DNA from: Schaalia sp. Marseille-Q2122
GTDB taxonomy: Bacteria > Actinomycetota > Actinomycetes > Actinomycetales > Actinomycetaceae
DNA: 64,000 nucleotides
Direction: 5' to 3'
Assembly: GCF_903645355.1 (NCBI RefSeq)
Contig: NZ_CAHJXR010000004.1
Location: forward strand, 1-64,000
Position numbers and translations under genes: made by a program. Numbering within the stretch: the stretch's first letter is position 1; the number at the start of each line of letters is the position of its first letter. Positions 1 to 64,000 of the stretch are shown in pieces. The notes below the pieces were generated by a model. It was not told the origin of the DNA. It ran no database searches and saw nothing but the letters and a program-made list of their open reading frames with translations.

Positions 1-252
1 TGACCAGACTCCTTGGCCAAGATGGACGAGGTCATCGCGTGCGGAGTGGGAGAGAAGGTGGACATTTCGCGTCGTTGCGGAACATCGGTGGGGTGTGCGG
101 TTGGGAACGTGGGAGATTCCCGCGGATTCTTGGGGTCGATTCTAGCTATTTTGCGGGTTTTGTGCTCTTTTTGGGCAGATGTGCAGTGGGGGCGAACGTA
201 AGGTGGCCAAAGAGTGGTTAATGTCTTGATAACATGTGTTTGTTAAAGGTTA
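1..252. other. Left edge, no gene supported
   Basis: No convincing coding frame is visible here. The short frames have no recognisable product and no ribosome binding site. An ATG on the minus strand at position 35 could begin a gene running off the window, but only eleven codons remain, so nothing can be said about it. Confidence 0.5.
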
Positions 253-280
253 TTGACACAGCTGCGTCCTGTGTCATAAT
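253..280 (+). promoter_or_regulatory. Sigma70-like promoter of the PTS operon with a dyad in its spacer
   Basis: TTGACA at 253-258 and CATAAT at 275-280 are separated by 16 bases, a near-consensus housekeeping promoter. The spacer is filled by a perfect dyad, GACACAG-N7-CTGTGTC (255-275), which is where a repressor would block RNA polymerase. The transcript would start about 85 bases before the antiterminator gene. A short dyad (GCGGA/TCCGC, 334-347) lies in that leader. The promoter is strong by sequence; the operator role is inferred. Confidence 0.65.
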
Positions 281-370
281 TTCGTCAAGAATATTGCTCT
301 GGGTGTCACTGTTCGGCAGGCATCACTGGAGATGCGGAATCTTCCGCCCTAGCTCAACGAGGAGCCTCCT

Positions 371-1294
371 GTGTACGACCGCGCGCCCGGTGCTGACCCC
401 GAATACCGGGTCACCCATGTCCTCAACAACAATGCGGTTGTCGTGCGCTCAGAATCAGGCCTCTCCGTCCTCGTTGGTACGGGCATCGGCTTCAATCGCA
501 AAGTCGACGACCCGGTCGATCCCGCCATCGTCCAGCAGCAATACGTCGCTATTGAGCCCGATAAGATCCACTACCTCACCCTGCTCAACGGCCTCGACCC
601 TGAACTTCTTGCCGCCATTTCCGAAGGCGTGGAACTGGCAACCAAAACGCTGGGCCACCTGCATCCTTCCATCTACCTGCTCCTCACCGACCACCTGGCT
701 TTCGCTGTTGAGCGTTACCGCGATGGGCAGCTCATCCAAAACAACCTCCTGCCCGAAATCCGCGCCTTCTTCCCCAGCGAGTTCGAGGCTGCCGAACTCG
801 TCCTCCATCACATCAACACGCGCGTCGGCGTTGAACTGCCCCTTGACGAGGCTGCCTTCATCACCCTCCACCTCAACGCCGCGCTCTCTGGTGAATCCGT
901 CAAACGCCCCCTCAGCCGGGCAAACGCGCTCGCGGGCGTCATTGACCAAACGCTCGGCCGACTCAACGTTGGCGAATGCCCCCGACACCTGCGTGAAGAT
1001 CTCAGCGCCAACCTCGTCGCCCTCGTGGGCCGTATCGAGGGCGGGCGCGCCCGACGCTTCACCACCCCGCGTTCCATCGCGCGCGACCTCCACGAAGAGT
1101 GGACGCACGCCGAATGGATCCTTTCGACTCTGCTTGGCGAGGCGCCCGCACACAGCAGTAACACCTCAGGCGCCCTGATCCGTGGGGAGCTTTCCCCCGA
1201 GCAGAGAGCAGGAGAAACGGCGTTCCTCGCCGTATTCCTCCATGGCTGGATCTACGACCTCTCGATGAAATTCCATCATCCAACAAAGGAGTGA
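371..1294 (+). CDS. BglG/LicT-family transcriptional antiterminator
   Basis: Predicted RNA-binding antiterminator of a PTS operon. It would bind a hairpin in the nascent mRNA to prevent termination, with activity set by phosphorylation from HPr and the cognate EII. The 307 residues show a CAT RNA-binding domain at about 10-65 (LNNNAVVV at 18-25), then two PTS regulation domains at about 70-175 and 180-290. Histidines in GHLHPS and LVLHHIN of the first domain sit where regulatory histidines are expected; the second is less typical. GTG 371 follows GAGGAG at a normal distance. The gene ends against the EIIBC gene, so the two are cotranscribed. The family is clear; the sugar it responds to is inferred from its neighbour. 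Confidence 0.9.
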   Translation: MYDRAPGADPEYRVTHVLNNNAVVVRSESGLSVLVGTGIGFNRKVDDPVDPAIVQQQYVAIEPDKIHYLTLLNGLDPELLAAISEGVELATKTLGHLHPSIYLLLTDHLAFAVERYRDGQLIQNNLLPEIRAFFPSEFEAAELVLHHINTRVGVELPLDEAAFITLHLNAALSGESVKRPLSRANALAGVIDQTLGRLNVGECPRHLREDLSANLVALVGRIEGGRARRFTTPRSIARDLHEEWTHAEWILSTLLGEAPAHSSNTSGALIRGELSPEQRAGETAFLAVFLHGWIYDLSMKFHHPTKE

Positions 1295-1299
1295 GAGAA

Positions 1300-2895
1300 G
1301 TGAAAGATACAATCATGACGAGCCTGCAAAGGTTCGGCAAAGGCTTGATGGGAGCGGTGGCAGTCATGCCCGTCGCTGCCATCCTGATGGGTATCGGTTA
1401 CTGGATCGACCCTGATGGCTGGGGCGGCAATAGCGTGGTCGCCGCCATCCTCATCAAGGCAGGCGCCGCCGTCCTTGACAACCTTGGCTACATCTTCGCC
1501 ATCGCCCTCGCTTACGGCCTGGCCAAGGACTCCAACGGTGCCGCCGCCCTCTCCGGCTTCCTGGGCTTCACCACCGTTACCTTCCTGATCAACGAGAACT
1601 CCGTTGCCGGATACCAGGGCGTTGACCTGGCCGCGCTGAAGGAAGCTGGCGGCGATGAGCTGCTGGCATGGACTGCGCAGGGCTGGGGTGCTGTTGGCGC
1701 CAAGAACGTCCTCTTCGGTATCCTCGTCGGCCTGCTCGCTGCATGGACCTACAACCGTTTCCATTCCGTCAAGCTGCCTGACTTCCTTGCATTCTTCTCC
1801 GGCCGCCGCCTGGTCCCGATCCTCATCACCTTCTTCTCGATGGCTCTGGCCCTGGTCCTGTACTTCGTCTGGCCGATCCTTTACGGCGTGCTCTTCAACT
1901 TCGGTCAGCTCATCCAGGGCATGGGTGCGGCTGGTGCCGGTATCTACGCCTTCTTCAACCGTCTGCTGATCCCCACCGGTCTGCACCACGCTCTCAACTC
2001 GATCTTCTGGTTCGACGTTGTCGGCATCAACGACATTGGCAAGTTCCTCGGTGGCGCCTCCACCATCGAAGCTGCTGCTGCCGCTACCGACGCAGCCTCC
2101 TGCCCCGGCCTGTGGGCTGATGGCGTCTGCACCGTTCAGGGTGTTGTTGGCCGCTACCAGGCTGGCTTCTTCCCCGTCATGATGTTTGGCCTGCCGGCAG
2201 CTGGTCTGGCCATGTACCTGCGTGCGGACAACTCCCGTAAGAAGGTCGTCGGCTCCCTCATGATGGCTGGCGCTCTGGCTTCGTTCTTCACCGGCGTGAC
2301 CGAGCCCCTTGAGTTCGCCTTCATGTTTGTCGCACCTCTGCTCTACATCGTCCACGCGCTGCTGACTGGTATCTCCGTCTTCATTGCAGCCTCCATGGGC
2401 TGGACCGCAGGCTTTGGCTTCTCGGCAGGTTTTGTCGACATGCTGCTCTCTTCTCAGAACCCGATGGCTAACCAGTGGTACATGCTGCTCGTTCTGGGCC
2501 TGGTCTACGCGGTGGTCTACTTCGTGGTCTTCTACTTCCTCATCGGTCTGCTCAACCTCAAGACCCCTGGTCGTGGGGATGAGAGCGACGAAGGCGCCAC
2601 ACTTTCTGGCGATGCCGCGATGAACGAGGTCGCTTCGACTATCCTGGCAGGTCTAGGCGGTGCTGCAAACGTTGACTCTGTCGACTACTGCGCCACCCGT
2701 CTGCGCGTAGCGGTCAAGGACCACCTGCTCGTTAAGGAAGCGGAGATCAAGCGCGCCGGTGTTGCCGGTGTTATCCGCCCCTCTCAGAAGACCGTTCAGG
2801 TGATTGTTGGCCCGCAGGTCCAGTTCGTCTACGACGAAGTGGCTCGCATCCTCGCCGATAGCAGCGTCACGCTGCTGGGCGAACAGGATGCCTGA
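1300..2895 (+). CDS. PTS glucose-family permease, EIIBC
   Basis: Membrane sugar permease and phosphotransfer protein of the glucose/N-acetylglucosamine PTS family, about 531 residues. The EIIC part (about 1-400) has around ten membrane segments and carries the family motif GVTEP at 332-336. The EIIB part (about 440-531) carries the phosphorylated cysteine in DYCATRLR (Cys464). The EIIA function is supplied by the next gene. GTG 1300 is preferred because AAGGAG ends about 8 bases upstream; an in-frame GTG at 1291 overlaps the antiterminator stop and would add three residues, and ATG 1315 is also possible. Glucose or GlcNAc is the likely substrate, but the sequence alone does not decide. Confidence 0.92.
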   Translation: MKDTIMTSLQRFGKGLMGAVAVMPVAAILMGIGYWIDPDGWGGNSVVAAILIKAGAAVLDNLGYIFAIALAYGLAKDSNGAAALSGFLGFTTVTFLINENSVAGYQGVDLAALKEAGGDELLAWTAQGWGAVGAKNVLFGILVGLLAAWTYNRFHSVKLPDFLAFFSGRRLVPILITFFSMALALVLYFVWPILYGVLFNFGQLIQGMGAAGAGIYAFFNRLLIPTGLHHALNSIFWFDVVGINDIGKFLGGASTIEAAAAATDAASCPGLWADGVCTVQGVVGRYQAGFFPVMMFGLPAAGLAMYLRADNSRKKVVGSLMMAGALASFFTGVTEPLEFAFMFVAPLLYIVHALLTGISVFIAASMGWTAGFGFSAGFVDMLLSSQNPMANQWYMLLVLGLVYAVVYFVVFYFLIGLLNLKTPGRGDESDEGATLSGDAAMNEVASTILAGLGGAANVDSVDYCATRLRVAVKDHLLVKEAEIKRAGVAGVIRPSQKTVQVIVGPQVQFVYDEVARILADSSVTLLGEQDA

Positions 2896-2923
2896 ACCAA
2901 CAGGAACTACCTGAGGAATAGAC

Positions 2924-3412
2924 ATGTTCGGTCTTGGTAAGAAGAAGATTGTCGTAGCATCCCCCTTTGCTGGGCAGGTTGTTCCTGTCACAGAGGTGCC
3001 CGATCCTGTTTTCGCCCAGCGTATGCTCGGCGATGGATTTGCTGTCATCCCTGAGGAAGGTGCAGAGATTGTGAGCGTGTGCGCGCCCATCTCTGGAACG
3101 CTTCGAAAGATCTTCAAGACCCTTCACGCCTTTGCGATCGTGGGCGATGATGGTGCAGAACTCCTGGTCCACATCGGTTTGGAAACCGTTGAGCTCAAGG
3201 GAGAGAACTTCACCGCCCTCGTAGAAAGCGGCACAAAGGTGAGTGTCGGCCAGCCCATTATCAGCGTGGACATGGCTGCCATCCGAGCCGGTGGGCGCAC
3301 CCCGATCACACCGGTGGTCTTTACCAAGAACGGGCAGGTCTCCGATGTCTCCATCACCGACTCACACCCGTCTATGGCGGGAGTGAAGGTAGCGACGGCG
3401 CGATTCGCGTAA
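2924..3412 (+). CDS. crr: PTS glucose-type EIIA
   Basis: Soluble EIIA of the glucose family, 162 residues, passing phosphate from HPr to the EIIB cysteine. The active-site histidine is His83 in LLVHIG, and the second conserved histidine is His68 in LHAFAI. The following TVELKGENF is also diagnostic. It begins 28 bases after EIIBC with GAGGAAT upstream of ATG 2924. In actinobacteria this protein often serves several EIIBC partners. A strong RNA hairpin separates it from the HPr gene. Confidence 0.95.
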   Translation: MFGLGKKKIVVASPFAGQVVPVTEVPDPVFAQRMLGDGFAVIPEEGAEIVSVCAPISGTLRKIFKTLHAFAIVGDDGAELLVHIGLETVELKGENFTALVESGTKVSVGQPIISVDMAAIRAGGRTPITPVVFTKNGQVSDVSITDSHPSMAGVKVATARFA

Positions 3413-3433
3413 CTACCTGACACGTCGGTGGGC

Positions 3434-3473
3434 GCTGTCCGCGCGTAGTCTCCTTCGGCTACGCGCGGACAGC
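3434..3473 (+). terminator. Strong hairpin between EIIA and HPr genes
   Basis: A perfect 15-bp stem (3434-3448 with 3459-3473) with a 10-base loop. No T run follows, so it is a poor intrinsic terminator. It could protect the upstream mRNA end, or make HPr expression differ from that of the EII genes. Confidence 0.5.
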
Positions 3474-3500
3474 GGGGGAGACCAAAAACCAAGGAGAATC

Positions 3501-3764
3501 ATGGTTTCCCGCACCGCTACCGTAGCTTCTGCTGTGGGTCTTCACGCCCGCCCGGCAGCAATCTTCGCCCATGCTGTTGATGACACCGGTTTTGATGTCA
3601 CCATCGCTTTCGGTGGAGAAGATGCCGACGCAGCCAGCGTCATTGAAGTAATGGCTCTTGGCGTTGGGCATGGTGACGAAGTTACTCTCACCTGCGAAGA
3701 CGATGCAGCAAGCGAGTCCCTGGATGCTCTTGTTGAGCTACTGGGACGTGACTTGGACGCCTGA
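3501..3764 (+). CDS. ptsH: HPr phosphocarrier protein
   Basis: General phosphocarrier of the PTS, 87 residues, accepting phosphate from enzyme I. His15 lies in GLHARPAA and the regulatory serine is conserved as Ser46 in AASVIEVM, so HPr kinase-type control is possible in principle, though no kinase gene is in this window. Start ATG 3501 has AAGGAG 5-6 bases upstream. Enzyme I is not next to it, so it must be encoded elsewhere. Confidence 0.96.
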   Translation: MVSRTATVASAVGLHARPAAIFAHAVDDTGFDVTIAFGGEDADAASVIEVMALGVGHGDEVTLTCEDDAASESLDALVELLGRDLDA

Positions 3765-3773
3765 GCGTCACAA

Positions 3774-3820
3774 CAAATGGGCTGGGTCAGAACAGTGGAG
3801 GTTCTGACCCAGCCCATTTG
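3774..3820. terminator. Bidirectional terminator between ptsH and the SorC-type regulator
   Basis: A perfect 20-bp stem (3774-3793 with 3801-3820) and 7-base loop, ending in CCCATTTG on the plus strand and CCCATTTG on the minus strand. It sits between convergent genes and could stop both transcripts. Confidence 0.8.
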
Positions 3821-3874
3821 CTGACGCACATGCGTGCGCTGAGGGAATATCCCTCGTTACGGCGATCTTATCGG

Positions 3875-4876
3875 CTACTTTGCGATTCTGCTACGCGCCT
3901 GCTGTGCTTTGGCGTGGTGTGCGCGCTGACGAACCAGGTCCATGAGAGCGCGTGCTGCCGCGTCATCGAGGACGAGGTCGGTCGCAACCTTGGCACGCAA
4001 GGCGCCCAGCAGCGGCAGTGCTTTTCCGGTGCCTGAGACGACGAGCAGGCGGCGCGGGATCTTCTGCAGTGTTTCTGGCGTGGGGCCGGAGGCGCGCTTA
4101 TTGAGGGGGAGGTCGGTGGTGCCGTCCTCGCGAATCAGGACGGTGCACACGTCACCGACGACGCCGTCGGCCTGGGCCTCGGCAATCTCTTGCGGGTCGA
4201 GGTAGCCCGAGGAGTAGACGTGCGAGGGCAGCGTGCCCGACAGGGAGCCCACACCAAAGAGTGCGACGTCGGCGCGGTCAATGGTGTCGAGGACGGAGCG
4301 GATGGAGCGTTCGCGCCACATTGCTTCGCGCGTGTCGGGGTAGTCGAAGAAGGCTGGCACGGGGAATTGCAGGGTGCGCGAGCCGAAAGCCTGGGCGGCT
4401 TGGGACATGATGGAGTCGGCGTAGGGGAGCCCTGACTTGGTAGCGTTCACGGCGCCGTTGAGCTGGACGACCGTCGACCCGGGGAAGTGGACGCGGGGGA
4501 GGTTGCGGGTGACTTCCGAGGTGGTGTTGCCCCAGGCGACGCCGAGGATAGCGCCCGGTTCCATGAGTTCGACGAGGCGTTCGGCGGCGACGAGGGCGAC
4601 GTTGTGCAGGCGGTTGACTTCGGTGTCGACCTCGCGGACAGGGACGACGGAGGTGCGCACCCCGAAGATCTCTGAGATTTGGCCAGCGAGGGTTCCGCGG
4701 GTGCCGGGAGCTGCGGCGACGGAGATTCGCACGAGGCCGGTCTCGCGGGCGTGAGCCAGCAGACGGGAGATCGATGATCGAGAGATCCCCAGGTGGTGTG
4801 CGATGTTCTCCATCGTGTGGCCCTGGAGGTAGTACATTGAGGCGGCTTCATGAGCCTGTTCATCACGGATGGTCAC
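3875..4876 (-). CDS. SorC/DeoR-family sugar-binding transcriptional regulator
   Basis: DNA-binding regulator with a SorC-type effector domain, 333 residues. An N-terminal helix-turn-helix spans about residues 20-44 (HTMENIAHHLGISRSSISRL), followed by the phosphosugar-binding domain to the C-terminus. GTG 4876 is chosen because it starts directly before TIRDEQAHEAA, matching usual family lengths; upstream in-frame residues look untranslated. The gene is divergent from glpF-glpK, so it probably controls glycerol uptake with a phosphorylated intermediate as effector. That target is inferred from position. Confidence 0.88.
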   Translation of the reverse strand: MTIRDEQAHEAASMYYLQGHTMENIAHHLGISRSSISRLLAHARETGLVRISVAAAPGTRGTLAGQISEIFGVRTSVVPVREVDTEVNRLHNVALVAAERLVELMEPGAILGVAWGNTTSEVTRNLPRVHFPGSTVVQLNGAVNATKSGLPYADSIMSQAAQAFGSRTLQFPVPAFFDYPDTREAMWRERSIRSVLDTIDRADVALFGVGSLSGTLPSHVYSSGYLDPQEIAEAQADGVVGDVCTVLIREDGTTDLPLNKRASGPTPETLQKIPRRLLVVSGTGKALPLLGALRAKVATDLVLDDAAARALMDLVRQRAHHAKAQQARSRIAK

Positions 4877-4950
4877 AAATACTAGTCTCTCATGCACAGC
4901 CGTGCAGGTGAAGCGAATTTTTGTGCGGTCGCTGTGATAATTGCAATGAA

Positions 4951-4968
4951 GTCGCAACACTCTGCGAC
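4951..4968. promoter_or_regulatory. Candidate operator between the SorC regulator and glpF
   Basis: A perfect dyad GTCGCA-N6-TGCGAC in the 143-bp divergent intergenic region, 52 bases before the glpF start. A related half site (TTGCAAT) lies just upstream. It is the best dyad in the region, hence a candidate binding site for the divergently encoded regulator. Confidence 0.4.
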
Positions 4969-5019
4969 TATCGTCCCAGATCTCGGTGCAATGGAGCTCC
5001 GAAGAAAGGTACAAGTACA

Positions 5020-5805
5020 GTGTTTGCAGCACTCTTATCCTCCGGGCTAACACCCCCGCTGAGCGGCGGACAGATTTTCATGTCCGAATTCATGGGGACA
5101 GCAGTCCTCCTCCTCCTGGGCGGCGGCGTCGTCGCAACCGCAGTCCTCCCCAAGACCAAGGGCAATGGCGGCGGCTGGCTCCTCATCAACTTCGGCTGGG
5201 GCCTCGCAGTCTTCGCAGGCGTCTACGTCGCCTACGCAACCGGCGGACACCTCAACCCAGCAGTGACGCTGGCTAAGGTCGTCGGCAACATGTTCGACTC
5301 CAAGGTGGAACTCGCCGCAGGCGTCCCCGTCACAGCGATGAACATCACCATCTACGTCCTCGCCCAATTCCTCGGCGCCTTCGTCGGTGCCATCATCATG
5401 TGGCTCACCTACAAGACCCACTTCGACGAGGACTGCGACCCCGCAACCAAGCTCGCCGTATTCTCCACCGGCCCCGCCATCCGCAACTACGGCTGGAACC
5501 TCGTCACAGAAATCGTCGGCACAGCCATGCTGATCCTGTGGATCTACGTCTCCGGCTACACCGAATCGGCAATGGGCCCCCTCGGTGTCGCACTCATCAT
5601 CGTCGTCATCGGTAACTCCCTGGGCGGCCCCACCGGCTACGCCATCAACCCCGCCCGTGACCTCGGCCCCCGCGTCGCACACTTCGTCCTGCCCATCAAG
5701 GGCAAGGGCGACTCCGACTGGGGCTACTCCTGGGTCCCCGTCGTCGGCCCCCTCATCGGCGCCGTCCTCGGTACCGTTCTTGCCTTTATGAGCGGCCTCG
5801 CCTGA
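5020..5805 (+). CDS. glpF: Glycerol uptake facilitator (aquaglyceroporin)
   Basis: Membrane channel for glycerol, 261 residues with six membrane segments. Both pore motifs are present: NPA at Asn79 (GGHLNPAVTLA) and NPARD at Asn210, with Asp214 typical of glycerol-conducting members. GTG 5020 is preferred because GAAAGG lies 10 bases upstream and the resulting SGGQIFMSEFMGT segment resembles other family N-termini; ATG 5080 is an alternative. It is transcribed with glpK, separated by a hairpin. Confidence 0.93.
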   Translation: MFAALLSSGLTPPLSGGQIFMSEFMGTAVLLLLGGGVVATAVLPKTKGNGGGWLLINFGWGLAVFAGVYVAYATGGHLNPAVTLAKVVGNMFDSKVELAAGVPVTAMNITIYVLAQFLGAFVGAIIMWLTYKTHFDEDCDPATKLAVFSTGPAIRNYGWNLVTEIVGTAMLILWIYVSGYTESAMGPLGVALIIVVIGNSLGGPTGYAINPARDLGPRVAHFVLPIKGKGDSDWGYSWVPVVGPLIGAVLGTVLAFMSGLA

Positions 5806-5814
5806 TCTCCCATC

Positions 5815-5852
5815 GTTTCGGGGTGCAGCACACCTAAGCTGCACCCCGAAAC
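5815..5852 (+). terminator. Hairpin between glpF and glpK
   Basis: A perfect 15-bp stem (5815-5829 with 5838-5852) and 8-base loop, without a T run. As in the PTS operon, it looks like an intercistronic stability or attenuation element rather than a full stop. Confidence 0.5.
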
Positions 5853-5903
5853 CGCCACCACGCATCCATCCCCCCAATTCACAAAGAAGTGAAAGGACAA
5901 CAC

Positions 5904-7424
5904 ATGTCTGATCAGAAGTTCGTCATGGCCATCGACCAGGGCACCACCTCGTCCCGCGCCATCATCTTCAACCACGCAGGCGAAATTGTCTCCATCGGCC
6001 AGCAGGAATTCACTCAGATCTTCCCCAACCCCGGCTGGGTCGAACATGACCCCATGGAAATCTGGGAATCCGTCCGAGCCGTCGTCGCCGACGCCCTCCA
6101 CAAGGCAGACATCAACCGCCACTCCCTTGCAGCCATCGGTATCACCAACCAGCGTGAAACCACCGTCGTGTGGGATAAGACCACCGGCGAACCGGTCTAT
6201 AACGCCATCGTCTGGCAAGACACCCGCACCGCCGCCATCACCCGCGAACTCGCAGGCGATAAGGGCATGGACCGCTACCGCGACATCTGCGGCCTGCCCC
6301 TGGCCACCTACTTCTCCGGCCCCAAGGTCAAGTGGATCCTCGACAACGTCGAAGGCGCCCGCGAAAAGGCAGAAGCAGGCGACCTGCTCTTCGGCAACAC
6401 CGACTCCTGGGTCGTGTGGAACCTGACCGGCGGCGTCAACGGCGGCGTTCACGTCACCGACGTCACCAACGCCTCGCGCACCATGCTCATGGACCTGCGC
6501 ACCCTGCAATGGCGTGAAGACATCTGCGCCGACATGGGCATCCCCATGTCCATGCTCCCCGCCATCAAGTCCTCCGCGGAGGTCTACGGCTACGGCGCAC
6601 CGAACTCACTGCTCATCGAAACCCCCGTGTCAGCCATCCTCGGCGACCAGCAGGCCGCAACCTTCGGCCAAGCCTGCTTCTCTAAGGGCATGGCAAAGAA
6701 CACCTACGGCACTGGCTGCTTCATGCTGATGAACACCGGCACCGAACCGGTATTCTCTGAGAACGGTCTGCTCACCACCGTGTGCTACAAGATCGGTGAA
6801 GAGGCAGCCGTCTACGCTCTCGAAGGCTCGATTGCCGTCGCGGGCTCTCTGGTCCAGTGGCTGCGCGACAACCTCGGCATGATCGAAAAGTCCTCCGACG
6901 TGCGCAAGCTGGCAGAAACCGTGGAAGACAACGGTGGCGTCTACTTCGTCCCCGCCTTCTCCGGCCTCTTCGCCCCTTACTGGCGTGATGACGCCCGCGG
7001 CGCCATCGTGGGCCTGACCCGCTACGTCAACAAGGGCCACATCGCGCGCGCCGTCGAAGAATCCACTGCCTTCCAGTCCCGCGAAGTCCTTGACGCCATG
7101 AATGCCGACTCCGGCGTGCCCCTGACCGAACTCAAGGTCGATGGCGGTATGACCCACGATGACCTCGTCATGCAATTCCAGGCCGACCTGTGCGGCGTGG
7201 ACGTTGTGCGACCGAAGGTCATCGAAACCACCGCCCTCGGCGCAGCCTACGCAGCAGGCATTGCCGTCGGCTTCTGGTCGGGTACCGAGGATGTCATCGC
7301 CAACTGGCAAGAAGGTAAGCGCTGGACCCCAGCAATGGATCAAGCTGAGGTCGACCGCACCTACCGCCTGTGGAAGAAGGCCGTGACTCGTACCTTCGAC
7401 TGGGTCGATGAGGACGTCAAGTAA
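5904..7424 (+). CDS. glpK: Glycerol kinase
   Basis: Phosphorylates glycerol to sn-glycerol 3-phosphate with ATP, trapping what GlpF admits. The 506 residues match the FGGY kinase length. Visible signatures are DQGTTSSR at about 11-18, [10 protein letters not shown], and the C-terminal [14 protein letters not shown] and DGGMTHDD blocks. ATG 5904 has AAAGGA 6 bases upstream; an in-frame GTG at 5889 lacks this. No HPr-phosphorylated histidine of the Firmicute type is evident. Confidence 0.97.
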
Positions 7425-7456
7425 CACCTTCTGACCCCATAGCGATCTGCAGCTCA

Positions 7457-7486
7457 GGCGCCGCCAGCATCCCCGCTGGCGGCGCC
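7457..7486 (+). terminator. Terminator-like hairpin after glpK
   Basis: A perfect 12-bp GC-rich stem (7457-7468 with 7475-7486) and 6-base loop, 32 bases after the stop codon. No clear T run. Confidence 0.6.
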
Positions 7487-7732
7487 GCTGTGTCGGGGGT
7501 GCATTGCTGCTTTAATCTCGCACTGCTGTGTTAGTTGTCTGTCGCAAGAACGGCGGGTCTGGTTAGCCGCTGCGCTGGGCCGTGCGCGTCCACTCGCCTC
7601 CGCTACGCTTCGGCTCCCATGCCGAAGCGTGCCGCAAGCGGCCCGCCCGCTCGGCCTTTGTGTTTCCCAAAGGCCCCGAAGCCCGACCATGCCCTGCCCT
7701 GCTGTCGTCCTCGCCGGGCCCTTTTGCTCAGG

Positions 7733-7800
7733 TTTGCACACTGCGTTGTGGTTTTCACACCGCATAGGCCCCAGAAATTGCAACGCCGCTCCCATATTGC
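7733..7800 (+). repeat. Dispersed intergenic repeat, copy A
   Basis: Aligns with 14378-14445 at roughly four bases in five. Shared blocks include TTTGCACAC, GCGTTGT, CACCGCATAG and CTCCCATA. Both copies lie in long non-coding gaps and are followed by 19-bp periodic sequence. Confidence 0.65.
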
Positions 7801-7835
7801 TCGCCTGCCGGGGCGGGTGGAGGCGGTCATAGTGG

Positions 7836-7911
7836 TTGGTATGGCTGAGCGTCGTTGGTATGGGTTAGCGCTATTGGTGTGGTTGAGTGCCTTGGGTAGG
7901 TGGTGTGCCAT
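7836..7911 (+). repeat. Degenerate 19-bp tandem repeat
   Basis: Four consecutive 19-bp units starting at 7836, 7855, 7874 and 7893. The first three read TTGGTATGGCTGAGCGTCG, TTGGTATGGGTTAGCGCTA and TTGGTGTGGTTGAGTGCCT; the fourth is more diverged. No coding frame supports them. Confidence 0.6.
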
Positions 7912-8109
7912 GTACCGATGGCGCTGAGGCGTACCGTAGCCGGGGGAGGGTTCCTGTGACAGTGACGCCGCTAGGCGCGCAGTGCCTGCGGCGCGGCTGG
8001 GCATATGAGCCGGAGCGAAGCGCAGGTGAATGGGCACAGGCGCTGCGCGCCTGGTGCCAGCGGCGCTGCTGGAAGTCTGCGCGTACAAGACCCCGCTGAG
8101 CATAGAAAA

Positions 8110-8165
8110 TCCCCCGGACCGCCAGTGAAAGCTGGCAACGCGCACAGCTCAAGCGACCCGGGGGA
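8110..8165 (-). terminator. Terminator of the NYN-domain gene
   Basis: On the minus strand TCCCCCGG (8158-8165) pairs with CCGGGGGA (8110-8117) and is followed by TTTT. An inner GCCAG/CTGGC stem lies in the loop. Confidence 0.7.
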
Positions 8166-8188
8166 CTCTTATGCAGCCTCGTGAAGAC

Positions 8189-8755
8189 TCAGAGGAACTC
8201 GAAGGGGTTGAAGTCCTCGACGTCGATGATGCGGATCCTGGGCAGGGTGACCTGGAAAGCATGAACGTCATACTCAAGGTCAATAACTTCCAGGCCCTCG
8301 TCAATCAGCTCTTGCAGCTGAGTGGAAAGAAACTCGCGGAAACACAGGACCGCGACCTTGCGCCCCTGTGCCAAGAGCTCCTGAATCTGAGGAACGAAGT
8401 CACCATCATGGCTGGCCAGGATGACCGAAGCTCCCTCAATCTCACTAATGGCCTCCAGGGTCTTTTGAATACCCAGGTCAACGACCTTCAGGTCCGCAGG
8501 ACCCGACAGGGGAATCGCCCGATAGTCCATCGCATTGAGAGCCTGAACGAAGCCCATCGGCAGGTAGCCATTGGAGCCATTGAGGAAGAAAAGTCCTCGT
8601 GCCTGCTCGCCCCACTGCTCTGAAGCAGCCTGAAGAACACGGTCCCAGCGAGGGCGTTCCTCAGGATTAGGGCGGCGGTCAAGGACGGACAAGCCTAAGG
8701 TGGCATCAATATTTTCGCCATCAATTACCAGGTAAGTAGTTTCCATACCTTCCAC
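8189..8755 (-). CDS. NYN-domain (PIN-like) putative ribonuclease
   Basis: A 188-residue protein of the NYN/LabA-like PIN superfamily, whose characterised members are metal-dependent RNases. Candidate acidic residues are Asp12 in VIDGEN, Asp93 in VVDLGI and Asp117/Asp119 in SHDGDF, the expected order. No extra domain is present. GTG 8755 is taken; ATG 8746, three codons later, is equally plausible. A TATAAA box lies about 20 bases before the start on the minus strand, which would give a very short or absent leader. It has its own terminator and is separate from the pspA unit. The substrate is unknown. Confidence 0.8.
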   Translation of the reverse strand: MEGMETTYLVIDGENIDATLGLSVLDRRPNPEERPRWDRVLQAASEQWGEQARGLFFLNGSNGYLPMGFVQALNAMDYRAIPLSGPADLKVVDLGIQKTLEAISEIEGASVILASHDGDFVPQIQELLAQGRKVAVLCFREFLSTQLQELIDEGLEVIDLEYDVHAFQVTLPRIRIIDVEDFNPFEFL

Positions 8756-8810
8756 CCTAGCCGCTGGGAAGAATTTATATGCGGCATTGGAAAAGTTTCT
8801 CGAAACTAAA

Positions 8811-8846
8811 GAAGGCGATAGGGCTGTGATAAGTCCTATCGCCTTC
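8811..8846 (-). terminator. Intrinsic terminator after pspA
   Basis: A perfect 12-bp stem (8811-8822 with 8835-8846); on the minus strand the stem is followed by TTTAGTTT. It ends the coiled-coil/pspA transcript before the NYN gene. Confidence 0.8.
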
Positions 8847-8870
8847 TCAAAGAGTGAAAAACTCGGGGAA

Positions 8871-9587
8871 TCAGCCCTTCGCCTTCAATGCAGCAAACCT
8901 TGCCTCAAGGTCAACATCGACCTCGTCGCTCTCCAGCTCAGCGAACTGATCCTCCAGGGATGCGGCGGCAATCTCAGCCTGGCCCTGAGCCATGGCCTCA
9001 ACACGACGCACACGATCCTCAAAACGAGACAGCTCCGAAGTTGGATCCATGACATTGATCGAACCAATAGCATCATTAAGCTTGGTCTGAGCCTCGGCAC
9101 TGCGCTGGCGAGCAACCAACTCATCTCGCTTGGACTTGAGCTGCTCAAGCTTATCCTTCATGGTGGCCAGGCCGCTCTTGAGCTTGTCTGCCATCGCATT
9201 CTGCGCCTCAATACGAGGCTTAGCGTCAGCGGCTTCACGCTCGTACTGCAGCTGCTTGCCCAGAGCGACGCGGGCAAGGCCATCCCACTTGTCGGCGCCA
9301 GCAGCGTCACCGGAGACGCGCAGTTGCTCAGCCTTGTCGGAAGCTGCCTGAGCTTTGCGGCCCCAATCAGCTGCCGTCGCGACATCCTCCTCGTAATCCT
9401 TCTCAGCCAGACGCAGATCGCCAACAGTCTGCGCGATAGCGTTCTGAGCTTCAACGATGGAGTTGGTGTAGTCGCGGATCAGCTGATCCAGCATCTTCTG
9501 AGGGTCTTCGGCACGATCAAGAAGCGCATTGATATTGGCCTTAGCCAACTGTGCTACGCGGCCGAAAATTGACTGCTTCTCTGCCAT
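8871..9587 (-). CDS. pspA: PspA/IM30 family membrane-stress protein
   Basis: Peripheral membrane protein of the PspA/Vipp1 (ESCRT-III-like) family that supports the inner face of the membrane under envelope stress. The 238 residues are almost wholly helical coiled coil, with the family start (FGRVAQLAKANINALLDRAEDP) near residue 7. ATG 9587 follows GGAGGA. It lies 107 bases downstream of a membrane-anchored coiled-coil gene and ends at a strong terminator, so the two probably form one unit. No PspBC or PspF partner is visible. Confidence 0.9.
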   Translation of the reverse strand: MAEKQSIFGRVAQLAKANINALLDRAEDPQKMLDQLIRDYTNSIVEAQNAIAQTVGDLRLAEKDYEEDVATAADWGRKAQAASDKAEQLRVSGDAAGADKWDGLARVALGKQLQYEREAADAKPRIEAQNAMADKLKSGLATMKDKLEQLKSKRDELVARQRSAEAQTKLNDAIGSINVMDPTSELSRFEDRVRRVEAMAQGQAEIAAASLEDQFAELESDEVDVDLEARFAALKAKG

Positions 9588-9694
9588 GGTTTCCTCCAAT
9601 AAAAGGCTAGGAACGAACCGTCGTTATCAACATTAGTGTGAAATCAAGGCATGAGCCCAGCGAAACCACCCAAAGCCTGAAAAGCTGACGCCAC

Positions 9695-11182
9695 TCAGCG
9701 CTTCTTCCGCTTCTTCTTTTTCCCCTCCAAAGCCTCATCCATGACCACGTCAACGACGGTATCAAGCGCCTGCCACAGCAGGGCACCCCCCACCGACATC
9801 CCCATATTCATCATCGACCGGGGCTCACTCAAAACCGGCGGAAACTGACCAGTTGTGCCGCCAGCGAAACCGCCGGGCATAGCAAACGGCGCAAAAGAAC
9901 CCGAGACCCGCTTCGCCGACTCGGCAGCGTTATCAGCAGCCCGCATTGACCGCTCAGGATCAGAATGAAGATAGCGGCGCGCATCCTCAAGGAAACGCTC
10001 AGCCTCACGTAAATCTGACCGCGCATCCAAAGGCATCACACCCCGGCGCGCCTCTAGGAACTGGCGCGCACTACGCACCGAGGCTTCCGCGTGCTCAAGA
10101 TAGCGTTGAGCTGAGGCGCTCTGGCGGCTGAGGTTCTCTTCCCGGCTCCGCAAAGGCGCCAGGGCAGCATCCAAAGCAGCCTCCGCAGCCGTCAAGCGCT
10201 CCAATGCGGCCAAAGGGTCCCCGCCCCCGTCATTTGCTGATTGCGCATGAAGGATCGCCGCGCGAGCCTCGTCAATGAGCGGCCCAAAAGCACTGTCATC
10301 AGCGTCCAAACGTCGCGCGTCAGCAAGATCATTCGTCAACGAACCAATCCCCGACGCCAAAGCCTTCGCTGCATCACGAAGATGATCCTCGGCCTCAAAA
10401 ATTGCCTGCACCTGATGCTGAGCCATCGACAGCGCACGCGAAGCCGTTTCCAGCGCCTGAACAGCAACATCACGCTGCGAACCCAGCGCTGCCTCAGCGC
10501 GTCCACACGCCTCACGCGCCTGCGTCAACAAGGAACGCGCCTGGTCGGGGTTGTCCTCCAAGGACGCTAAGGACGACGAAGGGAAAGACAGTGCCAAACC
10601 ACGCAGCCGCTCCTCAGCTGCAGGAAGCTGCGCGGCAGTTTCCTCAATGTGCCCGCGCAAGGAAGCCAAACGAGACTCCAGCCCCGAATCCTTCGAACGC
10701 AGCTCCGTGAAACGCTTCTGCTCCTCAAGCAAGACAGGCATCACGCCATCAAGAATGGCAATAATCTCCAAGGCGACACGGCTCTTTTCCGCATCCGTCG
10801 GCGCATTACGCAATGCCTCCTGCAACGCGAAAGCCCGAGGCAGAGCCTCCTCAGCCCTCCCTAAAGCGCGTTCAAATTCCTGACTGCGCACCTCGCCGAA
10901 ACCAGCCTGAGCGAAAGCCAGCTCATCACGGGCGAAACGCACAATCTCATCGGCTTGCAACAAACGCTGCTGGGCGGCAGCCTCGTCCCGCGCGGCGTCA
11001 CGCGCGTAAGAACGCTGCACGCGGCCACTTAAGGTTCGCCCCGAACGGGAACGAAAAACGCTGACCGCCACCCAGATCACAGCAATCGCAATCGTGAGAC
11101 CGACAACCAAAGAGCCGCCGCCCACAACGGCAGACACCACAGAGTCCAACATCGGCAGACGAAGGGTGAGAAATAGGGCCAC
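9695..11182 (-). CDS. Membrane-anchored coiled-coil protein, TPM-protein tail-like
   Basis: A 495-residue protein with one membrane segment at about 12-42 and then a long Ala/Glu/Arg-rich coiled coil to about 420. It ends in a glycine-rich stretch and a basic tail (KKKKRKKR). The arrangement resembles the C-terminal half of actinobacterial TPM-domain proteins, but no TPM domain precedes the membrane helix here. GTG 11182 has AAGGGAAGG nearby. The gene order, coiled-coil anchor then pspA, suggests an envelope-stress module in which this protein recruits PspA to the membrane. That role is inference. Confidence 0.7.
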   Translation of the reverse strand: MALFLTLRLPMLDSVVSAVVGGGSLVVGLTIAIAVIWVAVSVFRSRSGRTLSGRVQRSYARDAARDEAAAQQRLLQADEIVRFARDELAFAQAGFGEVRSQEFERALGRAEEALPRAFALQEALRNAPTDAEKSRVALEIIAILDGVMPVLLEEQKRFTELRSKDSGLESRLASLRGHIEETAAQLPAAEERLRGLALSFPSSSLASLEDNPDQARSLLTQAREACGRAEAALGSQRDVAVQALETASRALSMAQHQVQAIFEAEDHLRDAAKALASGIGSLTNDLADARRLDADDSAFGPLIDEARAAILHAQSANDGGGDPLAALERLTAAEAALDAALAPLRSREENLSRQSASAQRYLEHAEASVRSARQFLEARRGVMPLDARSDLREAERFLEDARRYLHSDPERSMRAADNAAESAKRVSGSFAPFAMPGGFAGGTTGQFPPVLSEPRSMMNMGMSVGGALLWQALDTVVDVVMDEALEGKKKKRKKR

Positions 11183-11343
11183 AGGCCTTCCCTTTCAACG
11201 CGCAGAAGAATACGTTCTTCAAGAGTAGTGGCGAGGTGTGGGTGATTACCTGTCGAAGACCGGGCGTGGGCTGACTATCATTAGAGGAGGTCTGTCAGAT
11301 CAGTCCGGTCTGAAAAGACCCTGAAACGCAAAGGAGTGCAATC

Positions 11344-11721
11344 GTGCCTACCGGGAAGGTGAAGTTCTTCGACACCGAACGCGGTTTTGGATTTATCGCA
11401 GGTGATGACGGGAATGAAGTATTCCTGCACAGTTCAGCCCTGCCCGAGGATCTACCCAACCCTCGCCCCGGTACCCGCGTAGAATACGGTGTCGCTGACG
11501 GTCGCAAGGGCCCCCAAGCCCTGTCGGTGCGCGTCATCGCTACCCCGCCCTCCGTTGCGCGCGCTCAGCGCCGCAAGCCCCAAGCCATGGTGCCCGTCGT
11601 TGAGGACCTCATTAAGCTCCTCGACGCCGGCTCCAACCAGCTACGCCGCGGAAAGTACCCCGACAACGCTCACCAGATCGCCAAGGTGCTGCGCGCGGTA
11701 GCAGAGGAATTCGATGCCTAA
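11344..11721 (+). CDS. Cold-shock-domain protein with C-terminal extension
   Basis: Single-stranded nucleic acid binding protein, 125 residues. The cold-shock domain fills about 1-67 with RNP1-like RGFGFIAG and RNP2-like VFLHSSAL. The rest is a basic helical extension typical of the longer actinobacterial members. GTG 11344 follows AAAGGAG. Its 3-prime end overlaps the DUF3027 gene by 8 bases, a conserved actinobacterial pairing. Confidence 0.92.
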   Translation: MPTGKVKFFDTERGFGFIAGDDGNEVFLHSSALPEDLPNPRPGTRVEYGVADGRKGPQALSVRVIATPPSVARAQRRKPQAMVPVVEDLIKLLDAGSNQLRRGKYPDNAHQIAKVLRAVAEEFDA

Positions 11722-12484
11722 AACCACCGCCGCACGCCCGCGTAAGATTCGCGAGGACGCCGTCCTCGCGAAGGCAGTCGAACACGCGCGCGAAGCGGCA
11801 CTGACGATCGCCCGAGAAAGCGCCGTCGGCGACTACCTCGGCTTTGACATGGTCGCCGAACGCCTCGGCACCCACTACTTCGCGTCCACCGAGGCCGGCT
11901 ACGTCGGCTGGCGTTGGGCCGTCACCATCGCCCGCGTCCCCCGCGGGAAAACAGCGACCATCTGCGAAATCGACCTCATCCCCGGGGAAGGCTCCCTCCT
12001 GGCGCCCGAATGGGTGCCCTGGGAAGAGCGCCTCCTGCCTGAGGATGTCTCACGTGAGGACGTCCTGCCCTACCGCGCCACCGACGAACGCCTCGACCAG
12101 GGCTATGAAGCAACCGGCGAGGACGCAGACGAGGCCCTCTCCCACGAGCTCGGCCTAGGCCGCCCCCGCGTCCTCTCCGCACAAGGCCGAGCCGAAGCCA
12201 TCCAACGCTGGTACGCCTCCGAACAGGGACCCAAACGAGGTCGCCTACCCAAAGCAACCTGCTCCACCTGCGGCTTCCTCCTCAAACTCTCCGGATCCAT
12301 GCGCACAGTCTTCGGTGTCTGCGCCAACGCATGGTCCGCCGACGACGGGCGAGTCGTGAGCCTGGACCACTCCTGCGGATCCCACTCTGAAACAGACGTC
12401 CCCAAAAACGGGACCGAATGGCCGGTGCGCCCCTCGCGCGTCAACGACTTCACCGTCGAAAACCACGCAATGCCAACAAGCTGA
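11714..12484 (+). CDS. DUF3027 protein
   Basis: A 256-residue actinobacterial protein of unknown function. The C-terminal part carries CSTCGF, then a cysteine in VCANAWS and an HSCGSHSE block, consistent with a bound zinc. It overlaps the cold-shock gene and ends at a good terminator, so the two form a two-gene unit. The conserved linkage suggests a shared role in RNA or translation physiology, which is inference. Confidence 0.85.
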   Translation: MPKTTAARPRKIREDAVLAKAVEHAREAALTIARESAVGDYLGFDMVAERLGTHYFASTEAGYVGWRWAVTIARVPRGKTATICEIDLIPGEGSLLAPEWVPWEERLLPEDVSREDVLPYRATDERLDQGYEATGEDADEALSHELGLGRPRVLSAQGRAEAIQRWYASEQGPKRGRLPKATCSTCGFLLKLSGSMRTVFGVCANAWSADDGRVVSLDHSCGSHSETDVPKNGTEWPVRPSRVNDFTVENHAMPTS

Positions 12485-12524
12485 GCCGCAAGAGCTCCGC
12501 TGCGGCGTAGCACCACCCACACGA

Positions 12525-12550
12525 AAGCCCACCGATCCTTCGGTGGGCTT
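12525..12550 (+). terminator. Intrinsic terminator after the DUF3027 gene
   Basis: An 11-bp stem (12525-12535 with 12540-12550), 4-base loop and TTCGTTCT following. Confidence 0.85.
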
Positions 12551-12646
12551 CGTTCTATCCTAGCGGATAACTTTCAGTGGTGTTTCCCGGTGAGATCACA
12601 GGCGGAATGTGTGGATTTTGCACCTTCCCCAAGGCAGGATTTCCCT

Positions 12647-14098
12647 GTGAGCACAAAGACTGCGCCAAAGCGCGCCCACAGCACAGGTTCTGTCAGCCCT
12701 CTCGATTCTTTCTTCAAGATCAGTGAGCGTGGATCCACCATCGCCCAAGAAGTCCGTGGTGGCCTCGTCACCTTCTTCGCCATGGCGTACATCCTCGTCG
12801 TCAACCCCCTGATCCTGTCGAGCGCCATCGGTGAAGGCTCCTCCATCACCCCGGCGGGCATCGCCGCGGGCACCGCCCTCGTCGCTGGCATCGTCACCAT
12901 CCTCATGGGTGTCGTCGCCAACTTCCCGCTGGCACTGGCCGCGGGCATGGGCCTCAACGCCGTTGTCGCCTTCACCCTGGTCCTCGGCGCCGGCCTGACC
13001 TACCAGGAGGCTATGGGCCTCATTGTCTGGGAAGGCATCCTCATTACCATCCTCGTCCTCACCGGATTCCGTGAGGCCGTCTTCCGCGCCGTCCCCCGCC
13101 AGCTCAAGACCGCGATCTCGGTGGGTATCGGCCTCTTCATCGCCTTCGTTGGCCTGGTCAACGCCGGCATCATTCGCCCCTCGCAGGGTGCCCCCGTCGA
13201 ACTGGGCGTCCACGGCTCCCTCGCCGGATGGCCCGCACTCGTCTTTGTTTTCGGCCTGCTCCTGACCATCGTCCTGTACGTCCGTAAGGTCCCCGGCGCG
13301 ATCCTCATCGGCCTGCTGTCCTCGACCGCACTGGCCGTCTTCATCCAGTTCTTCGTCCACCTGGAGGCCAAGTCCCCTGAGAACCCCACCGGCTGGGGCC
13401 AGACCGTCCCCGAAGTTGGCCAGCTCGTTGCCATCCCCAGCTTCGACTCCCTCGGACAGGTTGACCTCTTCGGCGCCGTCACCAAGATCGGCCCCGTCGC
13501 CGTCATCCTCCTGGTATTCTCCCTGCTCCTAGCGGACTTCTTCGACACCATGGGTACCATGGTCGCCGTCGGCGGCGAAGCCCACCTCCTCGACAAGGAA
13601 GGCAACCCGCCCCGCTCCAAGCAGATCCTGCTCATTGACTCGCTGGCAGCCGTTGCCGGTGGTCTGGGTGGCGTTTCCTCCAACACCTCCTACATCGAGT
13701 CCTCCGCAGGCGTCGGTGAAGGCGCACGCACCGGCCTGGCTTCCGTCGTGACCGGCGTGCTCTTCCTGCTCTCGACCTTCCTTGCGCCCGTCGTGGAGCT
13801 TGTGCCCACCGAGGCCGCCTCGACCGCACTGGTCTTCGTTGGCTTCCTCATGATGATGCAGGTGACCGAGATCGAATGGGATAAGCCCGAGATCGCTATC
13901 CCCGCCTTCCTTACCCTGGCCTTCATGCCCTTCTCCTACTCCATTACCGTGGGTATCGGCATTGGCTTCATCACCTACACCGTCATCCGCGCCGCCAAGG
14001 GCGAGGCCCGCCACGTCCACCCGCTGATGTGGCTGACCTCCCTGCTGTTCGTCTTCTACTTCCTGTTGGGCCCGATTCAGGCTCTGCTGGCAGGCTGA
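12647..14098 (+). CDS. NCS2-family purine permease (AzgA-like)
   Basis: Polytopic transporter of the NCS2 group most like hypoxanthine/guanine/adenine permeases, 483 residues and about 12-13 membrane segments. Diagnostic blocks are VTFFAMAYILVVNP, AGMGLNAVVAFT, DFFDTMGTMVAVGG and SSNTSYIESSAGVGEGARTG. GTG 12647 is preferred because AAGGCAGG lies 7-9 bases upstream; an in-frame start at 12590 would add an unlikely polar leader. It stands alone between two terminators. Purine specificity is a family inference. Confidence 0.9.
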   Translation: MSTKTAPKRAHSTGSVSPLDSFFKISERGSTIAQEVRGGLVTFFAMAYILVVNPLILSSAIGEGSSITPAGIAAGTALVAGIVTILMGVVANFPLALAAGMGLNAVVAFTLVLGAGLTYQEAMGLIVWEGILITILVLTGFREAVFRAVPRQLKTAISVGIGLFIAFVGLVNAGIIRPSQGAPVELGVHGSLAGWPALVFVFGLLLTIVLYVRKVPGAILIGLLSSTALAVFIQFFVHLEAKSPENPTGWGQTVPEVGQLVAIPSFDSLGQVDLFGAVTKIGPVAVILLVFSLLLADFFDTMGTMVAVGGEAHLLDKEGNPPRSKQILLIDSLAAVAGGLGGVSSNTSYIESSAGVGEGARTGLASVVTGVLFLLSTFLAPVVELVPTEAASTALVFVGFLMMMQVTEIEWDKPEIAIPAFLTLAFMPFSYSITVGIGIGFITYTVIRAAKGEARHVHPLMWLTSLLFVFYFLLGPIQALLAG

Positions 14099-14121
14099 CG
14101 TTTCCGGCTTTCTGATTGACG

Positions 14122-14158
14122 AGGGCGGCCCCGCGCGTACAGTGCGGGGCCGCCCTTT
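14122..14158 (+). terminator. Terminator after the purine permease
   Basis: A perfect 13-bp stem (14122-14134 with 14144-14156), 9-base loop, followed by TTCGTG. Confidence 0.75.
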
Positions 14159-14186
14159 CGTGTCCAGAAGCGATAGGGCTGTGTCG

Positions 14187-14376
14187 GAGGGCGGGTGGCG
14201 CCTCGTTCGCCCATGAGCCTGGCGCTGCGCGCCGGCTCAACGCCCGCCTAACCTGACGAGGCGCCACCCGCCCTCCTCGTTCCCCTGGCTCCTATGCCCA
14301 TCCGCGCCGTAAGCGCCCCACCTCGCCGTCCTTTCGTTGCTGGCTCACCTCATCTGACGAGGCGCCACCCGCCCTC
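14187..14376. repeat. 20-bp inverted and direct repeats in a gene-free gap
   Basis: A 20-bp arm at 14187-14206 is repeated in perfect inverted form at 14256-14275, and that second arm recurs as a direct copy at 14357-14376 (25 bases if the flanking CTG and CT are counted). The 14099-14722 gap has no convincing gene. Confidence 0.75.
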
Positions 14377-14377
14377 C

Positions 14378-14475
14378 TTTGCACACCGCGTTGTCGTTTG
14401 TTCACCGCATAGCCCCCGTAAAGTGCAACAGCCCTCCCATAGTGGGGGTGGCCTGCCATAGTGTTGGGGATTGCC
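14378..14475 (+). repeat. Dispersed intergenic repeat, copy B, with two 19-bp units
   Basis: Matches copy A at 7733-7800 and ends in two adjacent 19-bp units, CATAGTGGGGGTGGCCTGC (14438-14456) and CATAGTGTTGGGGATTGCC (14457-14475). Confidence 0.65.
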
Positions 14476-14527
14476 GACCTCGGTGTTTGCGGGCCGATAC
14501 CCGCTGCCCGCTAAACAGGAATATCTA

Positions 14528-14561
14528 TTGACAAACGATAGGTTCCTATCGATAATCGATA
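14528..14561 (+). promoter_or_regulatory. Consensus promoter with overlapping palindromes, DUF2975/HTH operon
   Basis: TTGACA (14528-14533), a 17-base spacer and GATAAT (14551-14556). The spacer contains CGATAGG-TT-CCTATCG (14536-14551), and the -10 box lies inside a second perfect palindrome, TATCGAT-A-ATCGATA (14547-14561). Two overlapping dyads on a perfect-spacing promoter are a classic autorepression layout, most simply by the Cro-type protein encoded in the same operon. Confidence 0.75.
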
Positions 14562-14722
14562 TGAGGCGTTGCTGTTGCGCCGCTTGTTGGCCACGGCTTG
14601 TGTCTTCAGAGGACCTCGGCCTTGGGGGCTAGCTTCCCTTCCGGCCCCTCTCGCATCCCTGCACTCAGCATCGCGCCACATTCCTACGTACTCGCATACT
14701 CACTGACATAGGAGGAACTCCC

Positions 14723-15205
14723 ATGAAGAAGCGCTACATTCGCCTGGCGCAACTGGCGGTCATCCTCTTTGGATGCACAACGCCATTGGTCCAACTCATA
14801 GTCGTCTTCCTAGCCCGCGAGATCGGCAAAGAAGCCCCCGAAGTCGCCCACCTCGTCATCCCCTACTCCACGGCGGGCGTGATCAGCATTGGCTTTTTCC
14901 AGCTCTTCCTCGCGGGCATCTGGTACATGCTCCATCGCGTCTCCACCGGAGCTTTCTACACTGCCGCCACCCTGCGCACCCTTGACCTCGTGCGCGTGGC
15001 CTTCGCTCTTAGCGTGCTGATCCCAATCGGCCTCCTCCTCCACGCTACCTTTGGAACAGAAACTGGTGTGGGTCCGGCGAGCGTTGTACTCCTCTTCCTC
15101 ATGCTGATTACCGCAGGCCCCGGCGTCTTTTTACTACTCACCGTCTTGCGTCAACTCTTCATTGAAGCCCGCGCCAACCGCGAAGAACTTGAGAAGGTGA
15201 TCTGA
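14723..15205 (+). CDS. DUF2975 membrane protein
   Basis: A 160-residue membrane protein with four predicted membrane segments (about 9-30, 45-70, 90-112, 120-145). It belongs to the DUF2975 family, commonly found next to a small Cro/C1-type regulator. ATG 14723 has GGAGG 8 bases upstream. Its stop overlaps the next gene (ATGA). The function is unknown; pairing with a regulator is the only consistent clue. Confidence 0.85.
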   Translation: MKKRYIRLAQLAVILFGCTTPLVQLIVVFLAREIGKEAPEVAHLVIPYSTAGVISIGFFQLFLAGIWYMLHRVSTGAFYTAATLRTLDLVRVAFALSVLIPIGLLLHATFGTETGVGPASVVLLFLMLITAGPGVFLLLTVLRQLFIEARANREELEKVI

Positions 15206-15456
15206 TGATCCGCGTCAACATTGACCGCCTCCTCGGTGAACGCGGCATGAGTGTCAGCGACTTCGCCGACGCCATCGGCATCACCCCCGCCAACGTCGCC
15301 GTGTTGAAAAATGGCCGCGCCCGCGCCATCCGCTTCACCACCCTCGAAGCGATCTGCCGCGTCCTCAACTGCCAGCCCGCCGACGTCCTCGAATATCTGC
15401 CCGAGGAGGACGCGTCGGCCTCGTACCCGATTGACGAGGCCGACGCCGCTGGCTAA
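15205..15456 (+). CDS. Cro/C1-type helix-turn-helix regulator
   Basis: An 83-residue DNA-binding protein. The helix-turn-helix covers about residues 14-55 (SVSDFADAIGITPANVAVLK), of the small YozG-like class found with DUF2975 proteins. Translationally coupled to the upstream membrane gene. It likely represses its own palindromic promoter; how the membrane partner affects it is unknown. Confidence 0.87.
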   Translation: MIRVNIDRLLGERGMSVSDFADAIGITPANVAVLKNGRARAIRFTTLEAICRVLNCQPADVLEYLPEEDASASYPIDEADAAG

Positions 15457-15574
15457 GTCCACCCGCCTGCGCCCTTGCGCGCAGCATCCTCCCGCAGGTT
15501 AACCAGCATTGACCCCAGCTCTACGGGCTGAGACTCGCATTGAGGGCCTCAACGTCCGGTGAGAAAATAAGGGA

Positions 15575-16828
15575 ATGTCACGCACCTTCGCATCCCTGGC
15601 CCACTTCAACTTCAGGTTGTGGTTCGCCGGAAACATCCTGGCTTCCTCGGCCATGTGGATGCAACGCGTCGCACAAGACTGGCTGGTGCTTACCGTCCTC
15701 ACCGATCAATCAGGCACGCAGGTTGGTATCGTGACCGCCCTCCAATTCCTGCCGATGATGCTCATCTCTCCCTGGACTGGCGTCGTCGCCGACAGGGTAG
15801 ATAGGCGCCGCCTCGTCCAAATCACCCAAAGTATCAGTGGCATCTTGGGATTAGGCTTAGGCATTCTGATCCTCAGCGGCGTGATCCAACTCTGGCACGT
15901 GCACCTCTTTGCTCTTCTGGGTGGGATCTCCTCTGCCTTTGACTCGCCCGCACGGCAGGCTTTCGTCGCTGAAATGGTGCCGCCCACCTCGGTGGCGAAC
16001 GCTGTGGCGCTGTCTGGCATGTCCTTCACCTCCGCCCGCCTGATCGGCCCGGTCGGCGCGGGGCTCATTATTGACCGCGTCGGGGTTGGTTGGGTGTTCG
16101 TCATCAATGCGGCGATCTTTATTGTGCCCGTCGTCCTCATTGCGCTGATGCGCGTGCATGAACTCAACCCCCGAGACCATGCGCCCCGCGCTCGCGGCCA
16201 AATCCGAGAAGGCCTGCGTTATATCGCCAACAGGCCTGACCTTATCGTCATCTTTGTGCTCATGTCAGTGGTGGCCAGCCTCGGGCTGAACTTCCAACTC
16301 ACCAGCGCCATGATGGCCACCACCGTCTTCCGCAAAGGCGCAGGCGAGTTTGGCCTCCTGGCCACCTTCGCTGCTATCGGTGGTGTCACCGGCGCCCTCG
16401 TTGCTGCCCGCGTGGGGGCGGCCCGGCTGGGTTTCCTTATCCCCGCTGCGACAGCATTTGGCATCATGCTCATCGTCGTGTCCCTTGCGCCCTCCTACGT
16501 GGCTTACGCTGCCCTGGTCATTCCCCTCGGCACAGCGTCGATGTTGACGATGACCTCAGCCAACTCTGTCCTCCAGACGCGCACGCCTGACGGGATTCGC
16601 GGGCGCGTCATGTCCCTGTACACGATTGTTTTCCTCGGCACGACGCCCATTGGTGCACCCTTTATCGGGTGGGTGGGTGAGACTTTCGGTGCCCGTTGGG
16701 CACTGGCCGTCGGCGGAGCCGCCACGCTCGGGATCGCACTGCTGATGGGCGGTGTCCTCGCCGTGCAACAACGCCGAGAACGCGCCCGCAACGCTGGGAC
16801 AGATGTCGCGAGGGGAGCGCGTGTGTAG
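15575..16828 (+). CDS. MFS transporter, EntS-like exporter (paralog 1)
   Basis: A 417-residue major facilitator protein with about 11-12 membrane segments, of the EntS/MFS_3 type that exports siderophores or drugs. The loop 2 motif is ADRVDRRRL at about residue 70, and the loop 8 region reads GIRGRVMSLY. A basic tail ends the protein. It is followed 82 bases later by a close paralog in the same orientation. The substrate is unknown; the nearby dtxR gene makes an iron link possible but unproven. Confidence 0.85.
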   Translation: MSRTFASLAHFNFRLWFAGNILASSAMWMQRVAQDWLVLTVLTDQSGTQVGIVTALQFLPMMLISPWTGVVADRVDRRRLVQITQSISGILGLGLGILILSGVIQLWHVHLFALLGGISSAFDSPARQAFVAEMVPPTSVANAVALSGMSFTSARLIGPVGAGLIIDRVGVGWVFVINAAIFIVPVVLIALMRVHELNPRDHAPRARGQIREGLRYIANRPDLIVIFVLMSVVASLGLNFQLTSAMMATTVFRKGAGEFGLLATFAAIGGVTGALVAARVGAARLGFLIPAATAFGIMLIVVSLAPSYVAYAALVIPLGTASMLTMTSANSVLQTRTPDGIRGRVMSLYTIVFLGTTPIGAPFIGWVGETFGARWALAVGGAATLGIALLMGGVLAVQQRRERARNAGTDVARGARV

Positions 16829-16910
16829 GGAGATTCGGGGAGGGCGGAGTAGGCTCTAAGAACGAGGCCACCGCCACCGACAGAACGCGCAGGACAGGAA
16901 GGAGACACCC

Positions 16911-18161
16911 ATGTCACGCACCTTCCAATCCTTCGGCATTGGCAACTACCGCCTGCTCTTCACCGGAATCCTTTTCGCCTCCATTGGCATGTGGATGCAG
17001 GTTCTCGCCCAAGACTGGCTGGTCCTCACCGAACTCACCGACCACGACGCCACCCAGGTGGGTATCGTCACCGCCTTGCAGTTCCTGCCCCAACTTGTGC
17101 TCTCACCATGGGCGGGACTCCTGGCAGACCGCGTTGACCGGCGTAGACTCCTGTATCTCACGCAGCTGAGCTCAGCAGCTTCGGCCCTCATTCTGGGCGC
17201 CCTCGTCATCAGCGGAGTCGTGCAGCTCTGGCACGTGTATCTGATGGCGCTAGCCTTGGGGGCAGTGTCCTCCCTTGACGGGCCCGCACGCATGACCTTC
17301 GTGTCCCAAGTGGTACCCAAGACTCACCTGGCGAATGCGGTTGGCCTCAATGCCACGGCTTTCCACAGCGCGCGCCTGGTTGGGCCAGCGCTGGCAGGTT
17401 TTGTCATTGATTGGGCAGGAACAGGGTGGGTGTTCGTCATTAATGCCGCCCTTTACACGGTCCCACCCTTGACGCTCCTGCTGATGAAGGCTTCAGAGTT
17501 TCAACCTCGCGTAGCCACCCCTAAGGCGAAGGGACAGATCCGCGAAGGCCTGGCCTATGTCCGACAGAGACCCGAAATCAAGATGGTCTTCCTCGCCGTT
17601 GCGATCGTCGCTGGCCTGGGTCTGAACCTGCAGATGACCTCGGCATTCATGGCCACGGAGGTCTACAGCAAGCAAGCCTCCGAATATGGCATCCTCGGCT
17701 CCTTCATTGCCATTGGCGGCGTCCTGGGCTCCCTGATGGCTGCACGTAGGCGTGCCCCACGCTTGCGGACCGTTGTGCTGGCCGCTGCGGGCTTTGGAAT
17801 CGCAGAAACCGCGCTGGCATTGGCGCCCACCTTCGAAGCCTTCATGGTGCTGGCTATCCCTACGGGCCTGATGTCGCTGACGATGATGACCTCGGCCAAT
17901 GCTCTGGTCCAGCTCAGCGTCGATGAATCGATCCGTGGCAGGGTCATGTCCCTGTACGGCATGATCTTCCTGGGCATGAACCCCATCTGCTCACCCTTCG
18001 TAGGATGGGTGGCCGAGGCCTTCGGCGCGCGCTGGTCAATCCTTGTCGGATCCCTCTCCTCCATCGCAGTTGCCGTCGTGGTGGGTATCTGGGCATACCT
18101 GTGGCGAAAGAGCCAGGGCATTACGCCAAGGCTCTTCGACGTCCCACGCCGCCGCGCCTGA
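16911..18161 (+). CDS. MFS transporter, EntS-like exporter (paralog 2)
   Basis: A 416-residue major facilitator protein closely matching the upstream gene over its whole length (shared AQDWLVLT, VGIVTALQFLP, GWVFVINAA, IRGRVMSLY). ATG 16911 has GAAGGAGA upstream. The pair arose by tandem duplication. Whether the two work as separate pumps or as a heteromer is not shown by the sequence. Confidence 0.87.
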   Translation: MSRTFQSFGIGNYRLLFTGILFASIGMWMQVLAQDWLVLTELTDHDATQVGIVTALQFLPQLVLSPWAGLLADRVDRRRLLYLTQLSSAASALILGALVISGVVQLWHVYLMALALGAVSSLDGPARMTFVSQVVPKTHLANAVGLNATAFHSARLVGPALAGFVIDWAGTGWVFVINAALYTVPPLTLLLMKASEFQPRVATPKAKGQIREGLAYVRQRPEIKMVFLAVAIVAGLGLNLQMTSAFMATEVYSKQASEYGILGSFIAIGGVLGSLMAARRRAPRLRTVVLAAAGFGIAETALALAPTFEAFMVLAIPTGLMSLTMMTSANALVQLSVDESIRGRVMSLYGMIFLGMNPICSPFVGWVAEAFGARWSILVGSLSSIAVAVVVGIWAYLWRKSQGITPRLFDVPRRRA

Positions 18162-18311
18162 TTTCTCGGGGCGCAAGGCGTGCATGCCCGAAGGGCCTCG
18201 AAGGATCCTGGCAGGGCCGCAAAGCCCCTGGGCACAGCGTGCATCAGCACCCCTGAGCGCGGCGCGCATCCACACTCCACCCAGGGGAGTCCACACTCTA
18301 CAGGTCGTCGA

Positions 18312-19496
18312 TCAACTGCCCTGCGCAATCACCCAATCAATACTCGCCACCAGCTTTTCCACATCGACACTCTCCACTGACGGGAAGGTTGCAATGCGCA
18401 GCTGATTGCGGCCCAGCTTACGGTAGGGCTCCACGTCCACCACGCCATTCGCCCGCAGCACGCGCGCAAGGTAAGAAGCGTCGACGGCCTCGTCAAAATC
18501 AACGGTCGCCACCACGGGCGAGCGCCACTCCTCACGCGTAATAAAAGGAGCGGCATGCGGGTGAGCATCCGCCCACGTGTAGATCGCGCCCGAGGACGCG
18601 CGGCAGCGCGCCTCCATCGCAGGCAGCCCGCCGCTGGCGAGCATCCACTGAATCTGCTCATCCATCATGATGAGAGTCGCCAAAGCCGGAGTATTGAGCG
18701 TCTGGTTCTTCACCGAGTTATCCAACGCAATCGACAGATCCAAGAACTGCGGCATCCAGCGGTCCTTCACCGCGTGCAGCTCGCGGGCGCGCTCCTGAGC
18801 GGCGGGGGAGAGGAGAGCAAACCACAGGCCGCCATCGGAGGCAAAGCACTTTTGTGGAGCGAAGTAGTACACGTCCGTGGCGGTCACATCGGCGTTCACG
18901 CCACCGGCAATCGAGGTCGCATCAACGACGGTCAGCGCATCATCTGAGACGCCCGCAGATCCCGGTGTCACGCGGTAGAGCGGTGAGAGAGCGCCGGTGG
19001 AGGTCTCATGGTGGGGGTAAGCGCATAGATCCACGGCGGGCCCCTCGTCCTGAGCGAAAGCGGAAAGTGCCGCCTCATCAACGAGGGTGGCCACGGCGCC
19101 GGCCTCGGCGGAAAGGACGAGTGAAGGGGCGAGGAAGGGGGCGGCCAGTGTTTCGTCGGCGAATTTCTGGCCGAACTCGCCAAAGACCGCGTGGGCGGCA
19201 CGCTCGCGGACCAACGAGGTCGTCGCCACTGCCCAGAACGCCGTGGAGCCGCCGTTACCGATGGCGATTTCCCACTCGCTGGGCAGAGCGTAGAGGGCGC
19301 GCAGGCCCTCGCGGATGGAGGCGACGAGGTCGAGGACGGGGCGCTGACGGTGTGAGGTGCCAATGAGAGGGCTAGCGGAGAGGGCCTCTACCTGAGCCGA
19401 GCGGACCTTCGATGGGCCGCAACCAAAACGGCCATCAGAGGGCTGAAGTTCTGCGGGAAGGACGGGCAAATCCACGGGAGTATGAGAAGCGGCCAT
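18312..19496 (-). CDS. serC: Phosphoserine aminotransferase
   Basis: PLP enzyme of serine synthesis converting 3-phosphohydroxypyruvate and glutamate to phosphoserine, 394 residues, of the actinobacterial SerC type. PLP would bind Lys216 in YFAPQKCFAS. The N-terminal GRFGCGPSKVR and the GNGGSTAFW block are typical. ATG 19496. It is convergent with the MFS pair and divergent from dtxR, and stands alone. Confidence 0.93.
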   Translation of the reverse strand: MAASHTPVDLPVLPAELQPSDGRFGCGPSKVRSAQVEALSASPLIGTSHRQRPVLDLVASIREGLRALYALPSEWEIAIGNGGSTAFWAVATTSLVRERAAHAVFGEFGQKFADETLAAPFLAPSLVLSAEAGAVATLVDEAALSAFAQDEGPAVDLCAYPHHETSTGALSPLYRVTPGSAGVSDDALTVVDATSIAGGVNADVTATDVYYFAPQKCFASDGGLWFALLSPAAQERARELHAVKDRWMPQFLDLSIALDNSVKNQTLNTPALATLIMMDEQIQWMLASGGLPAMEARCRASSGAIYTWADAHPHAAPFITREEWRSPVVATVDFDEAVDASYLARVLRANGVVDVEPYRKLGRNQLRIATFPSVESVDVEKLVASIDWVIAQGS

Positions 19497-19688
19497 AGTG
19501 AAAATCTAGCCTGAAACAAGCAGAGGCGATTTCGGTCATGCCGATTGTGCGGATTTCGATAAAAAGCTATGACCAACCAGCCGCGATATTCTGCGGTTTT
19601 CCGCCATCTTGAGACGAATTAGGAAAGAGACCATATTCTGAACAAACCTGTGGGAGTGGTATGCCACCTAAGGAGAGGGTAAGAGGCA

Positions 19689-20363
19689 ATGACTGAGCTC
19701 ATCGATACCACCGAGATGTACCTCAAGACGATCTACGAACTTGAGGAAGACGGTGTGACCCCCCTTCGTGCGCGCATTGTCGAGCGCCTGGGACATTCAG
19801 GGCCGACTGTCTCCCAAACTGTTGGCCGTATGGAACGCGACGGCCTGCTGTACGTCATGGGCGACCGCCGCCTTGAGCTGACCGATCAGGGGCGCGAGGT
19901 GGCGGTGGAGGTCGTCCGCAAGCATCGTCTGGCTGAGCGGCTGCTCATGGACGTAATTGGTCTGGGATGGGCTGAGGTTCACGAGGAAGCCTGCCGCTGG
20001 GAGCATGTCATGTCCAAGCAGGTGGAGGATCGCCTGGTGGGCCTCTTGGGGGATCCGGTGACTGATCCTTACGGCAATCCGCTGCCGGGCGCTGATGCTC
20101 CGAAGGGGACGTCCGTGGAGTATGTTGCTCGCGGCGAGGCTGAGGTGCGGGCCGTGATCGTCCGTATTGGCGAGGCAATCCAGGCGGAGTCGGCGATTAT
20201 TGCTGACTTTGACGCCTTGGGTTTGCGCCCCGGGGCTGAGGTGCAGCTCAGTGCGCATCAGAAGGTGGTGCGTGTGGTGCCCGTGATTGATGGAGAGTTG
20301 GCTTCGGAGTATTTGGCTTTGTCGGATGCGTTGACTCCTCACCTCTTTGTCTCGCCTCTTTAA
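19689..20363 (+). CDS. dtxR: DtxR/IdeR-type iron-dependent repressor
   Basis: Metal-activated repressor of iron uptake genes, 224 residues. The winged helix fills about 1-70, the dimer and metal domain 71-140, and a C-terminal SH3-like domain about 150-224. Every ligand is at the position known in DtxR: Met10, Cys102, Glu105 and His106 for the activating site, His79, Glu83 and His98 for the ancillary site. Cys102 points to iron rather than manganese sensing. GAGAGGGT lies before ATG 19689. Confidence 0.95.
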   Translation: MTELIDTTEMYLKTIYELEEDGVTPLRARIVERLGHSGPTVSQTVGRMERDGLLYVMGDRRLELTDQGREVAVEVVRKHRLAERLLMDVIGLGWAEVHEEACRWEHVMSKQVEDRLVGLLGDPVTDPYGNPLPGADAPKGTSVEYVARGEAEVRAVIVRIGEAIQAESAIIADFDALGLRPGAEVQLSAHQKVVRVVPVIDGELASEYLALSDALTPHLFVSPL

Positions 20364-20423
20364 GGGCTGCATGAAGGGGGCGTCTGGTGCGGCTGGGCGC
20401 GCGTGATGCCCCGTCTGTGTCGT

Positions 20424-20463
20424 CTGGTGCTTCCTGCCTACGGGTGGGAAGCACCAGTTTTTT
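20424..20463 (+). terminator. Intrinsic terminator after dtxR
   Basis: An 11-bp stem (20424-20434 with 20447-20457) followed by six T. Confidence 0.93.
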
Positions 20464-20714
20464 GCCTCTCTTTGACCCCTAGTAGGGGAGAGGTTGGATC
20501 AGGGGTCTATCAGGGAAAACTCAGGGTTTGGGGGATCTTGTCCAAGACTGTGTAGAAGTGGGACTTTTTTCCCAAAACGTGGACACTAGACCCTCAATTT
20601 TGGCCGTTTTTCGTGAACAACTTCGCATGCCGTTATCTACGTGTGACATTTACGGAGAAATCCGGGTAGTCTGTAACTCGGTTGTTACTCAACCAGCCGT
20701 ACCCTTAGCCGCCG

Positions 20715-20852
20715 AGGCTAGACCCTAGGGGTAAGGAAACAGCCAGGTCTAGCGCGGGGGACCCACATGGGGCCTCTTGAGGTCTTGGGGTGAAGTCCGG
20801 GAAACCGGACCGGGCTCTCCTGCCCGAATCCGACAGCTAACCTCGCAGGTGC
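20715..20852 (+). promoter_or_regulatory. ydaO-type c-di-AMP riboswitch
   Basis: The 3-prime core reads GAATCCGACAGCTAACCTCG (20826-20845), the hallmark of this class, preceded by CGCGGGGGACCCA and GGGGTGAA blocks in the expected order. GCTAGACC (20717-20724) pairs with GGTCTAGC (20746-20753) at the 5-prime edge. It ends 17 bases before the start of an NlpC/P60 gene. In actinobacteria this class typically precedes cell-wall hydrolase genes and represses them when c-di-AMP is high. The 20464-20714 leader before it has no gene. Confidence 0.93.
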
Positions 20853-20869
20853 TACAAGGAGAAAACTAC

Positions 20870-21640
20870 GTGACCAACGCCAAGTACACGCCGCGACACC
20901 GCAAAGCTCGTCGCCCCATGGCGCCGATCGCTGATCTCGCGGAAACAATGACGTCGATGAACCTCACTCCCATTCGAGGTACCGCCGTCGTTTCTGCAAC
21001 TGGTCTTGCACTGACCGCAGTTGTGACACCTGTTGTCAACGCTAGCCCTTCCGTGTCTGCGCACACCGAAGAGGCAGCCCTCACGACCACCGCCCAGGTT
21101 GAAGCCCTGACCACCACGGTCTCCGTGCCTGATATCGCCTGGACCGCCATTGATGAGCTCTCTGTGGTCGCAGAGGCTCCCGCTGCGGAGGAAGTCGCTC
21201 CTGAACCTGCTGAAGAGGTCCAGGAAGATGCGGCAGCAAGCCGTGACAACGTGCGCGAAGACATCGCCTCCGACCAGTCCGTTGCTGCCTACACCGCAGC
21301 AGCAAACGCTGCCGGTGGCGACATCGTCTCCATCGCTTCCAGCCTGCTGGGCATCCCCTACGTCTACGGTGGCTCGACCCCCGCAGGCTTTGACTGCTCC
21401 GGCTTCACCCAGTACGTCTACGGCATGGCTGGTATCAGTATCCCCCGCACCTCTGGCGCTCAGGGATATGCAGGTACCTTCGTGTCCGCAGCTGACGCTC
21501 AGCCCGGGGACCTCGTGTGGCACGCCTACGGCCACGTCGGCATCTACGCCGGTAACGGCATGGTCATTGAGGCCACCACTCCTGGTGACGTCACCCAAAT
21601 CCAACCTCTGTGGGGCGACTACCAGTTCGTCCGCTACTGA
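20870..21640 (+). CDS. Secreted NlpC/P60 peptidoglycan endopeptidase
   Basis: A 256-residue wall hydrolase expected to cut peptide stems of peptidoglycan outside the cell. A basic N-terminus is followed by a hydrophobic export segment at about 40-62 and an Ala/Glu-rich linker to about 140. The catalytic NlpC/P60 domain follows, with Cys176 in FDCSGF and His222 in GHVGIYAG. The third site is probably Glu234 in VIEATTPG rather than His or Asn. GTG 20870 has AAGGAG 9 bases upstream. Expression is under the riboswitch just ahead, linking wall turnover to c-di-AMP. Confidence 0.93.
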   Translation: MTNAKYTPRHRKARRPMAPIADLAETMTSMNLTPIRGTAVVSATGLALTAVVTPVVNASPSVSAHTEEAALTTTAQVEALTTTVSVPDIAWTAIDELSVVAEAPAAEEVAPEPAEEVQEDAAASRDNVREDIASDQSVAAYTAAANAAGGDIVSIASSLLGIPYVYGGSTPAGFDCSGFTQYVYGMAGISIPRTSGAQGYAGTFVSAADAQPGDLVWHAYGHVGIYAGNGMVIEATTPGDVTQIQPLWGDYQFVRY

Positions 21641-21665
21641 GGTTCCCTTTCCTTTCGGGGGGCGT

Positions 21666-21691
21666 GGGGTCGATTCTTCGGAATCGACCCC
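21666..21691 (+). terminator. Terminator after the NlpC/P60 gene
   Basis: An 11-bp stem (21666-21676 with 21681-21691) with a stable TTCG loop, followed by ATGTTTGTT. Confidence 0.85.
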
Positions 21692-21800
21692 ATGTTTGTT
21701 CCCGGTGTTTCTCGGCCGCGACTACCCAGTCCGGCGCTGAAGCATGACGTAGCCCGCCGAATGGGGCACAATAGAGGGTGACTCACATCACGAGGAGGAG

Positions 21801-22742
21801 ATGCTGGTGTCCACTCCAACAATCGTTGTCGGCGTCGACGGCTCAACGGCGAGCCTCGCAGCAGTCGACTGGGCAATCCACCGCGCCAACCTCATCGGCG
21901 CTCGCGTACACATCATGTGCATGTATGCAATGGCTTCATACTCCGCCGCAGCCCTTGACGGCGGATACGCCGGAATCGACGCTGAAGCCCTCGAAAAAGG
22001 CGCTCAAAGCGTGGTCGACGCAGCGGTTGAACGCGCCACGAGCCTCGTCGGAGCGGACACACGCGTCACCATCAGCTCCTCCATCGAACCCGGCGACCCC
22101 GCCTCGATCCTCGTCGAAATGTCCGCAGAAGTGGACCTCATCGTCGTGGGCAGCGCCAGCGGCGGCGGCTTCATGAGTCGCCTCCTCGGGACCGTCTCAT
22201 CCTCTCTCCCCGCCAACGCCGACTGCCCCGTCGTCGTCGTCCCCGAGCACAAAAGCGGGAAGGCCTTCACGCCCATCGACAAGATCGTTGTCGGCGTTGA
22301 CAGCTCATCCAACACCTCCGCCGCCCTCAAAGCCGCCATCGCCGAAACCGAACTGTGGGGCGCCGCCCTCACCGCTGTCTCCGCCGTGCCCATCCCCAGC
22401 GTCGGCGGCGTCATGGGCTGGGTGCCCAACACCGGCAACCACGACGCCGTCATCGCCGAGATCAAAAACGGACTCAACACCGCCGTCGACTCTGCCCTGG
22501 GCGACCACGATCTCCCCGTCGCGCGCCACGTCCTCGACGGATCCCCCGCCTCACTACTCATCGAATTCTCGACCGCCGTTGACCTCGTCGTCGTTGGAAC
22601 CCGAGGAGGTGGCGGCTTCGCCGATATCTTCCTCGGCTCGACCTCACAAACCGTCATCAGCCACTCCACCTGCCCCGTCATGGTCGTCCCACGCGGCCGC
22701 GACGAACGCTCCGGAGAAAGCTACGCCTGGGAGCGACGCTAA
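21801..22742 (+). CDS. Tandem universal stress protein
   Basis: A 313-residue protein of two UspA domains (about 1-150 and 155-305). Both have the ATP-binding signature near their ends: VVGSASGGGF...GTVSSSL in the first and VVGTRGGGGF...GSTSQTV in the second. Actinobacterial tandem UspA proteins of this type bind ATP and act in dormancy or stress. GAGGAGG precedes ATG 21801. The gene stands alone before a tRNA. Confidence 0.93.
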   Translation: MLVSTPTIVVGVDGSTASLAAVDWAIHRANLIGARVHIMCMYAMASYSAAALDGGYAGIDAEALEKGAQSVVDAAVERATSLVGADTRVTISSSIEPGDPASILVEMSAEVDLIVVGSASGGGFMSRLLGTVSSSLPANADCPVVVVPEHKSGKAFTPIDKIVVGVDSSSNTSAALKAAIAETELWGAALTAVSAVPIPSVGGVMGWVPNTGNHDAVIAEIKNGLNTAVDSALGDHDLPVARHVLDGSPASLLIEFSTAVDLVVVGTRGGGGFADIFLGSTSQTVISHSTCPVMVVPRGRDERSGESYAWERR

Positions 22743-22819
22743 CCCGCACCGCCAGGATTTACGAGGTCCACGCCTGCGGGTGCTAGGCTTAAGCCTGCAC
22801 CGAGTGCTCGCTCGGGCAT

Positions 22820-22892
22820 GCCCCCGTAGCTCAGGGGATAGAGCACCGCTCTCCTAAAGCGGGTGTCGGACGTTCGAATCGTCTCGGGGGCA
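22820..22892 (+). tRNA. tRNA-Arg (CCT)
   Basis: A full cloverleaf: acceptor GCCCCCG pairs with CGGGGGC (22885-22891), anticodon loop CTCCTAA with CCT at 22853-22855, and T arm GTTCGAATC. The 3-prime CCA is not encoded. It reads AGG, a rare codon in such a genome. Confidence 0.97.
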
Positions 22893-22918
22893 CAATCTTC
22901 TAAAGGAGATGATCCGCA

Positions 22919-23875
22919 ATGGGTGCTGGGCATAACCACTCCCACGGACACGGCCACTCTCATGACCATGCCGGGGGTTTCACCGCAAGCAACCGCAGGC
23001 GCCTGGCCCTGGCTTTCACCATCACCGGCGGCATCGTCCTCGCCCAAGCCATCGGATCCCTCCTGACCGGCAGCCTCGCCCTCCTGACCGACACCGCGCA
23101 CGCCGCAGTAGACGCCTCCGGACTCCTCGTTGCCCTCCTGGCTGGACGTCTCGCGATGAAACCCGCCTCCGACCGGCACACCTGGGGCTACCGACGCGTC
23201 GAGGTCCTCGCCGCCCTCGCCCAATCCACGCTCCTGCTGGCCGTGGGCATCTACACCGCCATCGAGGCCATCAAACGCTTCTTCGAACCCGCAGAGATTC
23301 CCTCCACCGAGCTACTGATCTTCGGCGCTCTAGGCCTCATCGCGAACCTCAGTGCCATGCTCATCCTCTCAGCCGGGAGGGGTGCGAACTTCAATATGCG
23401 AGCCGCCTTCCTTGAGGTCCTCAACGACGCGCTCGGCTCCGCAGGCGTCATTATCGCGGCCATCGTCATCTCCACCACCGGCTTCATGCAGGCTGACTCC
23501 ATCGCCGGCCTCTTCATCGCAGCACTCATCGTGCCACGAGCCTTCACCCTCATGAAGGAAACGACAGTCGTCCTCATGGAATTCACGCCCGCCGGCCTTG
23601 ACCTTGAGCAGGTGCGCGCGCACATCCGGTCGCTACCGCACGTCAAAGACGTCCACGACGTCCACGCCACCACCGTCGCCACCGGCCTGCCCACCCTCAG
23701 CGCACACATCATTGTCGAAGACGAATGCTTCCACGACGGTCACGCCGTCGACATGCTCATGGCAGTGCGTGAATGTGTCGCCGAGCATTTCGACGTGTCA
23801 ATCACGCATTCAACCTTCCAGATTGAAACAACGCGCGTCGCCGAATCCGAGGAAGAACAACACAACCACCAGTGA
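22919..23875 (+). CDS. Cation diffusion facilitator metal exporter
   Basis: Proton-coupled exporter of zinc-like divalent metals, 318 residues with six membrane segments and a C-terminal cytoplasmic domain. A His-rich N-terminus (HNHSHGHGHSHDH) can bind metal. Membrane helix 2 has Asp58, His61 and Asp65; helix 5 has Glu166 and Asp170 (FLEVLNDALGS), where many zinc exporters have His then Asp. That His-to-Glu change may alter metal choice. AAAGGAG lies 10 bases before ATG 22919. It starts 26 bases after tRNA-Arg. Confidence 0.92.
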   Translation: MGAGHNHSHGHGHSHDHAGGFTASNRRRLALAFTITGGIVLAQAIGSLLTGSLALLTDTAHAAVDASGLLVALLAGRLAMKPASDRHTWGYRRVEVLAALAQSTLLLAVGIYTAIEAIKRFFEPAEIPSTELLIFGALGLIANLSAMLILSAGRGANFNMRAAFLEVLNDALGSAGVIIAAIVISTTGFMQADSIAGLFIAALIVPRAFTLMKETTVVLMEFTPAGLDLEQVRAHIRSLPHVKDVHDVHATTVATGLPTLSAHIIVEDECFHDGHAVDMLMAVRECVAEHFDVSITHSTFQIETTRVAESEEEQHNHQ

Positions 23876-23951
23876 TTCATTGGCCTGCGCGCTTGGTGTT
23901 CGTCACTCGAATTGCCGTGCTCGCAGGCAATCCTGTAATCTAGGCGATCGA

Positions 23952-24041
23952 GGTAGCGTGTCCGAGCGGCCGAAGGTGCAGCACTCGAAATGCTGTGTGG
24001 TGTCACAGCCACCGTGGGTTCAAATCCCACCGCTACCGCCA
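23952..24041 (+). tRNA. tRNA-Ser (CGA)
   Basis: Acceptor GGTAGCG pairs with CGCTACC (24031-24037), with a long class II variable arm. Anticodon CGA at 23986-23988 sits in the loop CTCGAAA. The 3-prime GCCA is encoded (CCA 24039-24041). It reads UCG. Confidence 0.97.
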
Positions 24042-24046
24042 CTGAC

Positions 24047-24085
24047 AACCGCATGATTCCAACGAAAAGTTGGGGTCATGCGGTT
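24047..24085 (+). terminator. Terminator after tRNA-Ser
   Basis: AACCGCATGA (24047-24056) pairs with TCATGCGGTT (24076-24085), continued by TTCCAAC against GTTGGGG with G-U pairs. CTTCTTAT follows. The inner part is nearly identical to the hairpin after tRNA-Thr at 58272. Confidence 0.9.
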
Positions 24086-24098
24086 CTTCTTATGTCCC

Positions 24099-24120
24099 GT
24101 GGGATACAGGTGGGATACAT
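24099..24120 (+). repeat. 11-bp tandem repeat beside tRNA-Ser, att-like
   Basis: GTGGGATACAG and GTGGGATACAT are adjacent, 58 bases after the tRNA. Tandem sequence of this kind next to a tRNA is reminiscent of integrase attachment regions, and the following 1.5 kb is island-like. No integrase is present, so this is only suggestive. Confidence 0.35.
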
Positions 24121-24211
24121 GAAAACAGTTTTCGGGTTGCGGGGAGTGGTTGCCGTGAGCGCTCGCGGGAGTGTGAGGGCGCGTGTTTGGGGACGTTAGT
24201 CCCCTCTTGTC

Positions 24212-24400
24212 GTGGGGTGGCGGATTGTCATCCCATGCCTGCTGTGCGGTACGGGGGTGTGTCTTGCGCTCCCGCTAGTTTGCTTGTGGTGGGGTAACGG
24301 ATCGTTACCCCATGTCTGCTGTGTGGCGTGAGGGTGTCCGTCTGTCTGTTGGGGGGGGGGTAGCGTTTTTTTACCCCCCTTTGCCGTTTATGCCGGGTGG
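24212..24400 (+). repeat. Hairpin-bearing repeat units, also seen at 25247
   Basis: Two adjacent related units begin near 24212 and 24289, sharing GTGGGGT, CGGAT, CCCATG and CTGCTGTG. The second contains the perfect hairpin GGGGTAACG-GAT-CGTTACCCC (24291-24311). A third diverged unit starts near 25247 and keeps GGCGTGAGG and CTGTCTGTTG, followed by a new hairpin. Confidence 0.55.
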
Positions 24401-24880
24401 CGCTGTGTCTGCAAGGGGTGCTCACGGTGTGAGGATCCTTGGGCTGTTGTGTGGCTGCGTCTGTGTGGTGGTGGTGTCTGTGTGCCACCCGGGTAGGGGG
24501 GCATGTACCCCCCTTTGGTGTTCTTTTGCTCCCGCCCTGTCATAGCAAAAATGGTTCGCGGCGTTTCCAGGAGTTTTTGCCTGTGTTTTGGGGTGGTGGT
24601 TTGGCTTGTGTTTGTGGGGTTTGTGGTGGCGTGGGGTGGCTTTGTTGCTGTCGTGTTGATTCTGCGCGGTTCGTCTCAGTTCGTTGCTGCGTTGCTTGTG
24701 GGGGTGTGGCGTAGCGCGGGCGGGCTTTTAGCTCCGCCCCTAGGGGGTGAGTGCCGGGGTGCTGCTGTTTGCCTGCCTGTGTTCCAGCATGCAGGGGGTT
24801 TTGAGGGTGCTGGGTGTGGGGTGTCCTGCTATTGCCCTTGGGTGTGGCGCGGCGGTAGGCTGTGGGGTGGAAGCATAAAA

Positions 24881-24908
24881 AGCGGGCACAGTTGCCCCCG
24901 TGCCCGCT
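24881..24908 (-). terminator. Intrinsic terminator of the broken small gene
   Basis: AGCGGGCAC (24881-24889) pairs with GTGCCCGCT (24900-24908); on the minus strand TTTTT follows. It lies 9 bases after the TAA of the small minus-strand frame, which supports that frame having been a real gene. Confidence 0.75.
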
Positions 24909-24917
24909 GTGAGGATG

Positions 24918-25141
24918 TTAGTCCTCTAGGGCTTCCCAAAGGATTGCGATAGCCCGGACGGTCTTGGCAATGGCTTCACCTACTGCCTTGACTGTTCGGG
25001 CTACGTGTTTCCATTCGGGTCTTTTGTGTCCCTTGGATATGTGCCCCTCTCCCTTCTGTTGGTTTGGCCCGCTTCACGGCGGATTGCGTGGTGTTCCGTG
25101 AGGGGGTCCTTGCCTTGGAAGGGCGTTCCTGATTGTGTCAT
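24918..25141 (-). pseudogene. Small gene with one frameshift, function unknown
   Basis: An ATG at 25141 (minus) opens a frame beginning MTQSGTPFQGKDPL and continuing TEHHAIRREAGQTNRR. About 31 codons in, the sense passes to the next frame (GHISKGHKRPEWKHVARTVK, then AVGEAIAKTVRAIAILWEAL) and ends with TAA at 24918-24920. Together about 74 residues: basic, then an amphipathic Ala/Ile-rich helix. The shift lies in the purine run around 25045-25055. Either a one-base indel broke it or a -1 ribosomal shift joins the frames. A strong terminator follows. I do not recognise the family. Confidence 0.45.
25074..25106. repeat. 33-bp repeat, inverted copy at 25580-25612
   Basis: These 33 bases recur in inverted orientation at 25580-25612 with a single mismatch. 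At 25074-25106 they encode the PLTEHHAIRRE part of the broken gene on the minus strand; at 25580-25612 the same peptide can be read on the plus strand, inside the hairpin that ends the thiamine operon. Confidence 0.75.
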
Positions 25142-25459
25142 AGGGTGCGAGGCTGCCGCAGGCGCTTGCGGGAGCGCGGGGGCGTGTGCGTGGGGGTGTT
25201 AGTCCCTGTGTCGGGGGGGCGCACCCCCGTGAGCTGTAAGCGATGGAGTGGTGAATTGTTACACCCCCTGACTGTCGCATGGCGTGAGGCTGCCTGTCTG
25301 TTGAAGGGGCAGCGGTTTGCGCTCCCCTTCATACCTATGCTGGTGGTTGAGTGCGGTTTGCCTGTTGGTTCCCTTGCTCGTGCTTGCATGGAGGGCTCAC
25401 TTCGGTGCACCCCCTGGGGTTCGGATGCACAGGCTAAGGCGCTTGGGGCGGCAAGTTTT

Positions 25460-25535
25460 GTGACAGTTGTTGCGTTGCGGAGCACCTGCGACCTTGTGTG
25501 ACAGCAATAGGCGTCACACAATGCAACAAGTGCTC
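25460..25535. repeat. Dispersed hairpin element, copy 1
   Basis: Begins GTGACAGTTGTTGC and ends ATGCAACAA. Its inner stem TTGTGTGAC (25494-25502) pairs perfectly with GTCACACAA (25513-25521), and GAGCAC (25480-25485) pairs with GTGCTC (25530-25535). Related to the elements at 29200-29268 and 32080-32156. Confidence 0.75.
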
Positions 25536-25578
25536 CATAAGTCGGCCTCTATTGGTTCGGCCCGCTTCTATAGCTTTG

Positions 25579-25618
25579 GCCCCCTCACGGAACACCATGC
25601 AATCCGCCGTGAGGGGGC
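25579..25618 (-). terminator. Terminator hairpin downstream of the thiamine-related operon
   Basis: A perfect 12-bp stem (25579-25590 with 25607-25618) and 16-base loop, 23 bases past the stop codon. The T content after it on the minus strand is weak. Confidence 0.6.
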
Positions 25619-25640
25619 ATTGCCGTGAACCTAGGGTGCG

Positions 25641-26546
25641 TCAGGGCAGGAAGTCGTTCGTCACCGCACCCTCAATATCCTCCAACGAAGCAGTGGTGAA
25701 ACCGCCATCGATCATCCACTGCGTGTAGGAGCGCACGAGCTCCGGCTGGATCTCACCCCAACGGCCAGAGGGCGCAAACCAGGTGGGGCGCATGTGCTCC
25801 AAGGACAGGCGCAGCACCTCGGGGTCCATATTGCACATGGGAGAGCCGGCCAGAGCAATCGCCTCCTCAGGATTCTCCGCCGCGAAACGGTAGCCACGCG
25901 CCGTGGCCTCCAGGAAGTCACGCACCAGCTGAGGCTCGGAGTCACACATCTCCTGCGTGAAACACACAAAGTAGGCGTGATGCGGAGCCACACCCACCTG
26001 GTCAAAATCAAGGAAAGTAATGTCCTCAACGGGCGTGCACCCCTGGTAGGGCTCCCATCCCAGCACGTTGAATACGGCGTCAAAGGTGCCCTTCTCGATG
26101 GCACGCATGTCTGGCTCCCAGAATTCGGGGTGGGTGACGTTGAGCAGGTCAAAGTTGCCGCCGTCAGCCTCGACAGCCTCGTGCACCATGTGGGTCAGGC
26201 GCGGAGAGGGCGGGATCGACACGTGCTTGCCCTCCAGGTCACGCCAGCGGTGAATCCCATCCGACTTGCGACCAAAGACGCCAGGCAGTTGGCACTGGTT
26301 GAAGGTCGCCACGCCCACCAGTGGCACCTCGGTGTGCCGGTACTCAATGAGTTCACCCAGGCGCACCGACGCCACCTGGTATTCGCCTGCCGCCACTAGG
26401 TCCGAGGGGTTCCCGCGGTCGTGGCCGTCAGAAATAATGTCAACATCCCAGCCGTGCGCGGCATACCAGCCCTTCGCGCGCGCAACGAAGAGGCCAATAT
26501 GGTTGGGCCAGGGGTGGACGTATTCGAGGTGGATGCGCAGTTTCAT
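25641..26546 (-). CDS. THI5/NMT1-like pyrimidine-binding protein without signal peptide
   Basis: A 301-residue protein of the NMT1/THI5 (SsuA/ThiY-like) fold that binds thiamine pyrimidine precursors in transport relatives. Start ATG 26546 has AAAGG upstream and leads directly into the fold (KLRIHLEYVHPWPNHIGLF), as in THI5 enzymes; there is no signal peptide or lipobox, and the upstream in-frame extension is polar. No permease or ATPase accompanies it. It is the second gene of a TPP-riboswitch operon after a kinase. It may be a cytoplasmic precursor-binding protein or a biosynthetic relative of THI5; I cannot place the catalytic histidine, so the enzyme idea is weak. Confidence 0.75.
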   Translation of the reverse strand: MKLRIHLEYVHPWPNHIGLFVARAKGWYAAHGWDVDIISDGHDRGNPSDLVAAGEYQVASVRLGELIEYRHTEVPLVGVATFNQCQLPGVFGRKSDGIHRWRDLEGKHVSIPPSPRLTHMVHEAVEADGGNFDLLNVTHPEFWEPDMRAIEKGTFDAVFNVLGWEPYQGCTPVEDITFLDFDQVGVAPHHAYFVCFTQEMCDSEPQLVRDFLEATARGYRFAAENPEEAIALAGSPMCNMDPEVLRLSLEHMRPTWFAPSGRWGEIQPELVRSYTQWMIDGGFTTASLEDIEGAVTNDFLP

Positions 26547-26662
26547 GGGATGCCTTTCTGCTCGGGTTGGGGGCTTGTCGGGATCGTTTGGCGAGGTTGC
26601 CGCCGTGGGCGGGGTGGGCCGCAAGGGCGAGGTCGGCGAGAAGGACGAGGGCGGTGCCGGGG

Positions 26663-27982
26663 CTAGGACGGTGGGAGAGTGGCCTGCACTGGGCGGGTGG
26701 CCTGGATCGTTGCGGCAAGCTCGTCAAGGTAGCGCCGTCCGGCTTCGGTCGTGAACCAGGCGGTATGCCCACGCAAGAAGGTCTCCAGCGCCCACTGGGC
26801 ATTCGAGGGGCGCCCGCTGATGAGGTGGTAGGGGATCCAATCCAAGGCCGGGTCCACGTGAACGGCGCGCATAATGTGGGGCAGCAGGGCGGCCTCGACA
26901 GCGCTCAGGGGCCGGAGCGTCTGGTAGCCACGCAGGATCGCCTCGCTCATGTCCATCCGATATGCGTCGGCATTGCCGTCGAGGATATCCAGCCACAGTA
27001 GGGTGTTGCGCTCTAGAGCGATGGCCAGGTCGGCTACGGCGGTGGAAACGGCAGAGAGGCCGAAGTCGAAGACCGCGCACACGGCGTCGCCCTCGTACAT
27101 CATGTTCGAGCAGTGGCCATCGCCGTGGATCCACAGACGAGGTAGGGAGGCGTAGGCGCGCGTGATGTCCGGAGTGCGCCATGCGAGGGCGGCCTCGACC
27201 TCGGCGGCAAGGCTGAGGCGGTGCGCGGCAGCATGGCCAGCTTCGTCGGCGCAGTTCAGCGTGCCAGTACTGTCTGCGGCGCTACTTTTTGCACCGCTGT
27301 GTCCTCCTCCGTGACCTTCTTTGTTGGTGCGCGCTCCGGGCGCACTATCAACGGTGCGCGGGGCGTCGCCCTCTTGAATCGCGTAGCTTGCCGCCCACTC
27401 GGTGAGCATTGGCCGATCCGCCAGGTAGTCCTCGACGGACACTTGCCCCATTGCCAGATCGCAGCGGGCCTGGAAGAATCCCGGCCCAGGATCGGCCGGA
27501 GCAAGGCTCGCGGTGGCCTCGGCCCGCAGGTGGAGGACCGCCAAAGCCCGCCCCAGGCTCTCAGCCTCGCCCAAGGAATCGGGCGCATTCCATGAATACC
27601 GGCCACGGTAGCGGTCCTCGCCGGGCGCAAAATCGTTGAGCTCGTACAGCCACTCGCCCTCTTCAACGACGCTGTCACCCGCGGGCGTGAGCTGGAAACC
27701 GGTGACGGTGAGCGCATGCTCGTCCTCGACGTCACGCAGCAGGTTCACCGCCTGGTGGCGGGCGCGAAGCTCAGGCACAGACATGACTGAGCGGTGATAA
27801 CGCTTAAGGAAGAAGGGGCCATGCGGCGTCAACACCGTGACCGCGCAGGACATCATGCGAATGGACTGGCTGAGCACCGTCGCCTGGGGGAAGCCGAAAC
27901 GGGCCATGACGGGCACGGCCTCGTCAGCGTCGAAAGCGGGCCAAACCGGCTGGATCACGGTGTAGTCCTCGGGGTAAGTCAC
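26663..27982 (-). CDS. APH-fold kinase under TPP riboswitch control
   Basis: A 439-residue protein of the aminoglycoside phosphotransferase/choline kinase fold. The catalytic loop is HGDGHCSN at 286-293 (Asp288, Asn293), and the metal-binding aspartate is Asp306 in VFDFG. A low-complexity insert (about 205-255) splits the C-lobe. GTG 27982 follows AAGGAGG. Because a TPP riboswitch precedes it and a THI5-like gene follows, it probably phosphorylates thiamine or a thiamine moiety for salvage rather than an antibiotic. The substrate is inferred from context. Confidence 0.82.
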   Translation of the reverse strand: MTYPEDYTVIQPVWPAFDADEAVPVMARFGFPQATVLSQSIRMMSCAVTVLTPHGPFFLKRYHRSVMSVPELRARHQAVNLLRDVEDEHALTVTGFQLTPAGDSVVEEGEWLYELNDFAPGEDRYRGRYSWNAPDSLGEAESLGRALAVLHLRAEATASLAPADPGPGFFQARCDLAMGQVSVEDYLADRPMLTEWAASYAIQEGDAPRTVDSAPGARTNKEGHGGGHSGAKSSAADSTGTLNCADEAGHAAAHRLSLAAEVEAALAWRTPDITRAYASLPRLWIHGDGHCSNMMYEGDAVCAVFDFGLSAVSTAVADLAIALERNTLLWLDILDGNADAYRMDMSEAILRGYQTLRPLSAVEAALLPHIMRAVHVDPALDWIPYHLISGRPSNAQWALETFLRGHTAWFTTEAGRRYLDELAATIQATRPVQATLPPS

Positions 27983-28012
27983 CTGCGCCTCCTTGCACAG
28001 GTGTGTGGTTGC

Positions 28013-28096
28013 GTCCCTCCGCCAGCATGACCTGGTTCAGGTGAAACGGTTAGCGTCGCTTCTCAGCCCTCGGGGGTGAATCCTCGGGCACCCGTG
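28013..28096 (-). promoter_or_regulatory. TPP (thiamine pyrophosphate) riboswitch
   Basis: On the minus strand the conserved blocks appear in order: GGGTGCC, GGGCTGAGA, then CTGAACCAGGTCATGCTGGC followed by GGAGGGA. It ends about 30 bases before the kinase start, so it can block translation when TPP is plentiful. Confidence 0.95.
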
Positions 28097-28112
28097 CACA
28101 CCCATGGTAAAA

Positions 28113-28191
28113 CACCGCGCCCCTCCGGCGTGAACGCATCCAGGGTCGGCTTCGTCAGAGGCGGGGATCGTCAGGCTGGAGGGGCGCGGTG
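28113..28191 (-). terminator. Long-loop terminator after sod
   Basis: A perfect 14-bp stem (28113-28126 with 28178-28191) enclosing about 50 bases; on the minus strand TTTT follows directly. It separates the superoxide dismutase transcript from the TPP operon. Confidence 0.75.
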
Positions 28192-28210
28192 GAGTCAGAA
28201 GTGACCGAGC

Positions 28211-28834
28211 TCAGGCAACGACGAGGCCGTTGTACTGGGCGCGGGCGCGCTCGAAGCGGGCAGCCACGTCAGCCCAGTTAACGACATTCCACCAAGCGGT
28301 GACGTAGTCGGCCTTGACGTTCTTGTAGTCCAGGTAGAAGGCGTGCTCCCACATGTCCAGCATGAGCAGCGGAACGGTAGCAACAGGGATATTGCCCTGC
28401 TGGTCGGTGAGCTGGAAGGTCACGAGGCGCTGACCCAGGGTGTCCCAAGCGAGGATGCCCCAGCCCGAGCCCTGCAGGCCCAGGGAAGCGGCAGCGAACT
28501 GAGCCTGGAACTTTTCGAAGGAGCCGAAGAACTCATCGATGGCTGCAGCAAGTTCACCTTCGGGGCGGCCGCCGGCGTCGGGGGCCATGTTCTGCCAGAA
28601 GATGGTGTGGTTGGTGTGACCGCCCAGGTGGAAGGCCAGGTTCTTCTCGTGCAGATTGATGGCGGCGTGGTCGCCAGCTTCGCGGGCAGCCTCCAGGGCG
28701 GCAAGAGCGCCATTAGCGCCGGCAACGTAGGCGGCGTGGTGCTTGGAGTGGTGCAGCTCCATGATGGTGGCCGAGATGTGGGGCTCCAGAGCGGCGTAGT
28801 CGTAGCCGAGTTCGGGCAGGGTGTAGACCGTCAT
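28211..28834 (-). CDS. sodA: Superoxide dismutase, Fe/Mn type
   Basis: Cytoplasmic enzyme dismutating superoxide, 207 residues. The four metal ligands are His28 (MELHHSKHH), His76 ([10 protein letters not shown]), Asp160 and His164 (DMWEHAFY). Whether Mn or Fe is used is not settled by sequence, although GGHTNH and the DMWEHAFY context fit Mn or cambialistic forms. AGGAGA lies 5 bases before ATG 28834. Monocistronic by position, with its own terminator. Confidence 0.96.
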
Positions 28835-29326
28835 GTTCTCTCCTAGTGATAGTGAGCAGCGGGTAGGTGAACGCTGCAGGTCCACTGTTAGGGTATCGCC
28901 CTTTAGTCCCGAGTGCGCAATAGGAGCCTGTGGTATTTCGCGCGATTTTCGCAAACTTTAGTGACGTGGTGGGTGCCGATCTGGGGTTGCGCGGGGCTCG
29001 CGTCGACAGGCAAGAGAAGGGCGAAGCGGGAGTCTGGGAGTGAGCTTCAGGCGAGGGGCATTGTTTGATCGGCGTGAGGCTTAGGTGGGGAGAGAGCAGG
29101 GCGTCCGGGTTGGCTGGGGGCTGAATGCTGGATCTAAGTGGGGTGCTGGGGCGCAAGGCTGAGGCAGAGGTCTGAGCCGGACGGCTGCCGGTTATGGAGC
29201 AGTTGTTGCACTGCGTGACACTTGCGACTTTATGTGACAGCTATACGTGTCACATCATGCAACAACTGTCACGTAAGTGGAGGATCGGCTTCCACCAAAG
29301 CACCCGGCAGTGCGCCGCGCACAACA
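28835..29326. other. Gene-free gap between sod and the DUF808 gene
   Basis: No convincing frame on either strand. It holds the sod upstream region and one dispersed hairpin (29200-29268). Nothing else was recognised. Confidence 0.5.
29200..29268. repeat. Dispersed hairpin element, copy 2
   Basis: The outer arms CAGTTGTTGCA (29200-29210) and TGCAACAACTG (29258-29268) are perfectly complementary, and so are the inner arms GTGACAC (29215-29221) and GTGTCAC (29247-29253). The same arm sequence is found in copies 1 and 3. Confidence 0.85.
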
Positions 29327-29352
29327 AACGAGGCTCCCGCAGGAGCCTCGTT
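29327..29352 (-). terminator. Terminator after the DUF808 gene
   Basis: A perfect 11-bp stem (29327-29337 with 29342-29352), 4-base loop; on the minus strand TTTGTTGT follows. Confidence 0.85.
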
Positions 29353-29400
29353 ATGTGGACAGAGAGCGTCACGCTGACGCTGCTTAGTCCGAGGACGGCC

Positions 29401-30372
29401 TCAGTGCGCGCTGCCCCGCGCCTCCGTCGGCGCCTTCGAGTGGCGCAGGCGCTGAACACTCACCCACAGGAACGCCAGGACGCTGCCCCATAGGATGCCA
29501 AAGACACCCGACAGCGCGGTCTCAACCAGCCACATCGCCGCTCCACCAGCGGCCTCAACGGCGTGCATAGCGGTTTCAACCACGTGGTGGAGCCAGTCAA
29601 AGCCCAGGTCATGGAGGGACAGGATAATGATGTGCCCACCCACCCAGAGCATGGCCAGGGTGCCAATAGCGCCGATTACCGAGAAAACCTTCGGCATGAC
29701 GCGCACAATGCGCTCGCCCATAGCTGCGCGCTTGCCGCCGCGAGCCACCAGGTGCAGGCCAAAATCGTCCATCTTCACCAGGATCGCGACCACGCCGTAG
29801 ACGAAGAAGGTCATCGCCAGGGCCACCGCGATCAAGACAGCAACGCGCATGGAGCTTGAGCTGCCCGTCAGATCAGCCAAGGCAATGAGCATGATTTCTG
29901 CTGAAAGAATCAAGTCCGTGCGCACCGCTGAGGCGACGATCTTCTTCTCGAACTCCTCACTGGTCGCAGCTCCTGCGTCATCGCCTTCGCCGTGCTCGGG
30001 CCCATGATGAGGCAGCAGGTGCAGTTTATGCAGCAGCTTTTCTGCGCCCTCAAAGCACAGGTAGGAACCGCCCACAATCAGCAGAATCGGCAGGGACCAC
30101 GGAGCCAACCACGACAAGAGCAGCGCCAGGGGCAAGATGATCAACAGCTTGTTAATCAGCGAACCCTTCGCAATGCGGGCAATGACCGGCAGCTCCCGCG
30201 CGGGAGAGAGGCCCTGAACGTACTGAGGGGTCACCGCAGTGTCGTCAATAATGACGCCCGCCGCCTTCGCAGAAGCCTTTGCCGCGCCCGCTGCAACATC
30301 ATCCACCGACGCAGCGGCAGCCTTCGCGAGGGTCGCAATGTCGTCAAGTAGGGCAACAAGTCCTCCGGACAT
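29401..30372 (-). CDS. DUF808 (YedI-like) membrane protein
   Basis: A 323-residue inner-membrane protein of the DUF808 family. The N-terminal 60 residues are Ala-rich and soluble (SGGLVALLDDIATLAKAAAASVDD), which is the family signature. About five to six membrane segments follow, with a His-rich acidic loop near 118-135. ATG 30372. Function unknown. It is co-directional with kbl but separated by 320 bases and a hairpin, so probably has its own promoter. Confidence 0.88.
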   Translation of the reverse strand: MSGGLVALLDDIATLAKAAAASVDDVAAGAAKASAKAAGVIIDDTAVTPQYVQGLSPARELPVIARIAKGSLINKLLIILPLALLLSWLAPWSLPILLIVGGSYLCFEGAEKLLHKLHLLPHHGPEHGEGDDAGAATSEEFEKKIVASAVRTDLILSAEIMLIALADLTGSSSSMRVAVLIAVALAMTFFVYGVVAILVKMDDFGLHLVARGGKRAAMGERIVRVMPKVFSVIGAIGTLAMLWVGGHIIILSLHDLGFDWLHHVVETAMHAVEAAGGAAMWLVETALSGVFGILWGSVLAFLWVSVQRLRHSKAPTEARGSAH

Positions 30373-30692
30373 AGTCAGCTCACTTTCATTAGGAGAAGGC
30401 CTGGGGTGGCGGCCAAGGGGTGGGCGCTTATGGCAGATGGCGATGGACAGGATGGGTGGATTGGCAAGGGCAGGCGATAGTTAGTGTTGGACGAGGCAGG
30501 GCACCGCAGGCAGGCGGCAGCGCCGACACTCTGTGTGGCGAGGCTATTGCCGCGGATAGTTCCGCGTGAAAAAGCGTAGCAGTGGATGGGAACGCTGTGC
30601 GTGCCCATCCACTGCCGTTTCACCTGAAAAATGCCGCCAAGGCAGGTATGCCCCAATCGCGTGCTGGCCACACCCAACCTGACGGGCAGAAC
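30373..30692. other. Gene-free gap between kbl and the DUF808 gene
   Basis: No coding frame is supported. It contains a hairpin pair (30551-30566 and 30581-30613) that probably ends the kbl transcript, and the upstream region of the DUF808 gene. Confidence 0.5.
30581..30613 (-). terminator. Terminator-like hairpin after kbl
   Basis: AGTGGATGGG (30581-30590) pairs with CCCATCCACT (30604-30613); on the minus strand CTTTTTC lies a few bases beyond. A second perfect stem, CGCGGA/TCCGCG (30551-30566), follows. Confidence 0.6.
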
Positions 30693-31889
30693 TCAGCGGT
30701 CGGCAACGTCCTCGCGAGCCTGAATGAAAGCAGCAACGCAGGCGCGCACGTCCTGCTCCGAGTGAGCGGCGGAGAGCTGCACGCGGATGCGCGCCTTGCC
30801 GCGCGGCACCACCGGGAAGCTGAAAGCCGTCACGTAGACGCCAAGCTCCAACATGCGTGCGGCCACGTCAACAGCCTGGCGGGCACCGTCCTCGCCAGGG
30901 AACATGACGGCATGGATGGGATGAGTGCCGGGCAGGATCTCAAACCCGGCGGCCTCCATCTCTGAGCGGAAGAGGGCGGCCATGGCGGCCAGGTGCTCGC
31001 GCTCGGCATTGGCGGCGGCAGCCAGGCGCAGGGCCTCGCGAGAGCCAGCAACCACGGCGGGAGCGAGCGTATTGGAGAAGAGGTAGGGGCGGGCGCGCTG
31101 GCGCAGCATGTCAATGACGGCCTGACCGGCAGCAACGTAACCGCCAGAGGCTCCGCCGAGGGCCTTGCCGAGGGTGCCGGTGAGGATATCGACGCGATCC
31201 TCCACACCAAAATATTCCGGTGTGCCGCGCCCGCCCGCACCCACAAAACCCGTCGCATGCGAGTCATCCACCATGACGATCGCGCGGAATTCCTCAGCCA
31301 GGTCGCAAATGCCGGGCAGGGGCGCGTAGGAGCCATCCATCGAGAACACGCCGTCGGTGACAATGACAACCTGCTCGGCGCCGCCCTCACGCGCAGCAAC
31401 AAGCTGAGCGCGCAGATCCTCCAGGTCGGCGTTCTTGTAGCGGAAGCGCGCGGCCTTGCACAGGCGGATGCCGTCAATAAGGGAGGCGTGGTTGAGTTCG
31501 TCGGAGACAATCGCGTCCTTGGCGGTGAAGAGAGCCTCGAAGATGCCGCCATTGGCGTCAAAGCAGGAGGAGAAAAGAATCGCGTCATCGGTGTGCAAGA
31601 AGGCGGCGATCTCACGTTCGAGGGCGCGGTGCTGGTCCTGCGTGCCGCAGATAAAACGCACAGAGCTCATGCCAAAGCCCCATGTATCGAGGGCGTCGCG
31701 CGCTGCCTGGGTCAGGCGTTCGTCGCCCGCGAGCCCCAGGTAGTTATTGGCGCAAAAATTCAGGGCATCCCCGGCGGGGGTGGTGACGTGCGGGCCCTGG
31801 CGGCCCAGGATTTCACGTTCAGCCTTCCATAGGCCCTGTTCGCGGATGGACTGGAGCTCGGCTTCGAGTGTGGCGCTAAGAGTATCCAT
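30693..31889 (-). CDS. kbl: Glycine C-acetyltransferase (2-amino-3-ketobutyrate CoA ligase)
   Basis: PLP enzyme that splits 2-amino-3-ketobutyrate with CoA into glycine and acetyl-CoA, the second step of threonine breakdown. At 398 residues it has the usual Kbl length. The PLP lysine is Lys242 in TGTLGKALGG; MVDDSHATGF and the SSCFDANGG block are also conserved. ATG 31889 is chosen for this length match; GTG 31904 would add five residues. The partner dehydrogenase is encoded at 48.4-49.4 kb instead of next door. Confidence 0.94.
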   Translation of the reverse strand: MDTLSATLEAELQSIREQGLWKAEREILGRQGPHVTTPAGDALNFCANNYLGLAGDERLTQAARDALDTWGFGMSSVRFICGTQDQHRALEREIAAFLHTDDAILFSSCFDANGGIFEALFTAKDAIVSDELNHASLIDGIRLCKAARFRYKNADLEDLRAQLVAAREGGAEQVVIVTDGVFSMDGSYAPLPGICDLAEEFRAIVMVDDSHATGFVGAGGRGTPEYFGVEDRVDILTGTLGKALGGASGGYVAAGQAVIDMLRQRARPYLFSNTLAPAVVAGSREALRLAAAANAEREHLAAMAALFRSEMEAAGFEILPGTHPIHAVMFPGEDGARQAVDVAARMLELGVYVTAFSFPVVPRGKARIRVQLSAAHSEQDVRACVAAFIQAREDVADR

Positions 31890-32027
31890 GTCTTCATTGT
31901 GCACTCTCGGAGGCTAGGGCGGGAAGGTTGAGGCGTGGTGTGGGCTGGTTGGGGGAAAAGGCTGGGGCGTGGCGGGACGGTGCTGTCGGCGTGATGAGGT
32001 TGGGATGGGATTGCGAGGGTGGGGGCA

Positions 32028-32059
32028 GGTGCGGTCTGGAGCTGGTGCGGTCTGGGGCT
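32028..32059 (+). repeat. 16-bp tandem duplication
   Basis: GGTGCGGTCTGGAGCT is followed at once by GGTGCGGTCTGGGGCT, one base different. Confidence 0.7.
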
Positions 32060-32079
32060 GGTCCCGAGGCTGTGGTTGT

Positions 32080-32156
32080 GTGACAGTTGTTGCATAGCTT
32101 GCCGTTTGTTGTCTTTGGTTGCAGGTGTACGTGTCACGTAATGCAACAACTGTCAC
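32080..32156. repeat. Dispersed hairpin element, copy 3
   Basis: GTGACAGTTGTTGCAT (32080-32095) and ATGCAACAACTGTCAC (32141-32156) are perfect 16-bp inverted arms around a 45-base interior. This is the most regular of the three copies. Confidence 0.9.
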
Positions 32157-32276
32157 CTAACTGGTGGGAGTGAGGGCAGGAGTGGCTGAGGAAGTGGGGA
32201 AGCTCGAGCGCACAGCCCGGATGTACAGACCAGGGGCGAATCAGGGTGGGCGAGGTTGTGTCCACCCTGATAGGCT

Positions 32277-32293
32277 ACCGACTAACAGTCGGT
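32277..32293. promoter_or_regulatory. Candidate TetR operator
   Basis: ACCGACT-AAC-AGTCGGT is a perfect 17-bp dyad, overlapped by CTAAC-N5-GTTAG. It ends 20 bases before the regulator start, matching the usual autoregulated TetR layout. Confidence 0.7.
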
Positions 32294-32313
32294 TAGCGTG
32301 TGAGGTGAGAAGC

Positions 32314-33147
32314 ATGCGTCAGATAGTGCTTACGGGCACAGAGGAGCCTGCAGAGGAAGTCGCAGAAGAAGCTGGTGTCGAAAAAGCTGACGACTCTGGG
32401 AAAGGCACAAGGCCCAGGCAAGGCGCAGACCTTAGGGAGCAAGCACGCTCAGGAAAAGCCCTGAAGGCAGGGAAAGAAGCTCGCGCTCGCTCCGCCTCCG
32501 TCGCTGCCTCTGCCGCCCCCACGCGCACGCGCCTGAGCGCTGAAGAGCGCCGCGCTCAAATCCTCGACATTGCCCGAGACCTTTTCATCACACGCGGCTA
32601 CCACCACACCAGCACTGACGACATCCTCGCCCGCGCAGGCATCGCCAAAGGCACGCTCTACCACCACTTCACCAGCAAGGAAGCAATCCTGAACGCCCTC
32701 GTCCTGCGCACCTGCGACGAACTCGCTGCCCGAGCCGCAGCTGTCGCCCGCACGCCAGGCAGCGCCATTGAGCGCTTCATCCGCACCATCGGCGCACTCA
32801 ACGTCACCGCAGAGGAAGGCGGCGAACACCTCGTCAATGCGCTGCACGCTACGGGCAACGCCGACTATCACCTACTCTCCATCACCGAAACGATCGCGCG
32901 CATCGCCCCGATCCTCACCGGCATCGTCGAAGAGGGCGTCGCCGCCGGAGAATTCACCACGCCCCACCCGACGGAAAGCGTTGAACTCATCTTGCTGGGA
33001 GCCGGAATGCTCCTCGACCAGGGAATATTCCCCGCAGATGAGGCCACCCGCGCCCGGCGCACGCAGGCGCTCATCCTCAATACTGGCCGCATCCTCGGCT
33101 GCGACCCGGCCGCCCTTGCCGCCGCACTTGATGGGCAGCGGCCATGA
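32314..33147 (+). CDS. TetR-family repressor with a charged N-terminal extension
   Basis: A 277-residue regulator. The TetR DNA-binding domain is at about 79-125 (AQILDIARDLF, KGTLYHHFTSKE), followed by a ligand-binding helical domain. The first 70 residues are Glu/Ala/Lys/Arg-rich and look disordered, an unusual extension. ATG 32314 has GAGGTGAG upstream, and no later ATG fits. Its stop overlaps the MFS start (ATGA), so regulator and pumps are one transcript. It probably responds to a substrate of those pumps. Confidence 0.88.
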   Translation: MRQIVLTGTEEPAEEVAEEAGVEKADDSGKGTRPRQGADLREQARSGKALKAGKEARARSASVAASAAPTRTRLSAEERRAQILDIARDLFITRGYHHTSTDDILARAGIAKGTLYHHFTSKEAILNALVLRTCDELAARAAAVARTPGSAIERFIRTIGALNVTAEEGGEHLVNALHATGNADYHLLSITETIARIAPILTGIVEEGVAAGEFTTPHPTESVELILLGAGMLLDQGIFPADEATRARRTQALILNTGRILGCDPAALAAALDGQRP

Positions 33148-34595
33148 AGTACTTCTCCGTCCTCTTCGCAGGCTCACTCATCACCTCGATCGGCTCAGGC
33201 ATGAGCGCCTTCGCGCTCGCGGCCTGGATCTTCACCCAGCAGGGGAGCGCCGCCAGCGTCGGCCTGCTGCAAATGTGCGCTTTCGCGCCGATGGTGCTGC
33301 TCGCACCGATTGCTGGCACCTGCGCGGACCGCTACGACCGGCGCGCACTCATGATCGCCGGAGACGGCGGCTCAATCCTGGGGCTGCTGCTCGTGCTGTG
33401 GGCGCTGAACGGGGGAGGGCTCGGGGGTGAAGGCGAGCCGAGCGTGCCCTTGGTCTTGCTCGGCATCACCATCGCCTCGTCCCTGGCGGCCTTCACGGAA
33501 CCCGCACTGCGCGCAACGGTGTCTGACCTGCTCAAACCCGAAGAGTATGTGCGTGCCTCGGGCATGCTCCAACTCGCAGCGTCCTCAAAATTCCTCATCT
33601 CACCCGTGTTAGCGGCGCTCGTCATGACCGCCTCCTCCGTGCAGGTGGTGCTACTCATTGACGCGGCAACGGCCGTCGTCACCGTCGCCTGCACCCTCTA
33701 CGTCCGGCGCGGATTGACGAGGGCGACGCCGGTGGGGAGGCTGGGTGCAGCGCGGCAAGCAAGCAAGGCAGAGCAAGCAAGCAAGGCAGAGCAGGAAAGC
33801 ACAGCAGGGCAGGAAAGCACAGCAGGGCAGGAAAGCACAGCAGGGCAAGCAAGCAAGGCAGAGCAGGAAAGCGCAGCAGGGCAAGAAAGCAGCGACCGCC
33901 CCTCATTCCTGCGCGATCTCCTCAACTCCTGGCGCACCATCACCGCCTCCACGCAGGTCACAACCGTGGTGGCAATTATGGCCGCGCTGACCCTCGCCCT
34001 TGGAGTCATCCAAACCCTGCTCAAACCCATGCTGTTGCCGCACTACTCACCCAACCAGGTCGGCCTCGTTGAAAGCCTGGCCGCCTGCGGACTCATCGCC
34101 GGCGGAGCCCTTGTCGCAGTCCTGACCAACCCCCGCCCGGACTGGCTTCTACGCGTTGGGATCGGCGCGGTCAGCCTCGGCGCGCTACTTGTCGGACTGC
34201 GGCCGAGCATGTGGTGGGTGGCAGGCAGCTGCGCACTGGTTTTCGCAGCGCTCGCGGCCTGCAATGCGGGGGCCGAGGCCGGTGTGCGCGGCCTCATCCC
34301 CAATGAACAGCAGGGCCGCGCCTGGGGCAGCATCGGACTGATCACCCAGATGGGATTCCTCATCGCCTACGCCCTTGCCGGCCCCCTGGCCGACCACGTG
34401 TTCACGCCCGCGCTCATGGAGGGCGGCGCCCTCGTCCCCGCCCTCGGCTGGCTTTTTGACGTGGGACCAGGACGAGGCATCGGCCTGCTCATCAGCTGCG
34501 TTGGCATTGCGGTGGGCGTTTTGACGCTCACGGTCCCCCGCATCGATGCGGCACACGCCCACAACCCCGGCAACCAGGGAGGACACTCATGCTGA
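33144..34595 (+). CDS. MFS efflux transporter with a repeat-built central loop
   Basis: A 483-residue major facilitator protein, about 12 membrane segments, of the macrolide-efflux-like MFS_3 type (ADRYDRRALM in loop 2). The central cytoplasmic loop, residues about 205-251, consists of seven six-residue units (QASKAE or QESTAG types) plus a partial one. It is translationally coupled to the TetR gene and overlaps the permease gene by 7 bases. Drug or peptide export is likely; substrate unknown. Confidence 0.87.
   Translation: MKYFSVLFAGSLITSIGSGMSAFALAAWIFTQQGSAASVGLLQMCAFAPMVLLAPIAGTCADRYDRRALMIAGDGGSILGLLLVLWALNGGGLGGEGEPSVPLVLLGITIASSLAAFTEPALRATVSDLLKPEEYVRASGMLQLAASSKFLISPVLAALVMTASSVQVVLLIDAATAVVTVACTLYVRRGLTRATPVGRLGAARQASKAEQASKAEQESTAGQESTAGQESTAGQASKAEQESAAGQESSDRPSFLRDLLNSWRTITASTQVTTVVAIMAALTLALGVIQTLLKPMLLPHYSPNQVGLVESLAACGLIAGGALVAVLTNPRPDWLLRVGIGAVSLGALLVGLRPSMWWVAGSCALVFAALAACNAGAEAGVRGLIPNEQQGRAWGSIGLITQMGFLIAYALAGPLADHVFTPALMEGGALVPALGWLFDVGPGRGIGLLISCVGIAVGVLTLTVPRIDAAHAHNPGNQGGHSC
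33756..33896 (+). repeat. In-frame 18-bp minisatellite in the MFS gene
   Basis: Seven 18-bp units plus a partial one, alternating two versions that encode QASKAE and QESTAG. Copy number can change without breaking the frame. Confidence 0.85.
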
Positions 34596-37500
34596 CGCGT
34601 GTCCTGCGCGCCGACCTCGCCAGAAACCGGCTTGTCGCCACCGCCCTGACTGCCCTCATCGCAGTCGTCACCACCCTGGCTGCGGCCGCCACACTCATCA
34701 CCGCCCGCACCCTGCACACGATCGACCACTTCTTCGACACCAGCCTCGTGCCCAACGTCGTCCAGATGCACACCGGCGAACTCGACCCCGACCTCGTCAC
34801 ACAATGGGCCACAGGGCGTGAAGACATCGTTGACCACCAACTTCAACGCACCCTACCGATCCCCGGCCGCGCACTGTGGATCGCCGGAGTCAACCACAGT
34901 GACAGCGTCCTCGAACCCGCAGCCGTCACCTCGCCGGAACGCTTCGACCTGCTGCTGGGCGAGGACGGGCAGGTGGTGGCCCCCGAACCCGGACAGATCG
35001 CCCTGCCCGTGCACTACCTGGCAGCCGGGCAGGCCGCGCTCGGCGACGAGGTGATCATCCAAACTGGCGCAACCCAGCTGCATCTGCGCGTCAGTGACTT
35101 CCTACGTGACGCGCAGATGAACCCCTCGCTGGTGACCTCCAAACGCATGGCCCTCCACCCGCAGGATTACGCGACGCTGAACGAGCACTACACCCCCGAA
35201 TACCTCATCGAGTTTCGTCTGGCTGAGGGCGCGTCGGGCAGTGACGTCATTGATGCGTATGTGGCCGCCGGGCTTCCCGCGAAAGGTATTGCCGTCACCG
35301 ACAGTATCTTTTGGTTGATGAACGGCGTGAGCACCTTCGCCCTCGCCGCCATTGCCCTGATTGCCGCCGGGCTGCTGACCGTGGTGGCGTTGATTGCGCT
35401 GCGCCTGGCAGTCCTGTCGGCGTTGCAGCAAGAGATCGCGCCCCTGGCTGTACTGAGTGCAATCGGAGCTCCCTTTGTGCAGGTGCGCCGTATGTTCCTG
35501 GCGAAGTATCTGGCGATGGCGGCTGTGGGTGCGGCGCTGGGAGTGCTTCTGGCCTATCCGTTGAGCGCGTGGCTGGGGGCAAATATCACCCTCTACTTTG
35601 GCCATGCGCCCTCTTCAGTGCTGATCCTGGCCGCGCCCTTCGTGGTTGGAGCGCTGGTTGTGGCGGTGACTGTCGCGTTTTGCCTGCGGCTCCTACGAGG
35701 CCTGCGCCGCTGCAGCAGTGCGGAGCTGCTGAGAATGGGGGCGCAGGGGCAGGCTGGCAGTTCTAAGAAAGGACGAGGGCGCCGCCTGCTGGCCGGGTTT
35801 GGTCGTCAACGTCGAGCGGGTGAAGAGGAGCCTGGCAGGCTGAGGGTGAATGGCGGTGGCGAGGCTGGCGCAGGCGAGGACAGCGGTGGCGAGGCTGGCG
35901 CGAGCGACGAGGGCGCAGGCGCGGATGAAGCGGGGGTGCATGGTGCGGGGGCGCATGGTGCGGGGGCGCATGGTGCAGGGGTGCATGGTGCAGCAGAGCA
36001 CGCGCTCTCGTCACGGCTGATGTCCTCTTTTATGCCGCCATTTGTCTGGATGACGGTGCGCGTGTTGCGCTCGGCCACCAGCGTGATGCTGGCCCTGGTT
36101 GTGATGGGGGCTGGCATGACAGCCATCCTGCCCGCCGCCCTCACGCACACCATGAGCGATGCGCGCTTCGCCACCTATCTGGGTATCGGGCCAGCTGACC
36201 TGCGTATTGACCTGCGCCCGTCGGCGGAGGCGGATGCGTCTGCGGGAGCGGCCGACATCATGCAGCGCGCGCTCGCCACCCATGAACAGATCGATGCTTT
36301 CGGGATCTACCACTCCTACTCCGTGGAAGTGTCAGCTGCGGGTGCTGATGCCGAAAGCCTAGTGGTCGAGGTCGGTGACCATCAGCTGTTCCCCGTGGCC
36401 TACATCGAGGGCAATGCGCCCGCGCCACGAGAAGGCGCGATGCCAGGCCTATCCGCGCCACGAGAAGGCGCGATGCCAAACCTACCCGCGCCACGAGAAG
36501 GCGCGATGCCACACACGCCTGCACCCGACCGGGAAAGGCCGGACCGAGTGCTGGCCGCCAGTGATATGCCCGAGATTGCCCTGTCCTACTCGGCAGCCCG
36601 CGACCTTGACGTGAAGGTGGGAGACTCTCTGCAGCTCGATGATGGCGGCGAAAAGACATCGGATGGGCCTGCCGCTGCAGATGCTGTTTCGGCAAATCCC
36701 GCTGGGCCGAGAACCTTCACCGTGAGCGGCATCTACCAAGACCTCACCAATGGCGGTCGCAGCGGAAAAACCTACGAAGCGCTCGCAGGTGAGCCCCTCT
36801 GGCAGGTCGCATACGCTACCCTCACCCAACCTGCCGATGAGGCCCGAACCCAGGCGGTCGCAGACGACCTCGCCAAACAAATCCCTGGTGCAAAAGTCAC
36901 CGACATCAGCGGATACATTGCCCAAACGATGGGAGCATTGCACGCGCAGCTACGCATCGTCACCCTCGTCGCTGTGCTGAGCGCACTGGGCGTGATCGCC
37001 CTGATCACTCACCTGGTCACGCTGCTGGTGTGCGCGCGTGAGAGGCGCGATATTGAGGTGCTGGCGCGCATCGGCGCCTCACCCTCAGGGCTGCGCCGCT
37101 CCTACCAGGCGCGCATGATTGCTATTGGTGCGGCGGGCACACTGGGGGCTCTAGCATTCACCTTCACTATCGGGGAACGCCTGATCAGCCTGGCTTTTGG
37201 GCTACTTGGTGCGCCTGCCGTGGAACTCCTGCCCAATGTGTGGGTGACCGCGATTACAATTCCCGCAGCGATCATCCTTGCAATGTGGCTGGCCACGCGC
37301 ACCGCACTCAGTCATATTCCGCCACTGGCCCGCTCTGTTGTAGCACCCCGTACTGCGTTAGTGCCGAGAGTTGTTGCCTCGGATGAGCAAGCTTCCCAGG
37401 TTCGTGTTGCCAACCAGGCCGAATCTGCTGGGCCGATGCACCTCGCATCGCTCCGCCCCGCATTGCTCCGCCCTCGATCGGCTGCCGCTGAGGCCCCTTC

Positions 37501-37606
37501 TCAGCACGCTACCCCACCCGCTACCAATGCCGCACCCCACCCTGCTACCCCGCCAACCGGCGGCGCCCTCGCCAATCACGACGAACCCGGAGGCCACCAT
37601 GATTGA
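34589..37606 (+). CDS. FtsX-type ABC transporter permease
   Basis: A 1005-residue membrane protein with duplicated FtsX/MacB-like permease halves. A first membrane helix at about 15-40 precedes an extracytoplasmic region to about 240, then three helices (about 245-385). A cytoplasmic linker with repeats (about 415-471) follows, a helix near 495, a second extracytoplasmic region with APREGAMP repeats (611-644), and a final FtsX block (about 790-925). The Ala/Pro-rich tail is cytoplasmic. It overlaps both neighbours, so its ATPase is the next gene. This type moves lipids, peptides or drugs out of the membrane. Confidence 0.88.
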   Translation: MLTRVLRADLARNRLVATALTALIAVVTTLAAAATLITARTLHTIDHFFDTSLVPNVVQMHTGELDPDLVTQWATGREDIVDHQLQRTLPIPGRALWIAGVNHSDSVLEPAAVTSPERFDLLLGEDGQVVAPEPGQIALPVHYLAAGQAALGDEVIIQTGATQLHLRVSDFLRDAQMNPSLVTSKRMALHPQDYATLNEHYTPEYLIEFRLAEGASGSDVIDAYVAAGLPAKGIAVTDSIFWLMNGVSTFALAAIALIAAGLLTVVALIALRLAVLSALQQEIAPLAVLSAIGAPFVQVRRMFLAKYLAMAAVGAALGVLLAYPLSAWLGANITLYFGHAPSSVLILAAPFVVGALVVAVTVAFCLRLLRGLRRCSSAELLRMGAQGQAGSSKKGRGRRLLAGFGRQRRAGEEEPGRLRVNGGGEAGAGEDSGGEAGASDEGAGADEAGVHGAGAHGAGAHGAGVHGAAEHALSSRLMSSFMPPFVWMTVRVLRSATSVMLALVVMGAGMTAILPAALTHTMSDARFATYLGIGPADLRIDLRPSAEADASAGAADIMQRALATHEQIDAFGIYHSYSVEVSAAGADAESLVVEVGDHQLFPVAYIEGNAPAPREGAMPGLSAPREGAMPNLPAPREGAMPHTPAPDRERPDRVLAASDMPEIALSYSAARDLDVKVGDSLQLDDGGEKTSDGPAAADAVSANPAGPRTFTVSGIYQDLTNGGRSGKTYEALAGEPLWQVAYATLTQPADEARTQAVADDLAKQIPGAKVTDISGYIAQTMGALHAQLRIVTLVAVLSALGVIALITHLVTLLVCARERRDIEVLARIGASPSGLRRSYQARMIAIGAAGTLGALAFTFTIGERLISLAFGLLGAPAVELLPNVWVTAITIPAAIILAMWLATRTALSHIPPLARSVVAPRTALVPRVVASDEQASQVRVANQAESAGPMHLASLRPALLRPRSAAAEAPSQHATPPATNAAPHPATPPTGGALANHDEPGGHHD
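35941..36000 (+). repeat. In-frame 15-bp minisatellite, permease linker
   Basis: Four 15-bp units (35941, 35956, 35971, 35986), with a diverged fifth before them, encoding HGAGA-type pentapeptides in the cytoplasmic linker. Confidence 0.85.
36422..36520 (+). repeat. In-frame 33-bp repeat, permease outer domain
   Basis: Three 33-bp units (36422, 36455, 36488), each encoding APREGAMP plus three variable residues. The first 23 bases of each unit are identical. Confidence 0.9.
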
Positions 37607-38324
37607 CCTGCGCTCCATCCACCACGCTTACCAGGACGTTCCGGTGCTGAGCGATGTCTCGCTGCACATTGACGCCGGTGAATACGTGGCGATTATGGGC
37701 CCGTCGGGCTCAGGCAAGTCGACGCTGCTCAACATCCTGGCCGGTCTTGAACGGCCAACCAGCGGCACCGTGACATGGTGGGGACAGGACGTGACGCAGC
37801 TGTCGGCCGAGGAATGTGCGCGCATCCGCCTGCAACGCTGGGGCTTTGTCTTCCAGGACGCGCACCTGATGGAGAGCCTGTCCCTGGCGGACAATATCGT
37901 TCTACCAGCGTTGATGCTCAAGGTTGAGGAGCGTGGTGTCATTAAGGAGCGCGCCCGCGAACTCATGGCGCACACCGGCATCACCGAGGCCGCATCACGC
38001 CTGCCCAGCGAGGTTTCCGGCGGGCAACGTCAGCGCGCGGGACTGTGCCGGGCGCTCATTAACCGCCCAGACATTCTGGTAGGAGATGAGCCCACGGGCG
38101 CGCTCAATACCTCCAGCACGCAAGAAATCCTTGACCTTATCGACCAGGTACGCCGTGCGGGTAGCACCGTTGTTGTTGTCACCCATGATCCTGGGGTGGC
38201 AGCGCGTGCCGAGCGGGTGATGCTCATGGTGGATGGACGGCTGCAGGAGGAATGTTCGCTGGAGGGCAGCCTGACACAGCGGCGCGAGCAGGTAGGGAGG
38301 CTACTGCTTGCGCATGGCGTGTGA
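37599..38324 (+). CDS. ABC transporter ATPase, MacB/LolD type
   Basis: A 241-residue nucleotide-binding protein that powers the FtsX-type permease. Walker A is GPSGSGKST at 34-42, the signature is VSGGQRQRAG and Walker B is ILVGDEPTGAL, with THD for the switch histidine. GGAGG lies 5 bases before ATG 37599, which overlaps the permease stop. Last gene of the TetR-MFS-permease-ATPase operon. Confidence 0.95.
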   Translation: MIDLRSIHHAYQDVPVLSDVSLHIDAGEYVAIMGPSGSGKSTLLNILAGLERPTSGTVTWWGQDVTQLSAEECARIRLQRWGFVFQDAHLMESLSLADNIVLPALMLKVEERGVIKERARELMAHTGITEAASRLPSEVSGGQRQRAGLCRALINRPDILVGDEPTGALNTSSTQEILDLIDQVRRAGSTVVVVTHDPGVAARAERVMLMVDGRLQEECSLEGSLTQRREQVGRLLLAHGV

Positions 38325-38346
38325 GGGTGAGCGAGCGTGTTTCGGA

Positions 38347-38503
38347 AGCCTTCTTCTGGCTCGACCAGTGTCTTCGGGTTGCACGAGCAGCGTCTGGTCG
38401 ATCGAAAACGCCCGGGCCCGGGTGTTCCGGTGCAACGCGGGGGTACTGGTGCAACGCAGGCGCATGCGTGCAACGCAGGGACATCGTTGCGAGGCGGGGT
38501 AGC
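38347..38503. repeat. Mirror-image array of 19-bp units, locus 1
   Basis: Three 19-bp units (38347, 38366, 38385) lie left of a 24-bp palindromic core (38404-38427, centre CCCGGGCCCGGG). Four units of the opposite orientation (38428, 38447, 38466, 38485) lie right of it. Right units follow the pattern TGGTGCAACGCAGGCGCAT. Phase is exactly 19 throughout. It fills most of the gap between the ABC ATPase gene and the EcsC-like gene. Confidence 0.85.
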
Positions 38504-38594
38504 AGAGTTTTACACCCGCTGGGGCAACCTTGAGGCGTACGCAATGAGAAGCGAGCAGCGAATCAGCAAAAAGGGATGGTTGAGCAGTAATCCA

Positions 38595-39467
38595 CTACTC
38601 AGCAGACTGCATGTCCTCGTCGCTAACTACTTCAGCCTCAATGAAGTCCTCCAGGAAATCCTGGTCTTTGACGGGAGCGTCAAGTCCCCGCGCTTGGGGC
38701 AGTGAGCGCAGGTATTTCTTCAGGTGGTGAGCGGCAGGCTTGAAGCTCAGCCAGGTCATTCCGCCTGAAAGAACACCGCCAAGGAGGGGGACGAACTTAC
38801 CGGCATTCTTAGCGAAGCTCTCCTTGGTCACCTTGATGCCGATCATCCGAAGGACACGCTTGATGACAGGGTAGTAGGTAGTCTTCGTCAGAGCCTTGTT
38901 GGCAATCCGCTTCGTCACCTCTTGCTGCGCGACGTTTGCCAAGGCAGAAACTGCGCTTGCAGCACCACCTACCTTGAGCATGACGCCCATGAGCAGGATC
39001 AACTCAAAAAGGGTTTCGTCATCGATTTCTTGGTCTGCATCAATAAAGGATTGCCAGCCATAGATGTAGGCGAGCTGCTGTTCAATGCGAAGAACGTGCC
39101 CAAAATACTGGGCAAGGTCTGCAGGGATAGTGCCCAAAGCTGCGAATCCACCAGGGATGCCAGCAAGGAAAGAAATGCCCGAGCATTTCTTCACCTCGAA
39201 ATTGATAATTGCATCAGCGATGGTATCAAGCTCATCGAGGGTGGCCCCCGCGCGAGCAGGCGTCATTGCGATGGCTTGCTCAACGTCAATGTGGGGAAGG
39301 TGTTTGGCTAGTTGCGCGCGCAGGAAGGCGTCACGGTCAATGCGTACGACGGTCAAGCTTGCAGCATGCTTGAGAACGGCATAGGCAAACTGGGATTTTT
39401 CTTCGAGCTCGACAGATGTTTTTGCCTGATCGGTGGTTTGCTGCGTGGGTTGCGTTGTGTCAGTCAT
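38595..39467 (-). CDS. EcsC-family protein
   Basis: A 290-residue protein of the EcsC family, whose founding member affects an ABC transporter and secretion in Bacillus. Visible family features are the central GISFLAGIPGGFAALGTIPADLAQYFGHVL and the hydrophobic LLGGVLSGGMTWLSF near the C-terminus. No signal peptide. An acidic tail ends it. Base composition is lower in GC than its neighbours and an AT-rich stretch precedes ATG 39467. It lies next to an ABC transporter operon, in convergent orientation; any functional link is speculative. Confidence 0.85.
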   Translation of the reverse strand: MTDTTQPTQQTTDQAKTSVELEEKSQFAYAVLKHAASLTVVRIDRDAFLRAQLAKHLPHIDVEQAIAMTPARAGATLDELDTIADAIINFEVKKCSGISFLAGIPGGFAALGTIPADLAQYFGHVLRIEQQLAYIYGWQSFIDADQEIDDETLFELILLMGVMLKVGGAASAVSALANVAQQEVTKRIANKALTKTTYYPVIKRVLRMIGIKVTKESFAKNAGKFVPLLGGVLSGGMTWLSFKPAAHHLKKYLRSLPQARGLDAPVKDQDFLEDFIEAEVVSDEDMQSAE

Positions 39468-39616
39468 CGTCTGATGCCCTTATCGTGGGTACTGTCGCAG
39501 ATTATTATTCATGCAACAAAGGAAGTTTGGAAAATAATCTACCATCTCTTTTTGTACTCCTGTATGCATGTGGGCGGTGCCGGAGGCAGCGGGCAGGCGG
39601 CGCAACGGCCCTGCTC

Positions 39617-40801
39617 TTAGCCGTGGTGAAGCAGCAGGTGCTCTCCGGCCTCATCGACCGGCTCATTTGTTGCTGCCAGCACAACCACTGCTGAGCCTCG
39701 CTCCCGATCGCATCCGATCCACGAGGTAAACCCGCCGGTCGCCCCGTTGTGCCACACAATTGCGTGGCCCTCAATCTCCGAGGTGAGCCACGCCCACCCC
39801 ATCTGATCAGGACTCACGCTTGCCTGCGCAGCGGAGGGGGCATGCGCATCGGAGGATAAAGGAGGCAAAGTGAATGTCGGTTCAAGCGCCTTGGCTCCCG
39901 GCATAGTCCCCTCACACAAGCGCTGCGCGAAAGCAGTCATAGCGCCAATATCGGCCCGGATTCCGCCAGCCGGAGCATACGCCAGATCCATCCACGGCTT
40001 CACCGGATGGCCGTTCGAGGAATAGCCCTGAACAGCCTGCGCATCCAAAGCGCGAGGATCATCCATCGCGGGCACATAGAACACACCCCTATCAAGATGG
40101 GCACTCACCCGCTGTGCCACAAGATCGGCATAGCCCAGGCCAGCCGCAGTCGCCAACGCGTGCCCCAAAAGCGCGTATCCATAATTCGAGTAGGAAAACT
40201 CAGAACTACCAACCCTTCTTCGCTGCAAACGCACTTTTCGCGCAAAGGTCAGCACGTCGGCAACGCCCTCGCCCTTCGAAGGATTTTCACCACGGATCAC
40301 CCGCAGCACAGTGCGCGCAACAGTCAACACGTCGTCAGGATGCGCAGGTAAACCTGAACGATGCTGAGCCAGGTCACTGAGCAGAACCCGCGCAGTCGGC
40401 GCATCCCCAAGGTCGCAGTAATCACCTAACCTGCTCTGGGCGGACACCTCGCCACGATCAAGAGCCTGCTGATAGAGCAGCCCCGTCACGCCCTTGCCGA
40501 TCGAGCCAATCTCGAAGGTGGCCCCCAAAGGCACGCCAATGCTGGCCAGCCGCGTCGCCTCTGGGGTGACGCGGCCAACAGCGCACGCAAACACGCGCTC
40601 TTTCGGCAGCAGGGAGAGAACCTCAGCGGCGAGGTCGGCATCGCCGTGAACCTCGTGAAAACGCTCAAGAGAAGCCGCCCGCTGAGCGCGCGAAGCGACC
40701 AGACGCGACCTCAGCATCAAAGCCCCCGCCACTCCAACAAGCCCACAAGCGAGGGCGGCCAGGCAACGCTTCGACACAGTACTCCTCACCAGAGCACCCA
40801 T
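39617..40801 (-). CDS. Membrane-anchored serine hydrolase, beta-lactamase/DD-peptidase fold
   Basis: A 394-residue protein of the class C beta-lactamase/penicillin-binding protein fold. Motifs are SIGK (Ser100, Lys103), YSN (about 204-206) and HNG near the C-terminus. An N-terminal hydrophobic segment (about 13-30) exports or anchors it. ATG 40801 has GAGG upstream; GTG 40804 is possible. It starts 18 bases after the sialidase stop, so the two are one operon. Beta-lactam resistance, D-peptide or ester hydrolysis are all possible. Confidence 0.85.
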   Translation of the reverse strand: MGALVRSTVSKRCLAALACGLVGVAGALMLRSRLVASRAQRAASLERFHEVHGDADLAAEVLSLLPKERVFACAVGRVTPEATRLASIGVPLGATFEIGSIGKGVTGLLYQQALDRGEVSAQSRLGDYCDLGDAPTARVLLSDLAQHRSGLPAHPDDVLTVARTVLRVIRGENPSKGEGVADVLTFARKVRLQRRRVGSSEFSYSNYGYALLGHALATAAGLGYADLVAQRVSAHLDRGVFYVPAMDDPRALDAQAVQGYSSNGHPVKPWMDLAYAPAGGIRADIGAMTAFAQRLCEGTMPGAKALEPTFTLPPLSSDAHAPSAAQASVSPDQMGWAWLTSEIEGHAIVWHNGATGGFTSWIGCDRERGSAVVVLAATNEPVDEAGEHLLLHHG

Positions 40802-40819
40802 CACTGCCTCACCAGCCCA

Positions 40820-42997
40820 TCACCACGTCAACCATTCAGCAGGTACACGCGTGAAATACAAACCCTGCCACTCGTTCTCCCACAGCACCCCAAGACCACC
40901 ATCAGGCAAAGGCGCCATCGACTGATAGACGTGACGGCCAGGATTGAGCGTGCGCGCCAACGGCCACGTACACCCCTCGTCCTCCGACACGCGAATCACC
41001 CCATTGCCACGGAAGGGCAACAATTGGGAGGCATTCATGAAACAGAGTCGCCCATCATGGAGGCGAACAACATTGGGCTGACTAAAAATCTCCGGCACAT
41101 CAGGTAGCGGATCAAGCTCACCCCAGTGATGTCCGCCGTCCTCGCTGATAGCGCGCACCACCATGCCAGAGGGATGCTGGTTGCGCATGAGCATGAGAAT
41201 ACGCCCGCCGGACAGCTCCACAAGGGTTGCCTCGTAGGTCGCCAACGCGGGATCCTCCAAACGCGGGACACCCCCTGACGAGGCCGCCTCCCCACTGCCT
41301 GGATAGACGCCCAGCACACTGTGTCCGCGCACCCACGTGTCACCACCATCATCGGAATACACCGCAGCTGCACAAAAACCAACGCCCGCTTCGGAGGAAA
41401 CATACACCGGAATGACTAAACGCCCCGCATAAGGGCCCTGCTCAATCTGGATGCCAGTGCCGGGCCCAGTGCCAAGGAATACCATCCACTCTTCTTTCAC
41501 CTGATGATTCAGGTGCCGTAGTGCAGACCATGTGCGGCCCTCATCATCGCTGGTCACCATACACAGGTAAGAGGTCGGTAATGCGGGGGTGGTGCCGCCA
41601 AAATCTTCGCCGTCAGCGGGCTCGTAGGGCAGGAGGGCGCCCTCAGCATCCACCCCAATGCCGGGCACCGCATTAAACTGGCCAACGCCACCGGGGAAGT
41701 GGTCAATGAGGACAATCAGGCGACCGCGCTCGCGGTCATAGACACTGCACGAGTCAATGACGCTGGCCCCACTGACACCATGCCCTTCGGAGGGGATCAC
41801 GACCTGCATCGGCTCCCAGGTATCACCCCCATCGGGTGAGCGCCGAAGGACGAACTGAATGTGGTTGGGGGCATCATTGGGGATGCTCGTGCGCTGGTCG
41901 GCACCAGCAATGAGGGCGCCCGAGGGGAGGGCCAGAAGCGAGGGGATACGGTAGCTGGCCGCACCGTCCATTCCTCGATCAAAAAGCGCGCAGGTGCTGA
42001 TGGGGCGAACCTGCGACAAGCCCTTGATCTGCGCATCTGAAAGGGGATGATCGTAGATGGCGGCGCGTACAACCTCGCCGAAAAGACGCTGGCCGTTGAC
42101 ATCTTGGCCGATCACGACCTCGTAACCGCTGGAAGGCTCACCGGAACGCCCATAAGGTTCTTCGCTGGCTTCGCTGGTCGGCGCGCCGGCACGTCCATTA
42201 GCAAGCGTGGTGGGGGCAGTGTCTGCGAAAAACACCTGACCGGGAATGTGTGCCTGACGGAACCCGTCAATGTAGAGTTCCACCGCCCCCTGCCCGACCC
42301 GGATGGCGAGGTCATGCCACTGTCCTTCAGCCCACGCGCCCTCAATGGTGAAGGAACGCCACTGCCCGCCCGCCGTGCGGGCCGTGTAGGTGATCGCGCC
42401 CGTGTCGACGCGCACAGCAAGTAGCTCTGTAACCTCGCCCGAGGGGCCGCGCATCCCTGCTGACAGGATTGTGCCCGTCTGCCCGTGGCCCCGCGTGCGA
42501 AAGCGCGTCCACAGGGTCCCTTCTGTCAGGGGTGACACTCGGGCGGCATCAAAAGGCGCGAGGTGGTTGGCTGCAAACTCGACGAAGGGGCGAGGGCGCT
42601 GCGCGGAGGCGGCGATCTCGGCCTCGCTGAGTAGGTGGGGAAGAACGCGAAGGTCAGTGACCTCTCCCGCTACAGACTGCGGGGTGTGCCAAGCGTCAGC
42701 GCCGAGAGCGTGAAGGCCCACATCAACGGTGCCGCACATTGCCAGATAGCCGTCAATGAACAGGTGCGTGCCGCGTGCGCCAATGGTGATGGCTATATCG
42801 TGCCAGCGTCCGTCAATGACGGTTGTTGCGTCCTCACATTCGATGAGGCTTTCTCGTTGTGCGCAGTGGACTGTCCAGGTGGGGACCTCGTTGCGGATGG
42901 AAAAACTTGCTGATCCCAATGTGCCTTCGGCGCGCAGGAGTTCGCTGTCACCCCAAGCGCGGCAGCGGAAAAGCAGGGTTGTCGAGGTATCAGCCAT
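40820..42997 (-). CDS. Sialidase (GH33) with N-terminal LamG-like domains, no signal peptide
   Basis: A 725-residue exo-alpha-sialidase releasing sialic acid from glycans. Two LamG/concanavalin-like modules (about 1-150 and 165-330) precede the six-bladed catalytic domain. This starts with the arginine motif YRIPSLL and has Asp-box repeats RSPDGGDTW, TSDDEGRTW, YSDDGGDTW, SEDGGHHW and SEDEGCTW. ATG 42997 directly begins the LamG fold. There is no signal peptide, membrane anchor or sortase motif, so it may be cytoplasmic or leave by another route. Confidence 0.92.
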   Translation of the reverse strand: MADTSTTLLFRCRAWGDSELLRAEGTLGSASFSIRNEVPTWTVHCAQRESLIECEDATTVIDGRWHDIAITIGARGTHLFIDGYLAMCGTVDVGLHALGADAWHTPQSVAGEVTDLRVLPHLLSEAEIAASAQRPRPFVEFAANHLAPFDAARVSPLTEGTLWTRFRTRGHGQTGTILSAGMRGPSGEVTELLAVRVDTGAITYTARTAGGQWRSFTIEGAWAEGQWHDLAIRVGQGAVELYIDGFRQAHIPGQVFFADTAPTTLANGRAGAPTSEASEEPYGRSGEPSSGYEVVIGQDVNGQRLFGEVVRAAIYDHPLSDAQIKGLSQVRPISTCALFDRGMDGAASYRIPSLLALPSGALIAGADQRTSIPNDAPNHIQFVLRRSPDGGDTWEPMQVVIPSEGHGVSGASVIDSCSVYDRERGRLIVLIDHFPGGVGQFNAVPGIGVDAEGALLPYEPADGEDFGGTTPALPTSYLCMVTSDDEGRTWSALRHLNHQVKEEWMVFLGTGPGTGIQIEQGPYAGRLVIPVYVSSEAGVGFCAAAVYSDDGGDTWVRGHSVLGVYPGSGEAASSGGVPRLEDPALATYEATLVELSGGRILMLMRNQHPSGMVVRAISEDGGHHWGELDPLPDVPEIFSQPNVVRLHDGRLCFMNASQLLPFRGNGVIRVSEDEGCTWPLARTLNPGRHVYQSMAPLPDGGLGVLWENEWQGLYFTRVPAEWLTW

Positions 42998-43084
42998 GGG
43001 TGTCCTGAGTGTGGGGGTGTGGGGGGCGCGCGAGGCCGGACAGGTAATGCGTATCTGTTGACGATGGACCCGATGAGCTAAGGA

Positions 43085-43142
43085 TATCCAATAAGTGATA
43101 ACAATCGCGTCTAGCGACATCATGTATCCGATAAGTGCTGAC
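43085..43142 (-). promoter_or_regulatory. Paired direct repeats upstream of the sialidase gene
   Basis: TATCCAATAAGTGATAAC (43085-43102) and TATCCGATAAGTGCTGAC (43125-43142) differ at four of 18 positions and start exactly 40 bases apart, about four helical turns. A possible promoter, TTGTTA-N17-TTAGCT on the minus strand, overlaps the proximal copy. They are a likely binding pair for a sugar-responsive regulator not encoded nearby. The 42998-43251 gap has no gene. Confidence 0.6.
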
Positions 43143-43186
43143 GCTGATTCTCGGTGCGACCAAACCCGTTTACAGCGAAGAAGAGC

Positions 43187-43223
43187 ACCGATCGGGCGCC
43201 CCATAATGGGACGCCCGATCGGT
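43187..43223 (-). terminator. Terminator after the amylosucrase gene
   Basis: A 16-bp stem with one mismatch (43187-43202 with 43208-43223) and a 5-base loop, 28 bases past the stop. Confidence 0.75.
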
Positions 43224-43251
43224 ATCACCAGTGACCTTGAACAACAAAGAG

Positions 43252-45123
43252 CTAGTGAGCGACAAACCACAAGGCTTGATAGGGCTCAAGTGTCAGCTCG
43301 TGGACGTCAAGGTTGTAGTCGTAACCGCTGAGTGCTTCCCACGCTGAATGCCCCAGATGAGCGCGCAAGACTTCAGCGCTCAGACTCGTGCGATGTTCAC
43401 TGAGGTTGTAGACCTGCACCATGCGTCCTTCCGGATGATCGCGTAGGAGGATCAACAGATGTTGATGAGGGCTGGGGACAACTGTCGATTCAATACTTGC
43501 ATGCATATGCGGTAACGACCTTCGTACCCCAATGACATGCTGAAGCGCAGCATAGATCCGCCCACCAGGTGATGACGGGTCCTTTCGCGCCCGATCTGCT
43601 GCATCCCAGTCCATGACCGGTCGATGAACCCAGCGATTGTCGGCCGCATGATCGGGATCATCAGCGTAGGTGTAGTCATTGAGCATCCCAATCTCATCGC
43701 CCATATACAGCAAAGGAACGCCTGAAAAGCCAACTACCGCAGTCAAAAGCATGGTGATACGTCGCAGCGCAAGATCAATCTCATCAGCCTCTCCCTTTTC
43801 CAGGGCTATTTCCAAGCCTGCAAGTGACGCTAAAGAGCCAGAAATACGACGGTCGTCAGTGACTGGGTTGTACTGAAACACTAAGCCGCGTGCGAAAGAC
43901 CCTGGGTAGATGCCGCTGTAAAACTGAGAGAGGAAGCGTCGATGTTCCGGCCCTGATAAGCCGGTGTGAGCAGCATCCGCATCTGAGATGGCCCAACCAA
44001 TGTCGTCATGGCAGCGAATGTAGGCCCCCCACGTCGTGTTTGACGGCTTGGCGGGGAAAGCCCGGAGGGCATTCTCAAAAAGGCGGGTATCGCGGCTCGC
44101 TAAAGAACTCCATAGCTGGACCATGAAGGAATTGTGGTAGGCCAGGTCAGAAACCTTCCCCCAGTGCTCGCCTTTTCCGAGATAGGGTAAAAGCTGCTCG
44201 GGGCCAACAATCGCCTCAGCTTTGAATGCAGCACCGGGAGCGGCAATGCGAATAGCGGTGCGTAAGGCCTGCGTTAGGTGGTGGACTTCCTCCTCCCCCT
44301 GACACATGGTGCCTAAGCGTTTCCATATGAAGGCGATCGCATCAAGGCGAATCACTTCCACCCCGTGGTTAAGCAGGTTGAAAATAATGCTTAGATACTC
44401 ACAGAAGACGTTGGGGTTCGACCAGTTCACATCCCACTGGTAGGAGTTGAAAGTTGTCCACACCCACGCCTTGGCCTGCTCATCCCAGGTGAAGTTTCCT
44501 GGAGCGAAATCGGGGAAAATCTCAGGGAGATGCTGTTCGTACTTGTCGGGCATTGTCCGATCAGGGAACATCCAAAAGTAGTCGCGGTAGTGCTGTTCGC
44601 CTGCTCTGGCCTTTTGCGCCCACTCATGTTCGGCAGCAACATGGTTGAGGACAAGGTCGGCAACAAGGGCGATGCCGCGTGAACGCAGAGCTGCTGCAAG
44701 ATTGCTCAGATCCTCCATTGTCCCCAGATCAGAGCGCACCTTGTTGTAGTTCATCACCGCATAGCCGCCATCATTTTCATCAGGGCGAGGCTCAAGTAGG
44801 GGCATCAGGTGAAGGTAGGTGACACCCATGTCAGAAAGGTAGTCCACTCGCGCTTCGAGGCCTTTGAGTGTTCCTGCAAAGCGGTCGGTATAGGCCACGT
44901 ATCCCACACGCTCGGGGAGCTGCAGCCAGTCGGGTTGGAGAAGGCGCGCTTCGTCCAGAGCCTTGAGGTCGGCTGAACGTTCGCGGTAGGCGCGGTTGAT
45001 GATCCGAACAACGAGGTCATACACGCGCTCAGTCTCATCGCCGTAGACGGCATGAAGGCTGTTGCGGAGTTCTTCACCGTAGCGGGCATATCGCAGACGC
45101 AAGGTGGTATCAACACGGGTCAT
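43252..45123 (-). CDS. Amylosucrase-like GH13 enzyme
   Basis: Cytoplasmic GH13 enzyme, 623 residues, most like amylosucrase, which builds alpha-1,4-glucan from sucrose and releases fructose. The nucleophile is Asp261 in VIRLDAIAF and the acid/base Glu303 in KAEAIVG, 42 residues apart as in known amylosucrases; the third acid lies in IRCHDDIGW. The long N-terminal helical region (about 1-75) is also typical. ATG 45123 has AGGAACC upstream. No signal peptide. Its operon contains a sucrose-type symporter, which supports sucrose as the substrate. Sucrose hydrolase activity is an alternative. Confidence 0.87.
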
Positions 45124-45151
45124 GGTGGTTCCTGAGTGCGATCGGCGAGTT

Positions 45152-45655
45152 TTAGAGGGTGACATCTTCAGGGCGTGAAGGCTCGGGAGTGTCAGGGAGA
45201 GGGCGAATAATCAGCACATCGCAGGGGGCTTTTCCTGCGAGTTCTTGAGCAACCGTCCCAAGAAGCCTGCCTGCAATTGAACGGTCGCGTATGGCCCCCA
45301 TGACCAGGAGGTCAGCCTCGTGAGTCTCGATGGAATGCAGTAGTGAGGCTGCTGCGGGTCCGTCAATGAGTTCAGCGGCTTTGACTCGTGCGCCCGCTTT
45401 CTCAGCCTGAGCAACGGCCTCGTCGAGGGCCAGGGTGGCCGCTTCAACACCGGGCACCTGGTCGAAAGTGACTTCACCGCCAAGGGTGGCCTGATTCATC
45501 GCGTCAGTGCGCCGAGGTAGGGACGAGTAGGCGCAGACAATCACCAGGTCGGCGTCCTCAGCGACGGCCACATGGGCGGCCGAGGCGATGGTGGTCGGTG
45601 CCAGGGAGGAACCGTCAGTGCCAACAACAATCGTTGAGTAGGGCTTTTTCGTCAT
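45152..45655 (-). CDS. Single-domain universal stress protein
   Basis: A 167-residue UspA protein with the ATP-binding signature [21 protein letters not shown]. It sits between the sugar symporter (6-base gap) and the amylosucrase (28-base gap), all one direction. Placement inside a sugar operon is unusual and suggests a role tied to energy state during sugar use. Confidence 0.9.
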
Positions 45656-45661
45656 AGGAGA

Positions 45662-47077
45662 TCATCCTTCCGAGTGCTGTCCGATGGTGTCTTCACCGGA
45701 TTTTGAACGGATATCTTCGACGTCACGAACGATGGGAGGTTCTTTAATCCACAGCATTGCCAGAGCTGCACAGGCCAAGAGCACGGCGGCCGCGGTGATG
45801 GCGTTATGGGGATTGTCGCCTAGAACGTGCTTGTAGATCGGTCCGAAGGTGAGTGTCTGGATGAGCATGGGAATAACGATCATCATGTTGATGATTCCCA
45901 TGTACACGCCATAACGGGTTGAGGGAATGACGCGCACGGCCATGATGTAGGGAACGCCCATGATGGACGCCCAGGCGATACCGAGGCCAACGATGGGGAC
46001 GAAAAGAAGGTAGGGGTCGGTGATGTGCGGGAAAATACCAAGTCCGATTGCTGCAAGGAAGAGGCAGATGGCGTGGACCCACTTCGCACCGTGCTTTCGA
46101 GCGAGGCCCGCAAGAAGGAAGGCCACACAGAAGGTCACGATGTTGTAGAAGGCATTGATTGAGCCAGTTGTTGCCACTGCCTGTTCGTAAAGTTCTGGTT
46201 GTGCGGCGGTGTCCTCCACGCCGTAGACGCCTTTTGCGACTGACAGGGATACGTACTGCCAGTAGCAGTTCATCGCGTACCACTGGAAGAAGTAGACGAG
46301 GGCAAGTTTGCGCAGGGTGGGTGGCATGTCAACGATGGCGCTGCCGATGTCCTTGATGTATCCCATGAGGCCGCCACCGTTGGCTTTTTGTTCGGCGAGC
46401 TCGCGCAGTTCTGCTTCGCTGGGGGGAAGCTCTGGTGTGGTGAGGACGGAGATCATCACGGTGACGATGGAGCATACGGATCCGACGAGGAAGGCCGCGA
46501 ATACCCAGGTTGGTAGCTGGCCTGTCGTTCCGGGGAGGATCTTGGGGAAGCCCCAGATGCAGAGATTTGCCAGGGTGATGCCAAAGCCGCAGAAGAAGGA
46601 CTGGGCGAGGAAGCCCTTGGCTAGTTGCGAGGGAGGGAGGCGGTCGGAGATGAAGGCCCGGTAGGGTTCCATGGCCGTGTTGTTGGAGGCGTCAAGAGCC
46701 CATAGGAGCAGGACGGCCATCCATACGGCGCTCACCCATGGGAAGAGGGCGAGGCAGATGGAGCAGCCGATGGCGCCGATAATGAAGTAGGGGCGTCGTC
46801 GTCCCCACTTGGGGTGCCAGGTGCGGTCGGACATGGCGCCGACGAGGGGTTGGACGAGGAGGCCGGTGACGGGGCCTGCGAGGTTGAGCAGGGGCAGGTC
46901 TTCGGGGGAGGCGCCGAGCATCTGGTAGATGGGGTTGATGGCGGTTTGTTGCATGCCGAAGGAATACTGGATGCCGAAGAAACCGAGGTTCATGAGCAGG
47001 ATGTTCTTCATGCTCATCAGCGGTTTGGTGCGGACGATGGTGGTGGATGTTTCAGTTGCGGCGCTGCTCATCATCAT
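45662..47077 (-). CDS. MFS glycoside symporter, sucrose/maltose-like
   Basis: A 471-residue transporter of about 12 membrane segments resembling proton-coupled sucrose or maltose symporters. Features are SFGMQQTAINPIYQ in helix 1, GAMSDRTWHPKWGRRRPYF in loop 2 and DASNNTAMEPYRAFISD. It overlaps the upstream SRPBCC gene (ATGA). With amylosucrase downstream, import of sucrose followed by intracellular conversion is the simplest reading. Confidence 0.88.
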   Translation of the reverse strand: MMMSSAATETSTTIVRTKPLMSMKNILLMNLGFFGIQYSFGMQQTAINPIYQMLGASPEDLPLLNLAGPVTGLLVQPLVGAMSDRTWHPKWGRRRPYFIIGAIGCSICLALFPWVSAVWMAVLLLWALDASNNTAMEPYRAFISDRLPPSQLAKGFLAQSFFCGFGITLANLCIWGFPKILPGTTGQLPTWVFAAFLVGSVCSIVTVMISVLTTPELPPSEAELRELAEQKANGGGLMGYIKDIGSAIVDMPPTLRKLALVYFFQWYAMNCYWQYVSLSVAKGVYGVEDTAAQPELYEQAVATTGSINAFYNIVTFCVAFLLAGLARKHGAKWVHAICLFLAAIGLGIFPHITDPYLLFVPIVGLGIAWASIMGVPYIMAVRVIPSTRYGVYMGIINMMIVIPMLIQTLTFGPIYKHVLGDNPHNAITAAAVLLACAALAMLWIKEPPIVRDVEDIRSKSGEDTIGQHSEG

Positions 47078-47547
47078 GCCTTCCGCGTGTTGGTCTCGTT
47101 ACGGGCAAGGTATTCGTCGAGGCGGTTGAGTTCACGTTCCCATCCGCGGCAGTGCCAGTCGGCGATCCTGGCTTCGTAGGGGCCTTGGATGATGCGGACG
47201 AGGGTGCCGCCTCTGCCGGTGGCGACAAATTCGACGCGTTGTTCCATGGGCGTGGTGGGGTCTATCTCGGGATCGCCGGAGATCAGTTGCTGTTCGACGA
47301 AGACGTCGGGGCGGAAGAATTCGGTGAAGATGGACTCGGTGATGACGCGGTTGTTGGGGTCGTCATCAAGGACTTTGACGTGGTATTGGCGTCCGCCGAG
47401 TGTGAGTTCTGCGTGTGCATCCTCTACGTGGGTGCCGGGGCTTCCTCGCCATTGGGACATTTGTTCGGGGATGGTCCACGCGTCGAAGAGGACCTCGCGG
47501 GATTGGGTGAAGACTCGCTCGACAATAATCATGACGTCGGCAACCAT
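47074..47547 (-). CDS. SRPBCC (AHSA1-like) domain protein
   Basis: A 157-residue protein of the SRPBCC ligand-binding superfamily, AHSA1/activator-like type (TQSREVLFDAWTIPEQMSQW at the N-terminus, GRGGTLVRIIQGPYEA, GWERELNRLDEYL at the end). GGGAG precedes ATG 47547. First gene of the sugar operon. No known ligand; a regulatory role is possible but unsupported. Confidence 0.83.
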   Translation of the reverse strand: MVADVMIIVERVFTQSREVLFDAWTIPEQMSQWRGSPGTHVEDAHAELTLGGRQYHVKVLDDDPNNRVITESIFTEFFRPDVFVEQQLISGDPEIDPTTPMEQRVEFVATGRGGTLVRIIQGPYEARIADWHCRGWERELNRLDEYLARNETNTRKA

Positions 47548-47725
47548 GGGGTACTCCCTTGGTAGTGGCTCTGGCGGTTGGCAGGGTAAGACCCGGTAAT
47601 GGGCCCGGTAATAGGGCGGTGTGCTGGGTGCTGGGGTGTTGGACGAGGTCTCGTGGGTGGGGGCGTTCGGCACGAGTGCTGCGTGCCGGTGGTGGTGCAA
47701 TGTGTTTGGACGAGTGGTGAGGTAT

Positions 47726-47788
47726 TCCCACGCTATGCCTAGGGGCGTGGGATTTCGCGAGATAAGCAAGAGTATGAGAATCAGGCAA
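47726..47788 (-). promoter_or_regulatory. Candidate promoter and leader dyad of the sugar operon
   Basis: On the minus strand TTGCCT (47783-47788), a 17-base spacer and TTATCT (47760-47765). Just downstream TCCCACGC (47726-47733) and GCGTGGGA (47745-47752) form a perfect 8-bp dyad at the expected transcript start, either an operator or a 5-prime hairpin. The leader to the first gene would be about 205 bases. Confidence 0.5.
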
Positions 47789-48010
47789 AAATGGCGAAAT
47801 AGTGCGGAAAAGTCCGGGCGTGTTTGGTGGATGTCGCGATGGAGACAGAATGTCTTTAAAAAACGAAACCGTCATGTAGGACGTAGGTCATAAATGGCGT
47901 GCACGTTTGCGATGCGCATTGTGCTATTCGGCTGAATACTGGTTCAACACACTGCTTGAGGAGTGAGAGCCCGCAGCCCAGTTGAGGATCGTGTCTCTGA
48001 GTCAGAACCG

Positions 48011-48260
48011 GTGTCTCCTCTGGTTGCGCTTGTTGCTTCTAGTTCCACCTGTTGCGCCTGGTTGCACCTGTTGCTTCTGGTCGCTCGAAAGCGTCCGGGC
48101 CCGGCGCTTCCAGTGCAACACAAGAACATCAGTGCAACGCAGGAGCACTGGTGCGCGCGGGAACAGGGGTACTACGCCGAGGCGCCCTGCAACGCAGGAA
48201 CACTGGTGCAACGCCGAGGCGTCGGTCCAGCGCAGGAACACCGGTCCACGTCAGGGGCGC
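48011..48260. repeat. Mirror-image array of 19-bp units, locus 2
   Basis: Four 19-bp units (48011, 48030, 48049, 48068) precede a 24-bp core (48087-48110, centre CCGGGCCCGG). Eight units of opposite orientation follow (from 48111), one of them 17 bases long. Right units follow CAGTGCAACGCAGGAGCAC; left units such as CTGTTGCGCCTGGTTGCAC are roughly their reverse complement. The same architecture as 38347-38503. Confidence 0.88.
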
Positions 48261-48297
48261 GAGCACTGCGCCAATGTAAGAGCCTTGATAACAGTGT

Positions 48298-48337
48298 GCG
48301 GGTGTTTCGGGCGATAAATAGCGCCCGAAACACCCGC
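48298..48337 (-). terminator. Terminator hairpin after tdh
   Basis: A perfect 16-bp stem (48298-48313 with 48322-48337) and an AT-rich 8-base loop, 16 bases past the tdh stop. Confidence 0.8.
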
Positions 48338-48353
48338 AGTGCTTTGAAGCTGC

Positions 48354-49412
48354 TCAGCGCTCCCAGTCGATAATGACCTTGCCCGCGTTGCCCTGAGCGG
48401 CGGCGGCGAAAGCTTGCTCCCACTCCTCAGGCGCAAACTTGTGGGTAATAATCGAGCGCACCGAGTCACGCAGCTGCTCGGAGGTTTCGAGCATGTAGGT
48501 GGCCAGGTACCAGGTGTCGAACATTTCGCGCCCGTATACGCCCTTAATGGTGAGCATCCGGGTAATGACCTGGTTCCAGTTAATGGGGAAGGCTCCCTTG
48601 GGTAGGCCAAGCAGGGCCAGGGTTGCCCCGTGCGTGCAGTGCTCAATCAGTGAGGTCAGGCCACCGGGCGCTCCCGACATTTCCAGGCCCGCGTCGAAGC
48701 CTTCGCGGATCTCCAGGGCTTCCATGACCTCGGGCAGGGTCTGCTGGGTGATGTCAACGGCCACGTCAGCCCCGGCCGCGCGGGCCAGCTCCAGACGCGA
48801 GGGCATCATGTCGGTGATGACCACGTGGCGGGCACCTGCATGACGGGCCAGGGCAGCGCACATCACACCAATGGGGCCAGCGCCGGTAATAAGCACGTCC
48901 TGGCCGGTCATCTCAATCTGCTGGCAGGAGTGGACCGCATTCCCGAAGGGGTCAAACAGCGCGCCGAGGTCAGGGTCAATCGCCTCAGGCTGCACCCACA
49001 CATTCCCGGCAGGAACGACGACATAGTCGGCAAAACCCCCGTCACGGTTGACGCCGATGCCAATGGTGCGGATGCACATGTGCCGCCGCCCAGCGCGACA
49101 GTTGCGGCAGCGGCCGCAGACAATGTGGCCTTCAACGGACACGCGCTGGCCGACGTGCAGTTCGTCGCGGCCTCGACCTTCAGCAACGCCTCGGCCGATC
49201 GCGCAGATCTCGCCGTAGAACTCATGCCCCAAGGTCTGCGGGGGCGTCAAAGACCCTGGCGCGCCACCATCCCAGTTGAAGAGGTGAATGTCAGTGCCGC
49301 ACAGGCCTGCGCGCATGACGCGAATCTTGACTTCGCCAAAACCGGGTTCGGGTTCGGGAATCTCGCACAGTTCCAGGCCGGGGGCTGGGGCGGTTTTACG
49401 CAGTGCGCGCAC
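48354..49412 (-). CDS. tdh: L-threonine 3-dehydrogenase
   Basis: Zinc, NAD-dependent enzyme oxidising threonine to 2-amino-3-ketobutyrate, the substrate of Kbl. The 352 residues place Cys38, His63 and Glu64 exactly as in known Tdh proteins. The structural zinc cysteines are 99, 102, 105 and 113 (CGRCRNCRAGRRHMC), and the nucleotide loop is GAGPIG. GTG 49412. Single gene with its own terminator; kbl is 17 kb away on the same strand. Confidence 0.94.
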   Translation of the reverse strand: MRALRKTAPAPGLELCEIPEPEPGFGEVKIRVMRAGLCGTDIHLFNWDGGAPGSLTPPQTLGHEFYGEICAIGRGVAEGRGRDELHVGQRVSVEGHIVCGRCRNCRAGRRHMCIRTIGIGVNRDGGFADYVVVPAGNVWVQPEAIDPDLGALFDPFGNAVHSCQQIEMTGQDVLITGAGPIGVMCAALARHAGARHVVITDMMPSRLELARAAGADVAVDITQQTLPEVMEALEIREGFDAGLEMSGAPGGLTSLIEHCTHGATLALLGLPKGAFPINWNQVITRMLTIKGVYGREMFDTWYLATYMLETSEQLRDSVRSIITHKFAPEEWEQAFAAAAQGNAGKVIIDWER

Positions 49413-49523
49413 GGTGGCTCCTCAGGTGAGCGGGGTGGTGACTATCGCCCTCATTCTACGACTCCACCTTGCAGTGCAGGACAGCCTCGGAGCCCTCAGC
49501 TGCCGCGCGGGTAGAGTAGCCCC

Positions 49524-51302
49524 ATGAGTGACCACACCCCCACCTCAGCCTCTCCCCAAACTTCGGCCACCGCCTCGCCCTCGCCAGTCCCGGCACTCAA
49601 CCCGACGCTGATCGCCCGCCTGCGCGCAGACCTCGCCGAGGCCGGGTGGACGGTGGAGCGCATGGACACGCTCCTATCCGAGGCCGCGCGCGCCGCCCTC
49701 ATGCGCGATCAGCGCGTGCCCGCCCTCGTCGAATTGCGTGCGCCCAGCATTCCCGTTGACGAGGCCAACGCCGCCCTCCTGACGCGCTTGTTCATCCTCG
49801 GGTCGGTGGAAACTGGCGAGGACGTCGCAGCTGCCCTGCCCGCGCTGGGCGTTGAGGGCGCGCTGGAGCTGGGTATCCTCCGGCCTGCTGGCGCTGAGTG
49901 GGGAAAGGACGCTGAGCAGGAGAAGGGCTCTGAGCGTGAGAACGGCTGTGCGCAAGGGAAGGGCGCTGGACACGACCTGACCACTGCTAAGAGAAGCGCG
50001 GATGCTGAGGCAGGAAGCCCCAAGGTCACCTACAGCGCAGCCTTTGACCTGCGACCACACTCGGCCACTCTGCCCGCCGCAGAGGCCTTCGCGCCAGGCG
50101 GCAACGCGGATGCTCGCGAGGAGCACCACTGGTGGGTGCTCTCCGACCTGGGCGAAGTCACCACCGGCCAGCCCCTGCACCCCGATCACGTGCTGGGTAT
50201 TGGCGGGGCCACGATGAGCCTGCTGGCCCTGACCATGCGCGCACCCGTCGGCCGCGCCCTCGATATTGGCACGGGGTGTGGCATCCAGGCTCTCTACCTG
50301 GCCACTCACGCCCAGCAGGTGGTGGCCACGGACCTGTCGGCCCGCGCCTGCGCCATTACCTCTTTTAATGCGGCCCTCAATGACGTCCGCATTGACGTGC
50401 GTCAAGGCTCCCTTTTCGAGCCGGTAGCGGGGGAGCGCTTCGACCTCATTGTCTCCAACCCGCCCTTTGTTATCACGCCCGATTCCCTGCGCGAGGGTGG
50501 CCTGCTGGAATACCGCGACGGCGGCATGGAACGCGATTCGCTCATTGGCGCCATCATCGGCCAAGCCCCCGCGCACCTCAATGTGGGCGGCACGCTGCAA
50601 ATGCTTGGCAACTGGGAGATTCCCGCCGACCGCGACCCAGAAACCGAGTGGGACAGCCGCATGGAGGGCTGGCTTGAGGGCCTGAACGTGGACGCCTGGG
50701 TGCTCCAACGTGACATCCTTGACCCCACGCAGTACGTGGAGATGTGGATTCGTGATTCGGGTGGCACTCTGGTTCCGCGCGACGAGGTCGAGGCCACCTA
50801 CGACGCGTGGATCAGCGACTTTGCCCAGGCCGGGGTGGGGGCTATTGGCATGGGGAGCCTCGCCATGCGGGCGCGCTCGGAGGAGAACGCGAGTGATGCT
50901 GCCGCGTCGGCCTCGCCAGCCAGGGTCTACTCCTACGTTCCCGACGGGCACGCGCCCACCGGCCGCGACGTCGCCCTCGCCCTCGACATCCTCACGCTGC
51001 CGGACGACATCTGGGAGTGCTCGCTGCGCTGCGCCCCCGATGTCACCGAGGAACGCCACTTCACCCCGGGCATCCCCGATCCGAAGGCGCTGATCCTGCA
51101 CCAGGGAGGTGGCATGGGGCGCTCCATTCGTGTTGGCTCAGCCACCAGTGCCTTTGTCGGGGCTTGCGACGGAGAACTCCAAGCAGGCCAGATCGTGACG
51201 GCGCTCAGCGTGTTGATGGATGTGGACGCCCAAGCGGTGCGGGAAGAAATCGCCTCCATCCTGCCTGAACTGCTGCGCGCGGGAATGCTCACTCGCTGCT
51301 AG
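49524..51302 (+). CDS. Class I SAM-dependent methyltransferase with N-terminal domain
   Basis: A 592-residue protein. An N-terminal helical domain (about 25-115) and a charged low-complexity linker (about 125-165) precede a Rossmann methyltransferase domain with LDIGTGCGIQAL and the NPPF catalytic motif typical of N-methyltransferases of the HemK/RlmG kind. A C-terminal domain of about 180 residues follows. It is a conserved actinobacterial protein upstream of topA. The target could be protein glutamine, rRNA or a small molecule; not decidable here. Confidence 0.85.
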   Translation: MSDHTPTSASPQTSATASPSPVPALNPTLIARLRADLAEAGWTVERMDTLLSEAARAALMRDQRVPALVELRAPSIPVDEANAALLTRLFILGSVETGEDVAAALPALGVEGALELGILRPAGAEWGKDAEQEKGSERENGCAQGKGAGHDLTTAKRSADAEAGSPKVTYSAAFDLRPHSATLPAAEAFAPGGNADAREEHHWWVLSDLGEVTTGQPLHPDHVLGIGGATMSLLALTMRAPVGRALDIGTGCGIQALYLATHAQQVVATDLSARACAITSFNAALNDVRIDVRQGSLFEPVAGERFDLIVSNPPFVITPDSLREGGLLEYRDGGMERDSLIGAIIGQAPAHLNVGGTLQMLGNWEIPADRDPETEWDSRMEGWLEGLNVDAWVLQRDILDPTQYVEMWIRDSGGTLVPRDEVEATYDAWISDFAQAGVGAIGMGSLAMRARSEENASDAAASASPARVYSYVPDGHAPTGRDVALALDILTLPDDIWECSLRCAPDVTEERHFTPGIPDPKALILHQGGGMGRSIRVGSATSAFVGACDGELQAGQIVTALSVLMDVDAQAVREEIASILPELLRAGMLTRC

Positions 51303-51525
51303 GGGGCGGGCGCCTGGCCAGGCAAGACGCAGGAAAAACTGCGCCTGGCACACCAAAACGGGCACACAGTAATACAGTGTGAGCGTGCGTGAGGCCGCGC
51401 CGAAAAATGTCCAGAGGTAACACAAAAGCCCTGCGGCGTTGTATGGTCACCTCAGACGCTTCGCGCTTTGCCATGTAGATGGCGGCGCGCGAGCATGACG
51501 GGAATCAACAGAAAGAACAGGGGAA

Positions 51526-54312
51526 ATGGGCTCAAAGAAGCTGGTCATCGTCGAGTCTCCGGCGAAAGCCTCCACCATTGAGGGCTACCTTGGACCCGAC
51601 TACCACGTGATGGCCTCCATCGGCCACATCCGTGACCTGCCCCAACCCAAAGACCTGCCCGCCGACATGAAGAAGGGCCCCTACGGGCGCTTCGCCGTCG
51701 ACGTCGAGCACGGCTTCACCCCCTACTACGTTGTCTCCCCCGAAAAGAAAAAGACCGTCACCGAGCTCAAGCGCGCCCTCAAAGAGGCCGACGAGCTCTA
51801 CCTGGCAACTGATGAGGACCGCGAAGGTGAGGCCATCGCATGGCACCTGCTGCAAGTCCTCAAGCCCAAGGTGCCCGTCAAGCGCATGGTCTTCCACGAG
51901 ATCACCCGCGAAGCCATTGAACGCGCCCTGGAAAACACGCGCGACATTGATACCTCCCTGGTGGACGCGCAAGAAACCCGCCGCGTCCTCGACCGCCTCT
52001 ACGGCTACGAGGTCTCGCCCCTGCTGTGGCGCAAGGTCCGCTCCTCCCTGTCGGCTGGCCGCGTCCAATCGGTGGCCACCCGCATCGTGGTCGACCGCGA
52101 ACGCGAGCGTATCGCCCACATCAGCGCCGACTACGCCTCGGTGTCCGTGACCGTCGAGGCAAAGGGCCAGTCTTTCGGCGCGAAGGTCGTGCAGGTTGAT
52201 GGCGCGCCCATCGCCACCGGCGCGGACTTTAGCGAAAAGGGCGTGCTCACCTCCAAGGCCGCGAAGGCCGGCGTCCTCCATCTGGACGAGGTCGGCGCCC
52301 GCCGCCTGGCAGCGCTGCTCGCTGCGGCGCAGACCTCGGCCGTCCACGAGGTCAGCCAAAAGCCCTACCGCCGCCGCCCGGCCGCGCCCTTCACCACCTC
52401 CACCCTGCAGCAGGAGGCCTCCCGCAAGCTGCACTGGAATGCCTCCTCAACGATGCGTACCGCGCAGTCCCTGTACGAGGGCGGTTTCATTACCTACATG
52501 CGTACCGACTCGACGGCCTTGTCCTCCCAGGCTGTGCAGGCTGCGCGCGCTCAGGCCCGTGAACTCTACGGCGCAGAGGCCGTCGCTGATGCCCCCCGCG
52601 TGTACGGTAAGGTCGCCAAGGGTGCCCAGGAGGCCCACGAGGCTATCCGCCCTGCTGGCGACCACTTCCGCACCCCCGAGCAGGTGTCCCGTCAGCTCTC
52701 GCCCCAGCAGCTTGCCCTCTATGACCTCATCTGGAAGCGCACCCTGGCCTCGCAGATGGCTGACGCCGTGGGCTTTACCGCCACCATCCGCGTGGCTACC
52801 GATGTCGCTGACGATCAGGGCGCGCATACTGTGATCTCGTCTGCTTCCGGCACGGTGATCACTCAGCCGGGCTTCCGCCTGGCCTACATGGAAGGCCGTG
52901 ACAAGGGCCGTTACGACGCTGAGAAGGACAATGCTGACGCTGAGAAGGTCCTGCCTGAGGTCGCTCAGGGTGAGCTTGTGGATGTGACTGACGCTGAGGC
53001 TGACACGCACTCCACCCAGCCGCCTGGCCGCTACACCGAAGCAACCTTGGTTAAGACCATGGAAGAGCTGGGCATTGGCCGCCCCTCCACCTATGCGGCG
53101 ACCATCCAGACGATCTCGGATCGCGGCTACGTCAACCGGCGCGGCCAATATCTTGTGCCGACCTGGCTGGCCTTCTCCGTGACGCGCCTGCTGGAAGAGA
53201 ACCTGGCGAACCTGGTTGACTACGACTTCACGGCCTCCATGGAGTCTGATCTGGACCGTATTGCCGCTGGCGAGGCCGACGGGGTGGGCTTCCTGTCGGG
53301 CTTCTACTGGGGTGCCGACGGCAAGGGCGAAAGCTCTGGCCTGCGCCACCAGGTGGAATCCCTGGGCGATGACATTGATGCGCGCGCCGTGAACTCCATT
53401 GACTGTGGCAATGGCGTGACCTTGCGTATTGGCCGCTATGGGCCCTACCTGGAGCGCGAGGACGGCTCCCGGGCGAATATTCCTGACGAGGTCGCCCCTG
53501 ACGAACTCACTGATGCGAAGATCGCTGAGCTTTTCGCCGCAGCTGCTGACGATGGGCGCGAGCTGGGTGTGGATCCGGCGACCGGGCACATGCTGGTGGC
53601 GAAGAATGGTCGTTTTGGGCCCTACATTACGGAGATCCTGCCCGAGCCCGCCGGAGAGGAAGCTGCAGGGCAGACCGCAGGTAAGACCTCGGGCCCGGCC
53701 GCAGCGAAGGGCCGCAAGAAGGCCGCCGCCAAGCCGCGCACAGCCTCGCTCTTCTCGACGATGTCCCTGGCGACCGTCACCCTTGAGGACGCCCTGGCAC
53801 TATTGACCCTGCCTCGTGAACTGGGCACCGACCCGGCCACCGGTGAGGTCATTACCGCCCAGAATGGCCGCTACGGGCCGTACTTGAAGAAGGGGACGGA
53901 CTCTCGCACCCTGTCCAGCGAGGATCAACTGCTGACCATCACCCTTGAAGAGGCGCTGGAGATCTACGCTCAGCCTAAGCAGCGTGGGCGCGGGGCCGCT
54001 AAGCCGCCTTTGCGTGAGTTCGGTGTGGATCCGATTTCGGGCAAGAAGGTTGTTGTCAAGGATGGTCGCTTCGGCCCCTACATCACCGATGGGGAAACGA
54101 ATATTACGGTGCCGCGCGCAGAAACGGTGGAAAACCTGACTGAAGAGCGTGCCTTTGAGTTGCTGGCGGATAAGCGTGCCAAGGGGCCCTCAACGAAGGC
54201 GAAGGCTAAAACGACGCGCAAGACGGCAACGAAGAAGGCCACCACTTCAAAGACTGCGGCAAAGAAAACAACGACGCGAAAGTCCAGCTCAGCCAGCTCA
54301 TCAACGAAGTAA
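51526..54312 (+). CDS. topA: DNA topoisomerase I
   Basis: Type IA topoisomerase relaxing negative supercoils, 928 residues. The TOPRIM domain (KLVIVESPAKA at 4-14, TDEDREGE further on) precedes the catalytic core, whose nucleophile is Tyr324 in GFITYMRTDST. Repeats of the form GVDPxTG...GRFGPYI near 670-860 replace zinc fingers, and a Lys/Ala/Thr tail ends the protein, both usual in actinobacteria. Followed by tmk 47 bases later. Confidence 0.97.
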   Translation: MGSKKLVIVESPAKASTIEGYLGPDYHVMASIGHIRDLPQPKDLPADMKKGPYGRFAVDVEHGFTPYYVVSPEKKKTVTELKRALKEADELYLATDEDREGEAIAWHLLQVLKPKVPVKRMVFHEITREAIERALENTRDIDTSLVDAQETRRVLDRLYGYEVSPLLWRKVRSSLSAGRVQSVATRIVVDRERERIAHISADYASVSVTVEAKGQSFGAKVVQVDGAPIATGADFSEKGVLTSKAAKAGVLHLDEVGARRLAALLAAAQTSAVHEVSQKPYRRRPAAPFTTSTLQQEASRKLHWNASSTMRTAQSLYEGGFITYMRTDSTALSSQAVQAARAQARELYGAEAVADAPRVYGKVAKGAQEAHEAIRPAGDHFRTPEQVSRQLSPQQLALYDLIWKRTLASQMADAVGFTATIRVATDVADDQGAHTVISSASGTVITQPGFRLAYMEGRDKGRYDAEKDNADAEKVLPEVAQGELVDVTDAEADTHSTQPPGRYTEATLVKTMEELGIGRPSTYAATIQTISDRGYVNRRGQYLVPTWLAFSVTRLLEENLANLVDYDFTASMESDLDRIAAGEADGVGFLSGFYWGADGKGESSGLRHQVESLGDDIDARAVNSIDCGNGVTLRIGRYGPYLEREDGSRANIPDEVAPDELTDAKIAELFAAAADDGRELGVDPATGHMLVAKNGRFGPYITEILPEPAGEEAAGQTAGKTSGPAAAKGRKKAAAKPRTASLFSTMSLATVTLEDALALLTLPRELGTDPATGEVITAQNGRYGPYLKKGTDSRTLSSEDQLLTITLEEALEIYAQPKQRGRGAAKPPLREFGVDPISGKKVVVKDGRFGPYITDGETNITVPRAETVENLTEERAFELLADKRAKGPSTKAKAKTTRKTATKKATTSKTAAKKTTTRKSSSASSSTK

Positions 54313-54359
54313 GGAGAGGCGACTCCGCAGATTCGGGGTGGCCGTGGGAAGATAGTGCC

Positions 54360-55064
54360 ATGACGCAAGTGGGTGGGCAGCGACGGGCCCCTGAAGGCAG
54401 CCTTTTCGTTACCTTTGAAGGGGGTGACGGATCAGGTAAGACGACGCAGATTCAGAAGGTTCGCGCGTGGTTTGAGGAGCGCGGATACACCGTGCTTGTT
54501 ACCCGTGAACCCGGTGGTACTGAGATGGGAACCGAGCTGCGCCGCCTCGTCCAAAATGGGCCAGAAGACGTTGATCCGCGCACCGAGGCTCTGCTGTATG
54601 CCGCCGACCGCGCCTATCACGTCGCAACTGTGATCCGCCCGGCTTTGGAGGCTGGCACCGTTGTCTTGGGGGATCGCTATATCGACTCTTCTGTTGCCTA
54701 CCAAGGTGCTGCGCGCGCCCTCGGTGTGGACGAGATTCGCTCCCTGTCTGAGTGGGCCACCGAGGGGCTCGACCCTCGCCTGACCTTCCTGCTTGCCCTC
54801 CCGCCGGAGGTCGGCGCCCGCCGCGGCACCGGCAAACGCGACCGTTTGGAACGCGAATCCGCTGAATTCCACACGCGCGTCCGCCGCGAATACCTGCGCA
54901 TCGCTGAGGAGAACACCGATCGGGTTGTCGTCATTGACGCTGTGGGAACACCGGAGGAAGTGTTCAGCGAAATCCGCGGCGTCCTGGAAGAACGTATTGA
55001 AGCGCTGATGACTCCCGCGCAGGCCACCCTGTGGGACCTCGCCCTTGAAGGTGTGCAGGAGTGA
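54360..55064 (+). CDS. tmk: Thymidylate kinase
   Basis: Phosphorylates dTMP to dTDP, 234 residues. P-loop FEGGDGSGKTT at about 18-28, DRYIDSSVAYQG for the substrate site, and a LID with DRLERE. It overlaps holB (GTGA), and lies just after topA, a conserved actinobacterial order. Confidence 0.96.
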   Translation: MTQVGGQRRAPEGSLFVTFEGGDGSGKTTQIQKVRAWFEERGYTVLVTREPGGTEMGTELRRLVQNGPEDVDPRTEALLYAADRAYHVATVIRPALEAGTVVLGDRYIDSSVAYQGAARALGVDEIRSLSEWATEGLDPRLTFLLALPPEVGARRGTGKRDRLERESAEFHTRVRREYLRIAEENTDRVVVIDAVGTPEEVFSEIRGVLEERIEALMTPAQATLWDLALEGVQE

Positions 55065-56257
55065 GCGTCTGGGAGCAGCTGGTCGGCCAAGATGCCGCCA
55101 TTGAGGTGCTTGCCGAGGCTGCCCTCGCCGCACGCCGCATCGTGGACGGCCAGCGCAGCGGCGCCGAGGCCGACACGGACGACGCCCGCTCCATGACCCA
55201 CGCCTGGCTCATTACCGGCCCACCCGGATCAGGCCGCTCCGTCGCCGCCCTCGCCTTCGCAGCCGCACTCCAATGCACGGGCCCCACGCCCGGATGCGGG
55301 GAGTGCCCGGGCTGTCGCACCACCATGGGCCGCACCAATGGTGACGTGCATAGTGTCTCCACCGAGGCCACGCAGATCCGCATTGAAGAGGCCCGCGACA
55401 TTGTCGGCCGCGCCCAGGTTGCGCCCTCGCAGGGACGCTGGCGCGTGATCCTCGTTGAGGACGCCGACCGCATGACCGAGCGCACCTCGAATGTGCTGCT
55501 CAAAGCCGTGGAGGAACCCCCGGCGCGAACGGTGTGGCTCCTGTGCGCACCCAGCCCTGAGGACATGATCACCACCATCCGTTCGCGGTGCCGTCACCTG
55601 GCCCTGCGCATCCCCTCGGTGCAGGCCGTGGCCGACCTGCTGGTGCGCCGCGACGGCGTTGACCCCGCAGTGGCCGTGGAGGCCGCACGTTCGGCGCAGT
55701 CCCATATTGGTCTGGCGAGGGCGTTGGCGCGTGACCCTCAGATGCGTCAGCGTCGCCGTGAGATTATTACCGCCCCCATCACGGTCCGCTCCGTTGGTGA
55801 GGCCGTCATGGCCGCCGCTGACCTGTTGGAGACGGCAAAAACTCAGGCGGAAGCTCAGACCGAGGAACGCAATGCGCGAGAACGCGCTGAGCTCCTTCGA
55901 CAGTTGGGCATGGAAGAAGGAGAGCGCCCCAGCGCCCACTCGCGCGCACAGTTGCATCAGCTTGAAGAGGAGCAAAAGCGTCGCGCCAAACGCGCTATTC
56001 ATGACGTGCTCGACCGAGCCCTCGTGGACCTGCTCGCCATCTACCGGGATGTCCTCATGCTCCAACTGGGCACGGGCGCCGACCTCGTCAATGAGGATAT
56101 CGCGGTGACTATCGGTGACATTGCGCGTGCGTCAACCACCGTCCAAACCCTTGAGCGCGTGGAAGCTATCGAGGAAGCACGCCGCCGTCTGGCCGCCAAC
56201 GTCGCCCCGGCTTTGGCGTTGGAGGCGATGGCTATTGCTCTTCGGCCCCAGGTGTAG
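55061..56257 (+). CDS. holB: DNA polymerase III delta-prime subunit
   Basis: Clamp-loader AAA+ subunit, 398 residues. The nucleotide loop is degenerate-looking GPPGSGRS; zinc-binding cysteines occur in CTGPTPGCGECPGC, and RTVWLLCAPSPEDM and TIRSRCR mark the AAA+ core. GTG 55061 overlaps the tmk stop. The C-terminal helical domain packs in the clamp-loader collar. Confidence 0.93.
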   Translation: MSVWEQLVGQDAAIEVLAEAALAARRIVDGQRSGAEADTDDARSMTHAWLITGPPGSGRSVAALAFAAALQCTGPTPGCGECPGCRTTMGRTNGDVHSVSTEATQIRIEEARDIVGRAQVAPSQGRWRVILVEDADRMTERTSNVLLKAVEEPPARTVWLLCAPSPEDMITTIRSRCRHLALRIPSVQAVADLLVRRDGVDPAVAVEAARSAQSHIGLARALARDPQMRQRRREIITAPITVRSVGEAVMAAADLLETAKTQAEAQTEERNARERAELLRQLGMEEGERPSAHSRAQLHQLEEEQKRRAKRAIHDVLDRALVDLLAIYRDVLMLQLGTGADLVNEDIAVTIGDIARASTTVQTLERVEAIEEARRRLAANVAPALALEAMAIALRPQV

Positions 56258-56398
56258 GGCCGGCTCGTGGGTAAGGCGCGCGCCGTGAAAGTGCCCCACC
56301 GCACACACCCCTGATGAGGCCCTGAATAATGGCCGGGTGGACCCTATTGAGGTGCGTCCCATTCCTCGTTCACGCTGGGAACCCGCTAGTCTGCCTAT

Positions 56399-58057
56399 AT
56401 GACTTCTCGTTCGCGCTTGATCATCCTCATCGTCTCCTTAACGCTCCTCTCCCTTGTCGCCCTCGGCGCAGGCTTCGCAGTTCTCAACGCGAACCGAGCC
56501 TACGTGCCCTCAGCCGACACGCAATCTGGGCAGACCACTGCCGCCGACCTGGATGGAAGCATCGACGCGTTCTACTCCCAGAAGGTCAACTGGGGCCCCT
56601 GCGAAGGCGATGCCATCACCCCCTCGCATGAGACCCCACCGAAGAACCTCACCGACTACCAGTGCGCCACCGTCCTCGCCCCCAAGGACTGGGACAAGCC
56701 CGAGGGGGAGACCATCACCCTCAGTGTCGCCGTCCACCGGTCCGGCAATGAGAACGCCCCCGCACTCTTCTTCAACCCCGGCGGCCCCGGTGGTTCGGCG
56801 GTGAAGATCCTCGCCTCCCAGGTGCGCAACTCCATGGGCGACGCCCTCGTCGAAAAGTACGACATCGTCGCCCTCGACCCGCGTGGCGTCGGCTCCTCCA
56901 CCCCCGTCGTCTGCATGAGCGACGAGGAACGGGACCGCTACAACACCCACGGCGTCCTTGACGAGGCCGATATCGAACGAGCGCAAGCGATCGAAGCCAG
57001 CGAGGGCCCTGACAACCAAGACGAAGAGATCGCCTTCGCGCGTGACCTGTCGGCACGTATGGGGGAGGGCTGCAAGGAACACAGCGGTGACATCGCCCAA
57101 TACATTGACACCGTTTCTGCCGCCCGTGACTTCGATATGATGCGTCAGCTCATGGGGCAAGAAAAGCTCGACTACCTGGGCTATTCCTACGGCACCTTCC
57201 TGGGCGCCACCTACGCTGACCTGTTCCCGCAGAATGTTGGCCGCTTCATCCTCGATGGGGCTGTTGACCCTGCCATGAGCAGCGCTGAAATCTCCGCCCT
57301 GCAGATGCGTGGCTTTGACGAGTCCCTCATCCACTGGATCGAGGACTGCCAGGCAGGATCCTCCTGCCCGCTGCCCGGCAACACTGAAGAGGGTATTGCC
57401 CGCGTGAAGAGCTTCCTCAAGGAACTGGAACGTCAGCCGATGGAAACCTCTGACCCGGAGCGCCCACTGACCGCCAACCTTGCCGTCACCGCCATGATCG
57501 GCGCCATGTATAACACCGAGGGCTACCCGGTACTGACCCAAGGCATGACTCAGGCACTATCTGTCAACGATGGCTCGATCCTGCTGGCGATCGCCGACCT
57601 GCTTAATGACAGGAACGCTGATGGGAGCTACGCGGCAACCTCAACCGACGCCCTGATCGCCATTAACTCTCTGGACTATGAGCCCACCGGCACCGAGCAG
57701 GACTGGAAGTCCCAGGTCATGATCTTGCGCAATGAGCTCAAACTCATGGACGAGTTCGTCGGCTACGACAGTGCTGGCCTGACCGCCTGGCCCTTCGAAC
57801 GCACCGCCACCCGCAAGGCCCTCAAGGCCGAGGGCGCCAACCCCATCGTCGTCATCGGTACCACCCACGACCCGGCCACCCCCTACGTCATGTCCGTGAA
57901 CCTGGCCAAGCAGCTGAGCTCGGGCGTGCTCGTCACCTGGGAAGGTTGGGATCACACCGCCTACTCGAAGGATGCCAGCCAGTGCGTGCGTGACGCCGTG
58001 GAAGACTACCTGGTGTCGGGCACTGTCCCCGCTGACGGCCTGCACTGTGAGAACTAG
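56399..58057 (+). CDS. Exported alpha/beta hydrolase, tripeptidyl-aminopeptidase-like
   Basis: A 552-residue alpha/beta hydrolase of the SCO7095/TAP family. An N-terminal membrane segment at about 7-27 serves as signal or anchor. The oxyanion region is FFNPGGPGGS. The catalytic triad is Ser263 (GYSYGTFLG), Asp491 (THDPATPY) and His519 (WDHTAY). Cysteine pairs suggest disulfides outside the cell. It probably removes peptides from protein N-termini or cleaves esters. It follows holB but has its own start 141 bases later. Confidence 0.9.
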   Translation: MTSRSRLIILIVSLTLLSLVALGAGFAVLNANRAYVPSADTQSGQTTAADLDGSIDAFYSQKVNWGPCEGDAITPSHETPPKNLTDYQCATVLAPKDWDKPEGETITLSVAVHRSGNENAPALFFNPGGPGGSAVKILASQVRNSMGDALVEKYDIVALDPRGVGSSTPVVCMSDEERDRYNTHGVLDEADIERAQAIEASEGPDNQDEEIAFARDLSARMGEGCKEHSGDIAQYIDTVSAARDFDMMRQLMGQEKLDYLGYSYGTFLGATYADLFPQNVGRFILDGAVDPAMSSAEISALQMRGFDESLIHWIEDCQAGSSCPLPGNTEEGIARVKSFLKELERQPMETSDPERPLTANLAVTAMIGAMYNTEGYPVLTQGMTQALSVNDGSILLAIADLLNDRNADGSYAATSTDALIAINSLDYEPTGTEQDWKSQVMILRNELKLMDEFVGYDSAGLTAWPFERTATRKALKAEGANPIVVIGTTHDPATPYVMSVNLAKQLSSGVLVTWEGWDHTAYSKDASQCVRDAVEDYLVSGTVPADGLHCEN

Positions 58058-58191
58058 GTTTTTCCTGCTGGGAGTGCTGTTGGACCGCATGGTGTGATCA
58101 GCTTCCCGCCTGCGGGTTTTGCTTGCCGGGTGCCAATCCGGTAATCTAACCCCGTTGCTTATGGCTTCACTGCGGTGAGGTTGTCAGCAAG

Positions 58192-58264
58192 GCCGCCTTA
58201 GCTCAGTCGGCAGAGCGAATCACTCGTAATGATTAGGTCGTGGGTTCGATTCCCACAGGCGGCT
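58192..58264 (+). tRNA. tRNA-Thr (CGT)
   Basis: Acceptor GCCGCCT pairs with AGGCGGC (58257-58263); anticodon CGT at 58225-58227 in loop CTCGTAA; T loop TTCGATT. CCA is not encoded. It reads ACG. Confidence 0.97.
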
Positions 58265-58271
58265 CGAATGG

Positions 58272-58310
58272 AACCGCGCCATTCCAACGGAAAGTTGGGG
58301 TGGCGCGGTT
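58272..58310 (+). terminator. Terminator after tRNA-Thr
   Basis: AACCGCGCCA (58272-58281) pairs with TGGCGCGGTT (58301-58310), with an inner TTCCAAC/GTTGGGG stem. TTTTG overlaps the end. The inner part matches the tRNA-Ser terminator. Confidence 0.92.
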
Positions 58311-58421
58311 TTGCATGCGGGTGTTGATGTGTTGATTTGTTGAGCTGTTGGTCAACACGGCTGTCAGAATTGTCCTGCTAGCTGGATCGCATTTACCACC
58401 CATAGAAGGAAGGCTGGAGTC

Positions 58422-59732
58422 ATGAATACATCACCTGACGCTACAACCTCGCCTCACTCCTTCTACAGGCAGGCACTTGCCAAAGCGCCACAAAACGCTG
58501 CCTACCTCCTGCTTCAGGCGCCCGTTCACCTCGTCATCTTTGTGCTGGTTCTGCCAACGCTCCTGGCAGGCGTCGGCACTGCCATCATCGGGATCGGTAT
58601 TGCGATGATGATTGCTTCGATCATGATCGCCCGGCTCGCAGCGGAGCTGCAACGCACGATCAATGCCACCATCCAGGGCCGTCCTATGCCCGAATACCCC
58701 TATCTCGTGGCAACGCCAACAGCCAAGGCGCGAGACAAGATCCTCACGCTCCTGAAAGATCCCCAATCGTGGCTCGACATCATATGGGTGATCGCGGGCT
58801 TCCCTATCGCCCTCATAACCTGGGTGGTTGCGCTGATCTGGTCGGCAGCTCCCATTGCAGGAGTGATCACCCCTTTCCTTGAACTCATTGACATCTACGG
58901 AGGGTGGAGCAACTTCAACTCAATGGGGCTCGGTGAGCTTCTGGGCGTGCCCTATCCCAATGTCTTCGATGCGGGCTTCGCTTTTAGTGTTGGCCTCCTC
59001 TTTGCTGTGAGCGCACCGTTTGTACTTCGTGGCTGCACGCTGCTGCTGACTGCCTTCTCTGACCTCATGCTGTCCAGCCGCGCCCGCCAACGCCGCAATA
59101 TTGAGCATCTCACTGAGTCCCGAGCTGCCGCCCGTGATGCAGAGACTCGCTCCTTGCGGCGCCTTGAACGTGACCTGCATGATGGACCCCAGCAGCGTCT
59201 TGTCCGACTGCAAATGGATCTTGCCCGCGCGAAACGCCGCGTTGATACCGATCCGAAACAAGCGAGTCTCCTGCTGGAGGAAGCCCTCCAAAGCGCGCAA
59301 GAAACCCTCAGTGAACTGCGCCAACTCTCCCGAGGAATCGCCCCTCCCGTCCTCGTTGATCGAGGACTTACCGCGGCGGTGGACGAGGCCGCAGCGCTCT
59401 CCACCGTGCCCGTATCAGTGCACGCGCTGGGGCTTGGAACGGTTCACATTCCTGAGCACGTCGCCACCGCCGCTTACTTCACCGTTGCCGAAGCTCTCGT
59501 GAACGTCAATAAGCATGCCGATGCGAGTGCCGCTCAGGTGACCATGCGTGTCGAAGAGGGCGCATTGCGGGTGACTATCGCTGACAACGGTGTGGGTGGT
59601 GCAGCTTTGTCTAAAGGCTACGGCCTGGCAGGGATCGAGCAGCGCCTGCGAGCCGTTGACGGGCGCTTGACTCTGAACTCCCCGCAAGGAGGTCCCACCG
59701 TAGTGGAAGCAATCATCCCATGCGCATCCTGA
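58422..59732 (+). CDS. Two-component sensor histidine kinase (NarL class)
   Basis: A 436-residue sensor. Four membrane helices (about 25-70 and 120-215) form an actinobacterial sensor domain, then a HisKA_3 dimer domain with phospho-acceptor His253 in ERDLHDGPQQR and an ATPase domain (NVNKHADAS, DNGVGG, GLAGIEQRL). AAGGAAGG precedes ATG 58422. Its response regulator overlaps by 13 bases. The signal is unknown. Confidence 0.92.
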   Translation: MNTSPDATTSPHSFYRQALAKAPQNAAYLLLQAPVHLVIFVLVLPTLLAGVGTAIIGIGIAMMIASIMIARLAAELQRTINATIQGRPMPEYPYLVATPTAKARDKILTLLKDPQSWLDIIWVIAGFPIALITWVVALIWSAAPIAGVITPFLELIDIYGGWSNFNSMGLGELLGVPYPNVFDAGFAFSVGLLFAVSAPFVLRGCTLLLTAFSDLMLSSRARQRRNIEHLTESRAAARDAETRSLRRLERDLHDGPQQRLVRLQMDLARAKRRVDTDPKQASLLLEEALQSAQETLSELRQLSRGIAPPVLVDRGLTAAVDEAAALSTVPVSVHALGLGTVHIPEHVATAAYFTVAEALVNVNKHADASAAQVTMRVEEGALRVTIADNGVGGAALSKGYGLAGIEQRLRAVDGRLTLNSPQGGPTVVEAIIPCAS

Positions 59733-60364
59733 TCGCCGACGACTCCCTGCTTCTGCGCGAAGGCCTCGCCCTCATTCTCAGTGACGAGGGGCACGAGGTT
59801 GTGGGCAGTGTCAGTAACGGCGACGCTATGGTCACTGCGTGCCTGAAAACCCGCCCTGACCTGACCATCAGCGATATTCGGATGCCGCCCTCGCACAGGG
59901 ACGAGGGCCTGCGGGCGGCGATCCGTATCCGCGAGCAGTGGCCCCTCGCTCCGATCCTTTTGCTCAGTCAATACATCGTGCTGAGTTACGCCACCGACCT
60001 ACTGAGCAATGGCGAGGGCGGCATTGGCTACCTCCTTAAGGACCGCGTCAGCGACCTTGACACCTTCTTCGCCGCCATTGACCGCGTGGCAGCAGGCGGC
60101 ACCGTCATGGATCCTGAGGTTGTTGCTCAGCTTGTTGGACGAGGCCGAAGCGCGGACCCCCTCTCGACCCTCACCGCCCGTGAGCGCGAAGTGCTGGAAT
60201 CCATGGCGGAGGGCTACTCCAATGCGGCGATAGCCGAACGCTTGTTCATCTCTGAAGGTGCGGTGGAAAAGAATATTCAGCGCATCTTCATGAAGTTGGG
60301 GCTACATGTGGATTCGGCAACTCATCGGCGGGTGCGCGCTGTCTTGACACTTTTTGAGGGGTGA
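59720..60364 (+). CDS. Response regulator, NarL/FixJ type
   Basis: A 214-residue regulator with a receiver domain (phospho-acceptor Asp52 in TISDIRMP) and a C-terminal LuxR-type helix-turn-helix (LTAREREVLESMAEGYSNAAIAE). Cotranscribed with the histidine kinase. Targets unknown. Confidence 0.93.
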   Translation: MRILIADDSLLLREGLALILSDEGHEVVGSVSNGDAMVTACLKTRPDLTISDIRMPPSHRDEGLRAAIRIREQWPLAPILLLSQYIVLSYATDLLSNGEGGIGYLLKDRVSDLDTFFAAIDRVAAGGTVMDPEVVAQLVGRGRSADPLSTLTAREREVLESMAEGYSNAAIAERLFISEGAVEKNIQRIFMKLGLHVDSATHRRVRAVLTLFEG

Positions 60365-60381
60365 ATCGGGGAGCAGTAGAC

Positions 60382-60401
60382 ATGACCGTGCGGTCATTTT
60401 T
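60382..60401 (+). terminator. Terminator after the first two-component system
   Basis: ATGACCG-TG-CGGTCAT followed by TTTT, 18 bases after the stop. The tight loop implies the two outer loop pairs open. Confidence 0.7.
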
Positions 60402-60599
60402 GCTCACCGCTGAGCCGTCAATGCAAGATCATCTCATAAAAATGCGATGAAATGACTTTCCACATGCGAATATTCGCCTTATGTCGAAAAATGGAGGTGG
60501 TAGCTCAACGATGAGACCAGCACGACGCCACGCCCTCCATCCGAGGTAGGCGACCGAATCGCGGCCACCCACCCGGAAGGCCGCTGCGAAAGGTGCCCC

Positions 60600-61058
60600 A
60601 TGGGATTCTTTGATTTCTTCCGAAGGGTCAGGGAGCCTGCTCTCAACCAGCAGGCCGTCCCCACCACCGACGGCGCGAACGCCCTCAGTCCCGTCCTTGA
60701 CGCCACCCTTTCAGCTGTGGACATCTCCACCAGCCACCCCGGTGACACGCAGATTCTCACGATCCTCAGCGAGCGCGTGAACCTCGCCCTACCGCGAGAC
60801 CAGGTGCACTACCTGTATTTCCCCACCGAAGAGGCCGCCCGCGCCGCCCTCGTTGAAGCTCAACGCGTCGGATGGCTGGGTGCGCGCGAGGGCGTCTACC
60901 AGCTCGACGGCTACCCCGACTGGTCGATGACGGTCCGACGCGACGACCAGCCCACCAACGCCGACACCATGCCCGGCATCCGCGCCTTCTTTGAAGAGCT
61001 CGCCGAACGTTTCAATGGGGAGTACGACGGCTGGGAGGCCGTCGGCTTCGACGTCTAG
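60600..61058 (+). CDS. RraB-like (ribonuclease E inhibitor fold) protein
   Basis: A 152-residue protein. The second half resembles RraB, a regulator of RNase E: a compact alpha/beta unit (VHYLYFPTEEAARAALVEAQR) and the ending FNGEYDGWEAV. The first 40 residues are a variable lead. ATG 60600 has weak upstream purines. The function in actinobacteria is untested; it stands between two two-component systems. Confidence 0.72.
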   Translation: MGFFDFFRRVREPALNQQAVPTTDGANALSPVLDATLSAVDISTSHPGDTQILTILSERVNLALPRDQVHYLYFPTEEAARAALVEAQRVGWLGAREGVYQLDGYPDWSMTVRRDDQPTNADTMPGIRAFFEELAERFNGEYDGWEAVGFDV

Positions 61059-61131
61059 AGGTTGGCATATGACGGGGGCATGCCACAGGTGCCCTAGACG
61101 GGTCAGCCGGTTGGACTGATCGCCGCTGCGA

Positions 61132-61869
61132 CTAGCTTCCTCCATCCGCCCATGTGTCGGCGCACCCGGGTGTCCCGACCTGGGCTGCAACTCCCAGGAG
61201 AGCAAGCTTGACGCGGTCATTCACGCCTGTCTTTCGACGTAACGCAGCAATGTGGGTCTTTAATGTCGCCCGCGAGATCACCAGTTGCCGCTCGATCTCC
61301 TCATTGCTCAAACCCTCAGCGATCAAGGCGAGAACGTCATACTCCCGAGGAGTCAGATGCTCCCCCGGCAAGAGGGGAACGGCAGGCACACCACTGCCCT
61401 GCACCGAGGCCGGGCCGCGCGCCGAGGCTGGGCCGCGCGCAAAACTGGCCATCAGCGTGCGCAAGACCGCTGGCGACATCTGCGGCTCGCCTCTCACTGC
61501 TCCGTGAACCGCAGCGATGAGATCCTCTGGGGCACTGTCTTTGAGAAGGTAGCCATCGGCGCCGTCGCTAAGAGCCTGACGGAGATACTCATCAACCTCA
61601 TACATTGTCAGCATGAGGATCCGAATGCTTCGCCCGTGGAGCGCACGAATCTGATGAAGAGCGCTGAGCCCACCGCCACCGGGCATTCGAATATCCAGCA
61701 GAAGAACATCAGGGACGGCTTCGGCGCACAAACTCAGGGCTTCAGGTCCGCTGCTGGCCTCCCAGAGGACCTCGATCCCCTCCTCCGAGGCCAACAGGGC
61801 GCGCAAGGATCCACGCAGGAGGGCCTGATCGTCGGCGATCGCGACGCGAATGGGAGTGGTATCAGTCAT
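61132..61869 (-). CDS. Response regulator, NarL/FixJ type, for the ABC exporter
   Basis: A 245-residue regulator: receiver domain with Asp59 (LLLDIRMPGGGG), an Ala/Gly/Pro linker containing a short RGPAS duplication (about 145-160), then a LuxR-type HTH (LTPREYDVLALIAEGLSNEEIE). ATG 61869 overlaps the kinase stop. With the kinase it is divergent from an ABC exporter and probably controls it. Confidence 0.92.
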   Translation of the reverse strand: MTDTTPIRVAIADDQALLRGSLRALLASEEGIEVLWEASSGPEALSLCAEAVPDVLLLDIRMPGGGGLSALHQIRALHGRSIRILMLTMYEVDEYLRQALSDGADGYLLKDSAPEDLIAAVHGAVRGEPQMSPAVLRTLMASFARGPASARGPASVQGSGVPAVPLLPGEHLTPREYDVLALIAEGLSNEEIERQLVISRATLKTHIAALRRKTGVNDRVKLALLGVAAQVGTPGCADTWADGGS

Positions 61870-63058
61870 CAGTGGTCTCATCGGAGGCATTCGAAGGATG
61901 AGGAGCGTGCTGCAGTATGGGCAGAGGCACTGCTGCCGTGAGGAGGAAACCTCCTGTCGGAGTGGGGCCAGCCCGCATGCTTCCACCTGCCGTTTCGCAC
62001 GTGTGCGCGAGGTGATGAAGGGCTACACCTGCACCCGGAGAGGGAACCCAGCCGTCTGCGGGTCCCTCGTCGCGGACGTAGAGGAGGAGCTCGGCCTCGC
62101 CCTCGTTGACGCCTTCGCCAACGCTGATGGCGACGGTGACGTGGGTGGGGCCGGCGTGGCGCGCTGCGTTCTGCAGGCCGCAGTGAAGGGCTTCGACGAG
62201 CGGGGCGGGAAGGATGCGGGCTGAGGGCGCCGATCCGCCGTGCGTAATGGGCGAGGTGGCCTCGTCGCGTCCCATGAGCGCGGGCGACACAGAGTCCGTG
62301 AGCGCCAGGTACCCCAAGGGGTCATCAATATCGAGGACGAGGCCGGAGCGCCGTGCTCCGTCGATAATGGCGGCGACGTCGCGGGCGGGGGGAATAGCGG
62401 CCGATGCGTGCGGCGCGAGCGGAGGAGGAGTGCCGGGTGCAGGAGTGGAAGGCTCCGACACTGGGGGAGTGAGGGTGGGCGGGGTGTGAAGAATTTCGAG
62501 CATCTTGCGGAGCTGGTCAACGGTCTGCCGTGATGTCACGCTAATATCGTCCAGCGCCAGGCGAGCCTGCTCCAAACGGTCCAGGGCGGGCCCCTCGCGG
62601 CCACTTAGGCGGTGGGCGACGGTGGCTCGCACCGAGATCGTCCCAAGACCATCGGAAATAATGTCGTGCAGGTTCCGCGCGAGGCGTAGCCTCTCTTCGG
62701 CGATGGCCCGGTGAACCATCAATGCCTGGAGTTCTCGCCGGTGGGCGCGCCGATCGCTGCGCACACTCCAGATGGTGACCACAATGAGGGCAAGGAGACC
62801 CAGGCGGATCCCCCACACGACCCAGGACGACACTCCTTCGATCCCCATGACCATGAAGATGGTCGACAGGCACAGGCCCAGTGTTAGGTAGGTGCTGCGC
62901 TGAGAACGCCAGGAACGGGGTTCCACCGCCAGCCCGGAGCTGACGGAGCTGACGGAGCTGACGGGGTCGGCGGGCACAGCCCGCGAGGCAGTGCCATCAG
63001 GCGTGGCCGAGGCAAAAGAGGAAGAGACAGCGCCGGTCAGGGGATCGGTCGTGGACAT
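61862..63058 (-). CDS. Two-component sensor histidine kinase (NarL class), DesK-like
   Basis: A 398-residue kinase. A short Ser/Val-rich start with a repeated SSVS motif precedes two membrane helices (about 55-98), a HisKA_3 domain with His131 in ARNLHDIISDGLG, a Pro-rich insert (about 195-230) and an ATPase domain (GLQNAARHAG, RDEGPADG). Few residues lie outside the membrane, so it probably senses an event within the membrane, as antibiotic-exporter kinases do. Confidence 0.9.
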   Translation of the reverse strand: MSTTDPLTGAVSSSFASATPDGTASRAVPADPVSSVSSVSSGLAVEPRSWRSQRSTYLTLGLCLSTIFMVMGIEGVSSWVVWGIRLGLLALIVVTIWSVRSDRRAHRRELQALMVHRAIAEERLRLARNLHDIISDGLGTISVRATVAHRLSGREGPALDRLEQARLALDDISVTSRQTVDQLRKMLEILHTPPTLTPPVSEPSTPAPGTPPPLAPHASAAIPPARDVAAIIDGARRSGLVLDIDDPLGYLALTDSVSPALMGRDEATSPITHGGSAPSARILPAPLVEALHCGLQNAARHAGPTHVTVAISVGEGVNEGEAELLLYVRDEGPADGWVPSPGAGVALHHLAHTCETAGGSMRAGPTPTGGFLLTAAVPLPILQHAPHPSNASDETTDD

Positions 63059-63174
63059 AGTGCGAGTGTAGAGCCTGATGGGGGACTTGGCCTCAGCCTA
63101 GAGGCTGAGCTGATGCCTGAAAGATCGGCACAGGGGCTGATGTGGGGCCAGGGGAGTGGCGCAAGGATGGGGGT

Positions 63175-63894
63175 ATGAGAGCAGAACCCGTCACAGTGAC
63201 CATCACTCACCTGCATAAACAACGAGGGACGCGCGCCGTCCTCACCGACATTCACACGAGCATAGGCCCAGGGAAAGTCACCGGCCTGATCGGAGAAAAC
63301 GGCGCGGGAAAATCCTCCCTTGTACGCTGCATTGTCGGCTTGGATCGCCCCACACAGGGGCAAGCCCTCGTTGGGGACCGACCCTACCGTCAGCTCAGCT
63401 CCCCCCTCGAAACAGTGGGAACCATGCTTGACGGCCCGGGCGCGCACCCGAAACGCAGCGCCCGCCAGCACCTCGCCTGGCTGTGCGCAGCGGCAGGTAT
63501 TCCTGTTTCTCGCGCCGAGGAAATGCTTGAGCGCATGGGTCTGAGTGAGGCCGCCCGACAGCCTGTCGGAACCTTTTCTTTAGGGATGGGCCAGCGTCTA
63601 TCCCTGGCTCAAGCCATGCTCGGTGACCCCGCCGTCCTCCTCCTTGATGAGCCTTTCAACGGTCTGGACCCTCAGGGCATCCGTCAACTCCGATCGGATT
63701 GCCGACAGTGGGCCCAAGAAGGTCGGACCGTCCTCGTTTCGAGTCACCTCATTGACGAACTTGAGGGCATCGCCGATGACGTCATCATGCTTGACCGGGG
63801 GCGCATCGTCGCAGCCGGCGCAGTGGCTGAGGTCCAAGGCAGACACCGCTCCCTCGAAGAGTCCTTCTTCGCGGCAACAGGGCGGGGGCAGTGA
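63175..63894 (+). CDS. ABC transporter ATPase, BcrA-like exporter
   Basis: A 239-residue nucleotide-binding protein. Walker A GENGAGKSS at 40-48, signature FSLGMGQRLSLAQAM and Walker B AVLLLDEPFNGLDP. Of the ABC-2 exporter group used for antibiotic self-defence and lipid export. ATG 63175 is preferred over GTG 63142 because the fold begins directly. Stop overlaps the next gene (ATGA). Confidence 0.92.
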   Translation: MRAEPVTVTITHLHKQRGTRAVLTDIHTSIGPGKVTGLIGENGAGKSSLVRCIVGLDRPTQGQALVGDRPYRQLSSPLETVGTMLDGPGAHPKRSARQHLAWLCAAAGIPVSRAEEMLERMGLSEAARQPVGTFSLGMGQRLSLAQAMLGDPAVLLLDEPFNGLDPQGIRQLRSDCRQWAQEGRTVLVSSHLIDELEGIADDVIMLDRGRIVAAGAVAEVQGRHRSLEESFFAATGRGQ

Positions 63895-64000
63895 TGCTGA
63901 CACAGCTCCAGCTCTTGAGCCGCGCCACCTACGCAGAGTGGCGTAAAGCCTGGTCAACGATGGGTGTCCCCATTGCTCTTGCACTCAGTGCTCTGCCGGG
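63894..64000 (+). CDS. ABC-2 type permease, partial
   Basis: The first 35 codons of a gene cut by the window edge: a short soluble lead (LSRATYAEWRKAWST) and the beginning of a hydrophobic helix. Coupled to the ATPase by a four-base overlap, so it is almost surely the membrane subunit of the exporter. Confidence 0.7.
   Translation, partial: MLTQLQLLSRATYAEWRKAWSTMGVPIALALSALP

Follow-up and report, generated by a model that had tools for sequence, protein, structure and literature searches.

The array at 48,011–48,260 of the window (the whole 64,000-nucleotide stretch of Schaalia sp. Marseille-Q2122 analysed here) belongs to a lineage-specific family of DNA elements that lie between genes; the family comprises 18 elements at 11 loci in Marseille-Q2122 and 7 elements in Schaalia canis OH770. 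The elements of this family share one design, in which the heptamer GTTGCAC (A) recurs each 19 bp towards a CCGGGCCCGG centre, with the innermost sites at ±16.5 bp and the innermost left site usually being a variant heptamer, GTCGMTC (B).

The left arm of the window array consists of four heptamers starting at 48023 (GTTGCGC), 48042 (GTTCCAC), 48061 (GTTGCAC), and 48080 (GTCGCTC) with strict 19-bp spacing, while the right arm consists of eight in the reverse orientation, starting at 48113, 48132, 48151, 48169, 48187, 48206, 48225, and 48244 (Table 1). The third, fourth, seventh, and eighth right-arm units are degenerate (2–3 mismatches), and 2 bp of phase are lost within this arm, where three units span 55 rather than 57 bp. 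The two innermost heptamers have their midpoints 16.5 bp from the centre of the element, one on each side, and the single innermost-left B site makes the element asymmetric. Twelve units, four left and eight right in opposite orientation, one step of 17 bp and a flip of orientation at a GC palindrome had been proposed in a sequence-only reading of this DNA; the unit starts confirm the numbers, the 2-bp phase loss fits the short step (or two steps of 18), and the arms indeed meet at the palindrome, with no wrong-way heptamer (up to one mismatch to GTTGCAC) found in the array. Tandem Repeats Finder independently reported 19-bp arrays at 48019–48081 and 48113–48214. Six phased heptamers (up to one mismatch) were counted in the array versus a maximum of three over 500 dinucleotide shuffles, and when the window was scanned in 270-bp stretches with a step of 90, the sole other high score (5) was the element at 38.4 kb. 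The left arm has an additional half-period of 9–10 bp, with lag identities of 0.49 and 0.47 versus 0.65 at lag 19; the autocorrelation at lags 9 and 10 corresponds to a weaker GTTGC sub-repeat of about 9.5 bp between the left-arm A heptamers. Since the 19-bp period is no codon multiple, the open reading frames running through the array do not represent a repeat protein. Tandem Repeats Finder also listed repeats at 7836–7895, 33754–33891, 35850–35993, and 36419–36511 of the window (periods 19, 18/36, 15, and 33), and the family model gave no match on these four.

Table 1. Coordinates of the window array, of related elements and of associated genes and CRISPR arrays
Feature	Location	Strand	Remark
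Left arm, three A heptamers facing the centre	48023..48067	+	19-bp steps
B site CTGGTCGCTCG, innermost left unit	48077..48087	+	heptamer 48080-48086; GTCGMTC in most elements
Central palindrome CCGGGCCCGG	48095..48104	.	core 88% identical, 270 element pairs
Right arm, eight A-type units, reverse orientation, several degenerate	48113..48250	-	2 bp phase lost
AHSA1-type protein gene, neighbour	47074..47547	-	array upstream of gene
L-threonine 3-dehydrogenase (tdh), neighbour	48354..49412	-	NF003808, 454 bits; array 3' of gene
20-bp inverted repeat	48297..48338	.	outside the array, directly 3' of tdh
Second element in the window	38378..38474	+	A 38378, B 38397, centre 38412-38421, right A 38430, 38449, 38468; between convergent genes; R1 77 bits
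Marseille-Q2122 elements, contig C4 (the window's contig)	38.4, 48.1, 83.0 kb		R1
Marseille-Q2122 elements, contig C2	17.3, 18.3 kb		R1
Marseille-Q2122 elements, contig C6	75.5, 75.7, 162.1, 164.2 kb		R1
Marseille-Q2122 elements, contig C3	42.0, 79.8, 80.0, 82.0, 82.4, 318.1 kb		R1
Marseille-Q2122 element, contig C10	18.7 kb		R1
Marseille-Q2122 element, contig C7	26.3 kb		R1, weak (E 0.002)
Marseille-Q2122 18th element, decayed, contig C7	21.85 kb		heptamer scan, missed by R1; 4.5 kb from 26.3-kb copy
Orthologous elements, S. canis and Marseille-Q2122	L091 = window 38.4 kb; L094 = C6 75 kb; L095 = C2; L096 = C7; L092 = C3 318 kb		
Orthologous element, S. canis and Marseille-Q2122	L090 = C3 42 kb		judged from one flanking gene (ABC transporter side)
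DUF6318 and partner pairs	L011 5342-6900; L012 5228-6804; L230 12522-13993; L233 4023-5565		
S. canis CRISPR arrays	L231 7247-9493; L092 5307-6050; L233 3128-3832		10 + 6, 10 and 10 copies
Marseille-Q2122 CRISPR array	C3 31.6-37.6 kb (L230 ~3560-9590)		37-bp repeat, ~65 copies
Cas1 gene, Marseille-Q2122	L230 10242-11903		
Reverse transcriptase and Cas1 domains, S. canis	L231 4706-7027		two ORFs

A DNA search of the Marseille-Q2122 genome turned up additional copies of the array. The sequence model R1, built from an alignment of 16 copies (15 from Marseille-Q2122 and one from S. canis), retrieves 17 elements in the Marseille-Q2122 genome. The decayed 18th copy came from a heptamer scan over 25 sequences, which otherwise returned only already-known elements and itself missed the decayed S. 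canis copy Sc1 (L095). At the family level, 2 of 213 Actinomycetaceae genomes match at E up to 1e-4 under stricter filters, Marseille-Q2122 included, and the copy numbers (18 and 7) are small, so any host role is not a general one. Within the genus, 5 of 35 genomes match at E up to 0.01; single 18-bit matches (E of about 0.003) in G007, G015, and G017 were taken as chance, as was one at 186 kb of Marseille-Q2122 contig C5 (17.6 bits, E 0.005). The C7 copy scores similarly low (19.1 bits) and was retained, as S. canis conserves its geometry. A pattern scan over a wide range of genomes yielded 68 stretches, among which only the two S. canis contigs scored higher than 21 bits under the family model; the remaining 66 contain a short core match only and were taken as chance. 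Viral pattern searches for the element gave no match, phages queried with a C6 element gave none, and plasmids queried with the window array gave one weak 51-bp match in Paraburkholderia; a plasmid, phage, or viral origin was rejected on these searches.

Analysis of 24 aligned elements, with the 18th Marseille-Q2122 copy left out, indicated that the A heptamer GTTGCAC, the innermost left B heptamer GTCGMTC, the centre, and the right A heptamers at +16.5 and +35.5 are constant, while unit number and left ends vary and the outer units are often lost. The pattern G-T-x-G at −20 is present in 23 of the 24 elements and at the mirrored site in all 24; at −39 it is present in 20, and at the mirrored site in 19. 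Most elements combine a left-hand B with a right-hand A. The 83-kb element of the window's contig carries A on both sides, and the C10 and C7/Sc4 elements carry B on both sides, the centre of C7/Sc4 also being different. Mean pair identity was 0.843 for heptamers, 0.878 for the core, 0.476 for spacers, and 0.402 for flanks over 270 of 276 pairs (six pairs with more than 85% overall identity were dropped), the element centres being fitted partly on the heptamers, with 2 of 24 shifted by 1 bp. Comparison of four orthologous pairs, using one Marseille-Q2122 copy per locus, revealed identical bases at 94 of 112 heptamer, 80 of 160 spacer, and 57 of 168 flank positions; the heptamer-versus-spacer value of p=5e-9 serves as a guide only, because positions are non-independent and the centres were fitted with the heptamers' help. 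Near-identical flanks (40/42 and 39/42) make two further pairs, W38412/Sc2 and C7/Sc4, uninformative.

Plain microsatellite slippage, which presupposes no family, would agree with tandem 19-bp units that vary in number, but 25 elements share a common geometry with a flip of orientation, and the dispersed copies refute this explanation, which we consider scarcely credible. A transcribed RNA structure or terminator, in which the inverted arms pair as a hairpin, would suit the location at gene 3' ends, and the minus strand does fold better than shuffles (z −3.26). The plus strand does not (z −0.28), however, and in the consensus fold both sides change in just 1 of 13 pairs, with a covariation term of −0.22 kcal/mol. 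The terminator scan of the window array returned no terminator-like site, and Rfam gave nothing above the gathering score on 47300–48700 (best 21.5 bits versus 63). On folding, covariation, Rfam, and terminator scans, the RNA explanation was rejected as very improbable. Conserved short sites recur at fixed spacing, as in iteron- or centromere-type arrays, and given the near absence of covariation together with the conserved heptamers, their best reading is as protein sites in double-stranded DNA. The comparison speaks for DNA sites that bind a protein and are maintained by selection, and against RNA and slippage. The sequence-only reading had suggested a selected binding or structural function over slippage. 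Its binding part holds on comparative evidence, namely kept phase and orientation and heptamers and centre conserved well above spacers and flanks, also at orthologous positions, whereas a strand-structure role is not supported, with both sides changing in 1 of 13 consensus pairs. It had also named a lack of further copies, or of conserved phase and orientation, as what would speak against it; the Marseille-Q2122 genome holds 18 copies and one relative a further 7, and phase and orientation are kept.

Fifteen of the 18 Marseille-Q2122 elements, the window array among them, lie 3' of a gene. Six are located between convergent genes, nine have co-directional genes on their two sides, with a tRNA as one of the neighbours, and two (at 82.0 and 82.4 kb of C3) share a divergent interval; the C10 element was left out of these classes, its left neighbour having no gene call. 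No element lies inside a gene called on codon usage, and Sc1 is in contact with a 3' end. Of the seven S. canis elements, six occupy the orthologous intergenic interval of Marseille-Q2122, with the L092 element reversed relative to the genes in comparison with its C3 318-kb orthologue. Four loci with an element in Marseille-Q2122 are element-free in S. canis: tdh, which is the locus of the window array, asd–trx, feoA–metB, and tRNA-Ser–rbsK. The names truB, mdh, asd, trx, rbsK, feoA, ABC transporter, and RelBE are our presumptive assignments from the translations. Elsewhere in the window, positions 40817–45951 are 97% identical to S. canis and the neighbouring stretches mostly 75–89%, hinting at a recent transfer or recombination there.

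Genes carried as cargo, whether next to an element or enclosed by two, vary between the two species or are present in several copies. At C2, the genes for an antitoxin-like protein (PF07704, below cut-off) and for a Fic/Doc protein are flanked by two same-orientation elements, each held in a 155-bp direct repeat (93% identical), while the S. canis site has one decayed element and lacks the toxin-antitoxin genes. This pair lies at L009 5656–6221, between an L7/L12-domain gene and truB. At C7, 166-bp direct repeats (87% identical), with one element in each, enclose 4.3 kb (L100 403–4689) that encode a response regulator (PF00072 and GerE), a probable histidine kinase (HisKA_3 at 20 bits, under the 24-bit cut-off), and two lipoprotein-like proteins with no Pfam match; the orientation of the C7 elements is less certain owing to B on both sides. 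The S. canis C7 site is a single 166-bp copy without cargo, and its two Marseille-Q2122 matches overlap by exactly the 166-bp repeat. On the right, the C2 and C7 repeats both stop about 42 bp past the centre; on the left, they extend from it for about 112 bp (C2) and 124 bp (C7). At both loci, a gain in Marseille-Q2122 and a loss in S. canis would leave the same pattern.

DUF6318 and partner genes lie between elements at C3 (80–82 kb) and C6 (162–164 kb). The two longest blocks shared by these cassettes, which lie on either side of a diverged stretch, span 989 bp (96% identity) and 831 bp (99% identity). The homology ends about 270–290 bp left of one centre and about 50–60 bp right of the other, where the elements have their outer edges; within the right-hand C6 element, the left half reaches only about 90% identity. 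The DUF6318 and partner pair occurs in several copies, two of which, at two loci of one genome, are nearly identical. The S. canis C3 locus has the partner gene, no room for an adjacent DUF6318 gene, and no elements.

Three S. canis CRISPR arrays with a common leader and a 37-bp repeat each start about 356 bp from an element. In the Marseille-Q2122 C3 region, the Cas1 gene and a DUF6318 pair intervene between the CRISPR array and the element. Beyond the CRISPR array at S. canis locus C75 lies a DUF6318 pair that is 87–89% like the Marseille-Q2122 C3 one. What we take to be a RelBE-like toxin-antitoxin pair is located mid-CRISPR region in both species (L230 4424–4942 and L231 8149–8666). The reverse transcriptase and Cas1 ORFs of S. 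canis are suggestive of an RT-Cas1 system.

Direct-repeat sites flanking cargo, as in attC-type systems, were thus found at the C2, C3, C6, and C7 pairs, and the element may be the recognition site or end of mobile cassettes (attC-, pdif-, or transposon-end-like), with a trans-acting recombinase working between direct elements. The single, cargo-free S. canis elements at C2 and C7, direct repeats that contain the whole element, cassette homology that stops at outer element edges, the recurrent combination of CRISPR, leader, and element, and the four loci without an element in S. canis all agree with such a site, and the C7 cassette raises its probability slightly. Against it, Marseille-Q2122 and S. 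canis each encode two PF00589 tyrosine recombinases, which are presumably XerC and XerD, and an integron-type dedicated tyrosine integrase was rejected, none being found beyond these in the two genomes. Moreover, left ends are variable, a short target duplication was not seen, homology ends outside the centre and not within it, the heptamers remain conserved at fixed positions, and ordinary homologous recombination, or cargo loss in S. canis between direct repeats, yields an identical picture. We regard this explanation as possible yet doubtful, and as the main rival to the protein-bound array favoured below. A more novel reading, which we hold to be rather unlikely, would make the mirrored heptamer array, with usually one polarity-setting B, a cassette-border site of a class not described before, at which host machinery other than a dedicated tyrosine integrase inserts, copies, and removes chromosomal cargo (toxin-antitoxin pairs, regulator sets, CRISPR arrays with leader, and DUF6318 pairs), leaving a whole second element.

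A selfish small interspersed repeat (MITE- or REP-like) would have no host role, spread by insertion and local tandem duplication, and decay. The elements are indeed dispersed and intergenic, they include tandem duplicates spaced 184, 164, and 442 bp, some loci are occupied in Marseille-Q2122 and empty in S. canis, and some copies are decaying: the Sc1 core is 6/10 identical to C2a, and the left C7 copy escapes R1. Nevertheless, heptamers are differentially conserved at orthologous places, fixed termini are not apparent, and viral and phage queries gave no match, the single plasmid match being weak. With regard to MITE-type ends, unit number and left ends vary, most empty sites are too diverged for a target duplication to be read, and the 166-bp C7 repeat contains the element. 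The Y1 (RAYT-type, PF01797) transposase was absent from all 35 genus genomes in a search whose controls rang in 5 of 14; a REP/RAYT identity was rejected on this absence and on the scarcity of compensating changes in the pairing (1 of 13 pairs). Altogether, a selfish repeat appears improbable.

Plasmid iterons, par centromeres, KOPS-dif, Tn7/Mu/IS21 end arrays, and TraB clt combine fixed-spacing short sites with an oligomerising loader, and KOPS polarity flips at dif; to our knowledge, none of these is a dispersed mirrored array around CCGGGCCCGG. The dif sites are short bipartite XerC/XerD sites, and dif/pdif modules also carry toxin-antitoxin genes. In contrast to such a short bipartite site, the Schaalia element is an array of 95–250 bp. 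The Acinetobacter dif/pdif Xer modules resemble it in that chromosomal cassettes are bordered by repeated sites (PMC12907356). REP sequences are palindromic, carry a GT(A/G)G head, mostly exceed 100 copies and are linked to a Y1 transposase, and BIMEs bind gyrase and IHF (PMC2817692). The Schaalia element is similarly intergenic and dispersed, with a GC-rich palindrome and inverted modules, but differs in its phased heptamers, its 18 copies, and the lack of a Y1 transposase among the 35 genus genomes. The pneumococcal BOX, RUP, and SPRITE repeats are likewise small, intergenic, and nearly confined to close relatives, BOX having an internal module in variable numbers and SPRITE being enriched near gene 3' ends; BOX and RUP have terminal inverted repeats, target duplications, and predicted RNA structures (PMC3049150), whereas the Schaalia element shows hardly any covariation and its left ends are not fixed. 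The TAACTGA repeats of Beggiatoaceae are also intergenic heptamer arrays of patchy distribution, with no known binder, but they are direct, lie mostly just upstream of start codons, and have neither mirrored arms nor a palindrome (PMC4679880). The nearest kinds (REP/BIME, BOX/SPRITE, dif modules, and TAACTGA heptamers) share parts of the mirrored, phased design and not the design itself. Among the open-licence papers searched, no title or abstract start described an element of this design, in line with the sequence-only reading, which knew of no named element of this kind.

We tentatively favour, with a little less than even confidence, a putative two-armed protein-bound array as the primary function of the element, with the cassette borders being a consequence or a second function. 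Along these lines, we infer protein binding, oligomerisation, and a function for the resulting knot. A putative DNA-binding protein, probably an oligomerising dimer, would read GTTGCAC (A) or GTCGMTC (B), and two copies would sit at exactly mirrored ±16.5-bp positions around the GC palindrome. Further copies would load outwards in 19-bp steps, forming a nucleoprotein knot at the centre, and the single B site would give most elements a direction. The 9–10-bp sub-phase and the heptamer length would suit a protein of the ribbon-helix-helix type. The likeliest role for such a bound array would be to delimit or organise the chromosome where genes end, and the same arrays may be preferred boundaries at which toxin-antitoxin, two-component, DUF6318, and CRISPR cassettes are gained, copied, or lost. 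A recombination site accounts for the paired, cargo-enclosing copies no less well than a border role does.

Should the arrays be bound in vivo, they would reveal a new sequence-specific DNA-binding system in a narrow Schaalia lineage, with an exact, readable code of heptamer, 19-bp step, ±16.5-bp position, and usually one B site. If the link to cargo is causal, CRISPR arrays with their leader and toxin-antitoxin, regulator, and lipoprotein genes may be movable or copyable between chromosomal places without an integron-type tyrosine integrase.
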